From: an uncultured bacterium
Lineage (GTDB): Bacteria > Verrucomicrobiota > Kiritimatiellia > RFP12 > CAIWXQ01
Length of the DNA stretch: 64,000 nt
Assembly: GCA_903916675.1 (NCBI GenBank)
Contig: CAIWXQ010000006.1
Coordinates: 1-64,000, forward strand
Reading direction: 5' to 3'
Position numbers and translations under genes: made by a program. This document shows, in pieces, positions 1 through 64,000 of the stretch (its first letter is position 1; each line of letters starts with the position of its first letter). The notes beneath the pieces were generated by a model. The model did not search any database. It saw only the letters and a list, made by a program, of their open reading frames with translations, and had not been told where the DNA came from.

Positions 1-1
1 C

Positions 2-1072
2 CTGTTCAATCTAGGCGCTGCCCCCTACGTGTCGTTCCGCAACCTGACACTCCGCAACGGGTGTGATTATGCTACAGCAGGATCTCAAGCCGGCGGCGGC
101 GCCATATGTGCCAAAAACCAGTACACGCTGATCATCTCGAACTGCTACATCTACAACTGTATGTCGACCAACTTCGCCGCCGGGGTTTCTTTCTATCCCG
201 TTTCCAACTTGTCGGCCAAGAACGCCAATCTGTACATCTACGACTCCATCATCGCGAGCAACACGTGCGCGACTTATGCTGGCGGCCTCTATGTCAATGC
301 CGCCAATGGGCCCTCGCCAAGTGCGTATTTGTATAATTCGGCCATCATCGGGAATGTTGCCACCGGCTACGCACCAGGTGCCGCTTTGGGGGTCTCCACT
401 GCTCTGGTCCAGAACTGCACGTTCACAGGCAACAGCACGCCGGGCACAACCGCGGCTGGCGCGCTGTATCTTGTGAACATAGTGGGGCAGACCGCCGGCC
501 TCTTGGTGCAGACCAACTGGACCGTCCGCAATTGCACGATTGCCGGCAACTCCGCGCCTGCGGGGCCTTGCGGCGGCTTTGGCTATAGTCACGGCGTTCT
601 CTCGCAGGCGCTCTTCCTGGTGAGCACGATCATTGCGCAGAACACGGCGACCAGCATTGGCGGCGCTCCGGACATCAAGCAGCTGAACCCCAATTACACC
701 TACCCGCAGTGCGTGGAGAGCTACAACCTGATTGGCGACAGCACGAATTGTGCGCTGGTCATCGCGGGTTCTAACATCTTCAGCGTGGCGGGGCAGACCC
801 TCAATGCGAACAACAGTTACATTGGCAACAGCGGCGCCGCGGTCGGCACAGTCAACCCGCAGCTCTCAACGCTGGCCAACAACGGCGGCCCCACGCCGAC
901 CATGGCCCTGCAGGGTGGCAGCCTGGCCATCGACCACGGCGCCAATCCGGGCAACCTCCTCTCCGACCAGCGCGGATCCGGCTATAACCGGGTGGTGGGA
1001 AGCCAGGCTGATATCGGCGCCTTTGAGTTCGGCTCCGGCCCGCCCACGGGGCTGATCATCTACATCCAGTAG
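2..1072 (+). CDS. Choice-of-anchor-Q beta-helix protein, 5' truncated by window edge
   Basis: The reading frame is open from the first bases of the window, so the start lies outside; 356 residues are visible. The sequence is rich in Asn, Gly, Ser and Thr, with right-handed beta-helix rungs such as LYIYDSIIASNT, AYLYNSAIIGN and VQNCTFTGN. The C-terminus (NNGGPTPTMALQGGSLAIDHG, then GSQADIGAFEF) is the choice-of-anchor-Q signature, which implies a secreted surface protein. It ends in PPTGLIIYIQ, closely matching the tail of the related protein ending at 6561. A hairpin follows the stop. Ligand and role are unknown; such folds often bind or cleave polysaccharides, but no catalytic site is recognisable. 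Confidence 0.85.
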   Translation: MFNLGAAPYVSFRNLTLRNGCDYATAGSQAGGGAICAKNQYTLIISNCYIYNCMSTNFAAGVSFYPVSNLSAKNANLYIYDSIIASNTCATYAGGLYVNAANGPSPSAYLYNSAIIGNVATGYAPGAALGVSTALVQNCTFTGNSTPGTTAAGALYLVNIVGQTAGLLVQTNWTVRNCTIAGNSAPAGPCGGFGYSHGVLSQALFLVSTIIAQNTATSIGGAPDIKQLNPNYTYPQCVESYNLIGDSTNCALVIAGSNIFSVAGQTLNANNSYIGNSGAAVGTVNPQLSTLANNGGPTPTMALQGGSLAIDHGANPGNLLSDQRGSGYNRVVGSQADIGAFEFGSGPPTGLIIYIQ

Positions 1073-1090
1073 AGTTCTTCTGAGAGGAAC

Positions 1091-1130
1091 GGGCGGACGC
1101 GGATTTCTCCGCGCCCGCCCGGTTGCTTTC
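1091..1130 (+). terminator. Hairpin terminator after the beta-helix gene
   Basis: A 13-bp stem with one mismatch (arms GGGCGGACGCGGA and TCCGCGCCCGCCC, loop TTTC) starts 18 bases after the stop and is followed by GGTTGCTTTC. The T-tract is weak. A very similar hairpin and tail follows the second beta-helix gene. Confidence 0.5.
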
Positions 1131-1138
1131 AGGATCTG

Positions 1139-1265
1139 GGTAGGGCGGCCAGTCCCTTGGCCGCCGCACCCTTCTACTTCAACAATCGACACGCTGCGGT
1201 TCTGCGGTTCGTTTGTGAATCTTATTGTAGCGGCGGCTGTGTCAGCCGCCGACGGCGCGTCCTCG
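1139..1265. repeat. Dispersed repeat cluster (GTAGGG-type, TTCAACAATC-type, GTAGCGGC-type)
   Basis: Three intergenic repeat units lie in a row: GTAGGGCGGCCAGTCCCTTG (palindromic CGGCC core), then the unit starting TTCAACAATCGACACGCTGC at 1178-1211, then GTAGCGGCGGCTGTGTCAGC. Relatives recur throughout the window. No gene is seen here. Confidence 0.75.
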
Positions 1266-1353
1266 CGCCGAGCCCGGAGAATGTGACGCGCCCCGGGCAA
1301 TACCGAAGGGCTGCGGCAAGGATGCCGTGCCCTACTTGGCTGCCTGCTCCCAC

Positions 1354-1488
1354 TTCAACAATCAGCACTCTGCTGTTCTGCGGTTTTGCGGTTCGCTCAT
1401 GAATCTTGCGAATGTAAGTAACAGGATCCGATCGGCAGGGACGCCTCTCCGAGGCGTCCGCGGACGGTTCGGAGCGCCATCCCTACCT
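1354..1488. repeat. Dispersed repeats (TTCAACAATC-type 1354-1397; GCAGGGACGCCTC-type 1436-1488)
   Basis: The unit at 1354-1397 contains TTCAACAATCAGCACTCTGC and ends GCGGTTTTGCGGTTCGC. The second unit, beginning GCAGGGACGCCTCTCCGAGG and ending GCGCCATCCCTACC, is a loose inverted repeat related to 62654-62682. With the preceding cluster it fills the 417-base gap before the next gene. Confidence 0.7.
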
Positions 1489-1489
1489 T

Positions 1490-1831
1490 TTACTTCCGCG
1501 TGGCGCCGCTATTTTTGGCGGAAGAAGCAGCGTTGGTGCGCGCGCCGGCTGCGCTGCGCGCGGCCGCCAGCTCGGCCTTGAGCTTGTTGCACTCGACCTG
1601 CAGTGCCGCCACGTGGCTCTGCATCGTCGGAAGGTCATCAGCCTCGTCGTCGATGATTCGTGCCGTGGCAATGGCTGGCAGAGGCGTTATCGACGAGACC
1701 ATTGGCGGATTTCCGGAGAGGTCGGCCGACAGTGCCGCACGCTCCTCACGCAACTGCATCTGCGCGCGAACGGCAACCCCCATCGAAACTGCTGTGATAA
1801 CCACCAGTGCTGCGCCAAACCATTTGTTCAT
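1490..1831 (-). CDS. Small exported or membrane-anchored coiled-coil protein
   Basis: 113 residues. The start is supported by GGAGG seven bases upstream of the ATG. Residues 5-24 form a hydrophobic signal or anchor segment (FGAALVVITAVSMGVAVRAQ), and residues about 72-95 are a predicted coiled coil (ALQVECNKLKAELAAARSAA), followed by a basic Ala/Ser/Asn tail. The gene stands alone between repeat clusters. No family recognised; a role as a periplasmic scaffold or adaptor is only a guess from the coiled coil. Confidence 0.6.
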   Translation of the reverse strand: MNKWFGAALVVITAVSMGVAVRAQMQLREERAALSADLSGNPPMVSSITPLPAIATARIIDDEADDLPTMQSHVAALQVECNKLKAELAAARSAAGARTNAASSAKNSGATRK

Positions 1832-1879
1832 GACACGCCTCCGCGGACCTCTGTGGTCTGTGACACCTTCATCTTACAA

Positions 1880-2064
1880 GATCGGGGTCGGGGTCGGAAT
1901 CGGAATCGGTGTCGCAAAAGTAGCCCGCGTGGTTCCCGCGCGGGTAGATACGGACACGAAGAAGAGAAAGTCAGCCGAAGATCACAAAAGGGGTTGGATG
2001 GATGCCCCGGCCGCGCCCGCCTTCAACAATCGACACTCTGCTGTTCTGCGGGTTTGCGGTTCGC
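1880..2064. repeat. Repeat cluster: GGTCGG hexamer tract, GGACACGAAG unit, TTCAACAATC unit
   Basis: Positions 1880-1914 are a near-tandem hexamer tract (GGGGTCGGGGTCGGAATCGG). About 1954-1990 is the GGACACGAAGAAGAGAAAG unit that also occurs inverted near 4545-4588 and 6410-6450. 2022-2064 is the TTCAACAATCGACACTCTGC unit. No protein-coding signal is seen. Confidence 0.7.
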
Positions 2065-2139
2065 CTGGCGGCATCCATCTGTTCGTCTGTTGCGCAGGAT
2101 TCCCAGTTCACCCGAAGCGTGCGGCGTGTCCGCGAGCAG

Positions 2140-3129
2140 TCACTTCCAGACTCCTTGCACGATGCGGCCGCAGGCTGGGCAGTGGCCGTCCTTTACGCGA
2201 TTCTTGACGACGGTATGGCGCGCGCGTTCGATCAGCAGGCAATGGCAGCCGGCGCAGAAGGTGTTTTCGCCATCGGGCACGTCAAGGTTGCCGACGTAGA
2301 CATGCTTCAGCCCTTCGGCGCGGGCGATCTCCCGTGCGCGCAGAAGCGTTTCAACGGGCGTGGGTGGCAGGTGGGTCATGCGGTAGAGCGGGAAGAAGCG
2401 CAGGAAATGGAAGGGCGTCTCAGCCCCGGCGTGCGCCACGACCCAGCGGCAGAGGTCGCGGAACAGCGCGTCCGTGTCGTTGAGCGTCGGCACCACGAGG
2501 TTGCTCAGCTCGACATAGACGCCTTCCTCCTTCAGGATCTCGATCGTGCGCAGCACAGGCGCCAGCGTCGCGCCGCAGACCTCGCGGTAGAACACGTCGG
2601 ACATGGCCTTGATGTCGAGCGTGGCAGCGTCGAGCACGCGGCAAAGCTGGCGGAGCGGATCGGGGTTGATGTAGCCTGCGGTGACGATGGCATTGCGGAT
2701 GCCGGCCTGCCGGCAGGCCTGGGAGGAATCGCGGGTGTACTCGTAATAGACCAGCGGCTCGGTGTAGGTGTAAGCCACGGACGGACAGTTGTGCTTCCGT
2801 GCTTCAACCGGGACCTGCTCCGGCAACAGTTGATAGGCCGGGAGTTCCTCGGGGTTGCCCTGCGAGATCTCCCAGTTCTGGCAGTTCAGGCAGTGCAGGT
2901 TGCACCCTGCGGTGGCCAGCGAGAAGACAGGCGTGCCGGGAAGAAAGTGGAAGAATGGTTTCTTCTCGATGGGGTCCACCTGCACCGAGCAGGGTCGGCC
3001 GTAGGTGACGGCCTGCAGTTTGCCGGCCACGTTCACGCGGATGCGGCATTCGCCACGCTCACCCGGCGCGATCTGGCAGAAGCGGGGACAGATGCTGCAG
3101 GGGACGGCACGTGACGCTTGGTTCATCAT
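2140..3129 (-). CDS. amrS: AmmeMemoRadiSam-system radical SAM enzyme
   Basis: 329 residues. A radical SAM CxxxCxxC cluster motif is at C76-C80-C83 (CNLHCLNC). An N-terminal Cys-rich segment (C11, C14, C18, C28) and a C-terminal CxxC...CxxC pair (C292/C295, C317/C320) look like extra metal or Fe-S sites typical of this family, once annotated as pyruvate-formate-lyase activating enzymes. YTEPLVYYEYT and LDIKAMSD are family-like stretches. The physiological substrate of AmrS is not firmly known. The start overlaps the stop of the upstream FMN-binding gene by four bases, so the two are translationally coupled. No AmmeMemo (AMMECR1/Memo) partners are in the window. Confidence 0.88.
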   Translation of the reverse strand: MMNQASRAVPCSICPRFCQIAPGERGECRIRVNVAGKLQAVTYGRPCSVQVDPIEKKPFFHFLPGTPVFSLATAGCNLHCLNCQNWEISQGNPEELPAYQLLPEQVPVEARKHNCPSVAYTYTEPLVYYEYTRDSSQACRQAGIRNAIVTAGYINPDPLRQLCRVLDAATLDIKAMSDVFYREVCGATLAPVLRTIEILKEEGVYVELSNLVVPTLNDTDALFRDLCRWVVAHAGAETPFHFLRFFPLYRMTHLPPTPVETLLRAREIARAEGLKHVYVGNLDVPDGENTFCAGCHCLLIERARHTVVKNRVKDGHCPACGRIVQGVWK

Positions 3130-3731
3130 GGGGTGCCTGCCGGCGCCGCCAGGCCGGCTGGCTCGATCACGCGCCGGATGGCGTCGCGGTGCTTGTGGTA
3201 GACTTCGAGCCCCGCGCGGACAGCCGCGAGTACGGCGTCGGACGAGATGGTGGCGCCGGTGATCGCGTCAATCGCGCCGCCCCTGGTACGCGTGGCCCAC
3301 GGTGTCTTTGCGGCGTCTTTGCCCGCGAACTGGGCGCGGAAGGCATCGTCGGCCACGCGGGTGCCGAGTCCCCGGGTCTCCTGCTGCTCGAGGATTTCGA
3401 TCCCCTGCACGGCCTCGTTCGTGTTCACGCCCACCAGCACGCGGATGAAGCTGCTATATCCCCAGGCAGACGACGCAAACGCCACACCCGCGTAGCGACG
3501 GTTCTTGGCCGCAACGTAGAACGTCCAGGTCTTGCCGTCCTCCGTGAAGGTGACCGTGGCCTCAGCCGGGCGGTTGTCGCAGGCTGGCAGCACGCGCGCC
3601 AGCAGATTCGCCGGGACCGGGCCAACAGGAGGCGCGGTCTGGGGGCGCCCCTGCGGCGCGGCCACGACGATTGCCACGGTCGCCAGAATTCCGACGCTTG
3701 CCAGGCAGGAAACGAAACGCGTGCGTCGCAT
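3126..3731 (-). CDS. Exported FMN-binding domain protein (RnfG/NosR-like)
   Basis: 201 residues with a Sec signal (hydrophobic residues 10-25). The FMN-binding domain covers about 60-180, with ETRGLGT at 118-124 and ITGAT at 157-161, where T161 would be the covalent flavinylation site (S/T-G-A-T motif). Proteins of this type carry electrons on the periplasmic side. It is the first gene of a two-gene operon with amrS (ATGA overlap). FMN-binding and AmrS genes are often neighbours in anaerobes, which suggests a redox link, but none is proven here. Confidence 0.85.
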   Translation of the reverse strand: MRRTRFVSCLASVGILATVAIVVAAPQGRPQTAPPVGPVPANLLARVLPACDNRPAEATVTFTEDGKTWTFYVAAKNRRYAGVAFASSAWGYSSFIRVLVGVNTNEAVQGIEILEQQETRGLGTRVADDAFRAQFAGKDAAKTPWATRTRGGAIDAITGATISSDAVLAAVRAGLEVYHKHRDAIRRVIEPAGLAAPAGTP

Positions 3732-3814
3732 GGGGACTCCTTGGGCAGCAGGACGATTTCGCTACTCTCCTATTAGTCTATTCCGCGGCCGACCGGTTGA
3801 CCAGAGGCAAAAAA

Positions 3815-3843
3815 GGTAGGGCGCGCAGTCCCTTGCGCGCCGT
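3815..3843. repeat. Palindromic GTAGGG-type dispersed repeat
   Basis: GGTAGGGCGCGCAGTCCCTTG followed by GCGCGC: the same frame as 1139-1166 and 61282-61310, with the palindromic arm changed from CGGCC to GCGCG. The compensatory arm change preserves a hairpin. Confidence 0.6.
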
Positions 3844-3987
3844 CGCGCGGAAAGGCGTGCGCTCCGTTTTCTCTCCAGCCCCTCTGCACTTGCGACGCAA
3901 GGCCGCGGGGGTTGCCGCCTTCATGAATCCGGTTGCTTCCGGCTGCCGATGCGGTACGATTTTCCCAAGCGGAAAACGGAGGCTGGT

Positions 3988-4437
3988 ATGAAGGCATTGG
4001 TGCAGCGCGTGACAGAGGCGGCAGTGGAAGTGGACGGCCGCGAGGTGTCGCGGATCGGTCCGGGGCTGCTGGTGCTGCTCGGGGTGCGGCACGAGGATGG
4101 GCCGGAGGATGTGGCCTGGCTGGCGCGCAAGCTGCCGGCGCTGCGGATCTTCACGGATGAGGGCGGACAGATGAATCGGTCAATGATTGAGACCGGCGGC
4201 AGCCTCCTGGTGGTCTCGCAGTTCACGCTCTATGCCGACACGCGCAAGGGGAACCGCCCCAGCTTCATCGTGGCAGCGCGGCCGGAGACGGCCAGCCAGC
4301 TCTACGAGGAACTGGTGCGCCAGCTGCGCGCACAACTGGGCGAGGGGCGCGTGGCTACCGGGGTCTTCGGCGCGTCGATGAAGGTCCGGCTGGTCAACGA
4401 CGGACCAGTGACAATCGAGCTCTGCTCGGATCCGTGA
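3988..4437 (+). CDS. dtd: D-aminoacyl-tRNA deacylase
   Basis: 149 residues, the normal length. It hydrolyses D-aminoacyl (and glycyl) esters from mischarged tRNAs. The diagnostic motifs are present: SQFTL at 77-81 and NDGPVT at 137-142, the cross-subunit Gly-cis-Pro motif of the DTD dimer. The start at 3988 (MKALVQRV) is preferred over an in-frame ATG at 3949 because GGAGG sits five bases upstream and it matches the family N-terminus. Cytoplasmic housekeeping gene; monocistronic, followed by a hairpin. Confidence 0.95.
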
Positions 4438-4441
4438 ATAA

Positions 4442-4468
4442 CCGGGCGATCCGCCCGGGCTTCTCTTC
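4442..4468 (+). terminator. Possible terminator after dtd
   Basis: Perfect 7-bp stem CCGGGCG / CGCCCGG with loop ATC starting four bases after the stop, followed by GCTTCTCTTC. The pyrimidine tract is imperfect. Confidence 0.4.
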
Positions 4469-4474
4469 ACGGAC

Positions 4475-4628
4475 GAGCGAACCGCAAAACCGCAGAAGGT
4501 AGATTGTTGGAGTAGGGTGCGGCCGGGGTCGGCCGCCAACGATCCTTCGCTATCTTCGGCAGCCTTTCTCTCCTTCGTGTCCGCATTTCAACACTCTGCG
4601 GTTGGGCCTTCGTCACTTTGCGGTTCGC
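4475..4628. repeat. Repeat cluster between dtd and the propeller gene
   Basis: An inverted copy of the TTCAACAATC...GCGGTTCGC family (GAGCGAACCGCAAAACCGCA), then the CCTTCGTGTCCGCATTTCAA unit, then a direct partial copy ending TTTGCGGTTCGCC. Together they make an inverted arrangement across the gap. Confidence 0.7.
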
Positions 4629-4651
4629 CTGGCGAGATCCAGCGTATCGAT

Positions 4652-5989
4652 TTACTTCTGCTCACGCAGATCGAGGCATTTCAGGATCGTGTCGTCGCGC
4701 ACGAGCAGCCGCCCATCGACGCACACCAGCGGACACCAGACCTGCTTCTTCTGCTCCAGGACACGCGCCTGGGCCAGTTGTTTGTACGCCGCGGGAGAAG
4801 CCTCAGCGAGGCGCAGCACGCCATCGCCGGAGAGCGAAACCAGCAGGTCGTCCGCCACGATCAGGTCGCCGATTTCGACCGCGACGCTCTTTCCGGTCTT
4901 CCACTTTGGCAGGCCGTCCAGTCCCAGGCAGACCAGGCCGTTGGCAGCGTTCTGGAGGGAGTTGCCGTTGGCGTAGATGCAGCCGCGGAAGAAGACAGGC
5001 ATGTGCAGATGGCTGCTGCAGGCTTCGCCCGGCTTGGGCGGCGCGTCCGATGCCAGGGCCTTTTTGGGCGCGGTGTAGCCGAGTTCGCCGATGCCGTTGA
5101 AGATCAGCTTGACCGCATAGGCGCCGTCCTGCTTCGACACCTGGACCAGCGCGCTGTTGGCGTTGTAGCCGCCGGTGAGGAAGAAGAGGCCGTCGCCGCA
5201 GTAGAGCGGCTGCGTGATTCCGATGCAGCACCCCCAGTCGGAGAAGGTCCAGAGGATCGTGCCGTCAGCCGGGTTGACGCCGAACAGGTTGGCGCGGTCA
5301 TTCTTGTCCTCCACCTGTCCGAGCATCACGATCTGGTCGACGCCCTGCACGTTGACCAGCAGGGGCGAGGTGTAGGAGGAGTTGATCGAGCTGTCCAGCG
5401 GCTTGGCCTTCCAGACGGGCTTGCCGGTGAGCTTGTCGAACGCCGCGAGGCTGGCCTCGCTGTTCAGCGGCGCCACGATCACCAGATCCTTATAGAGCAG
5501 CGGCGACTGCGCCACGCCCCATCTGGGCGGCTTGACCTTCGAGCCGCTGGCGAGCACGCTGCGCATCCAGAGGCGCTGGTGCGTGGCCTTGTCCACGCAC
5601 TGGACCTGCCCGAAGCTGCCGATCGTGGCCACGACCTGGTCATCCACGGCCGGCGTGGAGCGCGAGCCGGGATAGGAGAATTCCCCCGGCGCGTCGTAGG
5701 AGAGGCTCCACTCCTCTTGGCCGGTGGCGAAGTCGAGGCAGCGCAGCGCGTCGCTGTTGGTGGCGACGCGATCGAGAAGGTAGACCTTGCCGTCGCGGAC
5801 CGCGGGCGCGGCGAATCCAAGGCCGACGGGCATCTGCCAGAGCTTCTTCGGGCCGGCTTCCGGCCAGCTGCGGGCCAGGTGGCCATCCATTGCGACCTTG
5901 GCCCCATTGGGGCCGCCGAACTGCGGCCAGTCGGCCGCGCTCAGCGCGGTGACGCAGAAAAGAGCGAGCGAGGCGAAGCGGATGATCAT
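4652..5989 (-). CDS. Exported PQQ-like beta-propeller protein
   Basis: 445 residues with a Sec signal (residues 1-19, ending TALSAA), then ADWPQFGGPNG, the usual start of these propellers in PVC bacteria. Repeated blades carry the W-x-type PQQ-like pattern: LRCLDFATGQEEWSL, VQCVDKATHQRLWMR, LAAFDKLTGKPVWKA, LFGVNPADGTILWTF, LVCLGLDGLPKWKTG. No dehydrogenase catalytic residues or heme site are evident, so it is more likely a BamB-like or structural propeller than a quinoprotein enzyme. It stands alone, with repeat clusters on both sides. Confidence 0.82.
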   Translation of the reverse strand: MIIRFASLALFCVTALSAADWPQFGGPNGAKVAMDGHLARSWPEAGPKKLWQMPVGLGFAAPAVRDGKVYLLDRVATNSDALRCLDFATGQEEWSLSYDAPGEFSYPGSRSTPAVDDQVVATIGSFGQVQCVDKATHQRLWMRSVLASGSKVKPPRWGVAQSPLLYKDLVIVAPLNSEASLAAFDKLTGKPVWKAKPLDSSINSSYTSPLLVNVQGVDQIVMLGQVEDKNDRANLFGVNPADGTILWTFSDWGCCIGITQPLYCGDGLFFLTGGYNANSALVQVSKQDGAYAVKLIFNGIGELGYTAPKKALASDAPPKPGEACSSHLHMPVFFRGCIYANGNSLQNAANGLVCLGLDGLPKWKTGKSVAVEIGDLIVADDLLVSLSGDGVLRLAEASPAAYKQLAQARVLEQKKQVWCPLVCVDGRLLVRDDTILKCLDLREQK

Positions 5990-6110
5990 GTAGTGCTCCA
6001 GTTGGGTTGCGGGAAAACGTATCGGATCGATTTGGATGCGTCAAGCAGGCAAGTTCACCGGCCAGCCGGGCGTGCTCACTTGAATAAACCAGGCCTTCGG
6101 TTACACGCCA

Positions 6111-6500
6111 TGGAGGGCGAGCGTCCTCGCGAGCCGGGTTTTCGGTTGTTGGATAGGGACGGCTCTGCTCACGTTCGCCAGAATCACGAAGCGAACCGCA
6201 AAGCCGCAGAACAGAAGAGTGTTGATTGTTGAAGTAAAACTTCAACACGCTGCGGTTGGGCGTTCGTCACTTTGCGGTTCGCGTGTAGAAACCCTTGTGC
6301 CGGTACAATTTTCCGGGGTCTGATTTTGACGAGCGAACTGCGAAACCGCAGAACAGAAGAGTGTCGATTTTTGAAGTAGAGCGCGGTCGGGGCCGCCCTT
6401 CACCGATCCTTCGCGATCTTCGGCTGACTTTCTTTTCTTCGTGTCCGCATTTCAAAACGGCGTCCCTCGTTTCCGAACTGGAGAGTGCTGATTGTTGAAA
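6111..6500. repeat. Large dispersed-repeat cluster
   Basis: Contains, in order: GGAGGGCGAGCGTCCTCGCG at 6115-6134; a back-to-back inverted pair of the GCGAACCGCA...TTCAAC family at 6189-6284; another inverted copy at 6330-6377; and the CGAAGATCGCGAAGGATC / CTTCGTGTCCGCATTT unit at about 6405-6453. A fragment GAGTGCTGATTGTTGAA ends it. With 5990-6110 this is a 570-base gap with no coding evidence. Confidence 0.7.
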
Positions 6501-6540
6501 GGAAACAGGCGGTCGCGAAAGGATCTTCGCGGCCGCCCGC
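6496..6540 (-). terminator. Hairpin terminator of the second beta-helix gene
   Basis: On the minus strand, arms GCGGCCGCGAA and TTCGCGACCGC (one mismatch) are followed by TGTTTCCTTTC, close to the tail after the first beta-helix gene (GGTTGCTTTC). Confidence 0.5.
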
Positions 6541-6560
6541 CCGGGTTCCGGAAACCGTCC

Positions 6561-7247
6561 CTAGTAGAGGTAGATGATCAGGCCCGTGGGCGGGCCGGCG
6601 CCGAATTCGAACGCACCGATGTCCGCCTGGCTGCCCACCACGCGGTTGTAGCTGGAGCCGCGCTGGTCGTACGGAATGTTGCCCGGATTGCTGCCGGCGT
6701 TGATCGCCAGGCTGCCAGCCTGCAGGGCCATGGTCGGCGTGGAGCCGCCGTTGTAGGCCAGCGGCAAGAGCCGCGGGTTGACGACCCCTTGCGCGGTGCC
6801 GCTGTTGCCCACGTAGCTGCCGTTCGCATTGGGCAGGCCGTTCGTGATGACAGTGGTGCCGGACTGCATCGAGTTCGTGGTGTCGCCGATCAGGTTGTAG
6901 CTCTCCAACGCGGGACCACTGCCGCCGGAGGTGTTCCGGATATCCGGCGCGGCGTTGTTGCTGGCGGTGTTCATCGCAATGATCGTGCTGTACAGATAGA
7001 GGCTGCTGGCGGTGTTATAGCCCAGGCCGCCGACCAGCCCGTTCGGCGCGGCATTGCTGGCGATCGTGCAGTTGCGAATCGTCAGGCCCAGGGCGTTGTT
7101 GTACAGGCCGTTATAGTAAACCGCGCCGCCACCACTCCCGAAGATTACGGAGACACCCATTCCCGTGTTGCAGCAGATCGTGCAGTTCTGCACCAAGGCG
7201 GTGTAGCATGACGTGAGGAAAAGCCCCGGTATGGTTCCCCAGCCGGA
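6561..7247 (-). CDS. C-terminal part of frameshifted choice-of-anchor-Q beta-helix protein
   Basis: 228 codons that continue the gene starting at 8059 after a frame change in a run of eight C (coding strand, 7248-7255). Beta-helix rungs (ALVQNCTICCNTGMG, LTIRNCTIASNAAPNG, LYLYSTIIAMNTAS) lead to NGGSTPTMALQAGSLAINAG and GSQADIGAFEFGAG, then the tail PPTGLIIYLY. It is about collinear with the first gene of the window. One more C in the run (nine) would join it in frame to the upstream half. There is no plausible start of its own; upstream residues in this frame are out-of-frame noise. Confidence 0.75.
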   Translation of the reverse strand, partial: SGWGTIPGLFLTSCYTALVQNCTICCNTGMGVSVIFGSGGGAVYYNGLYNNALGLTIRNCTIASNAAPNGLVGGLGYNTASSLYLYSTIIAMNTASNNAAPDIRNTSGGSGPALESYNLIGDTTNSMQSGTTVITNGLPNANGSYVGNSGTAQGVVNPRLLPLAYNGGSTPTMALQAGSLAINAGSNPGNIPYDQRGSSYNRVVGSQADIGAFEFGAGPPTGLIIYLY

Positions 7248-8059
7248 GGGGGGGGAGAACCCCACAGATTGGTGGGCGTCTGATTGCCGAAGATGGCCGT
7301 GTCGTACAGCCAAACCGACTGCGGTGCTGGTAGTGCCGCCCCGTTCAGCCCCACGCCGCCACCCTGCCGCCCGCTGGTGTTGCTGCAGATGATGGAGTTG
7401 TAGATGTACACCTTCTGCCCCCCCGTGCTTGCGCCCGCATACTCGTCCTGATAACGAGGCCACACGTAGAACGGCAATCTCATCAGGAACTTGCCGGGTG
7501 GTATCAGAATGCATTTCAGAGACAGCTTGTCATTTACCTTGAGTAGCAACGGATCTTTGCCTGGCACCAGGAAAGGTTTGTCCGGCATCAGCATTCGGTC
7601 CGGATATTTCAACTTGAACTCCGGCACGATCTTGCTCGGGGTGATCCATTTTTTGCCATCTTTCTCCGAAAGAACCCCGGTCACGGCCACGGCAGGGTTG
7701 GCATACTGACACCCCTTCTTGTCAATGATGCTGGATGGAACAAGGTAATACTTCAGCCGCTCGTTAAACCTTTCCAGAACCTTGACTGCCTGCTCTGCAT
7801 TCAGGGTATCACTGGTGTAACACTCCTTCATCAGGCGGTCCATTTCAGCCTTCACCTCGGGAGTTCCGTCCACGGCATAAAGCACCTGGCCGTCCCCCAC
7901 GGCGCTCTCGTCGGGAGCGCACGCCTTTTCCCACAACAGGATGCCTTTGATGGTTACCTCCGCACCCGGAGCTGGTTTGACCGCACCACCCTGTCCGGAT
8001 GCGTATCCGGTGAACAGCATTAGCCCGGCAACCAAAATTACAAAGCGTATGGTTGTCAT
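7145..8059 (-). CDS. N-terminal part of a chimeric SUMF1-like / beta-helix gene, frameshifted
   Basis: Start at 8059 (MTTIRFVILV) is chosen over 8098 because AGGAGG precedes it and a signal peptide follows directly. Residues 1-22 are a signal; residues about 30-215 match the N-terminal module and the beginning of the SUMF1-like module of three other proteins in the window (VNDKLSLKCILIPPGKFLM). Around coding position 7437 (RYQDEY then AGASTGG) the homology switches in frame to beta-helix sequence (VYIYNSIICSNTSGRQGGG). After the C8 run at 7248-7255 this frame gives junk and stops at 7145, while true coding continues in the frame ending at 6561. It lies 35 bases downstream of another SUMF1-like gene, so probably in its operon. 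Could be a real gene fusion, a pseudogene or an assembly artefact. Confidence 0.65.
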   Translation of the reverse strand: MTTIRFVILVAGLMLFTGYASGQGGAVKPAPGAEVTIKGILLWEKACAPDESAVGDGQVLYAVDGTPEVKAEMDRLMKECYTSDTLNAEQAVKVLERFNERLKYYLVPSSIIDKKGCQYANPAVAVTGVLSEKDGKKWITPSKIVPEFKLKYPDRMLMPDKPFLVPGKDPLLLKVNDKLSLKCILIPPGKFLMRLPFYVWPRYQDEYAGASTGGQKVYIYNSIICSNTSGRQGGGVGLNGAALPAPQSVWLYDTAIFGNQTPTNLWGSPPPPAGEPYRGFSSRHATPPWCRTARSAATREWVSP

Positions 8060-8094
8060 GTTTCTCTTCCTCCTGCTTCGATGATGCTCATTTG

Positions 8095-9360
8095 TCACTT
8101 CTTCGCCGCTTGCGCTATTTCCGCGGTCTCTTCCGGCGTGGCATCCACCGCCACACGTATTTTTGTGAGGAAATAGCCCTTCCCGGTTCCGTCCTTGATG
8201 AATTCGCTGCCGCCATTCCCCCAGGTTCCCGTTCCGGCACGATTTTTGCCGCTGCGATCCGGGTAACTCCGGTCTACCTCGTCTTTGCGGGGATACGTGG
8301 GCCTGTCGCTCGTCATTTCATACGCACCGGCTCCCACCGGCTTGATCAGATCGTAAAACCCCCAGGCATTGGGCGCCGTGGTTTTCACCGGCAAGAGTGA
8401 ACTGCCGTCCGCCGCCACACTGAACAGGCCCGTCAGTTTCCGGAGGAAGGACGGATCGGAGGTGCCCACCACACCCGCATTCCCCATTTCGGCGGTTGTT
8501 GGCAGGCGGACCGTCCGCTGGTTCTTCTCCGACAGGATCTGGCAGAATCTGTCAACATTGGTCGCCGCCACACGCGTGACTGGCAGTTGCGGGTTCTTCT
8601 GATCGCTGGGGTTTTCTCCCATGACTGACTCATACATCTCCTGGGTTACCGGAATCTCAGCCAGATAATACGGCTTGGTCAGCGTCCACATGTATGGATA
8701 GTCATCATCGTACCGGCAGTACGAGTCGTTCCGTACGTACGTGTGGTAGAACGAGCCCTTAAAGATCTTCCCGGGTGGCACCAGGATGCACGTGAGCGAC
8801 AACGTGTCGGTGACTTTCAAAATCAGCGGTGTCTTGCCGGGCATGACAAACGGCTTGCGTGGCTGATACATCTTCTCCGGATAGGCCAGCGGCCCCGCGG
8901 GAACGATCTTGCTCGGCGTGATCCATTTCTGACCGTCCTTCTCGGAAACCACACCTGTCACAGCCTTCACCGGATTGCGCCAACGGTAGTCCTTTTCCTT
9001 TCCCGTAGTAAGCTCCGTGGGAGTGATGTAGTACTTCAGCCGTTTGATCCACTCGTTGTTCAGCTTTCGGGCATGCTCCGCGTCCATGCTGCCCTCGCCC
9101 GGCCAGTTCTCTTTCATAATGGCATCAACCGTGGCGGTCACCTCCGGTGTCCCTTCCACAGCAACCAGCAGCAGGATCTTTTCTGCGCTATCAGGCGGAT
9201 TTAAGAGCGCGGACGCTTCCGACATCACCGGCCCCTTCAGCGTGATTTCCTGACTTGTTGCGGCGGCCTGTTTCTCCTGCGCGAGCAGGATCTTTCCAGA
9301 CAAAATCGCTGTCATTGCCACGGCAAGCAGCACGCCGGATGACCTGAATGTTCGTTTCAT
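8095..9360 (-). CDS. Secreted SUMF1/FGE-like domain protein, catalytically doubtful
   Basis: 421 residues; start at 9360 (MKRTFRSSGV) is supported by AAGGAAGG upstream and a signal peptide (residues 1-28). Residues about 35-155 form an N-terminal module shared with the paralogs at 8059, 40819 and 48447 (EITLKGPVM, AVEGTPEVTATVDAIMKENW, KDGQKWITPSKIV). The C-terminal half is SUMF1-like (LTKPYYLAEIPVTQEMYES, RVAVDATPEE). The usual AEWEYA motif has become AEMGNAG, and the GGSW and catalytic Cys region of true formylglycine-generating enzymes is absent, so sulfatase activation is unlikely. First gene of an apparent two-gene operon. Confidence 0.8.
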   Translation of the reverse strand: MKRTFRSSGVLLAVAMTAILSGKILLAQEKQAAATSQEITLKGPVMSEASALLNPPDSAEKILLLVAVEGTPEVTATVDAIMKENWPGEGSMDAEHARKLNNEWIKRLKYYITPTELTTGKEKDYRWRNPVKAVTGVVSEKDGQKWITPSKIVPAGPLAYPEKMYQPRKPFVMPGKTPLILKVTDTLSLTCILVPPGKIFKGSFYHTYVRNDSYCRYDDDYPYMWTLTKPYYLAEIPVTQEMYESVMGENPSDQKNPQLPVTRVAATNVDRFCQILSEKNQRTVRLPTTAEMGNAGVVGTSDPSFLRKLTGLFSVAADGSSLLPVKTTAPNAWGFYDLIKPVGAGAYEMTSDRPTYPRKDEVDRSYPDRSGKNRAGTGTWGNGGSEFIKDGTGKGYFLTKIRVAVDATPEETAEIAQAAKK

Positions 9361-9531
9361 TTCTTGCCTTCCTTTTGTTATGCAACCCGGCTGCACAATT
9401 GTTCGAAAGAAAGCTGCCAATAATTTACTCGCATGGAGGCTGGATGGCTATGTGTTCTGTTATTGTTTATTTGTCTTTTTTCGTTGAGCCCGGCATGGGC
9501 TGGGGGCACAATGCCCGGGTTATGAAGAATG

Positions 9532-9624
9532 GGCTTGCTTGGTGTCAGGTTTGCCACCAGTCGCGTCAACCGCTGGTTTTCATCCCGCAATTGCCTCAAC
9601 TCCCGCAACCCACTGACGCCCCTC
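9532..9624 (-). pseudogene. Remnant of an IS3-family OrfA
   Basis: The minus strand reads GLRELRQLRDENQRLTRLVA then NLTPSKPIL, which resembles the C-terminal leucine-zipper region of IS3-family OrfA (LEEENxRLKKLVADLxLDK). Only about 30 codons remain and the sequence then leaves the family; no OrfB or terminal repeats are present. Similarity is from memory of the family, not from a search. Confidence 0.4.
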
Positions 9625-9629
9625 CTGCA

Positions 9630-9680
9630 GAGTGTTGAAGTTTCCCTTCAAAAATCAGCACGCTGCGGTTTTGCGGTTGG
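9630..9680. repeat. TTCAACAATC/GCGGTT dispersed repeat
   Basis: GAGTGTTGAAG then TTCAAAAATCAGCACGCTGC and GGTTTTGCGGTTGG: a short inverted pair of the family seen at 6189-6284. Together with the IS3 remnant it is all that is recognisable in 9361-9834. Confidence 0.6.
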
Positions 9681-9834
9681 TCATTCCGCAGTGGCGTTTC
9701 CGCCCGGTTTCTGCGAACATAAACCGGCACGAAGAGCGCTGCTGTTGACCCGGCTGTGTTCTTCCTGCCAATGGCACAATAACGCCCCCGGCTGGCACGT
9801 TTGTACAGTAACAACCCCGCGGGAGCGGACCCGA

Positions 9835-11442
9835 ATGCAGAGAAGCCCCACAATGCGTGCGATGGCGCTAGCGCTGGCGGCCGGTCTGGCGCTGGCGGCG
9901 CTGCCCGGCCGCGGGGAGCCGTCCGCGCCTGCGGCGCGCACGAATGCGGTTGTAAACCCGTTCGAGGGCGGGCCGGTGGCTGCGCCTGCCTGCGCGATCG
10001 ACAAGGCCGTGTTCCGCAACTTGGAGCGCCTGGGCATTTTACCGGCCAGCCTCTGCTCCGACGAGGTCTTTGTGCGTCGCGTCTACCTCGACACCACGGG
10101 CGCGCTCCCCACTGTGGAGGAGGCCCGGGCGTTCCTGGCGGATGAGCGGCCGGACAAGCGCCACGCGCTGATCGACCGCCTGCTGGCGCGCGATGCGTTT
10201 GCGGACTACTGGTCGCTGAAATGGTGCGACCTGCTGCGGGTGAAGTCGGAATTTCCCATCAACCTCTGGCCCAACGCGGTGCAGGCGTACCACCGCTGGA
10301 TTCTCGCCAGCCTCAGGCAGAATCTGCCGTACGACCGCTTCGTGCGCGAGCTGCTCACAACCAGCGGCAGCAACTTCCACGATCCGCAGGTCAACTTCTA
10401 CCGGGCCGTGCAGAACAAGGAGCCGCCCGCGCTGGCGCAGGCCGTGGCCCTGACGTTCATGGGCGTGCGGGCCGACCGCTGGCCCGAGGCGCGCCGGAAT
10501 GCCATGGCCGCGTTCTTCTCGCAGGTCGGATACAAGGCCACCTCTGAATGGAAGGAGGAAATCGTCTACTTCGATATCTCCAAGGCCTCCAACGCGGTCC
10601 TGCAGACGACGTTTCCGGACGGCAAGCCTGTGCGGATCGCGGCCGGGCAGGACCCGCGCGAGGTATTTGCCGACTGGCTGGTCGACGTGCGCAACCCGTG
10701 GTTTGCGCGCAACATCGTCAACCGCGTCTGGTTCTGGCTGCTGGGCCGCGGCGCAGCCGGCGACCCGGACGATCTTCGCGAAGATGTCCCGCCCGCCAAT
10801 CCCGAGCTGCTGGCGCTGCTGGAAAAGGAACTCGTCGCCGACCGCTACGACCTGCGGCGGCTCTTCCGCAGCATCCTGCAATCGCAGGCCTACCAGCTCT
10901 CCTGCCTGCCGCGCTCCCGCGACCCGCGCGCCGAGGCGGCCTTCGCGTACTACCCCGTGCGTCGGCTGGAGGCGGAGGTGCTGATCGACGCGATTGACCA
11001 GATCACCGGCTCGGCCGAGAACTACTCTAGCATCATTCCGGAGCCCTACACCTTCATCCCCGAGGACCAGAACACTGTTGTGCTGGCTGACGCCAGCATC
11101 AGCAGCCCCTTTCTGGACCTGTTCGGCCGCTCGCCGCGCGACAGTGGCCTGGAAGCGGAGCGCAACAGCCGTCCGACCGCCGCCCAGTGCCTGCACCTCC
11201 TGAATTCGAGCAACATCCAGCGCAAGCTGGAGCAGGGCGCCCGGCTGCGCATCCTGCTGCAGGCGCAGAAGAAACCGCGCGAAATTGTCGACGACCTCTA
11301 CCTGGCCATCCTCTCGCGCTATCCGACAGAGGAGGAGCGTAAGACCGTGGCCGCCTATCGGCAGGCGAATCCGACGCGGCGGCCGGGGATTGATCTCGCA
11401 TGGACGCTGATCAACAGCGCCGAGTTCCAGTACCGGCATTGA
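9835..11442 (+). CDS. DUF1549/DUF1553 domain protein
   Basis: 535 residues. Start at 9835 (MQRSPTMRAM) follows GGGAG and begins a signal peptide (residues 7-26). DUF1549 covers about 45-235 (RVYLDTTGALPTVEEARAFL, LIDRLLARDAFADYWSLKW, YDRFVRELLTTSG) and DUF1553 about 270-525 (WFARNIVNRVWFWLLGRG, VPPANPELLALLEKE, SILQSQAYQLS, ERNSRPTAAQCLHLLNS). Many homologs carry an N-terminal cytochrome-c (PSCyt) domain; none is seen here. Such proteins are abundant in Planctomycetes and Verrucomicrobia and almost always precede a DUF1501 gene, as here. Proposed links to sulfated polysaccharide use are not established. Confidence 0.9.
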   Translation: MQRSPTMRAMALALAAGLALAALPGRGEPSAPAARTNAVVNPFEGGPVAAPACAIDKAVFRNLERLGILPASLCSDEVFVRRVYLDTTGALPTVEEARAFLADERPDKRHALIDRLLARDAFADYWSLKWCDLLRVKSEFPINLWPNAVQAYHRWILASLRQNLPYDRFVRELLTTSGSNFHDPQVNFYRAVQNKEPPALAQAVALTFMGVRADRWPEARRNAMAAFFSQVGYKATSEWKEEIVYFDISKASNAVLQTTFPDGKPVRIAAGQDPREVFADWLVDVRNPWFARNIVNRVWFWLLGRGAAGDPDDLREDVPPANPELLALLEKELVADRYDLRRLFRSILQSQAYQLSCLPRSRDPRAEAAFAYYPVRRLEAEVLIDAIDQITGSAENYSSIIPEPYTFIPEDQNTVVLADASISSPFLDLFGRSPRDSGLEAERNSRPTAAQCLHLLNSSNIQRKLEQGARLRILLQAQKKPREIVDDLYLAILSRYPTEEERKTVAAYRQANPTRRPGIDLAWTLINSAEFQYRH

Positions 11443-11469
11443 GGCGATGAGTGCCAGGCAGACAATTGG

Positions 11470-11562
11470 GAACACAGAGGAGGCCGGAGCACACAGAGGA
11501 CTCGTCTTTCGAAAACAAGAACACGCAGTGTGCTCATTCCGTCTCTGTGCCCTCTGTGTCCA
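11470..11562. repeat. CACAGAGG palindromic repeat
   Basis: AACACAGAGGAGGCCGGAGC on the left is mirrored by TCTGTGCCCTCTGTGTCC on the right. It sits between two genes of the triad; relatives lie at 16765-16847, 25383-25505 and 29066-29190. Confidence 0.7.
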
Positions 11563-11614
11563 AAGAGCTGTTTGGTTGTAGTTCTTGGAAAACCCGTTAC
11601 AGGGAGCGATTGCC

Positions 11615-12952
11615 ATGAATGCCGTTCTTTCGCGACGCGAGGCCATGCGGCGCCTGCTTTTGGCCGGTGCCGGCACCTGGCTGGCGGCGCGCCTGCCACT
11701 GCGCGCCTGGGCGGACACGGAACCGGCCGTGCCGGGGAAACGTCGGGCAAAAGCGGTCATCCAGCTCTGGATGGGAGGCGGGCCGACGCACATCGACACG
11801 TTCGATCCGAAGCCCGAGGCGGGCAACGACTACTGCGGGCCGTTCAACAAGCCGATCGAGACCAGCGTGCCGGGGATTCGCATCGGCGAGTTGCTGCCGT
11901 TGCTGGCGAAGCAGGCTGACAAGTACGCCATCCTTCGGGGCATGACGCATGGCAACAACGGCCACGAGACCGCCGCCTACATGGTCCAGACCGGCCGCAA
12001 GTCCGGTGAGCGCGACGTCTACCCGTGCGCCGGCGCCGTGGTCTCGTACTGCCGGGGCGTGGATGCCGGCTACCGCGGTCTGATTCCGCCCTACATTGTG
12101 CTGACGGAGGCGCAGGGGCGCTTTCCGGAGTGCGGCTTCCTCGGCCAGCGCTTCAAGCCGTTCGCCACCGGCGGCGATCCGTCGCAGCTCAAGTTCATGG
12201 TGGAGGGGATCGTTGCGCAGGGGATCACCGACCCGCAGCAGGTGACGCGCCGCGACCTGCTGCACAAACTCGACGTGCTGCCGCAGCTCCTGACCAACAA
12301 CGCTTCGCTGCAGGCGTTGGCAAAATCGGAGGAGCAGGCCTATGACATGATCCTCGGCGACGGCGCCAAGATTTTCGACCTTTCCACCGAGCCGAACGAG
12401 CTGCGCGACCGCTATGGCCGCACCAGGTTCGGGCAGTCCTGCCTCATGGCGCGGCGACTGGTGGAGAAGGGGGTGCCGTACATCACCATCAACCATGGCG
12501 GCTGGGACACGCACAAGGACCATTTCCCGGCCATGCGCCGCAAGCTGCCGGAGCTCGACAAGGGATTTGCCACGCTGCTGGACGACCTTGCGCAGCGCGG
12601 CCTGCTCGACTCCACGATCGTCTGGTGGGGCGGCGAATTCGGCCGCACGCCGAAGGTGGACTGGGATCCGCCCTGGAACGGCGGCCGCGGCCACTACGGC
12701 AAGGTCTTCAGCCACGTGGTCGCCGGTGGTGGTTTTCGGGGCGGGCAGGTGGTTGGTGCCTCGGACGCCAAGGGCGAGACAGTCGCCTCGCGGCCGATCT
12801 ATCCGTGCGACCTGCTCGGAAGCATCTACGAGCTGATGGGCATTGCGGCCACAACCCGCCTGCCGCATCCGCAGGGGCAGGATGCGCGTGTCATGCCCCT
12901 GCCGTCGGACGGCATTCCCTCGGGCGGCATCCTCAAGGAAATCATGGGATGA
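11615..12952 (+). CDS. DUF1501 family protein with Tat signal
   Basis: 445 residues, start at 11615 with AGGGAG upstream. The N-terminus SRREAMRRLLLAGAG is a twin-arginine signal, so it is exported folded. The alkaline-phosphatase-like DUF1501 fold shows LWMGGGPTHIDTFDPKP at about 50-66, INHGGWDTHKDHF near 290, and the family's EFGRTP motif near 340. The His/Asp residues are candidate metal ligands; no substrate is known. It follows the DUF1549/1553 gene and precedes the PPC-domain gene, the common three-gene PVC arrangement. Confidence 0.9.
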   Translation: MNAVLSRREAMRRLLLAGAGTWLAARLPLRAWADTEPAVPGKRRAKAVIQLWMGGGPTHIDTFDPKPEAGNDYCGPFNKPIETSVPGIRIGELLPLLAKQADKYAILRGMTHGNNGHETAAYMVQTGRKSGERDVYPCAGAVVSYCRGVDAGYRGLIPPYIVLTEAQGRFPECGFLGQRFKPFATGGDPSQLKFMVEGIVAQGITDPQQVTRRDLLHKLDVLPQLLTNNASLQALAKSEEQAYDMILGDGAKIFDLSTEPNELRDRYGRTRFGQSCLMARRLVEKGVPYITINHGGWDTHKDHFPAMRRKLPELDKGFATLLDDLAQRGLLDSTIVWWGGEFGRTPKVDWDPPWNGGRGHYGKVFSHVVAGGGFRGGQVVGASDAKGETVASRPIYPCDLLGSIYELMGIAATTRLPHPQGQDARVMPLPSDGIPSGGILKEIMG

Positions 12953-13111
12953 AAATGCCTTCAAAAAACTACGGTTGGATGTTCTTCAATCTGCGGTCCA
13001 CTTGGATCAAAGACCTGCCTCTTTCAGCCACAATCATGAATTTTTCCGATTCACGATACGTGCAAAAGTTAGTAGCAGTAGTAAGCGTTCACAGTAACAG
13101 TGACAAATGCC

Positions 13112-13209
13112 TCGGCGTCGGGGTCGGTATCGGGGTCGGGGTCAATACAACGAAATCATTGGTCCATTGGCCATATCGCCTGCCTTTCGATACCGACCCC
13201 GACGCCGAT
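13112..13209. repeat. Hexamer-built hairpin repeat (TCGGGG/CCCCGA)
   Basis: Left arm 13112-13143 (TCGGCGTCGGGGTCGGTATC...) and right arm 13187-13209 (CGATACCGACCCCGACGCCG) are complementary, each made of degenerate G[A/G/C]TCGG hexamers. The loop is about 43 bases. It lies in the 326-base gap before the PPC-domain gene; nothing else is recognised there. Confidence 0.75.
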
Positions 13210-13278
13210 AGGATTCCCTTCCGGGCGCACACATCATTGGGGCGGCATCACTATTATTGTGAAGGCTTATTAGCCAGG

Positions 13279-15960
13279 ATGCCTGCGCCACTGTCCCTGT
13301 GGCTGGCCACGCTGGCCGTGGCATGCTGGCTCCCTATGGCGCAGGCGCAGCAGCCGCCGCACGTGGGATACATCTATCCCGCCGGCGGACAGGCCGGCAC
13401 CACGTTCTCGGTGGAGGCGGCCGGGCAGCGCATGGCGAACGCGGACAGCGTCTGCTTCTCTGCGCCGGGGATCGAAGCCGTGATCCTCGACCACGAGCCG
13501 CCACCCACGCCGGCCGAGGCGCAGACGCTGCGCGACCGGCGCAAGGAGTTGCAGCAGCAGAAGGACAAAACGCCGGAAATCTTCCGGGAGCTGACGACCA
13601 TCAACCGGAAACTCGCCGTGGTCGAGAAGCTGCGGCAGAATCCGGCACTGGGCGAAATCCTGCCGCTGCGCATCACCATCGCGCCGCATGTGCCGCCCGG
13701 CAACTACGAACTGCGGCTGCGCACGCCGGGCGGGCTGTCGAACCCGCGCGTCTTTCAGGTCGGGCAGGCGCAGGAGTTTTACAAGTTTCAGCCGACCGAG
13801 GACGACGTCAAGTTGCGCAAGGAACGGCGGCCCGACTTCCAGCCGACCGCCGCGCCGGCCCTGCCGCCGGTGGAGATCTCGCAGCCGTCTGTTGTGAATG
13901 GCTGGATTCCGCCCGGCGGCGTCGACCGCTTCCGCTTCCATGCGTGGAAGGGGGAGAACCTGACAATCCTCACCAGCGCGCGGGAGCTGAACCCTTACCT
14001 GGCCGATGCCGTGCCCGGCTGGTTCCAGGTGGTCGCGGCCCTCTACGACGCGCGGGGGAAGGAACTCGCGTACGACGATCACTACCGCTTCCGTCCCGAT
14101 CCGGCGCTCTGCTGCCGGATTCCTGCGGATGGCGAGTATACGCTGGAGATTCGCGACGCCCTCTACCGCGGCCGCGAGGATTTTGTCTACCGCGTCGCGA
14201 TCGGCGAACTGCCGTTCATCACCGGCATCTTCCCGCTGGGCGGCAGCACCGGCACGCTGGCGAAGGTCGCTCTGCAGGGGTGGAACCTGGAAGTCGACCG
14301 GCTGACGCTGCGCAGCCCGGCGCCCGGCGTGACCTCGCTGGTTGTGCGCAGCGAAGGCAAAGCCTCCAACCGAGTGCCATTCGCATTCGATACCCTGCCG
14401 GAGTTTTTCGAGCGCGAGCCGAACAACACGTTTGCCAAGGCCGATGAAGTGGAGCTGCCCATCATCGTCAACGGCCGCATCCACGAGCCAGGCGACGTGG
14501 ACGTGTTCCGCTTGGAGGGCGAGGCGGGGCAGTCGATCGTGGCCGAGGTCGTGGCGCGGCGGCTGGATTCCCCGCTCGACTCCGTGCTGCGACTCTGCGA
14601 CGCCTCCGGCCGGCAGATCGCCTTCAACGATGATCGCGACGACAAGGGCGCCGGGCTGGTCACCCACCACGCCGACTCGTACCTCCGCGCCACGCTCCCG
14701 TCGAACGGCACCTACTTCGTGCAGCTTTGGGACGCGCAGGGCAAGGGCGGCCCGGAATACGCCTACCGCCTCCATCTCCGGGGGCCGCAGCCGGACTTCG
14801 CGTTGCGCTCCGACCCCTCCGGCGTCGGCATCCGTCCCGGATCGAGCGCGCAGTTCTCCGTCTACACGCTGCGACAGGAGGGATTTACCAACGACATCAC
14901 CTTCGCGCTGCAGGACGCGCCACCCGGGTTCAAGCTCACGGCCACCCGCGTGCAGACCAACCAGGACCTGGTCAAGCTTACGCTCGCTGCGCCGCAGGTC
15001 CGCACGGAGGAGCCGTTCGCCATACGCATCGTGGGGCGCGCTACGGTCAGCGGACGCGAGATCGTTCACCCGCTCGTGCCGTCCGACGACATGATGCAGG
15101 CTTTCGCTTACCACCACCTCGTGCCAGCGCAGGAACTCAAGGTCGCGATGTTGGGGCAGCCGAGCCTGCGCGACATGGCGAAAATCGCCACCCCCCTGCC
15201 AATCAAGCTCCTGCCGGGCGGCGAGGCGCACGTCCTCGTGCGCGTGCCCGTCGGCCCTCGCATCGAGAAGGTCGAATTCGCGCTGAACACGCCGCCGGAG
15301 GGGATCAGCCTGCAGAGCTTTGCGCCGAAGGGCGAAAATCAGGAGCTGGTTCTGCAGGCGGACGCCGAAAAGGTCCTGTCTGGCCAGAAGGGGAGCCTCA
15401 ATGTCAGGGTGATCGGCCTGCGCCTGCCGCGATTTGAGTCCCTCGTGGCCACGGGCACCAACCAGTTGCGCCGCGTGGAACTGGGAACCCTGCCGCCGAT
15501 TTCGTTCGTCATTGTCGGACAGACGAACGCCCCTGCCGCCGCACAAACGAATCAACCCGAAGCGGCGAAGATCATCACCGCCCTGCCGGTTAAGCTCCCG
15601 GCCGGCGGCGAGGCGCTCGTCCTGGCGCGCGTGCCCGCCGACCTGCGCGGCGGGAAGATCGAGCTCAGTCTGAACGACCCGCCGGAGGGGATCCGCCTGA
15701 AGAGCTTCGCGCTGCGGGGCGAGAATCAGGAGCTGGTCCTGCAGGCGAACGCCGACAAGATTCTGGCGGGCCAGAAGGGCAGCCTCAACGTCGAGATGTT
15801 CGTCCTGCGCCTGTCGCCGCCCGAGCCCGGCGTCACCACGACCAATCAGTCGCGACGAATCAGACTGGGCCTCCTGCCGCCGATTTCGTTCGTTGTTGTT
15901 GCGCAGACCAACGCCCCTGTTGCCGCACGCACAAATCAAACCGAAAGCGCCCACCCATGA
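13279..15960 (+). CDS. Secreted pre-peptidase C-terminal (PPC) domain protein
   Basis: 893 residues from 13279 (MPAPLSLWLATLAVACWLPM, signal peptide); the ribosome site is weak, and upstream in-frame codons run through a repeat so they are excluded. An IPT/TIG-like start (VGYIYPAGGQAGTTF) is followed by two PPC-like modules (VNGWIPPGGVDRFRFHAWKG near 210 and VNGRIHEPGDVDVFRLEGE near 395, with QSIVAEVVARRLDSPLDSVL). The C-terminal 260 residues are a tandem duplication (nt 15180-15567 and 15568-15957; both contain GGEA, PPEGI and GENQELVLQA). This is the third gene of the PVC triad. Its stop overlaps the next start by four bases. Confidence 0.82.
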   Translation: MPAPLSLWLATLAVACWLPMAQAQQPPHVGYIYPAGGQAGTTFSVEAAGQRMANADSVCFSAPGIEAVILDHEPPPTPAEAQTLRDRRKELQQQKDKTPEIFRELTTINRKLAVVEKLRQNPALGEILPLRITIAPHVPPGNYELRLRTPGGLSNPRVFQVGQAQEFYKFQPTEDDVKLRKERRPDFQPTAAPALPPVEISQPSVVNGWIPPGGVDRFRFHAWKGENLTILTSARELNPYLADAVPGWFQVVAALYDARGKELAYDDHYRFRPDPALCCRIPADGEYTLEIRDALYRGREDFVYRVAIGELPFITGIFPLGGSTGTLAKVALQGWNLEVDRLTLRSPAPGVTSLVVRSEGKASNRVPFAFDTLPEFFEREPNNTFAKADEVELPIIVNGRIHEPGDVDVFRLEGEAGQSIVAEVVARRLDSPLDSVLRLCDASGRQIAFNDDRDDKGAGLVTHHADSYLRATLPSNGTYFVQLWDAQGKGGPEYAYRLHLRGPQPDFALRSDPSGVGIRPGSSAQFSVYTLRQEGFTNDITFALQDAPPGFKLTATRVQTNQDLVKLTLAAPQVRTEEPFAIRIVGRATVSGREIVHPLVPSDDMMQAFAYHHLVPAQELKVAMLGQPSLRDMAKIATPLPIKLLPGGEAHVLVRVPVGPRIEKVEFALNTPPEGISLQSFAPKGENQELVLQADAEKVLSGQKGSLNVRVIGLRLPRFESLVATGTNQLRRVELGTLPPISFVIVGQTNAPAAAQTNQPEAAKIITALPVKLPAGGEALVLARVPADLRGGKIELSLNDPPEGIRLKSFALRGENQELVLQANADKILAGQKGSLNVEMFVLRLSPPEPGVTTTNQSRRIRLGLLPPISFVVVAQTNAPVAARTNQTESAHP

Positions 15961-16718
15961 CTGTACGTCCGCCGCCCTGTCCCGAGCCTGATGCGCAGTT
16001 TCTCGCCCTGGCCGACATCCTTCCGCCCGACGTGACACGTTCGCGTGTCGAGCAGACGCGGGAACTCTTCCTGCGCATGGAGGCGGCGCTGCAGCGCGAG
16101 GGGATGACCTTTGCGCACGTGGTCCGGACCTGGTTTCACCTGGATTCGATCCTGGATTGGTACGGCGAGTTCAACGCGGTGCGCTCCGCCTTCTTCCGCG
16201 AGCGCGACCTGTATCGCGGCGTGGTGCCGGCCAGCACCGGTGTCGGCATGCCCAACCCCGCCGGCGCCGCGATCGTCGGCGGCCTGCTGGCCATGAAGCC
16301 GCGCTCGGACCGCGTCGGCGTGACGGTCCAGCCTTCGCCGCTGCAGGGCTCGGCGCGCGACTACCGCAGCGACTTCAGCCGCGCCGTGGAAGTGCGGACG
16401 CCGGCCGGCCGCCACCTCTACATCTCGGGCACCGCCAGCATCGACCAGCAGGGAAACAGCGTCTTCCTCGACGACGTGGATGCGCAGATCCACTGGACCA
16501 TGACTGTGGTGCACGCGCTGCTCGAGTCGCGCAGCCTGTCGTGGAACCGCAATGTCACGCACGCCATCGCGTATTTTCCGGACCTCAAGGATGCGTCGCG
16601 CTTCGCAGCCTATTGCCAGGCAAACGGACTGGCCGGCCCGCAGGTTCCCGCCGTGCAGGCTACGATCTGCCGTTCGGACCTCCTCTTCGAGATCGAGGTG
16701 GATGCGACAGGGAAGTAG
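15957..16718 (+). CDS. Tandem RidA-like (YjgF/chorismatase-fold) protein
   Basis: 253 residues. Two RidA-like halves are visible: residues 30-120 (VEQTRELFLRMEAALQREGM, VVRTWFHL) and 145-250 (HLYISGTASIDQQGNSVFLD, FPDLKDASRFAAYCQANG, PAVQATICRSDLLFEIEVDA). The length and layout resemble FkbO/Hyg5-type chorismatases and related Rid proteins. No signal peptide, so cytosolic, although coupled by an ATGA overlap to an exported PPC protein. Substrate unknown; imine/enamine hydrolysis or chorismate hydrolysis are family possibilities. Confidence 0.72.
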   Translation: MTVRPPPCPEPDAQFLALADILPPDVTRSRVEQTRELFLRMEAALQREGMTFAHVVRTWFHLDSILDWYGEFNAVRSAFFRERDLYRGVVPASTGVGMPNPAGAAIVGGLLAMKPRSDRVGVTVQPSPLQGSARDYRSDFSRAVEVRTPAGRHLYISGTASIDQQGNSVFLDDVDAQIHWTMTVVHALLESRSLSWNRNVTHAIAYFPDLKDASRFAAYCQANGLAGPQVPAVQATICRSDLLFEIEVDATGK

Positions 16719-16764
16719 AAGGCTGGCGCGTCCCGAACTGCGCCCATGCCAAATACGGTGCCCG

Positions 16765-16847
16765 GGACACAGAGGGCACCGAGCGGGAAGAGAGCACAGA
16801 GGATTTTCCCTCTGTGTTCTCCGTCTCCCTCTGCGGCCTCTGTGTCC
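16765..16847. repeat. CACAGAGG palindromic repeat between convergent genes
   Basis: GGACACAGAGGGCACCGAG and AGCACAGAGGA face CCCTCTGTGTT and GCGGCCTCTGTGTCC. Placed between the convergent RidA-like and prmC genes, it could act as a bidirectional terminator, but no T-tract is seen. Confidence 0.7.
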
Positions 16848-16917
16848 AGCCCCGTGTCTGTGTCCTTCGCTTCCGGTGCCTGGCGGGTGTGCGGGGTTGC
16901 GGCGAGGACGCCGCGTC

Positions 16918-17814
16918 CTACCGTCCCTGCCGCGTCTGGGCGAAGCGCGTCCGGCCGGCGAGATCCGGCAGGATGTCGACATCGACGAATCCAAGTTCCT
17001 CGAGCAGTTCGCGCACGGCCGGGCCCTGCTCGTCGCCGATCTCCAGAAAGAGCCAGCCGTTCGGGCGCAGCACCATGGCGGCGTCGCGCGCCACGGCGCG
17101 CACGATGTCGAGTCCGTCTGCGCCACCGTCGAGCGCCTGCACAGGCTCGTGCTCGCGGATGTGCCGTTCCAGTTTTGCGACTTCTGCGGTCGGGATGTAC
17201 GGCAGGTTGGCAACGATGGCCGCCACGCTGCCGGCAGGAAATTCGCCGCAGCCGCTGGCGTGGCGGAATTCGACACGTTCTGCCGCGCCGCAGCGCAGGG
17301 CGTTGGCGCGCGCCAGTTCGAGCGCCTCCGCGCTGGCGTCGATGGCAACGTAGCGCGCCTGTGGCCGCTCGGTAGCCAGGCTCAGCACGAGGCACCCGGA
17401 GCCGGTTCCCACGTCGAGGATCAGAGGCTGTTTTGCGGATGGGTCCGCGGCCGACCACAATCCCGGCGCCTGGAGGACGAGATCGACCAGTTGCTCCGTC
17501 TCAGGCCGCGGGATCAGCGCGCGGCAATCCACGGTCAGCGTCAGCTGCCGGAAATCCCATTCGCCGAGAACGTACTGCAGCGGTTCGCCGTCAGCCACGC
17601 GTTTCAATCCACGTCGCCAGGCATCTACCAGCCGCGGCAAAGGCGTTTCAGCCTGGTGCAGGAAAAGCTCCAGGCGCGGACAGCGGAACAGGCGGCAGGC
17701 GAGCAGTTCGCACGCCACACGCGGGGCGTCTACGCCATGCCGTGCAAGGTACGCTTCGCCAGCGGCGATAAATTCGCCGATCGTGCGCGGGGGTGGCGTG
17801 GGAGAGGAGGTCAT
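16918..17814 (-). CDS. prmC: Release factor glutamine N5-methyltransferase
   Basis: 298 residues. Methylates the Gln of the GGQ motif in RF1/RF2 using SAM. Helical N-terminal domain 1-100 (ACELLACRLFRCPRLELFLH, GEPLQYVLGEWDF), then the Rossmann methyltransferase with IPRPETE at about 107-113 and VGTGSGCLVLSLA at about 136. The catalytic NPPY is NLPY here, which is unusual but within variation of the family. The start ATG lies inside a TCATTGGTCAGTAG repeat (reading ACCAATGACC), so a slightly downstream start cannot be excluded. Confidence 0.92.
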   Translation of the reverse strand: MTSSPTPPPRTIGEFIAAGEAYLARHGVDAPRVACELLACRLFRCPRLELFLHQAETPLPRLVDAWRRGLKRVADGEPLQYVLGEWDFRQLTLTVDCRALIPRPETEQLVDLVLQAPGLWSAADPSAKQPLILDVGTGSGCLVLSLATERPQARYVAIDASAEALELARANALRCGAAERVEFRHASGCGEFPAGSVAAIVANLPYIPTAEVAKLERHIREHEPVQALDGGADGLDIVRAVARDAAMVLRPNGWLFLEIGDEQGPAVRELLEELGFVDVDILPDLAGRTRFAQTRQGR

Positions 17815-17916
17815 TGGTCAGTAGTCATTGGTCAGTAGTCATTGGTCGAAATCGGCATCGCGATCGGTATCGGGGTCGAGAATTGCGCCGATACCGATAG
17901 CGACCACGACCCCGAC
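17814..17916. repeat. TCATTGGTCAGTAG direct repeats plus GATCGG hairpin
   Basis: 2.5 direct copies of a 14-15-base unit (TCATTGGTCAGTAG) at 17811-17847, then a hexamer hairpin: arm 17850-17880 (ATCGGCATCGCGATCGGTAT...) against 17887-17916 (CGATACCGATAGCGACCACG...), loop only about 6 bases. Confidence 0.75.
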
Positions 17917-18070
17917 AAAAACCGTTTCACAAACTATACCAAATACCCGAAAGCGCGGGCGTCCCGCCTGTGACCGGCGGTGAAGGCTGTCAGGGAAACT
18001 GTAGCCGTGGCCGATGGCCGCGGAAAGCAGGCATGGGAAACGCGGCCACCGGCAGCACAGATCTGAGCGT

Positions 18071-18880
18071 TCACTTCCCCGCCTGCGCGTAGGCGCGGGT
18101 GCGGCGGGGGAAAACGCGCAGGGCGCCGCAGTCCGGATCCGGATGGACGCCGACACGGCAGCCGTAGACCGATTCGATGATCGGCTCGCGCAGCACCTCC
18201 GCGGGCGGGCCGTCGGCCGCGATGCGGCCATGGGCATCGAGCAGCACCAGGCGCGGGAAGAACTCGGCCGCGAGGCTGAGGTCGTGCGCCACCATCACGA
18301 TGGCCACGCCGCGCTCGCAGTTCAGGCGCGAGATCAGTTCCAGGACTTCCAGGCGGTGCCCCATGTCGAGGTGCGCGGTGGGCTCGTCGAGCAGGATCAG
18401 CCGCGGCTCGGCAGCCAAGGCGAGCGCGATCATCACCCGCTGCCGCTCGCCGCCGCTCATCTCCTGGAAGAGACGGCTGCGCAGGTCGAGCACGTCGGTG
18501 TAGCGCATGGCCTGCTCGGCGATTTGCCGGTCACGCGCCGAAGAGCCCTGCCAGCGGCTGAGCGCGGCCGTGCGCCCCATGAGCACCATCTCCTCCACGG
18601 TAAAAGCCATGGGAACGTCGAGCTGCTGCGGCACCCACGCCACGAGGCGGGCGCGCTCCGCGGCCGGAAGCTGGCGCACGTCGCGGCCAAACAGGCGCGC
18701 CACGCCGGCTTCGGCGCGGAGCCGGCCGGTCATCACCTGCAACAGTGTGGATTTTCCTGCGCCGTTCGGGCCGAGCAGCGCAACGGTCTCGCCCTCGCGG
18801 ACTGCGAACGAGAGGTCGCGCAACACCGGCCGGCTGGGATAGCCTGCGGAAACATTCTGAAGTTCGGCGGCGCAGTTCAT
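18071..18880 (-). CDS. btuD: Cobalamin ABC importer ATPase
   Basis: 269 residues from 18880. Walker A GPNGAGKST at 37-45, Q-loop in WVPQQ, signature MSGGERQRV, Walker B LILLDEPTAHLDMG, and the H-loop VAHDLSL: the BtuD/FhuC family. It energises the permease next door, overlapping it by four bases. A longer in-frame reading upstream lies inside btuC and is rejected. Cobalamin rather than iron or heme is inferred from the riboswitch heading the locus. Last gene of the run. Confidence 0.88.
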   Translation of the reverse strand: MNCAAELQNVSAGYPSRPVLRDLSFAVREGETVALLGPNGAGKSTLLQVMTGRLRAEAGVARLFGRDVRQLPAAERARLVAWVPQQLDVPMAFTVEEMVLMGRTAALSRWQGSSARDRQIAEQAMRYTDVLDLRSRLFQEMSGGERQRVMIALALAAEPRLILLDEPTAHLDMGHRLEVLELISRLNCERGVAIVMVAHDLSLAAEFFPRLVLLDAHGRIAADGPPAEVLREPIIESVYGCRVGVHPDPDCGALRVFPRRTRAYAQAGK

Positions 18881-19851
18881 GCAGCCTCCAGCGCGGTTGG
18901 CTTGCGTCGCCGCAGCAGTACGAGGAAGAATGGACCGCCGAAGAGCGCGGTGATTACGCCCACGGGAAGCTCGACTGGCGCGACCACGAGGCGGGCGCAG
19001 GTGTCGCACAGGACAAGGAACACGCCACCAGCCACGGCTGCGGCAGGGAGCAGCCGCCGGTGGTCTGCGCCCACGACATGCCGCATCGCGTGCGGCACGA
19101 TCAGGCCGACGAAACCGATCAGCCCGCACAGCGCCACGGTGCTGGCAGCCGCCAGTGTGGCAGCGGTCAGCGCGAGCCCGACGACGAATTCCGTGCGCAC
19201 GCCGAGGTGGTGGGCCATGTCGCGGCCAAGCGTGAGCGCGTTCAGCTCGCGGCTGAGCAGCCAGACGATCCCGAACGCGACGCCCACGCCGCTGCCGCAG
19301 GACAGCAGCAGGGAGGTGTCGCTCACCTGCAGGTTGCCGAGCATCCAGAAGACGATCGGCGGCAGGCGGTCGCCGGCAAAGACCACCAGCAGCATCAGAA
19401 GACTGCCGAGCATGGAGCTGATCACCACGCCGCTGAGGATCAGCCCGTAGACCGAGACCACGCCGCCGCGCGATGCGAGGCGGTAGACGAGCAGCAGTGT
19501 GGCGAGCGCGACGGCAAACGCGCCGGCTGGCAGGGCCAGCGCATGCAGCATGTTCCAGCCGAAAAAGATCGCCAGCGCGGCGCCGAGCGCACCGCCGCCG
19601 CTGACGCCCAGCACGTAGGGGTCAGCCAGCGGGTTGCGCAGCAGGGCCTGCAGCACAGCGCCGGAGCAGGCCAGCCCCGCGCCCACGACAAACCCGGCGG
19701 CGACGCGGTGAAGGCGCAGATACAGCAAGGCCTGGCCGATGGGCGTGGTGGTGTCCGGCCAGGCGAACCCGTGCGGCCCGAGCAGCACGCAGGCAGCCAG
19801 CGCGACAGGCGCAAGCAGATAGAGCAGGAGTTGAACGAGAGGCTTACGCAC
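18877..19851 (-). CDS. btuC: FecCD-family permease for cobalamin
   Basis: 324 residues, very hydrophobic, with about nine to ten membrane segments. Family features: LRLHRVAAGFVVGAGLACSG, QALLRNPLADPYVLGVSGGGALGA, the coupling region LTLGRDMAHHLGV and GLIGFVGLIVPHAMRHVVGADH. It forms the inner-membrane channel with BtuD. Its stop overlaps the btuD start by four bases. Distinguishing B12 from heme or siderophore permeases by sequence alone is unsafe; the upstream riboswitch is the basis. Confidence 0.87.
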   Translation of the reverse strand: MRKPLVQLLLYLLAPVALAACVLLGPHGFAWPDTTTPIGQALLYLRLHRVAAGFVVGAGLACSGAVLQALLRNPLADPYVLGVSGGGALGAALAIFFGWNMLHALALPAGAFAVALATLLLVYRLASRGGVVSVYGLILSGVVISSMLGSLLMLLVVFAGDRLPPIVFWMLGNLQVSDTSLLLSCGSGVGVAFGIVWLLSRELNALTLGRDMAHHLGVRTEFVVGLALTAATLAAASTVALCGLIGFVGLIVPHAMRHVVGADHRRLLPAAAVAGGVFLVLCDTCARLVVAPVELPVGVITALFGGPFFLVLLRRRKPTALEAA

Positions 19852-19879
19852 AGAGACTCCGGGCGGTTAGTAGGGTAAC

Positions 19880-20002
19880 GGGACACGAAGTGAGAGGAAG
19901 GAGGCCGAAGAAATGCGAAGGGGCGTTGCGGGCGGCCGAAAGTCCGCCGCCGCAGAACCCCTTTGTGCTCTTCAGAATTCTCTTCATCTTTCTTCGTGTC
20001 CC
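19880..20002. repeat. GGACACGAAG inverted repeat overlapping the btuF stop
   Basis: CGGGACACGAAG near 19879-19890 is the exact complement of CTTCGTGTCCCG near 19992-20003. The right arm codes for the last residues (GHEER) and stop of btuF. Confidence 0.75.
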
Positions 20003-20964
20003 GATTTCTTCGGCGTGTCGTTTTTTTCGATGGCCTGACGGATTTGTTTTACACCTTCGAGCACGCGCGGGCCGGGGCGCAGGATCGGATCGAGATAGAA
20101 CTCATCCTGCACGCGACCCTGCTGTGCGGCATGCAGCGACTGCCAGCCGAGCCGCGCGAGCACGGCCTTGCGGGCGCTGTGGTCAACACCGGGGTAGAGA
20201 CAGAGGATGACGTCCGGATTGCGCTGCAGCACCCATTCGGGAGAGACAATCGCAAAGTCGCCGGGCAGCTCGTCGCCGAGATTGCGTCCGCCAGCCAGCG
20301 TGACCAGCTCGGAGACAAACGCGTGGCGGCCGGCGGTCATGAGCGGGTCGCCCCAGATCTCGATGAACACTCGCGGCCGGCGGTTCAGCGGAGGTTGTTC
20401 AGCCGCAGCGCGGCGGAGGTCGGATTCGATCGCACGGGCCAGGTCGTTGGCAACAGCGCCACGGCCGGCCAGCTGGCCGACGGTCCGGATGGCGGCGGGG
20501 ATTTCACGCAATTGCCGGCAGGCAATCTGGCGGTGAACGATGCCCAGACGGTCGAACGTGGCGTCCAGCGACTTGTCCTCTAGGTCAACGCTCAGCACGA
20601 GCGTGGGCTTTTGCTCGAGAAGCGGCTCCAGCCAGGGGCGGCCGAACCCGCCGACAACGGGGACGCGCGCCACCAGGTTCGAGGGATGGTTGCAGACCTC
20701 GGTGCGACCGACCAGGCAATCCGCCGCGCCGATGGCGCAAACGATCTCGGTTAGGTTCGGGGCGAGCGAGACGATGCGTGGTATGGTCGATGCGGCGGCG
20801 GTTGGGGCGGGACGGGGACAGCCGGAGGCCAGCGTGAGTGCAGCAGTAACGAGCAATACGGACACGAAGCGGAGAAAGCAAACCGAAGGGCAAGATGGGG
20901 AGAAAATGCGGGCACAGAGGGCATGGAGGAAAGACACAGCGGGCCCAGAGGATGGAGTTGTCAT
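19984..20964 (-). CDS. btuF: Cobalamin-binding periplasmic lipoprotein of the ABC importer
   Basis: 326 residues from 20964. Signal with lipobox-like LASGC near 46-50 (Cys lipidation likely). The BtuF/helical-backbone binding fold is clear: PRIVSLAPNLTEIVCAIGA, LVGRTEVCNHP, VPVVGGFGRPWLEPLLEQKP, FIEIWGDPLMTAGRHAFVSEL, VSPEWVLQRNPDVILCLYP. Both ends touch dispersed repeats: the pre-lipobox segment reads through GGACACGAAG/CACAGAGG DNA, and the C-terminal GHEER-stop is repeat-encoded. The start is uncertain because of this and has no clear ribosome site. Confidence 0.82.
   Translation of the reverse strand: MTTPSSGPAVSFLHALCARIFSPSCPSVCFLRFVSVLLVTAALTLASGCPRPAPTAAASTIPRIVSLAPNLTEIVCAIGAADCLVGRTEVCNHPSNLVARVPVVGGFGRPWLEPLLEQKPTLVLSVDLEDKSLDATFDRLGIVHRQIACRQLREIPAAIRTVGQLAGRGAVANDLARAIESDLRRAAAEQPPLNRRPRVFIEIWGDPLMTAGRHAFVSELVTLAGGRNLGDELPGDFAIVSPEWVLQRNPDVILCLYPGVDHSARKAVLARLGWQSLHAAQQGRVQDEFYLDPILRPGPRVLEGVKQIRQAIEKNDTPKKSGHEER
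20859..20953. repeat. GGACACGAAG/CACAGAGG repeat inside the 5' end of btuF
   Basis: CGGACACGAAGCGGAGAAAG, then GGGCACAGAGGGCATGGAGG and CACAGCGGGCCCAGAGG. Here the repeat is read as part of the exported protein's leader. Confidence 0.6.
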
Positions 20965-21031
20965 ACTTCTTTCTCTTCGCGGGGCAGACTCCATAAAACA
21001 ATCCCCCAAAAGATTTCTCGGAACGAGAAAT

Positions 21032-21811
21032 CTAGTTGGTCAATCGGAAGACGATGGTGATCCGCGCCTGGGCCTCGACAACGCGGCCGTTTTCTGTGGC
21101 GGGGTTGAAGGCGGCGCGCTCCACGGCGCGCGTGGCGGCGCGGTCGAGCTCGGGATAGCGGCTGGAGGTGACCACGGCGACGGTGCCGGCGCGGCCGTCG
21201 GGCAGGACCGTGGCTTCGATCACGACAGTGCCTTCCTCGCCGCGCTGGCGGCAACCGAGCGGATAGACGGGCTTCATGTCGCGGCGCAGCGAGATGGGGC
21301 CTTCGATGCCGTTGCCGCCGCCGAGTCCCATGGCGGTGGAATGGCTGGGAAGTCCTCCCAGCGGATTGTCCGTGTCTTCGCCGAAGAAGCGCTTGCTGAT
21401 CGTCTCGGTGGCAACGAACGTGGCCACGCCGCCGACCGGACCGGAGCCGAGTTCCACCGAGTCCGGCGCCGCAGGGACGAGATCCTGTTGCGCGCCGGAG
21501 AGCGTGAGACGTTCTTCGGCGTGCGTGGCAGCCATGACCGGCCGCGGCGGGGCAGCGACCTGCGGCACAGCCGCCTCCACAGGCGAGGTGGAGGGGGCGA
21601 CTGTGCCCGCGGACGAGACCATGACCGCTGGCAGATCGACGTCGAGGCGGAGCGGCTGGATGTCGGGCGGCGTGAAATGGGCGCGCGAATGCGTGACTGC
21701 AAAACCGATGAGCAGCAGCAGCCCCGCATGCGCCAGCAGCGAGAGCGCGCTGCTGCGGCGCAGGTCGTGAAAACGGGTCTGGCGGAGTTCGAGGTACATA
21801 GAGAGGGTCAT
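21032..21811 (-). CDS. tonB: TonB energy-transducing protein
   Basis: 259 residues. One membrane anchor at 22-40 (SALSLLAHAGLLLLIGFAV), a long periplasmic linker, and the C-terminal TonB domain at 175-259 (MKPVYPLGCRQRGEEGTVVI, DGRAGTVAVVTSSRYPELDR, ATENGRVVEAQARITIVF). It links the ExbBD proton motor to the outer-membrane receptor. The linker lacks the classic long Pro-Lys tract. The start ATG sits in a TCATTGGTCA repeat; a second ATG four codons on is possible. Neighbours confirm the role. Confidence 0.87.
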   Translation of the reverse strand: MTLSMYLELRQTRFHDLRRSSALSLLAHAGLLLLIGFAVTHSRAHFTPPDIQPLRLDVDLPAVMVSSAGTVAPSTSPVEAAVPQVAAPPRPVMAATHAEERLTLSGAQQDLVPAAPDSVELGSGPVGGVATFVATETISKRFFGEDTDNPLGGLPSHSTAMGLGGGNGIEGPISLRRDMKPVYPLGCRQRGEEGTVVIEATVLPDGRAGTVAVVTSSRYPELDRAATRAVERAAFNPATENGRVVEAQARITIVFRLTN

Positions 21812-21947
21812 TGGTCAGTAGTCATTGGTCATTGGACAGAATAGGTGCACTGTATTGTAATTCACGGGTCAATAACCCCTAGTACAAGCGATTCGATGAA
21901 CGTCATCTCACGCAGGCCCCGCCAATGACCAATGACTACTGACCAAT
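21809..21947. repeat. Inverted TCATTGGTCAGTAG repeats in the exbD-tonB gap
   Basis: 21809-21836 (TCATTGGTCAGTAGTCATTG) and 21924-21947 (CAATGACTACTGACCAATG) are inverted copies. They carry, on the minus strand, the exbD terminal codons and stop and the tonB start. Confidence 0.75.
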
Positions 21948-22358
21948 GCCTTTCTTCTTCTCCGCCGCCGCCACCTGGAAGGCCACGGCTTCGACGCCAG
22001 CGCGCTTGAGCTTGGCCAGCAATTCGATGCCGGTGCCGATGTGCGCGGCGCGGTCGGCGCTGATCAACACCGGCGTCTTGGCCATGCGCCAGCGCTCGGC
22101 CACGGAGACCACGAGGTCGTCGGCGAACATGGCGTGGCCGTCGAGCTGGAGCTGGTCGTTGGCGAGCACGGTGACGATCATGCGCTTGCCGACCTCGGTG
22201 CTGCCGCCGGCGCGCGGCAGGTCCACGCGCACGCCGCGGTGGGTGGTCATGGAGAGCATGCAGTAGATCAGGAAGACGAGCAGGAAGAAGAGCACGTCCA
22301 TCAGCGGGATCAGCTCGATCCGCGCGCGGCGTTCCTCATAACCGGTGTCGAGGCGCAT
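21936..22358 (-). CDS. exbD: ExbD biopolymer transport protein
   Basis: 140 residues. One N-terminal membrane helix with the conserved Asp of the proton path (LIPLMDVLFFLLVFLI, D21 region) and a periplasmic domain (GVRVDLPRAG, VLISADRAAHIGTGIELLAKLKR). Forms the proton-driven motor with ExbB. The last codons and the TAG stop (GIGQ-stop) are supplied by a CATTGGTCAGTAG repeat, so the native C-terminus may have been replaced. Confidence 0.9.
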   Translation of the reverse strand: MRLDTGYEERRARIELIPLMDVLFFLLVFLIYCMLSMTTHRGVRVDLPRAGGSTEVGKRMIVTVLANDQLQLDGHAMFADDLVVSVAERWRMAKTPVLISADRAAHIGTGIELLAKLKRAGVEAVAFQVAAAEKKKGIGQ

Positions 22359-22377
22359 GTGTTGGTTCCAGGTGTTT

Positions 22378-22503
22378 AGGCTGAAGACTGTTAGGCTGTT
22401 AGCGTAGCGATAAGTGAGTTGCCCAAGTTATCTGCCCCGCTGGGGCATCTGTAAACCCCGAATTTGTTGGCTGCCAAACCTAACAGCCTAACAGGCTTCA
22501 GCC
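22378..22503. repeat. TTAGGCTGTTAG inverted repeat between exbB and exbD
   Basis: AGGCTGAAGACTGTTAGGCTGTTAG at the left is matched inversely by CTAACAGCCTAACAGGCTTC then AGCC at the right. The loop also contains GCCCCGCTGGGGC, a small hairpin. Confidence 0.7.
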
Positions 22504-23165
22504 TTCTTACCTTTCCCGAACGCCATCTCGAACTGGTGGATCGTGTGTTCCAGGGTGCGGGCGCGGCGGCGGACGCGGGCGACGAAGAAGTTGAAGGGGA
22601 TGAGCGCGAAGATCGCGACGGCGAGGCCAGCGGCCGTGGTAAGGAGCGCCTCGGCGATGCCGCCGGTGACGACAGTCGGGTCCACGGTGTCGTTGACGCC
22701 GAGCACGTGGAAGGAGCGGATGATGCCGGTGACGGTGCCGAGGATGCCGAGCAGCGGGCCGAGCGTGATGATGGTGTCGAGCACGGCGAGGCCGCGGCGC
22801 AGGTAGTCGAGTTCGGCGTTGGCGGCCTCCTCGAGGCTGTCGTGCAGGCCGAGGTCGCGGTGGTGCAGTCCGGAGGATAGAACCCGGCTGGCCATGCCGG
22901 GGGCCTCGCGCGCCAGTGTCTCGGCCTCGTCGAACTTGCCGGCCGACGCGAGCGCGAGGATGCGGTCGACAGCCTCGGTCCCGGCGTCGCCGGCGCGGCG
23001 GTTGCGCCAAAAGACGATCAGCCGCTCGATCGTGACGGTGGCGGCGACCAGCGAGCAGATCAGCAGCAGCCAGATGGCGAAGCCGCCGCGGTCGAAGATG
23101 TTCTGCAGGGCGGTGAACGCCCCGGCCGGCGCGGCGGCGGCGAGCAGGAGGTGGCAGGTGGACAT
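22488..23165 (-). CDS. exbB: ExbB/TolQ/MotA-family proton channel
   Basis: 225 residues with three membrane segments: 28-47 (FAIWLLLICSLVAATVTIER), about 130-152 (ITLGPLLGILGTVTGIIRSF, the hallmark TolQ/ExbB helix) and 165-190 (AEALLTTAAGLAVAIFALIP). Order exbB-exbD-tonB on the same strand gives a complete energising module for the receptor upstream. The end overlaps the inverted repeat at 22480-22503. Confidence 0.9.
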   Translation of the reverse strand: MSTCHLLLAAAAPAGAFTALQNIFDRGGFAIWLLLICSLVAATVTIERLIVFWRNRRAGDAGTEAVDRILALASAGKFDEAETLAREAPGMASRVLSSGLHHRDLGLHDSLEEAANAELDYLRRGLAVLDTIITLGPLLGILGTVTGIIRSFHVLGVNDTVDPTVVTGGIAEALLTTAAGLAVAIFALIPFNFFVARVRRRARTLEHTIHQFEMAFGKGKKAEAC

Positions 23166-23194
23166 GAGGGCCTTTCTTTGAGAGAGTCGAAAAA

Positions 23195-23280
23195 TATCAA
23201 ATATCGAACCGCAGAATCATGAAGTCAATCCCGTGACACCTTCCTGGTTCCGACTTCGGTGTTCGATATTCTGCGGTATT
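23195..23280. repeat. AATATCGAACCGCAGAAT repeat between btuB and exbB
   Basis: AAATATCGAACCGCAGAATC and GTTCGATATTCTGCGGTATT form an imperfect inverted repeat around ACTTCGG. No coding evidence. Confidence 0.5.
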
Positions 23281-23348
23281 CCACCGCTCTTTCCAATGCG
23301 TCCAGTATCCTTCAGCTTGGCTGAATTGGCAAGCGGAGGGGCGCCGGG

Positions 23349-25394
23349 TCAGAAGCGATACGTGACGGTGAGCTTCCAGGTGCGGCCGGCTGCGGGGTAG
23401 TAGGAGTCGGGGAGCCACCCATAGCCGTAATACCCGGAATTCGCGTAGATGTGGTCGAAGACGTTATCTACGCCAACGGACAGGGCGAAACCGGCCAGGG
23501 CCTGTGGATGGTAACGCAGGCCGAGATCGAGTGTGCCGTAGCAGGGGATTTTGGCGGACACGTTGCCATTGTCGCCGCCGGAGTACTGGCTGCTGACGGC
23601 GTGCCCGGTTGCCAGGGCGGTGAAGTTGCACGGCAGTTCCAATTCGCCACGCAAAGTCAGCACGTGGGCCGGGACCAGCGGAATGTTTCTCCCTTCGTTG
23701 CCGCCGCGCGAGAAGCGGGCGTCCACGTAGTTGTAGATGGCGGAAACCAGCCCGACCTCTTTGCGCGTCCACGTGAGCACGGTGTCGGTTCCATAGCGGC
23801 GCGTTTCGTCGAGGTTCTCGTTCTTGCCGGTCCCCCATGCGATTTCGTTGTGCATGTCGAGGCGGTAGGCGGAAAAGTCGAAGGTCCACTCATTGGCCAG
23901 GGCGAAGGATGCGCCGGTTTCGATCTGCCGGCCGGTCTCGGGTTTGAGGTTCACGTTCATGGGCGGTGCGCCCGGTGGCGCGAAGCTTCGATCTATAATC
24001 GCCATTTCGTCCACGAATGGATCGCGGTAAAGCGTGGCGATGCGGGCAAACAGCTTCAGTTGGTCAACTGGCCGGTAGACCAGGGCTGCATCGAAGGCGG
24101 TCTGGCGGTAGGTGTGGTCGGCGCGGGACGACGCATCGGATGCGGGGAGGTTGATGGCGATGTCGGATGAGTAGCGACTGAGTTCGCCGCGGGCGCCCAG
24201 TGCGAGCGAAAGCTGGCGTGTCAGCCAGAACTCGTTTTGCAGGTAGGCCGCAGCATGCGCGCGGTCGAGGCTTCCGCTTTCGTTCCAGTTCATGCGGGTG
24301 GAATCGGCGTAGCCTTGCTTGTCGAGTTGTTCCAAGCCGAGATCGAATCCCGCGAGCACACGATTGCGATGGCCGGCCAGATCGGAGTCGAGGGTGTAGT
24401 GCGGTGCAAAGGCAAACGAATCGAGCGTTGTTTCCGTGAACGGAGACCCCCCCCAGACGATGTAACTGAACATGTCGCTTGTGATCGCGCGGTGGCTGGC
24501 GGAGAGGGTGCTTTCGACGCGGCTGTCAGCGTCGATCAGTCCCGTACAACCCAGGCTGCCACCAAAGGTCCTGGTTATGGCGTTGTCGAGGGGGGTGCCG
24601 GTCTTGCGTGGATTCTGCGCCATCTCCGCGCGGGAGCGCGCGCCGGGCATGTCGTAGCCATTGTAGGTGTAGAAAGCGGAGAGCATGGTGGCGAAGCCCT
24701 CAGTCCAGTCGTGGGCGAGGGTGGCGCGCACGTCGGTATTGTCATAACCGCTGTTGTCGCGCCAGCCGTCGCTCTTGCGCCAGTCGAGGTCCGCGGTGTA
24801 GCGCGTGTCGCCGATGGATCCGGTGTGGCCGATGTGGCCCGCGAACGTGTTGTCCGATCCGACCGTGGCGCTGACGGTGGTGGCCGGTTGCCCTGAAGGC
24901 TGGTGGGTGATGATGTTGATCACGCCGGCCACGGCATAGTCGCCGTAGAGCGCGGTCTGGCCGCCGTGCAGCACCTCGATGCGCTCCACCGTGGATACCG
25001 GGACGCGCAGCCAGTCGAGGGGAGCTTGGTCGGCCGTATTGAGCCGCAGCCCATCCACCAGTACCAGCACGCGACCGTGGGAGCTGTCGCCGAAGCCACG
25101 CATGGAGATAGTGGCCAGCCCGGGGTTGTCGGAGTTGCGGCGGAAGTAGACGCCGCCCAGCGTCTCCAGCGCGGAGACGACATTTTGCACGCCGGAGTCG
25201 CGGATGGCGTCCGCGGTGATGACGGTGACGTTGGCCGGCATCTCCTCTGTGGTGCGGTTGGCGCGGCTGGCCGTGACGATGATGGGGGCGTTGGTGGTGA
25301 CGGGGCGTGCGGCCGGGGCGTTGGTTCCGGCCAGGGCGCTGCCGGCAGTGGCCAGGACGAGAGTCAGGCGGGCAAATGTACCAGTCAAGGACAC
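23349..25394 (-). CDS. btuB: TonB-dependent outer-membrane receptor, B12 type
   Basis: 681 residues if started at GTG 25394, which gives a signal peptide (FARLTLVLATAGSALA); an ATG at 25523 would add 43 residues read from repeat DNA ahead of the signal and is disfavoured. TonB box-like IIVTASR, then a plug domain (NVVSALETLGGVYFRR, ISMRGFGDSSHGRVLVLVDG, VERIEVLHGGQTALYGDYAVAGVINIIT) and a 22-strand-type barrel ending in the outer-membrane signature WKLTVTYRF. It imports a large ligand across the outer membrane; cobalamin is inferred from the riboswitch upstream and the btuFCD genes downstream. Confidence 0.87.
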   Translation of the reverse strand: MSLTGTFARLTLVLATAGSALAGTNAPAARPVTTNAPIIVTASRANRTTEEMPANVTVITADAIRDSGVQNVVSALETLGGVYFRRNSDNPGLATISMRGFGDSSHGRVLVLVDGLRLNTADQAPLDWLRVPVSTVERIEVLHGGQTALYGDYAVAGVINIITHQPSGQPATTVSATVGSDNTFAGHIGHTGSIGDTRYTADLDWRKSDGWRDNSGYDNTDVRATLAHDWTEGFATMLSAFYTYNGYDMPGARSRAEMAQNPRKTGTPLDNAITRTFGGSLGCTGLIDADSRVESTLSASHRAITSDMFSYIVWGGSPFTETTLDSFAFAPHYTLDSDLAGHRNRVLAGFDLGLEQLDKQGYADSTRMNWNESGSLDRAHAAAYLQNEFWLTRQLSLALGARGELSRYSSDIAINLPASDASSRADHTYRQTAFDAALVYRPVDQLKLFARIATLYRDPFVDEMAIIDRSFAPPGAPPMNVNLKPETGRQIETGASFALANEWTFDFSAYRLDMHNEIAWGTGKNENLDETRRYGTDTVLTWTRKEVGLVSAIYNYVDARFSRGGNEGRNIPLVPAHVLTLRGELELPCNFTALATGHAVSSQYSGGDNGNVSAKIPCYGTLDLGLRYHPQALAGFALSVGVDNVFDHIYANSGYYGYGWLPDSYYPAAGRTWKLTVTYRF

Positions 25395-25505
25395 AGAGGG
25401 CGCCGAGAGGGAGAGAGGGCACAGAGAAATTCCCAACGGCGGCCGGCAAGCCGGCCGCAGCCAGAAATTGCTCGGTGTGCTCGGTTCTTCTCTGTGTCCT
25501 TGACT
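25383..25505. repeat. CACAGAGG inverted repeat at the btuB start
   Basis: Perfect 16-bp arms AGTCAAGGACACAGAG (25383-25398) and CTCTGTGTCCTTGACT (25490-25505), with an inner CGGCCGGC/GCCGGCCG hairpin. The likely btuB start codon lies in the left arm, between riboswitch and gene, so the fold could affect translation. Confidence 0.75.
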
Positions 25506-25558
25506 GCGATGTGCGACGTGCATCGGTGTGCGCTGCTTTCTTCCCTCGTGCGGGGAAA

Positions 25559-25580
25559 TGGAAAACGCGCCTGCGTTTTC
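25559..25580 (-). other. Short leader hairpin between riboswitch and btuB
   Basis: GGAAAACGC-GCCT-GCGTTTTCC, a 9-bp stem in the 5' leader. No T-tract follows on the minus strand, so it may be part of the expression platform but is not a clear terminator. Confidence 0.35.
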
Positions 25581-25698
25581 CTGTGTTCAGGATCGCCTGG
25601 CGCGCCAAGTCCCCGAGTGGGTCGAACGGAAAACAGCGAGACCGGAAACCGCCGGAACCGCTGGCGCCGCCCCTTTGTCGCGAAGGAGATCCACCAAT

Positions 25699-25852
25699 TG
25701 TGAACCGGCACGTCTTCTGGCTCCCGGCGTCCAACCTCCGCCCCGCCTTCTCCTCCGCCCGTGCGGGGAATGGCGTCTGTCAGGGGCGTTGTAGCCGGTT
25801 ACAGCGGCGCGACCGCGTCCGATTTGCACGGACTTCCGTTTGCCGGTTCACA
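25699..25852 (-). promoter_or_regulatory. Cobalamin riboswitch
   Basis: Read on the minus strand: a perfect 12-bp closing stem TGTGAACCGGCA / TGCCGGTTCACA (25841-25852 with 25699-25710); core GGAAGTCCGTGCAAATC and GCGGTCGCGCCGCTGTAA, which match the conserved GGAAnnnGGTGnAAnTCC and CCCGCnACTGTAA elements; then GGGAGCCAGAAGACGTGCC, matching the AGCCAGGAGACCTGCC element. It lies about 300 bases upstream of the likely receptor start on the same strand. Binding of adenosyl- or other cobalamin would be expected to switch off the btuB-exbBD-tonB-btuFCD run. Confidence 0.88.
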
Positions 25853-25892
25853 CCTGTCAACGCCCGCAACATACGGCGGCGGAAGGTGGATG

Positions 25893-26288
25893 TCAATTCA
25901 GATGCTGCTCATAGAGCTCGATCGGCAGGCCGTCGGGATCGGCGCAAAAGGTAAAGCGCGCGCCGGTGAGTTCATCGGTCCGGATCGGCTCCGCCGCTAC
26001 GCCTTCTGTTGCGAGCGCGGCCACGCTGGCATCGATGTCCGTCACGGTGAACGCCAGGTGTCGCAGGCCACGTGCCTCGGGGTAGGAGAGTCGGGGCGGC
26101 GCGCCGGGAAATGAGAAGAGTTCAATCTGGCCGCCGCCGGGGATGGCGAGGTCCAGTTTGTGGGATTGTCGCGCCGCGCGATACGTCTCGGCTACCACGG
26201 TGAGGCCGAGCACCTGGGTGTAGAATTTTTTTGCGCGCGCGTAATCCGAACAGATGACCGCAACGTGATGCAGGCGGGAGACGGTCAT
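25893..26288 (-). CDS. VOC-family protein (YaeR/glyoxalase-like)
   Basis: 131 residues, one vicinal-oxygen-chelate domain: two beta-alpha-beta-beta-beta modules starting LHHVAVICSDYARAKKFYTQ and LRHLAFTVTDIDASVAALA, ending DPDGLPIELYEQ. The candidate metal ligands (His near 8, His near 77, Glu near 126) are in place, so a lyase/isomerase or dioxygenase-like activity is possible. The EAR-G-LRHLAF pattern resembles YaeR-type proteins. Nine bases separate it from the glycosyltransferase upstream, so they are probably co-transcribed. Confidence 0.82.
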   Translation of the reverse strand: MTVSRLHHVAVICSDYARAKKFYTQVLGLTVVAETYRAARQSHKLDLAIPGGGQIELFSFPGAPPRLSYPEARGLRHLAFTVTDIDASVAALATEGVAAEPIRTDELTGARFTFCADPDGLPIELYEQHLN

Positions 26289-26297
26289 GAGGCCCTC

Positions 26298-27479
26298 CTA
26301 TGGCGCGATGCCGGTTGTCTGGGACGTGACATAGTCATAACAAAGGCGGAGGCTGTCGCGGAACTGGTCGAAACGGCGGTTCTGGGCGAGGAGTTCGCGG
26401 CCGCGCAGGCCGAGCTCATGGCGGCGGGCGGGGTCGCGGCCGAGTGCGAGGATGCCGTCGGCGAAGGCCTCGGGCGCAGGACGCGTGAGGAGGGCGGCGT
26501 CGGGCGCGAGGATGTCGCGGTGGGCGGCACAGTCCATGGCCACGATGGCCGTGCCGGATTTCAGGTAATCCAGCAGCCGCATGGGGGCCGAGGCGCCGTC
26601 GCAGTGCGGGGCGGCGAGGATGTCCGAGGCTGCCAGCACGGTGGCAAACTCGGCGGGCGTGGCTGGCGCCAGGAAGGTGACCATGGCGGGTGTCTGTCGA
26701 TTGCCCGGCGCGCGCTGCCAGCGTGCGGTTTCGCGCGGCGTGCCGCCCAGAATGACGAAATGAATGCGGTCGTTTTGTGCGCGGACGCGCGGCAGGGCGG
26801 CGAACAGCGCATCGAGCTCCCGTGCGCCGGCGAACGGGACCGTGCAGGTCACGAGCAAGTCGTCGATCTTGCGCAGGAGCTGCGCGCGGCAGGCGGCGAC
26901 CTGTGCGGCAGTGGGGGCGTCGAGCGCGGAGGGGACGTCGGGGATGCGGCAGGCGCGGCTGCCGCGGCCGAGCGCCTGCAGGGCCGGGACGAACTCGGCG
27001 CCGGCGCCGATGACGGCGTCCGCGCGGCACAGCGCGAATCGCTCGAGGCGCCGATGCAGGCGCAACAGGAGCCGCTGCCAGAGGCCGCCGGGGGTGCGGG
27101 CGGCGTCGGCGTGCTGCTCAACGATGATCGCGCAGCGGCCGATCCAGCCGGCAATCCAGGCAACGGCGCCGGCGTCGTCCAGGCCGTGCACCACGTCATA
27201 GTCGTTGCGCAAAGCCAGCGCAACGGCGCGCGCCAGCAGAAGGAGATCGAAGCCGAACTTGCGCAGCGACGGCCCCTCCGGCAGTGTGCGCGCCAGCAGG
27301 AGGTTCGGCACGTAGAAGACGCGGACGCCGGGAAGGGGGTCGTGCGCACCGATCGGCACGGTCAGGAAATCGACCTCGTAGCCGAGTTGCGTCAGCGCCA
27401 GCAGATTGTGGGCCGTGCGGATGCAGGGCCCGCGCCACGGGAGGAACGGTCTGGAGGAGATGAACAGGACGCGTTTCAT
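26298..27479 (-). CDS. GT-B glycosyltransferase (GT4-like)
   Basis: 393 residues. N-terminal Rossmann half starts KRVLFISSRPFLPWRGPCIR and contains ALRNDYDVVHGLDDAG. The C-terminal half has the nucleotide-sugar region (VTFLAPATPAEFATVLAASD, SAPMRLLDYLKSGTAIVAMD, then DILAPDAALL), typical of GT4 enzymes; the E-x7-E motif is not clean. Probably transfers a sugar to a surface polymer or lipid in the cytosol, but no polysaccharide gene cluster surrounds it. Divergent from the nitronate monooxygenase gene. Confidence 0.75.
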   Translation of the reverse strand: MKRVLFISSRPFLPWRGPCIRTAHNLLALTQLGYEVDFLTVPIGAHDPLPGVRVFYVPNLLLARTLPEGPSLRKFGFDLLLLARAVALALRNDYDVVHGLDDAGAVAWIAGWIGRCAIIVEQHADAARTPGGLWQRLLLRLHRRLERFALCRADAVIGAGAEFVPALQALGRGSRACRIPDVPSALDAPTAAQVAACRAQLLRKIDDLLVTCTVPFAGARELDALFAALPRVRAQNDRIHFVILGGTPRETARWQRAPGNRQTPAMVTFLAPATPAEFATVLAASDILAAPHCDGASAPMRLLDYLKSGTAIVAMDCAAHRDILAPDAALLTRPAPEAFADGILALGRDPARRHELGLRGRELLAQNRRFDQFRDSLRLCYDYVTSQTTGIAP

Positions 27480-27612
27480 AGAGGGGTCTCAAAACTGGAT
27501 GTCGGCGACAGTGTCGAACGGAAAACATGTTACCTGCGGAAAGTCCCGCGGGGAACGGGAAAGTGTATTCTTGTGGCTATCGGCAGAGGAAAAGTCCATA
27601 CTAAACGGCGAA

Positions 27613-29046
27613 ATGCACATCCAGATCCCGAAAATCATTCAGGGCGGCATGGGCGTCGGCGTTTCGAATTGGCGCCTGGCGCAGGCCGTTTCGAAGCTGG
27701 GCCAGCTGGGCGTGGTCTCTGGCACCGGCCTGGACCAGATCCTGGCGCGCCGCCTGCAGGATGGCGACCCCGGCGGGCATGTGCGCCGCGCCTTGGGGCA
27801 TTTCCCGTTCCCCGCCATGGCCCGGCGTATTCAGGATGCCCTCTTCATCCCCGGCGGCAAGAAGCCGGAGGCGCCTTATAAGCTGCCAGGCCAGCACGTT
27901 CTGGCCAAGGGGCGGAGCTGGATGGACGAGCTTTGCATGGCGGCAAACTACGTGGAGGTTTTTCTTGCGCGCGAGGCGCACAATCATCCGGTCGGCATCA
28001 ATTATCTTGAGAAAATCCAGCTGCCGCATCTCTCCTCCCTCTATGGCGCCATGCTGGCCGGCGTGGCGGTGGTCATTGTGGGCGCAGGCATTCCGCAGGA
28101 GATGCCCCGCGTGCTGGACCGGCTCTCCCGCCACGAGCCAGCCGCCTATCCGATTCGCGTGACTGCGGCACTTGCTACGGCCGATTCGCACAAGGAGTTT
28201 GATCCCGCGGCCTTCGCAGAGGCGGGCGCGGCGCTGCCGTCCCTGCAACGGCCGGATTTCCTGCCGATCGTTTCCTCGGATTCGCTGGCCACCATGATGC
28301 TGCGCCGCGCGAGCGGCAGCATCGAAGGGTTCGTGATCGAGGGACCTCTGGCCGGTGGACACAACGCGCCGCCGCGCGGGCAACTGCATCTGACGCCAGA
28401 CGGCCAGCCGGTCTACGGACCGCGCGACACCGTGGATCTGGCCGTGATCCGGAAGCTCGGCCTCCCCTTCTGGCTGGGCGGCGCCTATGCCACGCCGGAG
28501 CGGCTGCAGTTCGCGCTGGCCGAGGGCGCGGCTGGCGTGCAGGTGGGGACGGCCTTTGCGCTCTGCGTCGAATCCGGGCTGCAGCCCGAGCTTCGGCGTG
28601 AACTGGTGCGACAGTCGCTGACCGGGGAGGCGCGGGTCTTCACGGATCCACTGGCATCGCCGGCTGGCTTCCCCTTCAAGGTGGCACAATTGGCGGGGTC
28701 CGCCTCGGATGCAGAGGTCTATCAGCGTCGCCAGCGTATCTGCGATCTCGGCTATCTGCGGGAAGTCTATTGCCGTGCGGACGGCAGCTTCGGGTATCGC
28801 TGTTCCGCGGAACCGGAGGCGAGCTTCCTTGCCAAGGGCGGCAAACTAGCCGATCTGACCGGCCGCAAGTGCATCTGCAACGGTCTGTTTGCCAACATCG
28901 GCATGGGCCAGGTGCTCCCTTCAGGCGAGCGCGAGCCGTTCCTGGTCACGCTGGGCGACGATTTTCTTCAGATCGGCGGCCGCCTCTGCACGGCGGATCA
29001 TCCGGAGTATACCGCCGCGGACGTCGTGCGCCACCTGCTCGGGTGA
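27613..29046 (+). CDS. Nitronate monooxygenase-family flavoprotein
   Basis: 477 residues from 27613 (MHIQIPKIIQGGMGVGVSNW); longer in-frame starts run into the divergent gene. TIM-barrel FMN-binding protein of the NMO/2-nitropropane dioxygenase/FabK-like group: IIQGGMGVGVSNWRLA, EGPLAGGHNAPPRG (His in GGH is the usual catalytic base) and PFWLGGAYATPERLQFALAEGAAGVQVGTAFAL. The C-terminal extension has a Cys-rich stretch (REVYCRADGSFGYRC...GRKCICNGLFANIGMG) found in longer family members and of unknown use. Oxidises alkyl nitronates in characterised relatives; the natural substrate here is unknown. Confidence 0.85.
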   Translation: MHIQIPKIIQGGMGVGVSNWRLAQAVSKLGQLGVVSGTGLDQILARRLQDGDPGGHVRRALGHFPFPAMARRIQDALFIPGGKKPEAPYKLPGQHVLAKGRSWMDELCMAANYVEVFLAREAHNHPVGINYLEKIQLPHLSSLYGAMLAGVAVVIVGAGIPQEMPRVLDRLSRHEPAAYPIRVTAALATADSHKEFDPAAFAEAGAALPSLQRPDFLPIVSSDSLATMMLRRASGSIEGFVIEGPLAGGHNAPPRGQLHLTPDGQPVYGPRDTVDLAVIRKLGLPFWLGGAYATPERLQFALAEGAAGVQVGTAFALCVESGLQPELRRELVRQSLTGEARVFTDPLASPAGFPFKVAQLAGSASDAEVYQRRQRICDLGYLREVYCRADGSFGYRCSAEPEASFLAKGGKLADLTGRKCICNGLFANIGMGQVLPSGEREPFLVTLGDDFLQIGGRLCTADHPEYTAADVVRHLLG

Positions 29047-29065
29047 TTCCGCGACGAGCGGTTGC

Positions 29066-29190
29066 GGACACAGAGAGCATAGAGGAAGACCGAGCACGCA
29101 GAGGGGTCCGACCCCCATTCTGCCTCGCGAGCCTTGTCCGCCCAACCTCGATTCTCGGTGTACTCATCCCGCCTCTGCGGCCTCTGTGTC
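29066..29190. repeat. CACAGAGG palindromic repeat
   Basis: GGACACAGAGAGCATAGAGG on the left and GCCTCTGCGGCCTCTGTGTC on the right; loop holds GGGGTCCGACCCCC, itself a hairpin. Lies in the gap after the nitronate monooxygenase gene. Confidence 0.7.
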
Positions 29191-29245
29191 TTGATCCTTG
29201 TGTTTTCTCTCCGCGTCTTGTGCCGGAGCCGTCTTTTGGAACATA

Positions 29246-29803
29246 ATGTCGGGCATGCGGTACTGGTGGGCCAATCAGAAGCACACGTACGACACCGAGA
29301 TCCGGGGTGGATTTCTCTGGTGCCGGCAGCGCCGCGCCAACGGCACGCGCAATCCGTTCTATGAGAATGTCCGTCTGGCTGCGCCGGGCGACGTGATTTT
29401 TGCTTATCACGACGCGGACATCCGCGCCGTCGGCATGGTGCTGTCGCGGGCGCGCGCCACCGTGCCGCCGGTGGCGCGCGCCGCGCTGGACGGCGCGCCG
29501 GACGTGAAGGGATGGCTGCTCGATGTGGCTTGGCTGGAGCTGAAGCGTCCGCTGCGTCCGGGACTTTTCATGGGGATTCTGGCGTCGCTGCTGCCGGAAG
29601 TGCACGCGCCGCTCACGCCGGCAGGGAAGGGGATTCAGGGCGGGCGCCTGCTGGAGATCCCCGACCGGCTGGCGCGGGCGCTGCTGCAACTGGCGGGCGG
29701 AACGAATCCGGCCGAGCTGGTCAATCCCGACTGGCTGCCGCATCAATTGCGTTTTGGTTTTGCGGAGCCGGAGGAGTTTCTCGATCGTTCGCAGAAGGAG
29801 TGA
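29246..29803 (+). CDS. EVE/PUA-like domain protein related to HNH-endonuclease N-terminal regions
   Basis: 185 residues. RYWWANQKHTYDTEIRGGFL then WCRQRRANGTRNPFYENVRL and PGDVIFAYHDADIRAVGMVL match the N-terminal module that precedes HNH nuclease domains in modification-dependent restriction enzymes; EVE/PUA folds can read modified bases. The nuclease part is missing: after LLEIPDRLARALLQLAGG it ends with no HNH motif. It could be a stand-alone reader or a truncated restriction gene. No methylase or nuclease gene is adjacent. Confidence 0.68.
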   Translation: MSGMRYWWANQKHTYDTEIRGGFLWCRQRRANGTRNPFYENVRLAAPGDVIFAYHDADIRAVGMVLSRARATVPPVARAALDGAPDVKGWLLDVAWLELKRPLRPGLFMGILASLLPEVHAPLTPAGKGIQGGRLLEIPDRLARALLQLAGGTNPAELVNPDWLPHQLRFGFAEPEEFLDRSQKE

Positions 29804-29843
29804 CCACGTAATCTTTCTTTGCCAATGGCTGCGGGAAGTTTTT

Positions 29844-29925
29844 CGGGGTCGCGATCGGCATCGGTATCGATTGCATGTTTGACCCCGCTACCGATCGCGA
29901 CGCCGACCTCGATGCGATGCTGATT
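29844..29925. repeat. GATCGG hexamer hairpin
   Basis: Arm GGGGTCGCGATCGGCATCGG... (29844-29870) pairs with CGATCGCGACGCC and GACCCCG segments at 29881-29910. Same family as 13112-13209 and 17850-17916. Confidence 0.75.
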
Positions 29926-29966
29926 GCGAAAACTCGATAATCTTCGACTTGGAACAGGAGTTCGGC

Positions 29967-30881
29967 ATGTCCCTGCCTGATATCACCCAGCTCAACAAGC
30001 GGTTCGGCGCAGCCGATCGCATCGCCTTCCGCGCCGGCCCCGGTGGTCTGCCAATGGCGGCGCTCGCCGGGCCGCATGGCTCGTGCGAGGTGTCGCTCTA
30101 CGGCGCCCATGTCCTGGCGTACAAGCCCGCCGGCCAGATGCCCGTGCTGTTCGTCAGCCGCAAGGCAGTCTACGAGGCGGGCAAGCCGATCCGTGGCGGC
30201 ATCCCGGTCTGCTGGCCGTGGTTCGGACCGCATCCGACGGCCAGGAGCAAGCCCGCGCACGGCTTCGCGCGCCTGCTGATGTGGTCGGTGCTGACGGCGG
30301 AGTACAGCTCGCAGATGACGGACATCAAGCTCGGCCTGACCGACAGCGAATACACCCGGTCTATCTGGCCGCACACATTCGACCTCACGCTGCGGGTAGT
30401 GCTGGACACGACGCTGCGGGTGGAACTGACAACCGCCAACCGCGACAAGGAACCCATGACGATCACCGAGGCGCTGCATACGTACCTGCAGGTGCGTGAC
30501 GTGGCGCAGGTCAGCGTGGGCGGGCTCGACGGCGTGCCGTATTACGATTCCCTGACCGACCGCAAGCATGCCGCACAGAAGGGCAACATTCACATCCACG
30601 GAGAGACCGACCGCGTCTATCACGATACCGGCTCCGCGTGTTTCGTGGACGACCCCGGCCTGGGCCGCCAGATCGTGGTTGCCAAACGCAACAGCCACTC
30701 TACGGTGGTCTGGAACCCCTGGATCGAGAAATCCAGACGGCTGCCGGACTTCGGTGCCGACGAATACCCCCGGATGCTCTGCGTGGAGACAGCCAACGCC
30801 ATGCAGGCCGCGCTGACGCTGCCGCCCGGAGAGACGCACACCCTGGCTCTCAGCCTGCGCGCGGAGATGAAGACCGCATGA
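29967..30881 (+). CDS. D-hexose-6-phosphate mutarotase (YeaD-like)
   Basis: 304 residues from 29967; AGGAG lies seven bases upstream. Galactose-mutarotase superfamily beta-sandwich: GSCEVSLYGAHVLAYKPAGQ, GKPIRGGIPVCWPWFGPHP, PAHGFARLLMWSV, TITEALHTYLQVRD (catalytic His) and PRMLCVETANA (catalytic Glu). Interconverts alpha and beta anomers of glucose-6-phosphate-type sugars in the cytosol. Its stop overlaps the next start by four bases. Confidence 0.88.
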   Translation: MSLPDITQLNKRFGAADRIAFRAGPGGLPMAALAGPHGSCEVSLYGAHVLAYKPAGQMPVLFVSRKAVYEAGKPIRGGIPVCWPWFGPHPTARSKPAHGFARLLMWSVLTAEYSSQMTDIKLGLTDSEYTRSIWPHTFDLTLRVVLDTTLRVELTTANRDKEPMTITEALHTYLQVRDVAQVSVGGLDGVPYYDSLTDRKHAAQKGNIHIHGETDRVYHDTGSACFVDDPGLGRQIVVAKRNSHSTVVWNPWIEKSRRLPDFGADEYPRMLCVETANAMQAALTLPPGETHTLALSLRAEMKTA

Positions 30882-31309
30882 GTGACACATCCTTCCAGCA
30901 GACCGTGGCCGAAGTCTGCGCCCGCGATCCGCGCTATGCCGCGGAGAGCTACTACTTCCTGCGCGAGGGGCTGGACTTTACGGTCAAGGCGCTCCAGAAG
31001 CCGGCAGAGGGGCCGGAGCGGCACGTCACCGGCCAGGAACTTTCCGACGGCCTGCGCCAGTACGCGCTGCAGGAGTTCGGCCCCATGACGCTGACGGTGC
31101 TGCGCGCCTGGGGGATTCGGCGCACGGAGGATTTTGGCGAGATCGTCTTCAACCTCGTCGAGACCGGCAGGCTCGGCAAGACCGAGAAGGACTCCCGCGC
31201 GGATTTCGCCAGCGTCTACGACTTCTTCGAGGTGTTCGGCAAGCCCTACGAGGTCGAGTCCGAACCCGTCCGTCCGCGCCGCACCCGCCGCAAGCTCGGG
31301 GAGCGGTGA
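30878..31309 (+). CDS. Minf_1886 family protein
   Basis: 143 residues. FQQTVAEVCARDPRYAAESY then YFLREGLDFTVKALQ, HVTGQELSDGLRQYALQEFG and GIRRTEDFGEIVFNLVE match the small conserved Minf_1886 family found almost only in Planctomycetes, Verrucomicrobia and relatives. Function unknown; soluble and mostly helical. Translationally coupled (ATGA) to the mutarotase. A basic tail (RPRRTRRKLGER) suggests nucleic-acid contact, a guess only. Confidence 0.82.
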   Translation: MSDTSFQQTVAEVCARDPRYAAESYYFLREGLDFTVKALQKPAEGPERHVTGQELSDGLRQYALQEFGPMTLTVLRAWGIRRTEDFGEIVFNLVETGRLGKTEKDSRADFASVYDFFEVFGKPYEVESEPVRPRRTRRKLGER

Positions 31310-31490
31310 GCGGCGTGGCTGCCGCAACAGCAGCCGCGACAGAGTCGCCCGATTTTATTTGGAACTCAGGAAATCAGAAACGTGCGGCGACAATGGCGTT
31401 GCCAACGGAACCTTCCTGTTTTCCTGAGTTCCCGATTGAACAAATGTACGCCTCTCTTCGGAGGCTTGGCGGGTGCTTCCTTCGCCAGCT

Positions 31491-31542
31491 GTAGCGGCAG
31501 CTGTGCCAGCCGCCGTCGGCGTGTGACACACGCGCCGCTACA
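31491..31542. repeat. GTAGCGGC palindromic dispersed repeat
   Basis: GTAGCGGCAGCTGTGCCAGC then GCCGTCGGCGTGTGACACAC and GCGCCGCTAC; ends are complementary (GTAGCGGC / GCCGCTAC). Related to 1226-1262. Confidence 0.65.
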
Positions 31543-31575
31543 CCCGGTGGCCCAGCCCTTGTCTGCATGCGGAAC

Positions 31576-32769
31576 TTATTCTTTTCCGCCCCGCTCCAGA
31601 TCCGGCCGCCACTGCCGCAGGAAGCTGATTCCCAGGCCGCGCACGAAGATCGTGGCGGGCAGCAGCAGGATGCCGTTGACGAACGGCAGGAAGAACAGGA
31701 ACCGCCCGCAGCAGCAGAGGCAGCAGGCCGCGGCCAGCAGCAGGTGCAGCAGCAGCACGTAGAGGGTGAGATAGATCGTCATGGCGCCGGGGCGCTCGTT
31801 GCAGAACTCGACGACCACGCGCCAGGCCTCCGTGATTCCCACGCAGCGCCAGTGCATGATCGGGATGGCGAAGTGGTTGACCAGCAGTGTGACGGTCATC
31901 CACAGCGTCAGCACCACGCTTAAGCCCAGCAGCAGCAGGAAGCCGCGTCCGGCCATCGGCCCCGCGAACCCGGCCCCGCGCAGCATCGGCGCATAGACGC
32001 GCACGGCGAGGTCGAGCCACAGCACAACGGTCAGCATGGCCATGAGCGTGTGGAAGATCAGCCGGAACTGGAAGAGCGACCAGCCGACCCGGCGGCCGGC
32101 CGCCCAGCTTTGCGACAGGGTGGCATCCGGCGCGTGCCAGCGCTGCATGACCAGGAAGGCGCCGCGCGCGCGCAGCCAGGCCGTGACAATCGCCAGAGCC
32201 AGCCAGGCGCACGCGGCAACCCGGACGCGTTCCGGCGTGAGCAGCGCGAGAACGCGATCTTTACTCTTTTCCGACACGTTCAGGAGCAGCGCGATCATCT
32301 GATCCGGCGCGGTGCACGATTGGATCTGTGCCTGCAGGACCGCCTGATCAGGCTGCACTTTCTGGATCAGTGCCTCGACTGCCAGGTTGGGTTCGTACAG
32401 GCCGACGATTGAAATCCAGACGCAGAAGGCCATCCCCATCCAGCGCAGGAAGCTGGTGTGGCGGAAGAGGATCTCCCGTGTGTGATCCCACGCCTGCTGC
32501 AGGGCCAGCGAAAAGCTGGGGCGATTGCCCGGCACGCCGGTCAGAGGTGTCGGCTCGCCCGGCAACGGGCTCGACGCCGGCTCGGACGCCGGAAGGTCTG
32601 GCAGCAGGGCCAGTTCCGGCACATGGCGCGCCAGTCGCCACTGTTCGCCGAACGATTCGTTCCAGACGTAGTCGTCGGAGTGTAGCGTGCCCTCGCGGAT
32701 CAGCGCGCGTAGTTCGTCCAGCGACAGGGGGCCGCGCTGGGTGTCGTTGGCGATGCAATACCAAGGCAT
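31576..32769 (-). CDS. GYF-domain membrane protein
   Basis: 397 residues from 32769 (MPWYCIANDT, GGAG upstream). Residues 1-50 are a GYF_2 domain (WYCIANDTQRGPLSLDELRA, VWNESFGEQWRLA), normally a proline-rich peptide binder on the cytosolic side. The rest has about five to six membrane segments, for example MGMAFCVWISIVGL, VAACAWLALAIVTAWL, FLLLLGLSVVLTLWM, YVLLLHLLLAAACCLC. A DUF975/glycerophosphoryl-type membrane region is possible. Function unknown; common in PVC genomes. Confidence 0.72.
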   Translation of the reverse strand: MPWYCIANDTQRGPLSLDELRALIREGTLHSDDYVWNESFGEQWRLARHVPELALLPDLPASEPASSPLPGEPTPLTGVPGNRPSFSLALQQAWDHTREILFRHTSFLRWMGMAFCVWISIVGLYEPNLAVEALIQKVQPDQAVLQAQIQSCTAPDQMIALLLNVSEKSKDRVLALLTPERVRVAACAWLALAIVTAWLRARGAFLVMQRWHAPDATLSQSWAAGRRVGWSLFQFRLIFHTLMAMLTVVLWLDLAVRVYAPMLRGAGFAGPMAGRGFLLLLGLSVVLTLWMTVTLLVNHFAIPIMHWRCVGITEAWRVVVEFCNERPGAMTIYLTLYVLLLHLLLAAACCLCCCGRFLFFLPFVNGILLLPATIFVRGLGISFLRQWRPDLERGGKE

Positions 32770-32862
32770 AAAATTCCACTCCGTCATGGGTCATTTGGGC
32801 CAGACATCTGACACTAAACGGCAACCTACAGCCTGAACCCCTAAGACCCTAACCACCACGAA

Positions 32863-32880
32863 TGACCAATGATTAATGAC
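32863..32880. repeat. TCATTGGTC repeat near pyrD stop
   Basis: AATGACCAATGATTAATGACC, an inverted copy of the TCATTGGTCAGTAG family, begins directly downstream of the pyrD stop. Confidence 0.6.
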
Positions 32881-32883
32881 CCC

Positions 32884-33804
32884 TCATATTCTCACTGACC
32901 CGGTCAGCTCCCGGACGCTGGTCATTCGATGCCGCACGAGGTAGGCCTCGATGCCGGCGATCACCCGCAGCACGGTGCCGGGGTCGGAGAAGGTGGCTGT
33001 GCCGACCGCCACGGCCGCGGCACCGGCGATGAGGAATTCGATGGCCTGCTCGGGGCCGGAGATGCCGCCCATGGCGATGATCGGGATGCGCACGGCCTGG
33101 GCCGCGTCCCAGACGAGCTTCACGGCCACAGGGTGTATGGCGGGTCCGGAGAGGCCGCCGACCTGGTTGGCCAGCACGGGGCGGCGGGTCTCGATGTCGA
33201 TCACCATGGCCGGGATGGTGTTGATGAGCGAGAGCGCGTCCGCGCCGGCGTCGGCCGCGGCCTGGGCAAAGGGCTTGATGCTCGGGACGTTGGGCGCGAG
33301 CTTCGGGATCAGCGGCAGGCGGGTGCGCTGGCGCACGGCGGCGACCAGCGCGGCCACGGTGCGTGGGTCCGCGCCGAACGACGCGCCGCCCTCCTTCACG
33401 TTCGGACAGGAGATGTTGACCTCCAGGCCGGCGACCCCCTCGACGTCGCTCAGGCGCGCGGCGACCTCAGCGTACTCATCCTGGCTGGTCCCCCAGATGT
33501 TGACGATCACCGGTACGCCGGTCTCGCGCAGGAACGGCAGGTAGTCGCGGATGAAACCGACCACGCCGGGTCCCTGCAGGCCGATGGCATTGACCATGCC
33601 GCCGGGCACCTCCACATGGCGCGGTAGCGCGTTTCCTTCCCACGGCTGCAGGCGGATCCCCTTGACAGTGACAGCGCCGAGCGCGCGCAGGTCCACCAGA
33701 TGCGCGTATTCCTTGCCGTAGCCGAAAGTGCCCGAGGCCACGGTCACCGGGTTTTTCATCCGGATGCCGGCGAGGTCGATGGCAAGATCAGGCCGCGCGC
33801 TCAT
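32884..33804 (-). CDS. pyrD: Dihydroorotate dehydrogenase, class 1B catalytic subunit
   Basis: 306 residues from 33804. FMN TIM barrel: NPVTVASGTFGYGKEYA, VNAIGLQGPGVVGF, LEVNISCPNVKEGGASFG (the Cys of the class 1 active site lies in the loop before or around this region), IPIIAMGGISGPEQAIEFL, AVAVGTATFSDP. Oxidises dihydroorotate to orotate in pyrimidine synthesis and passes electrons to PyrK. It overlaps pyrK by four bases, which fits class 1B. Upstream in-frame readings lie inside pyrK and are rejected. Confidence 0.94.
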   Translation of the reverse strand: MSARPDLAIDLAGIRMKNPVTVASGTFGYGKEYAHLVDLRALGAVTVKGIRLQPWEGNALPRHVEVPGGMVNAIGLQGPGVVGFIRDYLPFLRETGVPVIVNIWGTSQDEYAEVAARLSDVEGVAGLEVNISCPNVKEGGASFGADPRTVAALVAAVRQRTRLPLIPKLAPNVPSIKPFAQAAADAGADALSLINTIPAMVIDIETRRPVLANQVGGLSGPAIHPVAVKLVWDAAQAVRIPIIAMGGISGPEQAIEFLIAGAAAVAVGTATFSDPGTVLRVIAGIEAYLVRHRMTSVRELTGSVRI

Positions 33805-34589
33805 TTCGGTTCCTCCCAGACGACCTCGGCGGCTGGGAAGACGGGGCCGTCGCGGCAGACGCGGGCGATCCACGTGGCCCCGTCCGGGCGGCGCATGCGC
33901 TGCACGCAGGCGAGGCAGGCGCCGACGCCGCAGACCATGTGCTTGTCGAGCGAGACCCAGCCGGGGGCGAGGACGCTTGCGGCGCGTTCCGCCACGGCCC
34001 GCAGCATGCCGTAGGGGCCGCAGGCAAAGAACACGGCCGGTGACGCGGGGTGGGCGGCGAGCCAGTTGTCCAGTGGCAGCGTGACGAGCCCGTTCTCGCC
34101 ACGGCTGCCGTCCAGGGTGGCGGTCCGGACCTCCCAGCCGCGCGCGGTGAAATCGTCCTCGCAGAGGATGTCGGCCGCAGTGCGGCCGCCGATCAGCACG
34201 AGGCCGCGCGCGGGGATGCGGCTGGCGAGGAAGGCCAGCGGCGCCACGCCGTAGCCGCCGGCCACGAGGATGGGCGTGCGGCCGCCAGTGTCGAGCGGGA
34301 AGCCGTTGCCGAGCGGACCCATGAGCGCGAAGGTGTCGCCGGCGCGCAGGCGGTTGAGTTGCTCCGTGCCGCGGCCGACGGTCTTGTAGAGGAGGAAGAG
34401 CAGGTCGCCCTCGGCGCGGTAAATGCTGAAGGGTCGGCGCAGGGCGGAAGTCTCGAGTCCGGAGACGCGCAGGTGGACAAACTGGCCGGGCTGCGCCGCG
34501 CGTGCGATGGCCGGCGCCTCGATCACCAGGCAGCGGTAGTCGGCTGACAGCGTTTCCTGCGACCGGACTTTGGCGACAATATCGTGCAT
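33801..34589 (-). CDS. pyrK: Dihydroorotate dehydrogenase electron-transfer subunit
   Basis: 262 residues from 34589 (MHDIVAKVRS). Ferredoxin-reductase-like FAD/NAD module: PGQFVHLRV, LRRPFSIYRAEGD, GRGTEQLNRLRAGD, LGNGFPL, ILVAGGYGVAPLAFLA, FFACGPYGMLRAV. The C-terminal [2Fe-2S] site has four Cys in CGVGACLAC...ARVC. Channels electrons from PyrD's FMN to NAD+. First gene of the pair; other pyrimidine genes are not in the window. Confidence 0.94.
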   Translation of the reverse strand: MHDIVAKVRSQETLSADYRCLVIEAPAIARAAQPGQFVHLRVSGLETSALRRPFSIYRAEGDLLFLLYKTVGRGTEQLNRLRAGDTFALMGPLGNGFPLDTGGRTPILVAGGYGVAPLAFLASRIPARGLVLIGGRTAADILCEDDFTARGWEVRTATLDGSRGENGLVTLPLDNWLAAHPASPAVFFACGPYGMLRAVAERAASVLAPGWVSLDKHMVCGVGACLACVQRMRRPDGATWIARVCRDGPVFPAAEVVWEEPK

Positions 34590-34698
34590 GCGATGACGGC
34601 CCCGAATGTGCGCGTGACCAACCCCGCCATTCAACCAGACTGCGGCAGGCTTGGCAAGCGAGCCGGTAGGAGGGTGGTGTATTCAGTACGAAAAGAAA

Positions 34699-34778
34699 GC
34701 GGCTCGCGAGGACGCTCGCCCCAGTTTTGAGCAACCCGTTCGCAATCGTACGGGAGGGCGAGCATCCGCGCGTGCCGC
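34699..34778. repeat. GCGGCTCGCGAGGACGCTCG inverted repeat
   Basis: GCGGCTCGCGAGGACGCTCGCC at the left is opposed by GGGAGGGCGAGCATCCGCGC then GTGCCGC at the right. The same unit is at 6111-6136. It lies between divergent pyrK and the hydrolase-like gene; no other element is clear in this 334-base gap. Confidence 0.65.
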
Positions 34779-34923
34779 TTCCCAAAATTGTTCCACTGCC
34801 GGCGGGAGAGAGGGGAATCGCACCAGCAAAGGCCGAAAATGGTTGAAAGCCGGCAGGCGAAAAGTATACGGTTAGCGCTCGGTTAGATGTCTTGGGCGGT
34901 GCCGGGTAGCGGAGGAAGCGAAG

Positions 34924-37856
34924 ATGGTGATCTCGCAGATCAGGATGAAGATGGCCGCTGTCGCGGGCTGACAATCGGGGCGTTCCTGGGCGCGGCAAAG
35001 GCCGCGGCTCCGGGCACGAAGCCGGCGGACACGGCCGGGGGCGAACTTACACTGTTGGAAATCATTGGCAGAGTCCAGCCATGCGGTGCCGCCCAGGGGA
35101 ATTTGGGCGTCGTACGCGAAGAGGGACGTGGGACGTTCTGGCGTTACTTCGAGACATGGCAGACGGAAGTTGTCCGCAAAGACGACGGCAAACTTGTACG
35201 CGTGGATCCTCTCAACCCGCGCGCGGATGTTGATTTCGATAAGCTCTGGAAGGCGGATCGTTCCGGAGACGCCAAAACAACCGGGATTCCGCTCCGCGAG
35301 ACGGACAAGATCATGGGTTCGGCATTCCCTCCGGCTGACTGGATCCAGCCCGATTTTGACGACAGCGCGTGGATACGAACCGCCACCCCTATTCAGATGG
35401 GCTATCGCAGTCTATGCCTGCTGTGCGTGAGGGGCAAGTTCACCGTGAACGACCCAGCTCGCGTGACGGAACTCACCCTGGCGGCATCCATTCAGGGCGG
35501 TGCCGTGGTTTATATCAACGGAAAGGAAGCGGGACGCTTCTCTCTTCCTGAAGGCAAGATTGCCAATGACACCCCGGCCGAGAATTATCCGCCGGAAGCC
35601 TTCTTCACGTCGTCCGGTGATCTGCTCGCGTTGACCCCGCCATATGGGACCGGAGGGTGCAGTTCCACGCCGGTGAAAGAAGAGGAGATTGATGCCCTCG
35701 CAACACGCCGGAAGGACGCTGAGTTGCCGGAAAGGTACAAAAAGAGGTTTCGCCACATCAGCCTGAAAATACCCGCGAACCTGCTGCGCAAGGGCGTCAA
35801 CGTCCTGGCGCTGGAGGTTCATCGGGCGCCGGCCCTGGAAGGGATGTTTGCAAAGGTCAAAACAAAATTGATGGGCTACAACCTGACGGAACACTACGAC
35901 TGGTTCTGGAATCGGGCAGACATTGATGGTGTGAAGTTGACCGCCAAGGCTTCGCCTGAATCGGTTGTTGCGAACGTCACGCGTCCCGCCGGCGTGCAGC
36001 TCTGGAACTGGCCAACCGCCAAGCATGTGGGGCTCAATACATACGGCGACCCGAACGAGCCGGTTTTCCCAATCCGGCTGGTCGGTGCGAAAAACGGCGC
36101 GTTTGCCGGCCAGGTGGTGGTGAGTTCGCGCAGCCCGATCAAGGCATTGAAGGCGGAAGTGACCGATCTGAAAAGCGCCACTGGCCAGATCATCCCGAAG
36201 ACGTCTGTGCGCATTCGTTATCCGCGGTACTACCTGCGGGATACCCGAATCGGCTTTGATGCCCTGGAGAATTCTGTCCCCGCCGAGATTCCCGTTCTGC
36301 AGATGCGGGATGCGCCGGACAAAGTCTGCGTTCAGCCGGTGTGGTTGACAATCGAGGTGCCCAAAGAGACAACGGCTGGCGATTATGCCGGGACCGTCAG
36401 CGTCAGCGCAGATGGCCTCAAGCTAACGGCCGTCCCGGTGCAACTGCATGTCAGCGACTGGAGCATTCCGGATCCCAGGGATTTCAACGTGTACATGGCG
36501 TTCATCCAGTCACCGGAGTCTCTGTCAATCCGGTATGGCGTGCCGATGTGGTCGGAGCAGCACTTCAAATTGATCGACCAGTGCTACCAGGTCCTGGGAC
36601 TGATCGGCACAAAAGATACCAACATCACGCTCGTACGCAAAACGCACTTTGGAAACGAGCACGGCATGGTGTGGTTTGTGAAGAAACCGGACGGAACTTA
36701 TGAGCCGTACCTGGACAACGTGGAGAAGTACATCGACATCGTGGCCAAGCGCCTCGGCAAGATTCCGACGATCAGTTTTTACGTCATTGAGCAGGATAAG
36801 GAGCGGCGGCCATGGATCACGGAATACAATCCGTCGACGAAGGAACTCAAGGATGGAACGGCGCCGGCGTGGGGAACGCCCGCGGCCGTGGCATTCTGGA
36901 AGCCGGCGTTTGACGGGATCTACAAGATCCTGGCGAAGTACGGCATGGAGAAATCCCTGGCGATCGCCACGCATGCCGTCAGCGGCGGCGGACCCGAGCC
37001 GTCGAAAGAGTGTGTCGCGGACATGAAAATTGTGGCGCCAAAGGCTGGCTGGGTTAAGTTGGCGCACATGTGGGGTTCTCACGGCGTGGAGAAAATGGAA
37101 AGTGGCCCGGGCGGAAACCCGTATCACCGGGTATCGCTGGTGGCAGGCAACTACGGCGTATTGTGGAATCCGGATGCGGACAAGCCGTTCTTCGGCTGGC
37201 GCAATCCGAATCCCGTGATTATGTACACGCGCGATGTGTTTGTGCAGGGTTCCCCCTTGCGCATGCCGCGCATGGCTGCGGAAATGATTCTATTTGCGGG
37301 ACTTCGGAAGGGGCCTGCCGCCTCATTCGGATTGGCTGACATCGCGGGCCAGTTTGGCCGTGACAGCTTCCAAGGCTCAAAGGGGTTCGGGCCGTGGGGA
37401 GCGGATTTCTGGCCGGTCCTGGGCGCAAATGGCAAATGGAACGACATTATCGCTCGTTTCGGCGACAATGCCGGCGCCGGATCGCGCTCCTATTGGTACA
37501 CGGTGGGACTGAACGCGGACCAGACGCCGTACCTCGTGGGCGATGGCGAAACAGGGCCGGTTTCCAGCATCCGGATCGAGTTGTTGCGGGAAAGCGATCA
37601 GGAAGCCGAAGCGCACATCCTCTGCGAGAACGCGCTGATGGAAGGGAAGCTTCCGGCTGACCTGGCGAAGCGCTGCAAGGAGATGTGCAACCGGCGGTTG
37701 TGGGCCATGCGTTATGATTCAGAGTTTACGTTGTTTGGCAGCAGCAAAGTGCCGAAAGAATCTCATTTCATGTTTGATCAGGGCAAATGGCAGAAACTCT
37801 CGCAGGAATTGTACGAGATGGCGGCTGAGGTCGGCAAGGCGTTGGGCAGAAAGTAG
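34924..37856 (+). CDS. Large secreted glycoside-hydrolase-like protein, 5' frameshift
   Basis: About 977 residues. The open frame runs from 34887, but that N-terminus has no signal. A better start is ATG 34924: GGAGG is nine bases upstream and it reads MVISQIRMKMAAVAG, which would continue into LTIGAFLGAAKAAAPG, a good signal peptide, if the GGG at 34965-34967 had one more G. Likely a one-base deletion, real or from sequencing. The mature protein has beta-sandwich regions (DWIQPDFDDSAWIRTATP, GGAVVYINGKEAGRF, GVNVLALEVHRAPA) and a TIM-barrel-like C-terminal half (DPRDFNVYMAFIQSPESLSI, HGVEKMESGP). About collinear with the protein at 48486-51353. DUF4091/DUF6067-type hydrolase is tentative; substrate unknown. 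Confidence 0.72.
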
Positions 37857-37887
37857 CCCGGTTGATGGCCACGAAAGGGATGTGAAT

Positions 37888-39735
37888 ATGATGCGATCCG
37901 TGATGCCTCTGGCGTTTCGAATACTGGCGATGTCGGCGCTCGGGCTGGCAACAAACGCCTTCGCGCTGATAAATCCCCAATTTACGCCGGCGCATTTGGT
38001 CGGCGGCTCGGCCGTTGTCTTGCAGTTGAAGATTTTGCCCGAACCGGGAGATGCGAAGCTGGCGTTTGCCGTCGAAAGCGTGCTGAAAGGCAAATTCGAC
38101 AGCAAAAAGGTGGAAGTGGACCTCACGTCAACATCCTATCCGGACCAGGCAAAATTTGCCGCCGCCATGGCCAGGGGCTCCGGGGCCAGGCTGGCCCTCA
38201 TGTTCATCGGGGAAGGTTCTGCCGAAGAACAGAAAATATACATACAGATCGAGGGCTCATGGATTGCGCTGTCGGGAGAAAATCCGGCGTGGAAATTCGA
38301 CCAGATGAGCACGGCGATGCTGACCACGTGGAATGGCGGCACGGACATGCTGTTGAAATGGGTCAAGTGCATCCTCGAGGATCCGACCGTGGAGGTTCCG
38401 GTGAGGACCGGCGTCAACTGGGGGCACGCCATTTCTGCCGGCAAGATTGCCGGAAAAGTGGCAGGTGCGGTTCCGGTCGATCTCCTGGGTACTGGCGTGC
38501 CACTGTTGTTTGTGGCTTCGGACACAGGGGACCGGCTGTTCTCCTTTGTTGATGGAAAGGCCGAGGACCTGACCGCCAAGTGCAAGTTGCAGTCCAAATC
38601 AATCGTCTTCGCCTGGGGCGATTTCAACGGTGACGGGCGGTTGGATCTGGCCAGCTGGGATGGCAAGGCGCTGACGATTTACACCCAGGGGGCTGACGGG
38701 ACATTCACAGGTGCGGCCGGTGCCAGGGGACTTGCCGAATGCCTGGGTCTGGTGGCGCTGGACGTCGGCACTATGGGCAAGCCTGGGCTGCTGGTGAGCA
38801 CCTCGGGCGCTCCGTTGTTGCTCATTCCTGGCGCGGAAGCGACGCCACGCAGCGTGTTCGAGGGCGAATGGCTGGGGAAAAACCTGGGGAAGGCTATGGC
38901 GTGCCTTCTGGCGGACTTTGATAACGATGGGGTGCCAGATATCATCCAGCCCCTGGCACGCGGCGGCTTGTTCTACAAGGGGACTGGCTTGGGCGTTTTC
39001 GCTGCGCCGGTTGCCTGTCAGGTCGCGGCGGGTGAAGCGCCGGGAAATGCGTGTCTGGGCGATTGGAATCAGGACGGCCTGCTGGACATCATCATCTCGG
39101 GCAATGACAAGTGTACGTTGTGGGAGAATCGCGGCAAGGGCAATTTCTCCGATGAAAACAAGCTGACGGGGGAAATGAGTTATCAGGCCAGGGACGCGTC
39201 GATCATTGCCAGCGCGTGTGACCTGAACAACGACGGTCGCCAGGATGTGCTGCTGCTGTATTCCACTGCGGCGCCGCAGATATTCTTCAGCCGCGGATAT
39301 CGCTGCTTCGGTTTTTCCATTTCCATGGACTTGAGCCGAACACCTGTGTTGCCGGCCGCTTCAGACGGGCAGATCGCCGGTTGCGTGGCGGATTTCAATG
39401 GCGATGGCGCGCAGGATCTGGCCGTGGTTCTGGGCGATGGGGAGTGCGTGCTGGTGACGCGCGCAAGCACCGGCGAAGACCTGTGCGCGAGAGCCGTGGT
39501 GTCGCCCAAGTCCGGCTGCGTGGGCCCGGTGCGGGTGTGGTCGCTGCTGAACAACCGGATACTGGGAGCGTGGAACCTGTCCAGGGGCGCGGCTCCGGCC
39601 TTCCTCTGCCGGTCGGACGCGGGCCCGTTGAAGATCAAGTGGCAGTTTCCCGGACAGGCGGAACAGACAAAAGACATCGTGCTCGAGAACAAGCCGGTAA
39701 CAGTCCTGCTCGAGCCGCTTGGCGCCGGGAAATAG
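37888..39735 (+). CDS. Secreted FG-GAP/VCBS-type repeat protein
   Basis: 615 residues from 37888; the signal runs to about residue 27 (LATNAFA). The mature start ALINPQFTPAHLVGGS closely matches the paralog ending at 45139. Repeats with the calcium-binding D-x-N/D-x-D-G pattern are spaced through it: GDFNGDGRLDLAS, ADFDNDGVPDIIQ, GDWNQDGLLDIII, CDLNNDGRQDVLL, ADFNGDGAQDLAV, an integrin-alpha-like propeller for surface binding. It follows the hydrolase-like gene by 31 bases, so they form an operon. Probably a carbohydrate- or surface-binding partner of that protein; inferred. Confidence 0.82.
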   Translation: MMRSVMPLAFRILAMSALGLATNAFALINPQFTPAHLVGGSAVVLQLKILPEPGDAKLAFAVESVLKGKFDSKKVEVDLTSTSYPDQAKFAAAMARGSGARLALMFIGEGSAEEQKIYIQIEGSWIALSGENPAWKFDQMSTAMLTTWNGGTDMLLKWVKCILEDPTVEVPVRTGVNWGHAISAGKIAGKVAGAVPVDLLGTGVPLLFVASDTGDRLFSFVDGKAEDLTAKCKLQSKSIVFAWGDFNGDGRLDLASWDGKALTIYTQGADGTFTGAAGARGLAECLGLVALDVGTMGKPGLLVSTSGAPLLLIPGAEATPRSVFEGEWLGKNLGKAMACLLADFDNDGVPDIIQPLARGGLFYKGTGLGVFAAPVACQVAAGEAPGNACLGDWNQDGLLDIIISGNDKCTLWENRGKGNFSDENKLTGEMSYQARDASIIASACDLNNDGRQDVLLLYSTAAPQIFFSRGYRCFGFSISMDLSRTPVLPAASDGQIAGCVADFNGDGAQDLAVVLGDGECVLVTRASTGEDLCARAVVSPKSGCVGPVRVWSLLNNRILGAWNLSRGAAPAFLCRSDAGPLKIKWQFPGQAEQTKDIVLENKPVTVLLEPLGAGK

Positions 39736-39831
39736 CGCGATCACGCTTCCAGATGCCGTGACAGGCCGGGGCGATCTCAATCCATGGCTAGCGTCGACCG
39801 GTTGCCGGCGAGAGCGTTCTGCGCCGCATTG

Positions 39832-40554
39832 CTATTTTTGGCTGCCAGTGCCCAACAGGCCCAGCACCAGGGGCTTGACGGCTTCCGCCCAGATCGCATA
39901 TCCGGGGCTCTTCAGGTGAATGGGGCCGTTATAGACCGTCTGGGAGATGACGCCCCCGGGCGCCAGCTTTTCGCCGATATCCAGGAAGCGGATATTCTTG
40001 CCGTCGTCGAACTTGGCAATGAGCTGGTTGGTCTTTTTGATTTTCTCTTTTATTTCCGCGATATCCGAGGGAAAGATTCCCATCAGAAGAACTTTTGCCT
40101 GAGGCTGCTTTTGCTTGAGCAATTGGAGGATTGCCTGGATGCCAGTGGCGATTTCCTCCGGCTGATCCTTTCCGGAATTATTGATGCCAACCAGAAGCAT
40201 GATCGCCTTGGGTTGAATGTGCTCCAGTTCGCCGTTGGCCAGCCGCCACAGAACATGTTGCACCATGTCTCCGCCGACGCCCAAGTTCATAATCCGTGCG
40301 CTGCCGCAATATGCCTGTAAGTAGGTCAATCTCTTGTCTTCATTCCACCCGCCGGTGACGGAATCGCCGATCAACAGGAAGTCGCATTCCCCTTTCTGGA
40401 CCTTCTCCAAATAGCGCGTATGGGCAGCCACTCCGTTGGCGTCGTCTTTGCAAACCGGAATGGTGCAATCCTTTGCCAGGGACGCCGTCGGCATGGCGGC
40501 TGCCAGAATGAACAGGCCCATGAGGAGCCCTTGTGAGTCCAGACAATGTTTCAT
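39832..40554 (-). CDS. Secreted GDSL/SGNH esterase
   Basis: 240 residues from 40554 (an ATG at 40566 is possible), signal peptide ending near SLAKDC. SGNH blocks: I, FLLIGDSVTGGW (nucleophile Ser); II, MNLGVGGDMVQHVLWRL (oxyanion Gly); III, IMLLVGINNSG (Asn); V, NGPIHLKSPGYAIWA (catalytic His; the usual D-x-x-H is G-P-I-H, and DIGEKL precedes it). Similar to PAF-acetylhydrolase-like carbohydrate deacetylases of polysaccharide loci. It may remove acetyl groups from glycans. Convergent with the FG-GAP gene and divergent from the SUMF1-like gene. Confidence 0.83.
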   Translation of the reverse strand: MKHCLDSQGLLMGLFILAAAMPTASLAKDCTIPVCKDDANGVAAHTRYLEKVQKGECDFLLIGDSVTGGWNEDKRLTYLQAYCGSARIMNLGVGGDMVQHVLWRLANGELEHIQPKAIMLLVGINNSGKDQPEEIATGIQAILQLLKQKQPQAKVLLMGIFPSDIAEIKEKIKKTNQLIAKFDDGKNIRFLDIGEKLAPGGVISQTVYNGPIHLKSPGYAIWAEAVKPLVLGLLGTGSQK

Positions 40555-40818
40555 ACGTGAACGCATCCTTTTCTTTCCACGACATGCTGCGACCGTATCT
40601 CGCATAACGTCCGGTCAGCACGCGCTCATCCATGCGGATGATCTTTCCGATCGTGGCCAACAAGGCAAGCATACTTCTGCTCATTGTCCGGCGTCAATCA
40701 TCTGCGCCGGGTTTTGCGGGCTGGGCTAGCTGGCCCGGCAGCACTGGCTTCCAATAGAATAGTATTCAGCGTAATATATTGACGAATCGATGGTGGCAAC
40801 GACAGGAAACAACAACGC

Positions 40819-42165
40819 ATGAGAAACAGAATCGGTTGGTTGGTGGCGGGAATAAGCTTTGTGCTGACAGTGGCGGTTGCGAGCGTCGCTGTGGCACAGG
40901 GGAAGAAGGCGGCACCAACACCAGCTCCGGTGCCAGCGCCGGCTCCTGGTCCGGCTCCAGCCGCGGCGGGTGGCGAGGTGACTCTCAAGGGCGTATTGAT
41001 GAATGAACATTGCTGTGTCCCTAAAGGGAATCCATCGGATGATCCGCTTGTACTCTTTGCCGTTGAGGGCACCTCTGAAGTGGCCGCCGCCTTGGACAGC
41101 GTCATGAAGGAGAACTGGCCGGGCGACAGCATGGATGGCGACCAGGCCCAGAAGATCCAGGATGCGTTCATCAAGCAACTGAAATACTACATTACCCCCG
41201 GAGACGCCACCGCGGGTTTAAAGTGTGGCAATGGCAACCCGGGGGCGGCTGTGACAGGCGTCATCTCCGAGAAAGACGGGAAGAAATGGATCAAGGCCAG
41301 CAAGATCGATACGAAGCTGACTCCGCAAAACAGGAAGTATGCCGAAACGGCACTAAAGTATCCGGATAAGATGATGGCGCCGGATAAACCACTGTTGCCG
41401 GCTGGTTCCAAGCCGTTGATTCTGAAAGTCAACGATGCGTTGTCGCTGAAGTGCATCCTGCTGCCGGCGGGCAAATTCATGATGCATGATTCCTTCTACG
41501 TGATCCCGCGGTATAACGACTCCTATCCCTACCTGGTGACGCTGACCAAGCCTTTCTATGTGTCCGAGATTCCCGTGACGCAGGAGATGTACGAATCGCT
41601 GATGGGGAGCAATCCCAGCGAACAAAAGGGGCCCCAGATACCCGTCACGCAGCTGAAATGCATCGACATGCACAAGTTCTGCGAGGCACTGTCGGCAAAG
41701 AACGGCGGTCGTAAAGTTCGATTGCTCACGTATGCCGAATGGGAATACGCGGCGCGTGTGGGCACCTCCAATCCGGCGTTTCTGTCAAAATACGGTGATC
41801 AATTAAGTGTGGGAGGAGCCGGCAAAGGCGCTTTGCCACCGGTGAAATCCAAAAAGCCGAATGCGTGGGGCCTTTATGATATGCCCAGTTGCGCGTGGGA
41901 AATGACCAGCGACAAGTGGATGATGGATTTGCGTAGCAATGAGACGGACCCGAATCACTCTCTAGAAGACGAGAGTAATCCTGGTCCCAGTACAAAGCAT
42001 AAACATTTTGGCAAGGGCAATATTGCAATGGGGCATTGGACGGTCGCCAATCATGAAGGAGTAGGCGATGGCTCTGGAACAGCCTACGGTAATACGAAAT
42101 TCCGCGTGGGTGTGGATGCCACGCCGGAAGAAATTGCCGCGCTGGCGAAGGAGTCGAAGAAGTAA
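40819..42165 (+). CDS. Secreted SUMF1/FGE-like domain protein
   Basis: 448 residues. Signal 1-27, then a Pro/Ala linker (PTPAPVPAPAPGPAPAAAGG), the shared N-terminal module at about 52-165 (EVTLKGVLMNEHCCVP, AVEGTSEVAAALDSVMKENW, KDGKKWIKASKI), then the SUMF1-like module (LKCILLPAGKFMM, VTLTKPFYVSEIPVTQEMYE, RLLTYAEWEYAARVGTSNP, NAWGLYDMPSCAWEMTSDKW, TKFRVGVDATPEE). The GGSW and C-terminal Arg-Cys region of active formylglycine-generating enzymes is not present, so sulfatase activation is doubtful. Upstream of the alpha/beta hydrolase by 58 bases, same strand. Confidence 0.82.
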   Translation: MRNRIGWLVAGISFVLTVAVASVAVAQGKKAAPTPAPVPAPAPGPAPAAAGGEVTLKGVLMNEHCCVPKGNPSDDPLVLFAVEGTSEVAAALDSVMKENWPGDSMDGDQAQKIQDAFIKQLKYYITPGDATAGLKCGNGNPGAAVTGVISEKDGKKWIKASKIDTKLTPQNRKYAETALKYPDKMMAPDKPLLPAGSKPLILKVNDALSLKCILLPAGKFMMHDSFYVIPRYNDSYPYLVTLTKPFYVSEIPVTQEMYESLMGSNPSEQKGPQIPVTQLKCIDMHKFCEALSAKNGGRKVRLLTYAEWEYAARVGTSNPAFLSKYGDQLSVGGAGKGALPPVKSKKPNAWGLYDMPSCAWEMTSDKWMMDLRSNETDPNHSLEDESNPGPSTKHKHFGKGNIAMGHWTVANHEGVGDGSGTAYGNTKFRVGVDATPEEIAALAKESKK

Positions 42166-42223
42166 ACCGGTCTGCGGCATGGACAAAGGCGGGAAAAGGC
42201 GGCAAGGGGAGGGGGGCAGGCAG

Positions 42224-43180
42224 ATGTCAATCAGGACCGCGATGGTGTGCGGGTTTCTGGCGGTGATTTGTTCAGAAATGGGCCTTGCCGCAGATGCGAA
42301 CAAACCACAGGTTGCTGCGGACAATTTCACGTGCCTGACCAATGTACCGTATGGTCCTGATCCGGAAAATGTGCTGGATTTGTGGCTGGCCAAGTCCGAC
42401 AAGCCGACGCCGCTGGTGGTCTACTTTCATGGCGGCGGTTTCTATGGGGGCGACAAGAGCGGGATGGAGAATTGGGGCAAACAGTACTCCAAAAATGGAA
42501 TTTCCTTCGCTTCCGCCAACTATCGTCTGACTCCGAAGGTCATCTATCCTGCGCCCTTCATGGACTGCGTCAGGGCCATTCAGTTCCTGCGCGCCAATGC
42601 CGCCAAATGGAATCTGGACGCGGGTCGGGTGGCCGGTGGCGGGCGGTCCGCTGGCGCGGGCATGGCGTTGTGGATTGCCTTCCACAAGGATTTTGCCGAA
42701 CCCCGGAGTGATGACCCGGTGGCCCGTCAATCCACGCGCCTGACCTGCGTGGCGGTGGAAAACGCACAGGCTTCCTATGACCCCCGGTTCATCAAAGAAC
42801 ACATTCCCGGCAACGCGTATCGGGACGGCTGCAATTCGCAATTATTTGGCCTCAAAGACAATGAAATCCTCAATCCGCCGCCCGACAAGGCCAGGCTGAT
42901 GGAGGACGGCGCACCCATCAACCAGATTGCCGCCGGAGCTCCACCCGTCATGATCACGTACGAACGGGCATCCATGGAAGACAAGGACAAACCGGGCGAT
43001 ATGCACCACGTCCGGATGGGCATCCTGCTCAAGGAGAAACTGGATGCGGCCAGGGTCGAGTGCGTACTCGTGACGCAATCTCCTGCCGACCCGCGTCCGT
43101 CGGAGCGCGTCAGCACGGGTGCGGAAAAGAGTGACCTTGATTTCTTTTTGCGTCACTTCGGGATGAGCCCTCGGAAGTAG
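42224..43180 (+). CDS. Secreted alpha/beta hydrolase (esterase, HSL/BD-FAE-like)
   Basis: 318 residues from 42224; GGGGAGGGGGG lies upstream. Signal near 1-22 (MVCGFLAVICSEMGLA). Oxyanion motif YFHGGGFYGG at about 85; nucleophile elbow AGGGRSAGAGMALW, with G-R-S-A-G where most relatives have G-D-S-A-G; a C-terminal His candidate in MHHVRMG. It probably cleaves ester side groups of plant or algal glycans, by analogy. Same strand as the SUMF1-like gene before and the ThDP gene after. Confidence 0.8.
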   Translation: MSIRTAMVCGFLAVICSEMGLAADANKPQVAADNFTCLTNVPYGPDPENVLDLWLAKSDKPTPLVVYFHGGGFYGGDKSGMENWGKQYSKNGISFASANYRLTPKVIYPAPFMDCVRAIQFLRANAAKWNLDAGRVAGGGRSAGAGMALWIAFHKDFAEPRSDDPVARQSTRLTCVAVENAQASYDPRFIKEHIPGNAYRDGCNSQLFGLKDNEILNPPPDKARLMEDGAPINQIAAGAPPVMITYERASMEDKDKPGDMHHVRMGILLKEKLDAARVECVLVTQSPADPRPSERVSTGAEKSDLDFFLRHFGMSPRK

Positions 43181-43202
43181 CATAAACGGGCGAATCGCAT
43201 GA

Positions 43203-43373
43203 AACAGATTCCAGGCGTTCCGGGAACTGGATGCGGTCAGCCGGCGCGTCGTGCTGCGTCTTGCCGATCTGCAGCTGGAAGGCTGCTCTGGGATGATTCC
43301 GGTCGGCGCCGGTGCAGTCACTGTGCGCGGGCGCCGGACTCCCGGGGCCTTCCCGTATGCAGTTCAGCTGTGA
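43203..43373 (+). pseudogene. Possible gene remnant before the ThDP enzyme
   Basis: A 56-codon start-less open stretch begins after a TGA and reads FRELDAVSRRVVLRLADLQL then EGCSGMIPVGAGAVTV and PGAFPYAVQL-stop, which looks protein-like but belongs to no family I recognise. It may be the C-terminal stub of a deleted gene or chance coding. Confidence 0.3.
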
Positions 43374-43440
43374 GATGCCAGGCAAAGGAATCACCAAAAT
43401 AGCAGCATCTGTTCCTGTCAGCATTCGGAGGAGACTTACC

Positions 43441-45123
43441 ATGGGTATCGTGGATGGCGGCGCGCTGGTCGGAAAGGCATTGGCGAATGCAGGTATCACG
43501 AAGGCGTTTGTGCTGTGCGGCGAGCATATTATGCCGATTTTGTACGGCATGCGAAGCCACGGGATAGAAATCATCGATACGCGCCATGAATGCGCAGCAA
43601 TCTACGCGGCGATCGCCTATACACGGGCCTCTGGCAAGCCGGCGGTGGTGGTAACTACGGCGGGGCCCGGTGTGGCGAACACGGCGGCCGGCATGATGGA
43701 GGCACAGGCCTTTGGCGTTCCGCTCATTCATATCGGCGGCGCGGTGAAGTCCAACAAGCGGGACGCCGGGGACCTGCAAGACATGGACACACTCGAACTC
43801 ATGGCCGTCTGCTCCAAATGGGCAAGAAAGCTCACGAGGGTGGAACGTGTGCCCGAATATATTTCGCTCGCACACCGGCACGCCATTGATTCGCGATCTC
43901 CCGGACCGGTCTACCTGGAAATGCCGATCGACCTTGTCTATCAAGAAACCGGGGAAGATGAGGTTGTCTATCCAGCCGCCTACCATGCCGATGCGATCCC
44001 CTTCGGCGATCCGGCGCTGATTGAAGAGGCCGCCGGGCTTCTTGCCAACGCGAAGCGCCCCGCCGCAGTGATTGACGACGGGGCACGGTTCAACATCGGA
44101 AACCACGCGGGATCGGTGGCGGACCTCTCGGATTACCTGCAGATGCCGGTAACTGATCTCGGAGTTTTCTGCCGGGGATTGTTCGGCAATGAGATAGATA
44201 ATCCCTTATTGGCCTGTCAGGCGACGGACAAGGCGGATGTCGTTCTGGCGTTGGGCTGCCGGTTTGATTGGAGAGCAGGAATGGGAGAAAACATTGCGAA
44301 AGACGCCAAGCTGATCCAGGTCCACACCGACAGCCGGCTGATCGGTTTCAACGTAAGGGTCGATGTCGGCATCGTGGGAGGAGCGGGTCCGGTCGCGAGT
44401 CAGTTGGTGAAAGCAGTCAAAAGCAGGCGGCCCAAGCCGGCGAGCAGGGCGTGGGTCAATCTGCCCGTTGGTCGTGTGTACGAGAATCTCCCCGGCGCCT
44501 ATCATTCGGAAGGAACACCGATGCACCCGGCCCGATGTGCGGGCGAAGTCATCAGATTCCTTTCGGAAGAGGGGCGGGATTGGGATGTGATTCGCGACGG
44601 AGGCGAAGCGGGGGCTTGGCTGCGGCTCGGATGGCGTGCCACCCGCCCGGGACAGCTGCATGGAACCGGTGCAAACGGCACAATTGGCACCGGTGCCGCC
44701 TTGGCCATCGGGGCATGGGTGGCCAACCGTAAACCGGTATTGTGGTACACCGGCGACGGCAGTTTCGGGTTTCACGCCATGGAATTGGACACCATGGCCA
44801 GGCTCGGAATCCCGGTTGTCTGCGTGATCTCCAACGACTCCGCGTGGGGCATGATCCGTCTACGGCAGGGGCGTGACCGGCCCGATGAGATTGCAAAGAG
44901 GGGGCATGCGAACACGGAACTCGCACCTGGGCGGGCATACGAGAAGATCGTATCGATGTGGGGCGGACACGGCGAGGCTGTCACAGATCCCCGGGAAATC
45001 ATTCCTGCTATTCAACGGGCTGCGGCCAACGCAAAGCCTTCGATCATCAATGTGCAAGTCGATCGTGAGAGTATGTCCCCGATGCTCGCGGGACACGGAG
45101 CACTGCTCAGGGCGGACAAATAG
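43441..45123 (+). CDS. Thiamine-diphosphate enzyme (acetolactate synthase/2-hydroxyacyl-CoA lyase-like)
   Basis: 560 residues, start supported by GGAGGAG eight bases upstream. Three-domain ThDP fold: PYR domain with the activating Glu at E50 (TRHECAAIYAA), a middle domain (PAAVIDDGARFNIGNHAG), and a PP domain with the Mg-ThDP motif GDGSFGF at about 438-444 ending CVISNDSAWG. Carboligase or decarboxylase of a 2-keto or 2-hydroxyacyl substrate; the Gly-Cys context (HECAA rather than HEQAA) and the lack of an adjacent small subunit argue against ordinary valine/isoleucine synthesis. Substrate unknown. It converges on the FG-GAP gene with a 15-base gap. Confidence 0.82.
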   Translation: MGIVDGGALVGKALANAGITKAFVLCGEHIMPILYGMRSHGIEIIDTRHECAAIYAAIAYTRASGKPAVVVTTAGPGVANTAAGMMEAQAFGVPLIHIGGAVKSNKRDAGDLQDMDTLELMAVCSKWARKLTRVERVPEYISLAHRHAIDSRSPGPVYLEMPIDLVYQETGEDEVVYPAAYHADAIPFGDPALIEEAAGLLANAKRPAAVIDDGARFNIGNHAGSVADLSDYLQMPVTDLGVFCRGLFGNEIDNPLLACQATDKADVVLALGCRFDWRAGMGENIAKDAKLIQVHTDSRLIGFNVRVDVGIVGGAGPVASQLVKAVKSRRPKPASRAWVNLPVGRVYENLPGAYHSEGTPMHPARCAGEVIRFLSEEGRDWDVIRDGGEAGAWLRLGWRATRPGQLHGTGANGTIGTGAALAIGAWVANRKPVLWYTGDGSFGFHAMELDTMARLGIPVVCVISNDSAWGMIRLRQGRDRPDEIAKRGHANTELAPGRAYEKIVSMWGGHGEAVTDPREIIPAIQRAAANAKPSIINVQVDRESMSPMLAGHGALLRADK

Positions 45124-45138
45124 AACTCCGCCCGTGCT

Positions 45139-47013
45139 TTAGTTCGCGGCTGCCCCGATTACCACGGTCTGGGGTTTGTTCTCGAGGATGATCTCTTTCG
45201 CTCCCTCCGGGTTCCCCGGGAACTGCCAGGTGAGCTGGATGGCGCCTGCCTCCACGCGAGTCACGAAGGCCGGGGCCGCCCCGGCAGTCAGGTTCCATGC
45301 GCCAAGAACTCGTTTACCCGCCGTGGCGTAGAGGCGCAACGGCCCCGGTTTCCCGGCCTGGGGCGACAAAACCACCCGGGCGCACTGTTCCGCGCCAGCC
45401 GGATCGCGTGTGATAACTGCGCAAACGCCGTTGGTCAACACCACGGCCAGATCCTCGGTCCCATCGCCGTTAAAATCTGCCATGCAGCCGGCGACTTGTC
45501 CGTTCTCAATTCCGGACAGAAGCTCTCCTGCGCCCATGTCCAGCGAATAGGAGACGCCAAAACTGCGGAACCCCCGGTTGAAGAACGCCCGGGGAGCGCC
45601 GGAGGAATACAGAAGCAGGACATCCTGCCGGCCATCATTGTTCAGGTCGCACAGGCAGGCGCCGATCTGCGCACTCCTGGCATTGTATGACATCTCGCCT
45701 GTGAGTTGTGCCACATTGGCGAAGTCGCCGTTGCCACGATTTGTCCACAGGCGGAAGGTGTCGCTTCCGGGAATCAGAATGTCGAGTTTTCCATCGCCAT
45801 CCCAGTCGCCCATGCAGGCAGTGCCGGCGCTGTCGCCTCCGGCCACAGGGCAGGGGACTGGCGCGGAAAAGAGGCCGGGCGCCTTTCCTTTGTAAAACAG
45901 TCCGCCCTTGGCCATTGGCTGCACAATGTCGGGCAGGCCATCGTTGTCAAAATCCGCAACTAGGCAGGGGTAAACCCTGCCCAGATTTTTGCCGGGCCAT
46001 GCTCCATCGGTAACCGGGCGTGGGACCGCATCTGCCCCGGGAGCCAGCAGCAGGGGAGCTGCCCGGGTGCTGATCAGAAGGCCGGCCTTGCCCGTGTTCC
46101 CGATATCCAGAGTGGTCAGAGCCAGGCACTCCGGTATTGTCTTTGCCCCGGCGGATGGGGGGGCAAACGTGCCGTCTTTGTTCTGCCGGTACAACAACAG
46201 CGCGTTGCCGTCCCAGCTGGCCAGGCCAGACAACCCGTCGCCGGAAAAATCCCCCCAGGCAAACAGGAGCGAGTGGGACGTCAATTTCAATTTAGCGGTC
46301 AGGTTTACGGGCTTGTCTCCTGCCAGGGTGTAGAGCTGGTCGCCTGCGTCCGAAGCCACAAACAGCAGCGGAACGCCGCTGCCCGCCAGATCCACCGCTG
46401 CCATGCCGGAAACTTTCCCGGATACTCTCCCCAGATTGTGCACCGCGCCCCACTTGATGCTGGTTTCGACCGGCACCTCGGCATCCGGATCGTCGAGAAT
46501 GTACTGAACCGCCCGGAGGAGCATATCGGATCCGCCATTCCAGGTTCCGAGCAGGTCAGTGCTCTCCTTTTCCAGATTCCAGGCTGCCTGGTTCTGCTTC
46601 AAGATCAGCCACATTCCGTTCAGATGGACATATGCTGTTCGGCTTGCGGTCTCGTCAGCTCCCGGCGTGTCGCCTGTTATTTCCGGCCAGGCGGCGATGA
46701 ACATGAGCGCCGGGATTTCCCTGGCATCCTTCAGCACGCGGGCGAGGGCGTCCACCCGGTCCGGCGTCAAGGCGGTGGCAAGATCCACGGATAGTTCCCT
46801 GGCGCCCTCGGTTCCTTTCCAGACGCGGTCCACGGAGAACGTCACCCATCCGGCTGTGCGCCCGGGCTTCGCCCGCAGCTGGAGGATCACATCTGATTGC
46901 AGGACCAGGTGCACCGGCGTGAACTGTGGATTGATCAGGGCGTGCGCCGCCTGCCATCCGAACAGGAAGATGGCGGCTGTGGAAAGCCAGAGTGATTGAC
47001 TGTGATTCGTCAT
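45139..47013 (-). CDS. Secreted FG-GAP/VCBS-type repeat protein
   Basis: 624 residues, start with GGGAGA upstream, signal to about residue 25 (GWQAAHA). ALINPQFTPVHLVLQS opens the mature part as in the paralog at 37888. Repeats: GDFSGDGLSGLAS, ADFDNDGLPDIVQ, GDWDGDGKLDILI, CDLNNDGRQDVLL, ADFNGDGTEDLAV. Last gene of a minus-strand run (hydrolase-like, SUMF1-like, FG-GAP). Probably an extracellular binding protein of that cassette; ligand unknown. Confidence 0.82.
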   Translation of the reverse strand: MTNHSQSLWLSTAAIFLFGWQAAHALINPQFTPVHLVLQSDVILQLRAKPGRTAGWVTFSVDRVWKGTEGARELSVDLATALTPDRVDALARVLKDAREIPALMFIAAWPEITGDTPGADETASRTAYVHLNGMWLILKQNQAAWNLEKESTDLLGTWNGGSDMLLRAVQYILDDPDAEVPVETSIKWGAVHNLGRVSGKVSGMAAVDLAGSGVPLLFVASDAGDQLYTLAGDKPVNLTAKLKLTSHSLLFAWGDFSGDGLSGLASWDGNALLLYRQNKDGTFAPPSAGAKTIPECLALTTLDIGNTGKAGLLISTRAAPLLLAPGADAVPRPVTDGAWPGKNLGRVYPCLVADFDNDGLPDIVQPMAKGGLFYKGKAPGLFSAPVPCPVAGGDSAGTACMGDWDGDGKLDILIPGSDTFRLWTNRGNGDFANVAQLTGEMSYNARSAQIGACLCDLNNDGRQDVLLLYSSGAPRAFFNRGFRSFGVSYSLDMGAGELLSGIENGQVAGCMADFNGDGTEDLAVVLTNGVCAVITRDPAGAEQCARVVLSPQAGKPGPLRLYATAGKRVLGAWNLTAGAAPAFVTRVEAGAIQLTWQFPGNPEGAKEIILENKPQTVVIGAAAN

Positions 47014-47100
47014 GACGAGAAATCTCCCTTGTGCCTGCGCGCGCTGTCCGCGTGGCCGCTGTTGGTCAACGGAGCCGGCGTGATCTTGGCTGGCGGCCCG

Positions 47101-48447
47101 TCACTTCTTCGCCGCCGCACTCTCCGGCTTCTCCAGCTTCTCCATCTCCGCGATCTCCTCCTTTGTGGCGTCCACGGCGATGCGGATCTTGGTGCTGCCG
47201 TAGCCGACGTCTGTTTTGCCACCGGTTGACTCAGCCCATTCATGGTAGGTGGGCAGGTCACTGCGTCCGCCGCCGCTCTTGCTCCAGTGACTATGTTTTT
47301 TGCCTGCGGCTTCCTCCGCCTCGCAGGAGTAATAGGGGTCCACGGCGTCGCCGGACCGCATCACGTTTTTATCCCGCACCAGTTCAAAGGCCCCGCTGTT
47401 CATATCATACAGGCCCCAGGCGTTTGGTTCCTTTGACTTGACGGGCAGACATTCGCCGGCCCCGCCGGTGCTGAAGAATGCCTTGTACTTCTGGCGGAAC
47501 GGCGGGTTGGACGTGCCGGCGCGCATGGCGTATTCCCATTCGGCTTCCCCGGGCAGACGCACGGTCCGTCCGTTCTTCTCAGAGAGGATCTTCAGGAACT
47601 TCAGGACATCTGCGCAGACAAGATTCCGGGCTGGTCGCTTGGGATCCGTGAGCGTGGCGTGGTCGGTTTCCGCGCCCATCACGGCGTCCCACATCTCCTG
47701 GGTCACCGGGATCTCGGCCAGCCAGAACGGCTTGGTCAGCGTGATGTGCCGGGAAGCTTCATCCGCATAACGCAGCAGCACCCAGTTGGGCACCTCCATC
47801 ATGAATTCGCCGCGCGGCAGCAGAATGCACTTCAGCGTGAGTTTGTCCGTGACATTCAGGATCAACGGTTTGTCGCCGGGTTTCTTGAAGGGTTTGTCCG
47901 GCGCATACATGCCCGGCGGATATTTAGGCGGAGGAAGCTTGGTGATCGCGCTGGGAGTGATCCATTTTTTTCCGCCTTCTTGCGAAATGACGCCTGTCAC
48001 GGACTTTGAGCAACCGCCGACATTGCCGCCACTCCACTCCTTTTTAATCGTGTCCGTGGCCGGTCCGGGGGTGATGAAAAACTTCAATCTCGCATCAATC
48101 CCGTCATCAATGGCCCTTGCCTGCTGGTAGTTGAGGCTGTTGCCGGCGATCAGTTCCTTAAAAACATCCTGATAGGCGGCCGCAATCTCGGGCGTGCCGT
48201 CAAATGCCAGAAAAAGCGGCACTTCATTTTCCTTCTTAATCTCTTCATCTGATAAGCCCCGCGCGTACGCCCCTTTGCTGATCAAGACGCCGGTGAGCGT
48301 AACCTCTCCCGCAGCCGTGGTGGCAGCTGGTTTCGGGTCCGGCTTTGGCTGCGATGCCTTGGGGTTCTGCGCCAGGGCGGTCGATCCGGCCGTAATCGTG
48401 AGTGCGAGCCAGAGCCGGGACACAAAGATTCTCATCCTGCGGTTCAT
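47101..48447 (-). CDS. Secreted SUMF1/FGE-like domain protein
   Basis: 448 residues from 48447 (MNRRMRIFVSRLWLALTITA, signal; AGGAAAA upstream). Longer in-frame readings lie inside the upstream gene and are rejected. N-terminal module (EVTLTGVLISKGAYARGLSD, AFDGTPEIAAAYQDVFKELI, GGKKWITPSAITK) and SUMF1-like module (LTLKCILLPRGEFMM, HITLTKPFWLAEIPVTQEMW, RLPGEAEWEYAMRAGTSNP, NAWGLYDMNSGAFELVRDK, TKIRIAVDATKEE). No catalytic Cys pair of FGE is apparent. It lies 38 bases after the hydrolase-like gene, so co-transcribed. Confidence 0.82.
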   Translation of the reverse strand: MNRRMRIFVSRLWLALTITAGSTALAQNPKASQPKPDPKPAATTAAGEVTLTGVLISKGAYARGLSDEEIKKENEVPLFLAFDGTPEIAAAYQDVFKELIAGNSLNYQQARAIDDGIDARLKFFITPGPATDTIKKEWSGGNVGGCSKSVTGVISQEGGKKWITPSAITKLPPPKYPPGMYAPDKPFKKPGDKPLILNVTDKLTLKCILLPRGEFMMEVPNWVLLRYADEASRHITLTKPFWLAEIPVTQEMWDAVMGAETDHATLTDPKRPARNLVCADVLKFLKILSEKNGRTVRLPGEAEWEYAMRAGTSNPPFRQKYKAFFSTGGAGECLPVKSKEPNAWGLYDMNSGAFELVRDKNVMRSGDAVDPYYSCEAEEAAGKKHSHWSKSGGGRSDLPTYHEWAESTGGKTDVGYGSTKIRIAVDATKEEIAEMEKLEKPESAAAKK

Positions 48448-48485
48448 GATTTTTTCCTGTTTCCGTCCGGCAAGCGGCGGATTCC

Positions 48486-51353
48486 TTACTGCCGCAGCGC
48501 GTTGGCCACTTCGCCGGCCAGCGTGTACAACTGTTCCGTGTTCTGTCGATACCACCCCTCGTGAAAGGCATCGCGCGGGAAGGCCAGCCGGTACGACTCC
48601 TTCGATTCCAGGTAGGTCGAATAGTAATACAGCCGGCGGGTGCGCTCGTCGCAAATTTCGTTGCACCGTTTGACAAGGTCGGCGCTTAACCTGCCTTTCT
48701 GGTCCAGCACGGCGTCCTGCACAAAAATACGCGCCTCCATGTCCTGCAGCGATTCCTGCAGCAGCCGCAGATGGCCGGTGGCAACCGGGCCGTCCCTGCC
48801 TGCGCCCAGGAAGGCATACGTCGCGGAGAAATGATCCATGTTGGCGCACTGGTCGGTGTAGCGGTTCAGGATGTACAAATTGTCACCAGTTGGTCCCTTG
48901 ACAACCGGCCAATAGTCCGCGCCCTGGCATCCAATGCCGTGCACCACTTCCGTGGTTTCCTTTCCGCTCCAGCCATTCTTGTGAATCAAAATCGATTCCG
49001 CCGCTGTCAGAAACAGGGGGTATTCCGCTGTCTGGTTCATGGACCATGCACCGGTCACCGTGGGGATCACGCTCTTCCAGGCCGGCACCCGCCAGCGGTA
49101 ATACGGAGTGTCGCTCGTGTCCGGGGACCAGTTCACGGTCATGACATCCGATCCGCCGGGCGGGTGTTCCCCCCAGTTGAAATAAGCCAGATCCTTGATG
49201 TTGTAAACATGGTGCGCGCGCGAATACCAGCGGATATCCGGCGCCAGCGCCTGGAAATCGCTCTTGCACTGCGGGATGAATGCGCCGTCCGTCGCGCAGC
49301 CGAAGATCAGCGCCTTCTCCATGCCGCGTCTGGCCAGCAGGGCCTTGATTCCCTCCACTACCGGTTTCCAGAACGTCTTGGATTCCGGCGTCCCCCACTG
49401 CGGCGCCTCCTGTTCCGAGGCCTTGCCCGTGGCATCCACCCGGGTATACGGAATCGGGAACCCCCCGGCCATCGCGGCCGGATCCCCCCGGTTCACGGCA
49501 ATCGCCTTTCCGGCCCATGTTCGCGAGGATCCGCCGCGGGAAAAGGGCATCTCGTGCACCCAGCAGACCACGCAAAGCTGTTTGCCGAGGTATTTGGTTG
49601 CCGTATCGAGATACCGCTCCACAATGCTGAAATCCGGCTTGCTGGAGCCATCTGCCTGCTGGACCCATCTGACCATGGACTCTTCGTTGCCCAGATTGGA
49701 CTTGGCCAGCAGCGGAATGTACAAATCATCCACGCCAACCTCGCCCATCAGCGCAAAGACCTTGTCGAGCAGCTTCCAATGCTCCTCCGACCACATCTTC
49801 ACGTTGTACCTGAGCGCCACAGAGTCCGGCGACTCCACCATGCCGATGAAGGTCTTGAACTTCTGTGGATCCGGCAGCGCCCATTCTCCCGCCACCTTGA
49901 CCCGCAGCGGCACCTCCGTTGTCTTCCCATCAGCTGTGACCACGATCTTCCCGGCATACTCCCCGGCCTTGGCATCCTTTGGCACGCGCACGCTCACCCA
50001 GATCGGCTGCATGGCAACCGGATAGGACGGCACCGACCACGAACCGATCTTTGCGCTCTTGTTGCCAACCGCAACGTCCTTGGGCGCCTGGGTGTTGAGC
50101 GTATTGAAAAGGCCGAACCTGCTGGATGATTGCCCCGCGGTTCCGCCGAAGTCCGGGCCAAAGGAGGACACGTCCCACTGCTGGCACCCGATCAGCACGG
50201 CCGATGCCGGGATGGTCTGTCCTTCTTTTGATTTCAGGTCTGTAACCGTGGCGCCGACGCCCTTGATCGCGCTGGGCGAACTGACAACAATCTGCCCGGA
50301 AAAAGTCCCATTGCGGGTCCCGGCCAGGCAGACCGGCCGCACAGGCTCATTTGGATCGCCAAAATGCGAGGGAAGCAATTTTGTCAGGGTGGATGCATTC
50401 CAGACCTGCACACCGGCGGGCCGGGCAAGATTGGGGATGATGCCGTTGGCAGACTTGGCGGTCAGCTGGATGTCGTCAATCAGGCACCGGTTCCATGCAA
50501 ACTTGAAAATATCTGAACTGGAGTACGGCGCCAGAAACATGATCGAATGCGCAGGCGCACGGTGCACCTCGATGGCCAGGACATTGACGCCTTTGCGCAA
50601 TGCCGTGGCTGGCACCTTGACCTGAAGCGTGCGGAAACGCTGGCGGTAGTGTTCGGCAACAGTCGCCTTGTCGCTCGCACTCACCCCCCACAGTTTGTCG
50701 GCCTCTTCCTTGTGGAACACCTCGGCTGAGCCTCCCTGTGCGATCAGGCCGAACGTCATCTTGGAACTGCCGCCATCATCAGTCTCTTTGGGATAGTCGT
50801 TCGCCAGCGTGTCGTTGGCAATCTTGCCGGCTGGGAGCCCTTCGCGGCCGATCTCCTTTCCGTTCAGATAAGCCACGGCGCCGCCCTGGAACGAAACCGT
50901 CAGGCCCATTTCGCTGTCGGGATTCGAGACCTGGAACTTGCCCCGCACAGCAAGCATCGCGAGGCTGCGGTAATAGCTGTCGAACGGGCCCGGATTTCGC
51001 GTCCATGCGCTGTCGTCAAAATCCGGCTGCTCCCATCCGGATGCCGGGAACTCCGACCCGACTGCTTTTTTCGCCGGCACCAGTTCAAAGGGACCGGTGC
51101 GGTCATTTCCGCCAGCCGCCTTCTTTCGCCAGAAGCCCGCCTCGACCGGGACCAGTGTGCCCGCGTCCGAGCGCGCCACATCGGTCTGCCAGGTCTCGTA
51201 ATAGCGCCAGATCGTGCCGCCGCAATCCTTGGCCGGGTCGGTCCATTGTTTGGCCATGCGCAGGATTGTCAGGTCCTGCCCGGCTCCCGGACACTGCGCC
51301 GCGGCTGCGAGCATCCCGGCTGCCAGCAGGTTGCCTAGCTTTCGAACCGGCAT
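48486..51353 (-). CDS. Large secreted glycoside-hydrolase-like protein
   Basis: 955 residues from 51353; GGGAGGG lies eight bases upstream and a signal peptide follows (KLGNLLAAGMLAAAAQCPGA). Collinear with the 34924 protein: GTIWRYYETWQTDV, WEQPDFDDSAWTRNPGP, GGAVAYLNGKEIGREGLP, GVNVLAIEVHRAPA, HFGDPNEPVRPVCLAGTRNG, YNVKMWSEEHWKLLDKVF, and a C-terminal helical region near 870-955. N-terminal beta-sandwich carbohydrate-binding-like domains plus a TIM-barrel-like half; DUF4091/DUF6067-type is tentative and no catalytic acids are assigned. First gene of a three-gene operon, divergent from the XylR-type regulator. Confidence 0.78.
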   Translation of the reverse strand: MPVRKLGNLLAAGMLAAAAQCPGAGQDLTILRMAKQWTDPAKDCGGTIWRYYETWQTDVARSDAGTLVPVEAGFWRKKAAGGNDRTGPFELVPAKKAVGSEFPASGWEQPDFDDSAWTRNPGPFDSYYRSLAMLAVRGKFQVSNPDSEMGLTVSFQGGAVAYLNGKEIGREGLPAGKIANDTLANDYPKETDDGGSSKMTFGLIAQGGSAEVFHKEEADKLWGVSASDKATVAEHYRQRFRTLQVKVPATALRKGVNVLAIEVHRAPAHSIMFLAPYSSSDIFKFAWNRCLIDDIQLTAKSANGIIPNLARPAGVQVWNASTLTKLLPSHFGDPNEPVRPVCLAGTRNGTFSGQIVVSSPSAIKGVGATVTDLKSKEGQTIPASAVLIGCQQWDVSSFGPDFGGTAGQSSSRFGLFNTLNTQAPKDVAVGNKSAKIGSWSVPSYPVAMQPIWVSVRVPKDAKAGEYAGKIVVTADGKTTEVPLRVKVAGEWALPDPQKFKTFIGMVESPDSVALRYNVKMWSEEHWKLLDKVFALMGEVGVDDLYIPLLAKSNLGNEESMVRWVQQADGSSKPDFSIVERYLDTATKYLGKQLCVVCWVHEMPFSRGGSSRTWAGKAIAVNRGDPAAMAGGFPIPYTRVDATGKASEQEAPQWGTPESKTFWKPVVEGIKALLARRGMEKALIFGCATDGAFIPQCKSDFQALAPDIRWYSRAHHVYNIKDLAYFNWGEHPPGGSDVMTVNWSPDTSDTPYYRWRVPAWKSVIPTVTGAWSMNQTAEYPLFLTAAESILIHKNGWSGKETTEVVHGIGCQGADYWPVVKGPTGDNLYILNRYTDQCANMDHFSATYAFLGAGRDGPVATGHLRLLQESLQDMEARIFVQDAVLDQKGRLSADLVKRCNEICDERTRRLYYYSTYLESKESYRLAFPRDAFHEGWYRQNTEQLYTLAGEVANALRQ

Positions 51354-51403
51354 GTTGCAGCCCTCCCCCATGGCCAATCGTGCGTGGATGGTCTCTTAAT
51401 GGT

Positions 51404-51419
51404 TCAAGGTACCACTTGA
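51404..51419. promoter_or_regulatory. Candidate operator palindrome in the divergent promoter region
   Basis: TCAAG-GTACCA-CTTGA, a perfect 5+5 inverted repeat between the hydrolase-like operon and the regulator gene, overlapping the -35 element proposed below. A plausible self-binding site for the regulator, but short; similar sites were not found elsewhere in the window. Confidence 0.35.
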
Positions 51420-51442
51420 CCCGGAGAGGTGGAGAATACAAT
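51416..51442 (+). promoter_or_regulatory. Candidate sigma70 promoter of the regulator gene
   Basis: TTGACC (51416-51421) and TACAAT (51437-51442) with a 15-base spacer. It supports a start codon at 51531 rather than the earlier in-frame ATG at 51444, which would fall right at the transcription start. Confidence 0.4.
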
Positions 51443-51530
51443 AATGCGCATCAGACATGACATTTTGCGGCGTGTCGCAGTGCGCCCTGCGTGCGGCCGC
51501 GAATCCCCTGTGGCCCACACCGGAGGCACC

Positions 51531-52721
51531 ATGCCGGGCACCAAAAGTGTCTTGGTCAGCATGAACACCAGCGAACTGCTGGCCGGCGATGTCATCCGCG
51601 GCATGGTCAGCTATCAGGAGCGACACCCGCATCTGCGGCTGGAGGTCTGTCAGACCGGAACACATGTGCCGCATCCAGGGCTGGCGCTGCGCCAGAACAT
51701 CGACCTGGTGCAGGCGGATGGCGTGGTGGCGAATGTCTTCTGGCAGGCCACCCGCAGCAGCATCCCCCCGGGTATTCCGATTGTGAATGTTGATGATTCC
51801 CGGCGGCCGACCTTCCTGCCGACGGTCTTCATGGACCAGGCGCGCATGGGCGAGCTGGCAGCCGAGCATCTGCTCGCGCAGGAGCTTCCGCACTACGCGT
51901 TCATCTCGGCCGTTGGCCGCGGATATGGCGCGCATTTGCGCTGGCGCGGATTCCGCGACCGGCTGGCGCAGGCCGGCCAGGACTGCTTCCTGTTTGACAA
52001 GGCTTTCCCGAAAACCGCGCAGCAGCTTCGGGAAGCCGACCTGCTGGCGTGGGTGGCAAGCCTCCCCAAGCCCGTTGGCATTCATACGGTATACCTGCAC
52101 CTCGCGCTGCGTTTGCTCTGGGCCTGCCGCCAACTCGGGGTGCGTGTGCCCACGGAAGTGGCCCTGATCGGCGGGCAGGACTTCCCCATTGTATCCAACG
52201 CCTGGGTGCCGACGGTCTCCGCCATTACCACCAGCCGTACGGCCATGGGATACGAAGCCCTGGCGCTGCTCGACCGTCTCCTGCGCGGCGAAAAGCCGCC
52301 CGCCGCCCCCGTGCTGATCACGGACGTGGCTGTTGTGCCGCGGCAGTCCAGCGACCTGCGCGGCATGCGCGACCCGGAGGTGGCGCACATCCGGCGGCTG
52401 ATTGCGGAGCAGGCGCATCGCCCGCTCGTAATCAAGGAGCTGCTGAGCCACACGCCGCTTTCGCGCCGGGCGCTGGAACGTCGCTTTGAACATCAGATCG
52501 GGCATACGCTGCATGACGAAATGGTCAGGGTCCGCATGGGGGTTGCGGAGCGGTTGTTGCGGCAGACCCTGCTGCGCCCCGCGCAGATTGCCCGCCAGTC
52601 GGGGTACGCCAGCTATCGTGTCTTTGCCGTCGCGTTCCGCAAACACACGGGGATGACCGCATCGGAATTCCGGCAGTTGCACGTGTCGGAGGCTGGCGCG
52701 CACGGTCCGATCCACCACTAG
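51531..52721 (+). CDS. XylR-type AraC-family transcriptional regulator
   Basis: 396 residues from 51531 (GGAGG five bases upstream). Residues 1-265 are a periplasmic-binding-protein-like sensor (MPGTKSVLVSMNTSELLAGD, PIVNVDDSRRPTFLPTVFMD, HYAFISAVG, EVALIGGQDFPIVSN, PTVSAITTSRTAMGYEALAL). Residues about 290-390 are the AraC double helix-turn-helix (LVIKELLSHTPLSRRALERR, QIARQSGYASYRVFAVAFRK). Senses a sugar and probably controls the divergent hydrolase operon and perhaps itself. Upstream of the sulfatase by 68 bases on the same strand. Confidence 0.88.
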   Translation: MPGTKSVLVSMNTSELLAGDVIRGMVSYQERHPHLRLEVCQTGTHVPHPGLALRQNIDLVQADGVVANVFWQATRSSIPPGIPIVNVDDSRRPTFLPTVFMDQARMGELAAEHLLAQELPHYAFISAVGRGYGAHLRWRGFRDRLAQAGQDCFLFDKAFPKTAQQLREADLLAWVASLPKPVGIHTVYLHLALRLLWACRQLGVRVPTEVALIGGQDFPIVSNAWVPTVSAITTSRTAMGYEALALLDRLLRGEKPPAAPVLITDVAVVPRQSSDLRGMRDPEVAHIRRLIAEQAHRPLVIKELLSHTPLSRRALERRFEHQIGHTLHDEMVRVRMGVAERLLRQTLLRPAQIARQSGYASYRVFAVAFRKHTGMTASEFRQLHVSEAGAHGPIHH

Positions 52722-52789
52722 GAAGTGCGTGCCAAGAGGCGTATTCTGTTTCTGCTCATCTGATCAAAAGGCTTGCCGGGGATCCACGC

Positions 52790-54310
52790 ATGCGCAAACC
52801 GAATGTCTTGTTCGTCATGACAGACCAGCAGCGATGGGACACCATCGCGGCGCTCGGCAATGGCATCATCCGCACCCCCAACATGGACCGGCTGGTGCGT
52901 CGCGGCGTCGCGTGTACCAACGCCTACACCACCTGTCCCGTCTGCCTCCCCGCGCGCTACACCATCCGTACCGGCCGTGAACCGGCCCGCACCGGCGTCT
53001 TCAACAATCCGGACTCCGTCCATCAATCCGCGACCATGGAGGCCCGCTGCGGCACATTCCTTGCCCGGCAGATGGGGCAGCTCGGATACCGCACCTTTGG
53101 CATCGGCAAGTTTCATACCCGCCCCTGGGACCAGGATGTTGGCTTTGAAACGCAGCTGCACAGCGAAGAGCTGTACGAAGATGCCCGGCAGCGCCAGGGC
53201 GACGCCTTTGCGCGTTTTATCCGCACGCAGCACCCGGAATACGACTGGATCGACATGCTGCAGGGCGAGCGCGCCGAAATGTACTATGTCCCGCAGATGA
53301 GCCCGCTGCCGGAAGCCCTCACCGTCGAAAGCTGGGCTGCGGACCGCGCCGTGGAGCAGCTCGCGCGCCGCGCGGCAGACCCCCGTCCGTACTTCGGCTT
53401 TGTATCCTTTATCGGGCCGCATCCGCCCTGCGCGCCACCTCAGCCATACAATCGCCTCTACAATCCGGACCTCATGCCCAACCCCGTGCGTGGCGACCCG
53501 GGCGTGGACCACGCCGACGAGAATATCCCCTGGAACAACCATCTGGTGTGGGCGGAGGACATCAACGACAGCTGGGCGCGCCGGATCAAGGCGCGCTACT
53601 ACGGCGAGATCACCTTTATCGACGACTGCCTGGGGCGAATCCTCGACGCGGTGGAGGCGCGGCCGGATGCGGACAACACGCTGATCTGTCTGTTCACAGA
53701 CCACGGCGACATGCTGGGCGACCACCATGCCTGGCAGAAGGAGTGCTTTTTCGAGGCCTCCTGCCGCATCCCCCTGCTGCTCAGCTGGCCGGAGCAATTG
53801 CCGGGCAACGCACGCTGCGCCGAGCTCGCCTGCCTGACTGATTTGTTCGGTGTGGCCACCACTGCGGCCGGCGCACCAGAGCTGCGTGATGGCTCCGACC
53901 TGCTCGGCCTGCTCGCGGGCCGCGCATCGCCGCGGCGCGAGCTGGTGGGCCAGTATGGCACACCCGGCACGCCAATGTTCCGCGCCATGGTACGCTCCGG
54001 ACCCTGGAAATACATTTTCATGGCCAATGGCGGCCGCGAACAACTTTTCAACCTTGTATCTGATCCCGGAGAGACCACGAATTGCGTGGCGGACAACCCG
54101 CGCCTCGTGCAGCAGTTCCGCGAGGCAGCTGCGCGGTCCATAGATACCCCGCTCGGGCGCCCGGCGCTGCAGAACAACAGTCTGCGCGCCTTCCCGTTTG
54201 CCACCCGCTTGCGGGAACGCATCCTGCAGTTCGACCTGGCCCGCGGAATAACCGATTTTGGCCCGACACCTTCGGACCCTTCCACAACTGCCGGCTGCGC
54301 GCTGCCGTAA
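52790..54310 (+). CDS. Type I sulfatase (formylglycine-dependent)
   Basis: 506 residues with no signal peptide, so cytosolic. Alkaline-phosphatase-superfamily start KPNVLFVMTDQQRWDTIAAL (metal Asp) and the formylglycine motif C52-LPAR (C-x-P-x-R). Later FTDHGDMLGDHHAWQKECFF supplies Asp/His metal ligands, and YKARYYGEITFIDDCLG-like sequence (RYYGEITFIDDCLGRILDAV) is typical. Hydrolyses sulfate esters, likely of a sulfated saccharide taken into the cell. C52 must be matured by FGE or anSME; the SUMF1-like proteins nearby are exported and lack the catalytic Cys, so they are unlikely to do this. Near the XylR-type regulator. Confidence 0.9.
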   Translation: MRKPNVLFVMTDQQRWDTIAALGNGIIRTPNMDRLVRRGVACTNAYTTCPVCLPARYTIRTGREPARTGVFNNPDSVHQSATMEARCGTFLARQMGQLGYRTFGIGKFHTRPWDQDVGFETQLHSEELYEDARQRQGDAFARFIRTQHPEYDWIDMLQGERAEMYYVPQMSPLPEALTVESWAADRAVEQLARRAADPRPYFGFVSFIGPHPPCAPPQPYNRLYNPDLMPNPVRGDPGVDHADENIPWNNHLVWAEDINDSWARRIKARYYGEITFIDDCLGRILDAVEARPDADNTLICLFTDHGDMLGDHHAWQKECFFEASCRIPLLLSWPEQLPGNARCAELACLTDLFGVATTAAGAPELRDGSDLLGLLAGRASPRRELVGQYGTPGTPMFRAMVRSGPWKYIFMANGGREQLFNLVSDPGETTNCVADNPRLVQQFREAAARSIDTPLGRPALQNNSLRAFPFATRLRERILQFDLARGITDFGPTPSDPSTTAGCALP

Positions 54311-54457
54311 AACAGCATAGTCTGGTGCGTAAAACATCTACTGGCAGGTATGCGGAACCGCGGTGTAATATATGTTCAACTGGCGGGGGATATCTTTCTC
54401 TTGCCAGAGATGCGGGAAGCAACCAGAACAGCGTATCCTGACGCATGAGGTGTGAAA

Positions 54458-55162
54458 ATGAAGTGCAGAAATGATGTCATTCGGTTGGGTATCTCCGTGG
54501 CGCTGGCGGTCCTGCTGGCCGCCCCTTTGCTGGCCACCAATTATGTTTGGACGGGCAGTGCCGGGGACAGCAATTGGATGACCTCTGCCAACTGGGTCAC
54601 CAACAGGGTCACTGCTGCCAATGGCGCGTACCCGGGTACTAACGACGTGGCAACCCTGACCAACAATACCGCCGCAGGGTTCACTGTAATTCTGAACCTG
54701 AACGGGTCCTCCATCGGCAATCTGGGAGGCGGCACCGTGACCAACGGTCTTGCCGGACTGATCCTTTCCAATTCCCTGGGCACAGCCACGCTGATCATCA
54801 CCAACGGCACGCTGGTGACGACCGGAGCCGGGGGTGTCGTCTTCTCCAGCAACAGCGTATTGGAAATTGACAACAACGGCGTCTTTACCAACGCGAACAC
54901 TTCAACCGGGGTGAAAATAGTATGCACAAACTTTGTGCTGAAGCTCGGCGGCGGAGGCCTGTACTCGCCCGGCAGCTGCGGCACGACTGCCCTCCAGTCA
55001 CAGCTCGGCAACTCTATCCTCACCATCCAATCATCTTCGAACGGTTTTGGCGGTGCGTTCTACCTCAATCCCTCTTCTGCTTATTGGGACCCCAGCGGGG
55101 GTGTCGGCAGTCGTAGTAACAATACGATTGTGATGAACTGCGTCACCGGGTACTGCTCCTAG
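54458..55162 (+). CDS. Exported beta-strand repeat protein, part before an in-frame TAG
   Basis: 234 residues from ATG 54458 (GAGG eight bases upstream). Signal 1-27 (SVALAVLLAAPLLA), then NYVWTGSAGDSNWMTSANW, the usual opening of autotransporter-associated beta-strand repeat proteins in PVC bacteria, and Thr/Asn/Gly-rich strands (TLIITNGTLVTTGAGGVVFS). It stops at TAG 55160-55162 (GYCS-stop-HGFAPG), but the same frame stays open and protein-like to 56812. Either a nonsense mutation (for example Trp TGG to TAG) or readthrough. Confidence 0.7.
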   Translation: MKCRNDVIRLGISVALAVLLAAPLLATNYVWTGSAGDSNWMTSANWVTNRVTAANGAYPGTNDVATLTNNTAAGFTVILNLNGSSIGNLGGGTVTNGLAGLILSNSLGTATLIITNGTLVTTGAGGVVFSSNSVLEIDNNGVFTNANTSTGVKIVCTNFVLKLGGGGLYSPGSCGTTALQSQLGNSILTIQSSSNGFGGAFYLNPSSAYWDPSGGVGSRSNNTIVMNCVTGYCS

Positions 55163-56812
55163 CATGGATTCGCCCCGGGCGCGAATACTGCTTTCATAAC
55201 CAATGATACCCTGTACGTCACCAACAACGCGATCTTTGTCGCCCCGATTGCTTCGACCGGTGTTGGCTTTCCCGGCAGCAGCAATCTGCTCTACGTCGCC
55301 TCCGGGTGTACATATGTCGCACAGACCCTCTACGCGGGAAATATCGGGTCCCTTGCTTTCCCGTGCGTTGGGAACATCGCAATCGTAAATGGCGGCACGA
55401 TAAATTGCGCCGGCCTTTCGGTTGCTGTCGGTAGCGCGGCGGCTGCGGCTAACTCCAATGCCATGATCGTGAGTGGCGGCAATGCCAATGTGGCAACCAA
55501 TTTCATCGCGACGGGTGACTCCAGCGTGGGCGCACTCGGGGCCAACTGCAACTTCCTGATCGTTTCCAATGGCGGAGTTGCGGCCTTTGGCGGAAAACTC
55601 GCTATCCCGCTAGTCACCGCCACCAATGCGTATGGCAACTACGCCCTCGTAACAGGCCCGGGTTCACTATTGAGGATAGCCACCCACAGCATGGGAAGCG
55701 CCCCCTCCAACGGCACCCAAAACGTAACCTCCAACAACGGGATGACGGTTGTCAACGGCGGAGTGGTCACCAACATAGGCAATCTCACCTTTCAAGGCTA
55801 CCAGACCTATCTGAACATCGCCTCCAACGGAGCGTATTATTTTCCCATCTCTTCCACGTTTAAGATTGGCTGCCAAGGCATTGGCCCCGGCACCAATGAC
55901 TCCTACTGCGGGATTAACGTGTCCGCCAACGGATTGCTTGACGTTGGTATAGCCAATGTTTCTGTCGGCATCAACAGCAATGGCAACATCTGCAATTTCA
56001 TAACCAACAGCGGCGGCATCCTGCAGTTTGCACAAACGGCGCCCACCATTGCTGTCGGCAGCAACGGGCTGACAGGGGCCAGCGCGAACGGCAACAACAT
56101 TACGATCACGAACGGCACGCTTTCGTTCCGTAACGTCAACAACGCCAGTGTGTACTGCAACCAGGGCGCCTATAGATGGGGTTCGTCGACGACGAGTGGC
56201 GGTCCGATCACCTACCTGGGCACCAACAACACCTTCATGCTGAACGGGATCAACAGCGGGTGCACGAACAACAGTGGCCTCCCGGCAAACCAGAGCTACA
56301 CCTTCAGCGCGGGGTATAATTCCACCAACTGGGCTGGTCTGGTGATGGTCAACGGCACCGCGTCGCGACCCACGATGTACACGAACGGCTTCGTGACCAT
56401 CGAATCCACGGGCTGGGCGACGTTCTCCAACGGCTACGCCGTGGTCGCCAGCAATGTCACGTGTGCCGGCACGATGAACATTGCGAACAGCACCGTGACC
56501 TTTGGCTCCAATCTGGTCTTGCAGAGCGGCTTCACGCTGAACGTGTCCTCGAACTCGACCACCCCCACGGTGATCAACGTGGTGAAGGATCTGGACCTGT
56601 CATCGGCCTCCAGCGGGACCATCAATACCACGGGCCTTCTCCAGAACAACCCGGCCCAGGTGACGCTCTGTACTGTCTCCGGCAGCATCCTCGGTTCGCC
56701 GGGGAACTGGACCGTGACAGGGCCACTAGGCTATAAGTACGTCGCCTCCGCGAGCGGGAATAGCCTGATTCTCCAGCAGGTTCCATCCGGCTTGATGGTC
56801 TTGATCAAGTAA
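55163..56812 (+). CDS. Continuation of the beta-strand repeat protein after the TAG
   Basis: Same frame as the preceding part; 549 codons with no further stop. Composition is unchanged (Asn, Gly, Ser, Thr): LYVTNNAIFVAPIASTGVGF, MIVSGGNANVATNFIATGDS, MTVVNGGVVTNIGNLTFQGY, ITITNGTLSFRNVNN. It ends VPSGLMVLIK, similar to the P-T-G-L-I-I-Y tail of the two beta-helix proteins. An internal ATG at 55463 exists but gives no signal peptide, so independent export would fail. With the first part the protein would be 784 residues. Confidence 0.65.
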   Translation, partial: HGFAPGANTAFITNDTLYVTNNAIFVAPIASTGVGFPGSSNLLYVASGCTYVAQTLYAGNIGSLAFPCVGNIAIVNGGTINCAGLSVAVGSAAAAANSNAMIVSGGNANVATNFIATGDSSVGALGANCNFLIVSNGGVAAFGGKLAIPLVTATNAYGNYALVTGPGSLLRIATHSMGSAPSNGTQNVTSNNGMTVVNGGVVTNIGNLTFQGYQTYLNIASNGAYYFPISSTFKIGCQGIGPGTNDSYCGINVSANGLLDVGIANVSVGINSNGNICNFITNSGGILQFAQTAPTIAVGSNGLTGASANGNNITITNGTLSFRNVNNASVYCNQGAYRWGSSTTSGGPITYLGTNNTFMLNGINSGCTNNSGLPANQSYTFSAGYNSTNWAGLVMVNGTASRPTMYTNGFVTIESTGWATFSNGYAVVASNVTCAGTMNIANSTVTFGSNLVLQSGFTLNVSSNSTTPTVINVVKDLDLSSASSGTINTTGLLQNNPAQVTLCTVSGSILGSPGNWTVTGPLGYKYVASASGNSLILQQVPSGLMVLIK

Positions 56813-56964
56813 GCCGGGCCGGGGTTCGGCCCAATCCGTGCCGAAGCAGATGGCAGTTGAAGCGGGACGTAAAAGCCGCAACAACGCCTCGCAGCGTATT
56901 GCCCACCCCTTGCGGGTTCGCAAATCAGGGGCCGGCTGATGCCGGCCATCGGGAGGGCGGATTC

Positions 56965-59421
56965 ATGCACGGCGCACGGATGGCAAGCATCGTCTCGGTG
57001 ATTCTGGCTGTGTTTCTTTCTGGAATGTGCGATGCCGCGGATGCCGCGAATCCCCGGGCGCAGCCAGCCGCAACCAGTGTGCTGGATGCGAAAGAATACA
57101 GGCTGGCCAACCGGAACATTGCCCGCACAATTGCCTGGCCGGGCGGAAGACTGGCCACGCGGACGATTGAGAATCTCCTGGCCGCACGGATCTACTTGCT
57201 GGAGGGCGATGAGTTCGAGATCCGGCTCGATGGGTCGGATCAACCCGTCACCGCAGCCACAGCCCGGGTCACAGGCGCAGAAGTGCAGAACATCGAAGGC
57301 GGCCAGCGCCTGGTAATGAGTCTGAGCGTCCCGGCGCTGTCCGGCGCCGTGCTGCGTGTGCTGTACGAGCTCAAGGACGCTGATTTCTTCGGCCGGAAAT
57401 GGATCGAGATGGATCCGCCCGAGGGAATCAGACTCCCGGTGGCATCGCTGGCCGTGGAATCACTGAAGTTTCCGGCTACAGCCGCCTGTTCCTACGTGGC
57501 AAAGGCAAAAGGCCAGCCAGTCTTCATGGACGACAACCTGTTCCTGGGCTTGGAATGGCCCGGCGCTGCCAATGGTTTCGATAAAAATGTGTATTCTGCC
57601 ACGCATTGGCCGGCGTGGGATGTGGAGAAGGGATTTTGTTCCAAGAGGGCCGTGTGGGGTGCTGCGCCAGCCGGCGAGGTCAGCCACTGGTTCATTGAAA
57701 AATATGTGTCTGTCATGCGACTGACACCGCCGCCCGCCGTGCGGTTGATGCACGAACCCTACTACAGCGGCGAACTGGGGTTCAATCTGGGTGTTTTTCA
57801 GAACCGGGTCGCCGGCTATCGTGACAATCTGGTGAAGAAATACGGGGTGAAGTTGGACAGTTACGGCATCACCCTTGCCTGGTGGTATGGCGGTTCCGAC
57901 ATCTTTGAGCCCAAGTTGCCCGAAACATTCCAGGCTGCCCAGAAGATTCTCCAGACAGATCTTCCCGGTTGCAACCTCGCTCTGTACTGGCCTTTCTGTG
58001 GCACAGCCCTGCAGCCTCCGAGCCAGGACTTTGTCAAAAAGTACGGGTATGAGACCACCTCGGATGCCTACTGTACGGTAGGGCCAAACTTTGCCAAGGC
58101 TGCCCGGGAAAAAATCCGGCACAACCTGGTTGATCTGGGCGTCAACTACTTCTGCGACGACAACTACAAGTTCAGGCCTTGCCAGGTGGCCGGGCACGGA
58201 CATCGGATCGAAGGCGGCGCGGCGCTGGAGAGCCAGGTGGAGGGGTTGATGCGCTTCGCGCGCTTTGCCAAGGAGCTGAACCCCCATGCGTTGATACAAC
58301 AGGGATATGTTTTTGTTCTTCCCGCCCCCTGGCTGCTGGCCGGCGGGTACGATAGCGTCGGTCTGCAGGGGACAGGGGCCGAAGCCGCCGCCTCTGCCGG
58401 CGTCGGGCCTCACCGGGAGCGCTGGATCAACGCCTATGACATCGGGCTGTATACCACCTGCGTCAAGATGCGCATCCAGATTCCGCCCAACTCGCTTGCC
58501 AGCACCATGCTCGTCAAGTGGCGCAAGTCCCTGGACAAGCTGACTCGTCCGGTGGAGGAGTGGGAACATGATGTCCTGATGTGCGCCGGCCGTGGCGGCA
58601 TGATCTGGAGCGTCGCCATCCATGCGGATGAAACCACGGATGGGGAGTGGGCATTCCTGGCCAAAACCATCAACTGGGCGCGCACCAATGTCGCCATCCT
58701 GGCGAACAACACCCGTTTTCTGCCGGGGAAAGTCCAGGCAGAGGAGCCCTACGGCTACAGCCACACCAAGGGCGACCAATGCATCGTCTTCCTGCGCAAC
58801 CCCGGCATGCCCGGCGCCCTGGAGCTGAAAGATGGCTGGAAGGCTCTGGCGGCCGCCAAGGAGGACGACATTCCCAAGGATTTTGCCGCAGCCGCCTGTA
58901 GCGAAGGCGCCTGGGAGAAGGTGGACGATCTGGGCAAGTTCAAGGCAACGGGCAGCGAAGGGTATCTCCTCTACCGCTGCCAAATCAACGTGCCTGCTGC
59001 ATGGAAGGGGCGGCGGATTTTCCTCTTTGGCATTACCGGCGGTCTCGATGTTGACAAGGATGTTTTCCTGAACGGCAATGCCCTCCCTGCAGAGGTGGGC
59101 GGCCCGAACGGAGGAGATGTTTCCAGTGCGCTGTCGTACGGAGTTGAGAACCTGCTGGCAGTCCGGATGAAGCTCAATCCGCGTGTGCCTGCCAGGAGAC
59201 TGAACGGGCCAATCAGGCTTGCCAACCTGGATGCCGAACAGCCCGTTCCATTCACCCTGGACCCGGCCGTGAGCGGCTTTGACCCCAAGTACAAGCACGC
59301 CACCGTCAAATGGGTGTACCCGGAGATGCGGACCGATCCGAAGACACTGGATGTCGGCAAGCCCTGCTCCTTTGCAATGAAGCCGTTCGATGTGCTGGTG
59401 TTTGCATTGCAATTGGAGTAA
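56965..59421 (+). CDS. Secreted alpha-galactosidase-like glycoside hydrolase
   Basis: 818 residues from 56965 (GGGAGG upstream), signal to about residue 26 (VILAVFLSGMCDAADA). An N-terminal beta-domain (residues 40-250), a TIM-barrel-like region (YGVKLDSYGITLAWWYGGSD, GVNYFCDDNYKF with possible catalytic Asp) and a C-terminal jelly-roll (YRCQINVPAAWKGRRIFLFG, DVDKDVFLNGNALPAEVGG). Resembles GH36/melibiase-like enzymes of Lentisphaerae/Verrucomicrobia, but the exact family is not certain. It probably removes terminal sugars outside the cell or in the periplasm. Follows the beta-strand protein by about 150 bases. Confidence 0.72.
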   Translation: MHGARMASIVSVILAVFLSGMCDAADAANPRAQPAATSVLDAKEYRLANRNIARTIAWPGGRLATRTIENLLAARIYLLEGDEFEIRLDGSDQPVTAATARVTGAEVQNIEGGQRLVMSLSVPALSGAVLRVLYELKDADFFGRKWIEMDPPEGIRLPVASLAVESLKFPATAACSYVAKAKGQPVFMDDNLFLGLEWPGAANGFDKNVYSATHWPAWDVEKGFCSKRAVWGAAPAGEVSHWFIEKYVSVMRLTPPPAVRLMHEPYYSGELGFNLGVFQNRVAGYRDNLVKKYGVKLDSYGITLAWWYGGSDIFEPKLPETFQAAQKILQTDLPGCNLALYWPFCGTALQPPSQDFVKKYGYETTSDAYCTVGPNFAKAAREKIRHNLVDLGVNYFCDDNYKFRPCQVAGHGHRIEGGAALESQVEGLMRFARFAKELNPHALIQQGYVFVLPAPWLLAGGYDSVGLQGTGAEAAASAGVGPHRERWINAYDIGLYTTCVKMRIQIPPNSLASTMLVKWRKSLDKLTRPVEEWEHDVLMCAGRGGMIWSVAIHADETTDGEWAFLAKTINWARTNVAILANNTRFLPGKVQAEEPYGYSHTKGDQCIVFLRNPGMPGALELKDGWKALAAAKEDDIPKDFAAAACSEGAWEKVDDLGKFKATGSEGYLLYRCQINVPAAWKGRRIFLFGITGGLDVDKDVFLNGNALPAEVGGPNGGDVSSALSYGVENLLAVRMKLNPRVPARRLNGPIRLANLDAEQPVPFTLDPAVSGFDPKYKHATVKWVYPEMRTDPKTLDVGKPCSFAMKPFDVLVFALQLE

Positions 59422-59529
59422 AGGGGAAAGTCAACGGGAACGCCGCGGGGCTGCACAGCGCAATGGCCGCACGATGAAGACCAGGCCTGATTTCTTTTTT
59501 ATCAGACGCTGATCAAGTGGGGATTATTC

Positions 59530-60690
59530 ATGAGATTCACGACCTTCGGCAGCACCGGGATCAAAATATCGGCGCTGGGGTTCGGCTGCATGCGGTTTCC
59601 GATGATCAAAGTCAATGGCCGCGATGTGGTGGACGAAGATCAAGTGGCCGAAATGATTCATCGCGCCTATGCGCTGGGTGTCAACTATTACGACAGCGCC
59701 TACTTCTACTGCAACGGATTAAGCGAGGCCGCCCTGGGCAAGGCCTTGCAGGGCTTTCGCGATCAGGTGCTGGTGTCCACCAAGAGCCCCGGCCATCTGC
59801 TGAAGAAGCCGGGGGATTTTCGGCGCATCCTCGAGGAACAGCTGCAACGGCTGGGCACGGATGTGATTGATTTCTACCATTTTCACGGCATCGGCTATGA
59901 CAAATTCTTTGCCATCGACAAGCTGACCAACTGGCAGAGCGAGGCCTTCCGTGCCAGGGAGGAAGGGCTGATCCGGCAGATCTCCTTCTCGTTCCACGAT
60001 CGTCCGGAAAACATGATCAAGCTGATCGACTTGGGGCTCTTCACCTCGGTCCTGTGCCAGTATAACGCGATTGACAGGAGTAATGAGCCCTCCATTGCCT
60101 ACGCCCGGGCCGCGGGGCTGGGCACCGTTGTCATGGGCCCCCTGGGCGGGGGAAGGGTTTCGGGGCTTCCGGCTGATGTGGCTGCCCGCCTGGGGGTGCA
60201 GGTTAAAAGTAACGCGGAGCTGGCCCTGCGCTTTGTCTTTGCCAATCCCCATATCGATTGCGCCCTTTCCGGCATGGCAAGCCTCGCGATGGTGGAGGAG
60301 AATGCGGCCATCGCCGCACGCGGCGACCCCCTGAGCCAGCTGGAGGTCAAGGCCATCAATGAGTTGATGGCGGAGAATGCAAAGCTGGCCCAGTTGTATT
60401 GCACGGGGTGCGGCTACTGCATGCCCTGCCCGGCACAGGTGAACATCCCGCACACCTTCAAGATGATGAACATTTACAGGATTTACGGGATCAAGGAGTA
60501 TGCCAGGTCCGGCTATGCCGATATTGGCGTCAACCAATGGCTCCCCGGGAAGCTGGCCGACGCCTGTACGGAGTGCGGCCTCTGCGAAACCAAATGCCCG
60601 CAGAAGCTTCCCATCCGGAAGCAATTGAAGGAAAGCCACGAGGCGCTCGCAAGTCCGGCCTCTGCTCCCCCGGCTGCGCTGCCGGGATGA
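59530..60690 (+). CDS. Aldo/keto reductase with C-terminal 2[4Fe-4S] ferredoxin-like domain
   Basis: 386 residues. AKR barrel 1-275 with the tetrad D55, Y60, K85 and His near 117-119 (YYDSAYFYCNG, LVSTKSPG, FYHFHG). The C-terminal region carries two Fe-S motifs: CTGCGYCMPCPAQVNIP and CTECGLCETKCPQKLPIRKQ, about residues 290-352. The family reduces or oxidises sugars or keto compounds with NAD(P)H and can exchange electrons with ferredoxin; common in anaerobes. No signal peptide, cytosolic. It ends the accessory block; likely takes part in metabolism of the imported sugar. Confidence 0.87.
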   Translation: MRFTTFGSTGIKISALGFGCMRFPMIKVNGRDVVDEDQVAEMIHRAYALGVNYYDSAYFYCNGLSEAALGKALQGFRDQVLVSTKSPGHLLKKPGDFRRILEEQLQRLGTDVIDFYHFHGIGYDKFFAIDKLTNWQSEAFRAREEGLIRQISFSFHDRPENMIKLIDLGLFTSVLCQYNAIDRSNEPSIAYARAAGLGTVVMGPLGGGRVSGLPADVAARLGVQVKSNAELALRFVFANPHIDCALSGMASLAMVEENAAIAARGDPLSQLEVKAINELMAENAKLAQLYCTGCGYCMPCPAQVNIPHTFKMMNIYRIYGIKEYARSGYADIGVNQWLPGKLADACTECGLCETKCPQKLPIRKQLKESHEALASPASAPPAALPG

Positions 60691-60894
60691 AACCATCAGT
60701 ATGCGGCCTTCTCAATAGCCGATGTCCGGACAATCACCTGTTTGGTGAGATGCAGAATGGTTGTTGGCAACGGCGGGTGAATCGTGCATCCTGTACCTGT
60801 GGCCGGGGTCGGCCTGACCAGCTCCGAACTTCTTCCTGTCATGGCTGAGGCATCGGGATATCAACGGTACATGACACAGAAGAGGGATTCAGCT

Positions 60895-61188
60895 ATGGAT
60901 ATCTATGTAGGCAACCTCCCATACGAGGTCACGGACGCCGAACTGCAAGCGCACTTCGAGCCGTTTGGCAAGGTGACTTCGGCACGCGTGGTGATGGACA
61001 AGGCCACGGGACGCGCCAAGGGATTCGGATTCGTCGAGATGACCGACCGCGCGGAGGCTGAAAAGGCCATCGCCGGGACCAATGGCGCAGACTTCAAGGG
61101 GCGCCCCCTGCGCGTGAACGAGTCACAGCCCAAACCCCGTGATGATCGTGGCGGCGGCGGCGGGTTCGGCGGCGGCAAGCGCTGGTAA
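60895..61188 (+). CDS. RRM RNA-binding protein (glycine-rich)
   Basis: 97 residues from 60895 (AGGG upstream). A single RRM: RNP2 IYVGNLPY at 3-10, RNP1 KGFGFVEM at about 43-50, then PLRVNESQPKPRDDRGG and a Gly-rich tail ending GGKRW. Such small proteins act as RNA chaperones or cold-induced regulators in Cyanobacteria, Planctomycetes and Verrucomicrobia. Stand-alone, with its own terminator. Confidence 0.92.
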   Translation: MDIYVGNLPYEVTDAELQAHFEPFGKVTSARVVMDKATGRAKGFGFVEMTDRAEAEKAIAGTNGADFKGRPLRVNESQPKPRDDRGGGGGFGGGKRW

Positions 61189-61213
61189 TCCGGTCGTTCG
61201 ACAGGATTGCTCA

Positions 61214-61246
61214 GGGCATCGGTGCATCCGCATCGGTGCCCTTTTT
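61214..61246 (+). terminator. Rho-independent terminator of the RRM gene
   Basis: A 12-bp stem counting G-T wobbles (GGGCATCGGTGC / GCATCGGTGCCC, loop ATCC) followed by TTTTT. The best terminator in the window. Confidence 0.8.
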
Positions 61247-61281
61247 CATTACCCGTACGTGTTGTCATGTGGCAGTTCTGG

Positions 61282-61310
61282 TGGTAGGGCAGCCAGTCCC
61301 TTGGCCGCAG
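61282..61310. repeat. GTAGGG-type palindromic dispersed repeat
   Basis: GGTAGGGCAGCCAGTCCCTT then GGCCGCAG, a copy of the 1139-1166 family, followed by GGGCACTGCGCGC. It lies just left of the IS110 element. Confidence 0.65.
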
Positions 61311-61456
61311 CAGCACAGGGCACTGCGCGCGAGACGCGCCGATGGAGTTGGCGGGATCGAGGTTCTTGCCGGAAAGGTAGCAACTGTCTTTTCTTTTAGG
61401 AGCTTCGGGTTGGAAATCGATGGTTTGAGGAGGGGGTGCGGGGGGGAGGAACACGG

Positions 61457-62640
<1,184 letters not shown>

Positions 62641-62653
62641 GACGGATAAGAGA

Positions 62654-62682
62654 CAAGGGACGGCTCGGAGAGCCATCCCTAC
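62654..62682. repeat. GGGACGGCTCGGAGAGCCATC dispersed repeat
   Basis: AAGGGACGGCTCGGAGAGCC followed by ATCCCTACC; arms GGGA and TCCC with inner GGCTC/GAGCC, related to 1436-1488. Confidence 0.55.
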
Positions 62683-62720
62683 CCGTGCGGAAAGCACAAA
62701 TCTTTATGACGCTGCGTATA

Positions 62721-62818
62721 GAATCCGAGACGGCCGGGACGGAGGCCGGCCCTCCAAAACGCCAACAAACTTACAGTTCTTTCGTGACTGGGGGGCCGGC
62801 CTCCGTGACCGATTCTGA
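62721..62818. repeat. GGAGGCCGGCC inverted repeat
   Basis: GAATCCGAGACGGCCGGGAC then GGAGGCCGGCCC faces GGGGCCGGCCTCC and GTGACCGATTCTGAG. Loop about 36 bases. Right of the IS110 element. Confidence 0.65.
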
Positions 62819-62847
62819 GATGGGTTCTAGACAGAAATAGACAGTAT

Positions 62848-62953
62848 TAGACACGAAACAGCCCCCCTCCTTCCGGACATAATTTTTCGCATCTAGCTGT
62901 TCATCAACGAATTACAGCCGAATTGCAGCGTTGTGACCGGTGTTTCGTGTCTA
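62848..62953. repeat. 106-bp element bounded by a perfect 13-bp inverted repeat
   Basis: TAGACACGAAACA (62848-62860) and TGTTTCGTGTCTA (62941-62953) with 80 bases between. The right arm is followed by TTTTTC. It is AT-richer than its surroundings and not one of the common repeat families here. Confidence 0.55.
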
Positions 62954-62957
62954 TTTT

Positions 62958-63065
62958 TCATCGGGTTGTTCCTGGTTGCCGAAGAAGGTGTTTAGCCACG
63001 TTCACATCGTCCGTCATAGGAACCTCCCCGAGAACAACCTGACTTTTGCGACCCTTCTTTTGCAT
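62958..63065 (-). CDS. Possible 35-residue protein with strong ribosome site
   Basis: MQKKGRKSQVVLGEVPMTDD then VNVAKHLLRQPGTTR. AAAGGAG lies seven bases upstream of the ATG, better than most sites in the window, and the upstream DNA contains GTATAACTG, a weak -10. Basic N-terminus. No family recognised. Its stop touches the 13-bp inverted repeat. Confidence 0.35.
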   Translation of the reverse strand: MQKKGRKSQVVLGEVPMTDDVNVAKHLLRQPGTTR

Positions 63066-63428
63066 AACAAGCTCCTTTCCTGTGAATATGGCAGTTATAC
63101 ACCCTGCAAATTTAACCATGAGTGTAGGCCAGCCGCTGGGGCCGAAAATGCAACACTGTGAAACGTCACGAAGAGCCACAAGGACGAGAAAAATTTACTT
63201 GATACCTTTTTTGAGGAGGCGGGGGAAGCAGTGGGCAGTGACCGGGCCTCCGGGCTGGTCTGTAATCGTGAAGATGAGTCAGTAGCGCGCCCGCGCCACT
63301 CTCAATCCCGGCCTTGCCTTGTGCTGGCTGGTTTGCCATAGTTAATTCTCTTTGCGCCAAGCGGGAGGAGCCGTCCCCAGCAGCTGGGCGGCCACTGCCG
63401 GACACACGTGTCGGAGGATGTGTTGCTC
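63066..63428. other. Intergenic region before the EF-G-like gene
   Basis: No gene or known repeat family identified. It holds the leader of the tiny ORF on the minus strand and, on the plus strand, AT-rich TTTACTTGATACCTTTTTTG near 63194 that could be part of a promoter for the GTPase gene. Confidence 0.4.
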
Positions 63429-64000
63429 ATGAAAAAACTGCCCGTCGCCAACGTCCGCAACTTCGTTATTCTAGGGCACAGCGGAAGCGGCAAGACCACC
63501 CTGGCCGATGCTCTGGCCTTCAAGCTGGGATTGAGCGACCGGCAGGGCTCCGTCGACAACGGCTCGAGCGTTTCGGATTATACCGACGAAGAGAAGGCGC
63601 GGAAGATCTCGCTCTTCGCCTCCCCATTCGCCGCGGATTACAAAGCCGCCTCGGGCGACACCTACCGCCTGGTCTTCACGGACACGCCCGGCTACATGGA
63701 TTTCTACGGCCAGGTGCTCGGCGCCGTACGCGCGGCCGACGCCGCGCTGATCACCGTGGACGCTGTCAGCGGCGTGCAGATCGGCACGCGCCGCGCCTGG
63801 CAGGCCTGCGAGGCCGACGGCCTGCGCGCACGCGCCTTCGTCATCACCGGCCTCGACAAGGAGAACGCCAACTTCGACAAGGCCCTGGCATCCATCCGCG
63901 AGGCCTTCGGCACCCATTGCGTCCCCGTGGAAGTGCTGGATCACGGAAAAGTGGTGGATCTGCTGGCGACTTCGGAGCTGGATTCTGCCCAACAGGAGAT
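63429..64000 (+). CDS. Elongation factor G-like GTPase (EF-G2 type), 3' truncated by window edge
   Basis: 190 codons are visible with no stop. Start ATG 63429 follows GGAGG. G1/P-loop GHSGSGKTTL at about 16-25, G3 DTPGYMDF at about 86, and a G4-equivalent TGLDKEN near 138-144. The HSGSGKT P-loop, in place of HIDAGKT of translating EF-G, and TGLDK for NKMD point to the EF-G-like/EF-G2 subgroup, whose role is not ordinary translocation. Cytosolic. The full length should be near 700 residues. Confidence 0.85.
   Translation, partial: MKKLPVANVRNFVILGHSGSGKTTLADALAFKLGLSDRQGSVDNGSSVSDYTDEEKARKISLFASPFAADYKAASGDTYRLVFTDTPGYMDFYGQVLGAVRAADAALITVDAVSGVQIGTRRAWQACEADGLRARAFVITGLDKENANFDKALASIREAFGTHCVPVEVLDHGKVVDLLATSELDSAQQE

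Follow-up and report, generated by a model that had tools for sequence, protein, structure and literature searches.

Organization of the fused locus

The window, that is, the whole 64,000-nt stretch of DNA analysed here, corresponds to bases 1-64000 of contig C6 in a draft assembly of 2,477,839 bases in 48 contigs (87.2% complete, 0.13% contamination). On its minus strand lies an ORF that begins as a SUMF1-like gene and continues into a beta-helix (Table 1). Its start was picked by eye, from an AGGAGG box upstream and a signal-peptide-like beginning. Directly upstream, with a gap of 35 nt, is an intact SUMF1-like paralog (P0003), matched by the Pfam FGE-sulfatase family at E 1e-11. The contig itself begins inside another beta-helix gene, the first gene of the window.

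Table 1. Features of the fused locus and its relatives in the window
Feature	Position	Strand	Description
Fused ORF	7145..8059	-	ATG at 8059, stop at 7147-7145, 304 aa; beta-helix, then out-of-frame tail to 7145
SUMF1-like part	7439..8059	-	Signal-peptide-like start (by eye), N-domain, FGE-fold stub ending RYQDEY
DUF6370-related OB-like N-domain within the fused ORF	7445-7981	-	HMM match
Junction of the two homologies	7438..7439	-	Paralog and beta-helix comparison
Beta-helix segment read in the fused frame	7257..7438	-	~60 codons
G8 tract (C8 on the coding strand), reading frame changes	7248..7255	-
Remaining beta-helix, different frame	6561..7253	-	No internal stops; ends GPPTGLIIYLY
Choice-of-anchor Q domain (NF041518)	6603..6779	-	P0002 residues 246-304
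Intact SUMF1-like paralog, P0003	8095..9360	-	N-domain and FGE-sulfatase domain
First gene of the window, beta-helix paralog with choice-of-anchor Q	2..1072	+	5' end cut by contig start

Two homologies meet at the junction

An earlier note on this DNA had placed a switch of homology at RYQDEY near 7437, and both the position and the residues proved right: the 5' codons, reading ...FYVWPRYQDEY, end at 7439, and from 7438 onward the beta-helix follows as AGASTGGQKVYIYNSIICSN... On the 5' side, the fusion matches 15 further SUMF1-like copies in its own genome, with E values from 1.5e-57 to 8.3e-8. The closest paralogs are about 50% identical. All 14 copies that keep the FGE part carry, by eye, a TLTKP-like motif just past the junction point (LTK in 12, LTR in one and FAK in one, also by eye), which the fusion never reaches. 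In support of the note's view that the SUMF1-like fold is mostly removed, no trace of the FGE half was detected in the fusion: a Pfam scan of the fused product (P0001) returned 0 families at E <= 0.1, and an HMM of the FGE half left it unmatched.

On the 3' side, the proposed match to the beta-helix of the first gene was recovered with the fused frame (E 9.5e-7, in a search of the reading frames examined only). At the DNA level it spans 33-34 nt with 88% identity to both other beta-helix loci. The whole beta-helix, joined by hand across the frameshift described below to serve as the query, is 56% identical to its paralogs (E 1.7e-64 for C1 and 9.3e-62 for the first gene). By sequence comparison, this 3'-side homology is far above chance. 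Note that the beta-helix is entered mid-helix, without the N-terminal cap seen on the second C1 helix.

A join mediated by repeats was considered and rejected, since the direct and inverted repeats in 6500-8200 are all <=22 nt and the nearby palindromic intergenic repeat lies more than 900 nt from the junction. This repeat is about 95 nt long, with ends GCGAACCGCAAAG and CTTTGCGGTTCGC, and is found in the window at 1145-9681 and at L025:2494-2590 and 4896-5009, L032:1596-1813 and L023:10296-10382. Its core, searched with up to four mismatches, gave seven hits in the window, all within 1192-9661, and the remaining 54 kb is free of it; one copy folded as single-stranded DNA has a strong hairpin potential (z -5.67). 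Each of the three beta-helix loci has a match to it no more than about 110 nt away on the 3' side, and matches in opposite orientation at 6204-6260 and 9620-9676 (57 nt, 79% complementary) bracket the SUMF1-like gene and the fusion. The GC content of the SUMF1-like part (~7250-9750) is 53-58%, below that of most of the window's first 20 kb.

The N-domain is normally followed by an FGE fold

The N-domain, of about 150 residues, is present in 16 copies in its own genome. An FGE fold follows it in 14 of these by Pfam, with the N-domain-plus-FGE frame unbroken in every one of the 14, and in 20 of 20 full-length copies from three other genomes by the FGE-half HMM (16 in a MAG recorded as Phycisphaerales fen_1344, and 2 + 2 in the other two). 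These genomes were reached via a GTDB genome-contig scan, from which records of the own genome, or of genomes very close to it, may be missing. Seven of the 20 genes were rows of the FGE-half HMM, six of those seven also matching Pfam FGE; partial second views of tandem copies in L091 and L092 were excluded from the count, as was a 21st match, a 104-aa frame without FGE. Both own-genome exceptions, the window fusion and a frame on contig C1, run into a beta-helix with choice-of-anchor Q.

The structural model of an intact paralog (window 40816-42162) matched TvpA (2y3c) in Foldseek at E 7.2e-12, together with PvdO (5hha), human FGE (1y1h) and others. Formylglycine-generating enzyme has a conserved catalytic cysteine pair near its C-terminus. 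Among 17 aligned intact relatives no invariant or near-invariant cysteine was found near the C-terminus, the cysteines listed being C213 and C289 of the 449-residue reference. The FGE fold is predicted for the intact SUMF1-like paralogs, but with no conserved cysteine near the C-terminus they are probably not formylglycine-generating enzymes. In the fusion, the region of the catalytic cysteines is absent.

The FGE fold is also a known target of diversity-generating retroelements, and such an element was considered since a variable protein heads the structural matches of the intact paralog. It was rejected, as a search of the own genome (assembly 87% complete) found no RVT_1 at E <= 0.001. Elsewhere in the window, two gene sets in opposite orientation (34887-42165 and 45139-51377) each comprise a GH123-type glycoside hydrolase, an FG-GAP repeat protein and a SUMF1-like gene.

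The N-domain is a remote relative of DUF6370

No Pfam family scored over its cut-off across the N-domain in any protein scanned, and PF19897 (DUF6370) left the fusion and the 15 other own-genome copies unmatched. An N-domain profile, run on a small set of frames, found small secreted proteins at E 3e-12 to 6e-8, and four of four of those scanned carry DUF6370. Because only a search that started from the N-domain profile showed the homology, we class the N-domain as a remote relative of DUF6370 and not as a member. The literature search under the name DUF6370 returned nothing.

The AlphaFold2 model of the N-domain has a mean pLDDT of 80 and a pTM of 0.71. Its likeness to the five-stranded barrel of OB-folds is weak: the top VIA match has a Z of 5.9 with 4.1 A across 85 residues, many VIA rows are OB-fold proteins, and Foldseek gave no match at E <= 0.001. 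The window copy has the best of the 16 HMM scores, a ranking in which the copy is itself among the model rows, and no decay was seen in it.

The domain is present in one of 161 genomes of the order, the own genome, and in at least five of 387 genomes of the phylum sample, namely the own genome and four weak partial matches, among the matches listed. The Phycisphaerales fen_1344 MAG also holds 16 copies of the N-domain/FGE family, whose subfamilies interleave on the tree with those of the own genome (loci L058-L064 in the own genome; G505 L079-L099). A family common to these two genomes points either to transfer or to labels that hide a closer kinship.

A second join of the same families on contig C1

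The frame on C1 (C1:171-176 kb, L023:5212-10233) is unbroken over 1674 aa and runs from N-domain to beta-helix to choice-of-anchor Q. In a tree of 27 N-domain rows, its N-domain falls in a clade (99/97) that does not hold the window copy, and thus belongs to a different subfamily. The same tree has two changes, a single change being found in 0% of bootstrap trees. The breakpoints differ as well, at N-domain model position 185 of 185 in the window and earlier, at position 120, on C1. From the different clades and the different breakpoints, we infer that the two joins are separate, independent events.

The beta-helix family has three loci, and in the own-genome DNA examined its frames lie only on C1 and C6. 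In the window, choice-of-anchor Q (NF041518) was detected in the other frame, P0002, at 71.8 bits against a cut-off of 25 (E 4e-20). Our literature search found nothing that joined at least three of the four subjects choice-of-anchor, beta-helix, fusion and Verrucomicrobi.

A homopolymer frameshift interrupts the fused frame

The G8/C8 tract, which the earlier note had passed over, shifts the frame, and the beta-helix and its anchor domain resume in another frame. Past it, about 230 codons are open with no stop, while wrong same-strand frames stay open for at most 191 codons in four sequences (the C1 fusion, P0003, the first beta-helix and the SUMF gene at 40948).

Third-position GC is 66% upstream of the junction and, within the beta-helix, 83% before and 88% after the frameshift. 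Elsewhere it is 66-72% in intact SUMF1-like genes, 76% in the front part of the C1 frame, 78% in the beta-helix of the first gene, and 68% and 79% in the two C1 helices. The step at the junction has the same direction as the family difference elsewhere but is larger, which counts slightly against a long-standing join. Given the high third-position GC on both sides and the run of stop-free codons, the loss of frame looks recent.

Runs of at least seven G or C are not enriched (11 seen against about 41 expected under a first-order Markov model, in 186 kb), and these statistics lend no support to a switchable tract. A second long run, C7 at 7418-7424, is about 14 nt away from the junction; a pair of runs of at least seven inside 180 nt looks unusual, given that the 186 kb examined has only 11 of them.

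Searches for the lost halves and for the junction

The FGE-end half lost by the fusion was not found elsewhere in the 87%-complete assembly, whose 16 FGE matches comprise 14 with the N-domain and two of other types (C12 and C30). The start of the beta-helix, sought with the C1 paralog sequence, a query that a much diverged start could escape, was found only on C1, with part also at the start of contig C6. The reciprocal product (beta-helix start plus FGE end) was likewise searched for and not found, the FGE genes on C12 and C30 being those other types. No unfused ancestral arrangement was found: no beta-helix frame on C1 or C6 stands intact beside a SUMF1-like gene.

Of the junction region, two 13-mers but not a single 15-mer are found again in 186 kb of own-genome DNA, and a 361-nt query run against the entire own genome gave short paralog matches only (72-88%). 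It had been proposed that the same junction be sought in other strains; it was absent from one genus-mate in a DNA search that covered two genomes including the own one, and from the N-domain genes of three other genomes. The exact junction was not found in viral contigs either.

A recent, decaying chimera is the favoured reading

Taken together, we think it somewhat probable that the locus is a chimera produced by intragenomic deletion or recombination, now frame-broken and most likely a recent, decaying relic. On this view, two genes on one strand were brought together by a deletion or an illegitimate recombination: a SUMF1-like gene, standing second in a tandem pair, would have supplied the 5' portion and a beta-helix gene the 3' portion. 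Counting against this, no beta-helix frame was found intact beside a SUMF1-like gene, which leaves the deletion itself as an inference, and the N-domain shows no decay. Judging by what is absent, almost the entire FGE fold would have gone in the join, as would the cap at the N-terminus of the beta-helix. Being in frame, it may for a time have given a secreted protein with an OB-like domain, a beta-helix and an anchor domain. The later frameshift in the C8 tract would truncate the product after two or three rungs, without the anchor. With the FGE fold lost, the beta-helix uncapped and the frame shifted, a working product is unlikely, and the absence of stops suggests that the damage is recent. 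Note that a frameshift within a homopolymer could be a sequencing error instead.

The earlier note had left the choice between a recombination product of two repeated gene families and a contig mis-join. The former gained ground, as both families are multi-copy and a second join exists on C1; the latter came out less supported. We regard as unlikely, though worth weighing, that the assembly joined two unrelated loci by mistake. The genome is a 48-contig draft, contig C6 begins inside a beta-helix gene, so that this family may break the assembly, the junction was seen neither in the genus-mate nor in the N-domain genes of the three other genomes, and the step in third-position GC from 66% to 83% exceeds most gaps between SUMF1-like genes (66-72%) and beta-helices (68-79%). 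Against an error of this kind, the junction 15-mers did not recur and the 361-nt search returned nothing beyond short paralog matches; neither orphan half turned up in an assembly that may lack 13% of the genome; the two parts are on the same strand and in frame, for which we estimate a chance of about 1 in 6; and the same families are joined a second time within the long unbroken C1 frame.

Rather doubtful, too, is a working fused gene, in which a secreted OB-like domain would carry a beta-helix and the C8 tract would be a sequencing error or phase-variable. The C1 frame has the same domain order without a break, the OB-like core is kept whole in the window and nearly so on C1 (to model position 120 of 185), the window fusion is stop-free in both parts, and the 14 intact paralogs are unbroken, so the assembly is not generally indel-ridden. 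As assembled, however, the frame is broken, the beta-helix is uncapped and entered mid-helix, and a stub of the FGE fold is left behind; moreover, long G/C runs are fewer than expected and length variation is not seen in the single known sequence. A bolder version, which we consider improbable, would make the OB-like domain an exchangeable N-terminal module, refitted at least twice from the FGE fold to beta-helix anchor proteins, with a length-switchable C8 in the window copy. Finally, an old pseudogene, functionless since the join, would explain the broken frame and is nonetheless very improbable, with about 230 codons stop-free after the frameshift against at most 191 in the wrong frames of four sequences.

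If the locus is indeed a recent relic of recombination, it belongs with the chimeras of two repeated families, from which both new domain orders and relics are known to arise, and its only unusual feature is that these two families have been paired more than once. The same two families, joined twice at different points in one 2.5-Mb draft, offer a small natural case in which to ask whether a secreted N-terminal module is re-used. In practice, 7145-8098 should be annotated neither as a SUMF1 protein nor as an intact fusion protein.

Comparison with known systems

As regards the FGE-sulfatase/SUMF1-like family (PF03781), the 5' part of the fusion is a paralog of 14 own-genome genes that carry this domain, but of the fold it retains no more than a short stub, and Pfam gives it no match. 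With DUF6370 (PF19897), the N-domain has in common a G-x-V-S-E-K-D-G-K-K-(W/M) block that is also present in the small proteins; by eye, it differs from them in an insert of roughly 35-40 residues and in the absence of their CxxC. Like the choice-of-anchor Q beta-helix proteins (NF041518), the 3' part of the fusion has the anchor domain, which here lies in a different frame from the fused start, and hence is absent from P0001, and the N-terminal cap is missing. The closest likeness within the genome is the C1 frame, in which an N-domain is also joined to a beta-helix with choice-of-anchor Q and without the FGE half. Unlike the window fusion, the C1 frame has two choice-of-anchor-Q stretches in an unbroken frame and, in front, a carboxypeptidase-regulatory-like stretch (29.3 bits, Pfam cut-off 32.3).
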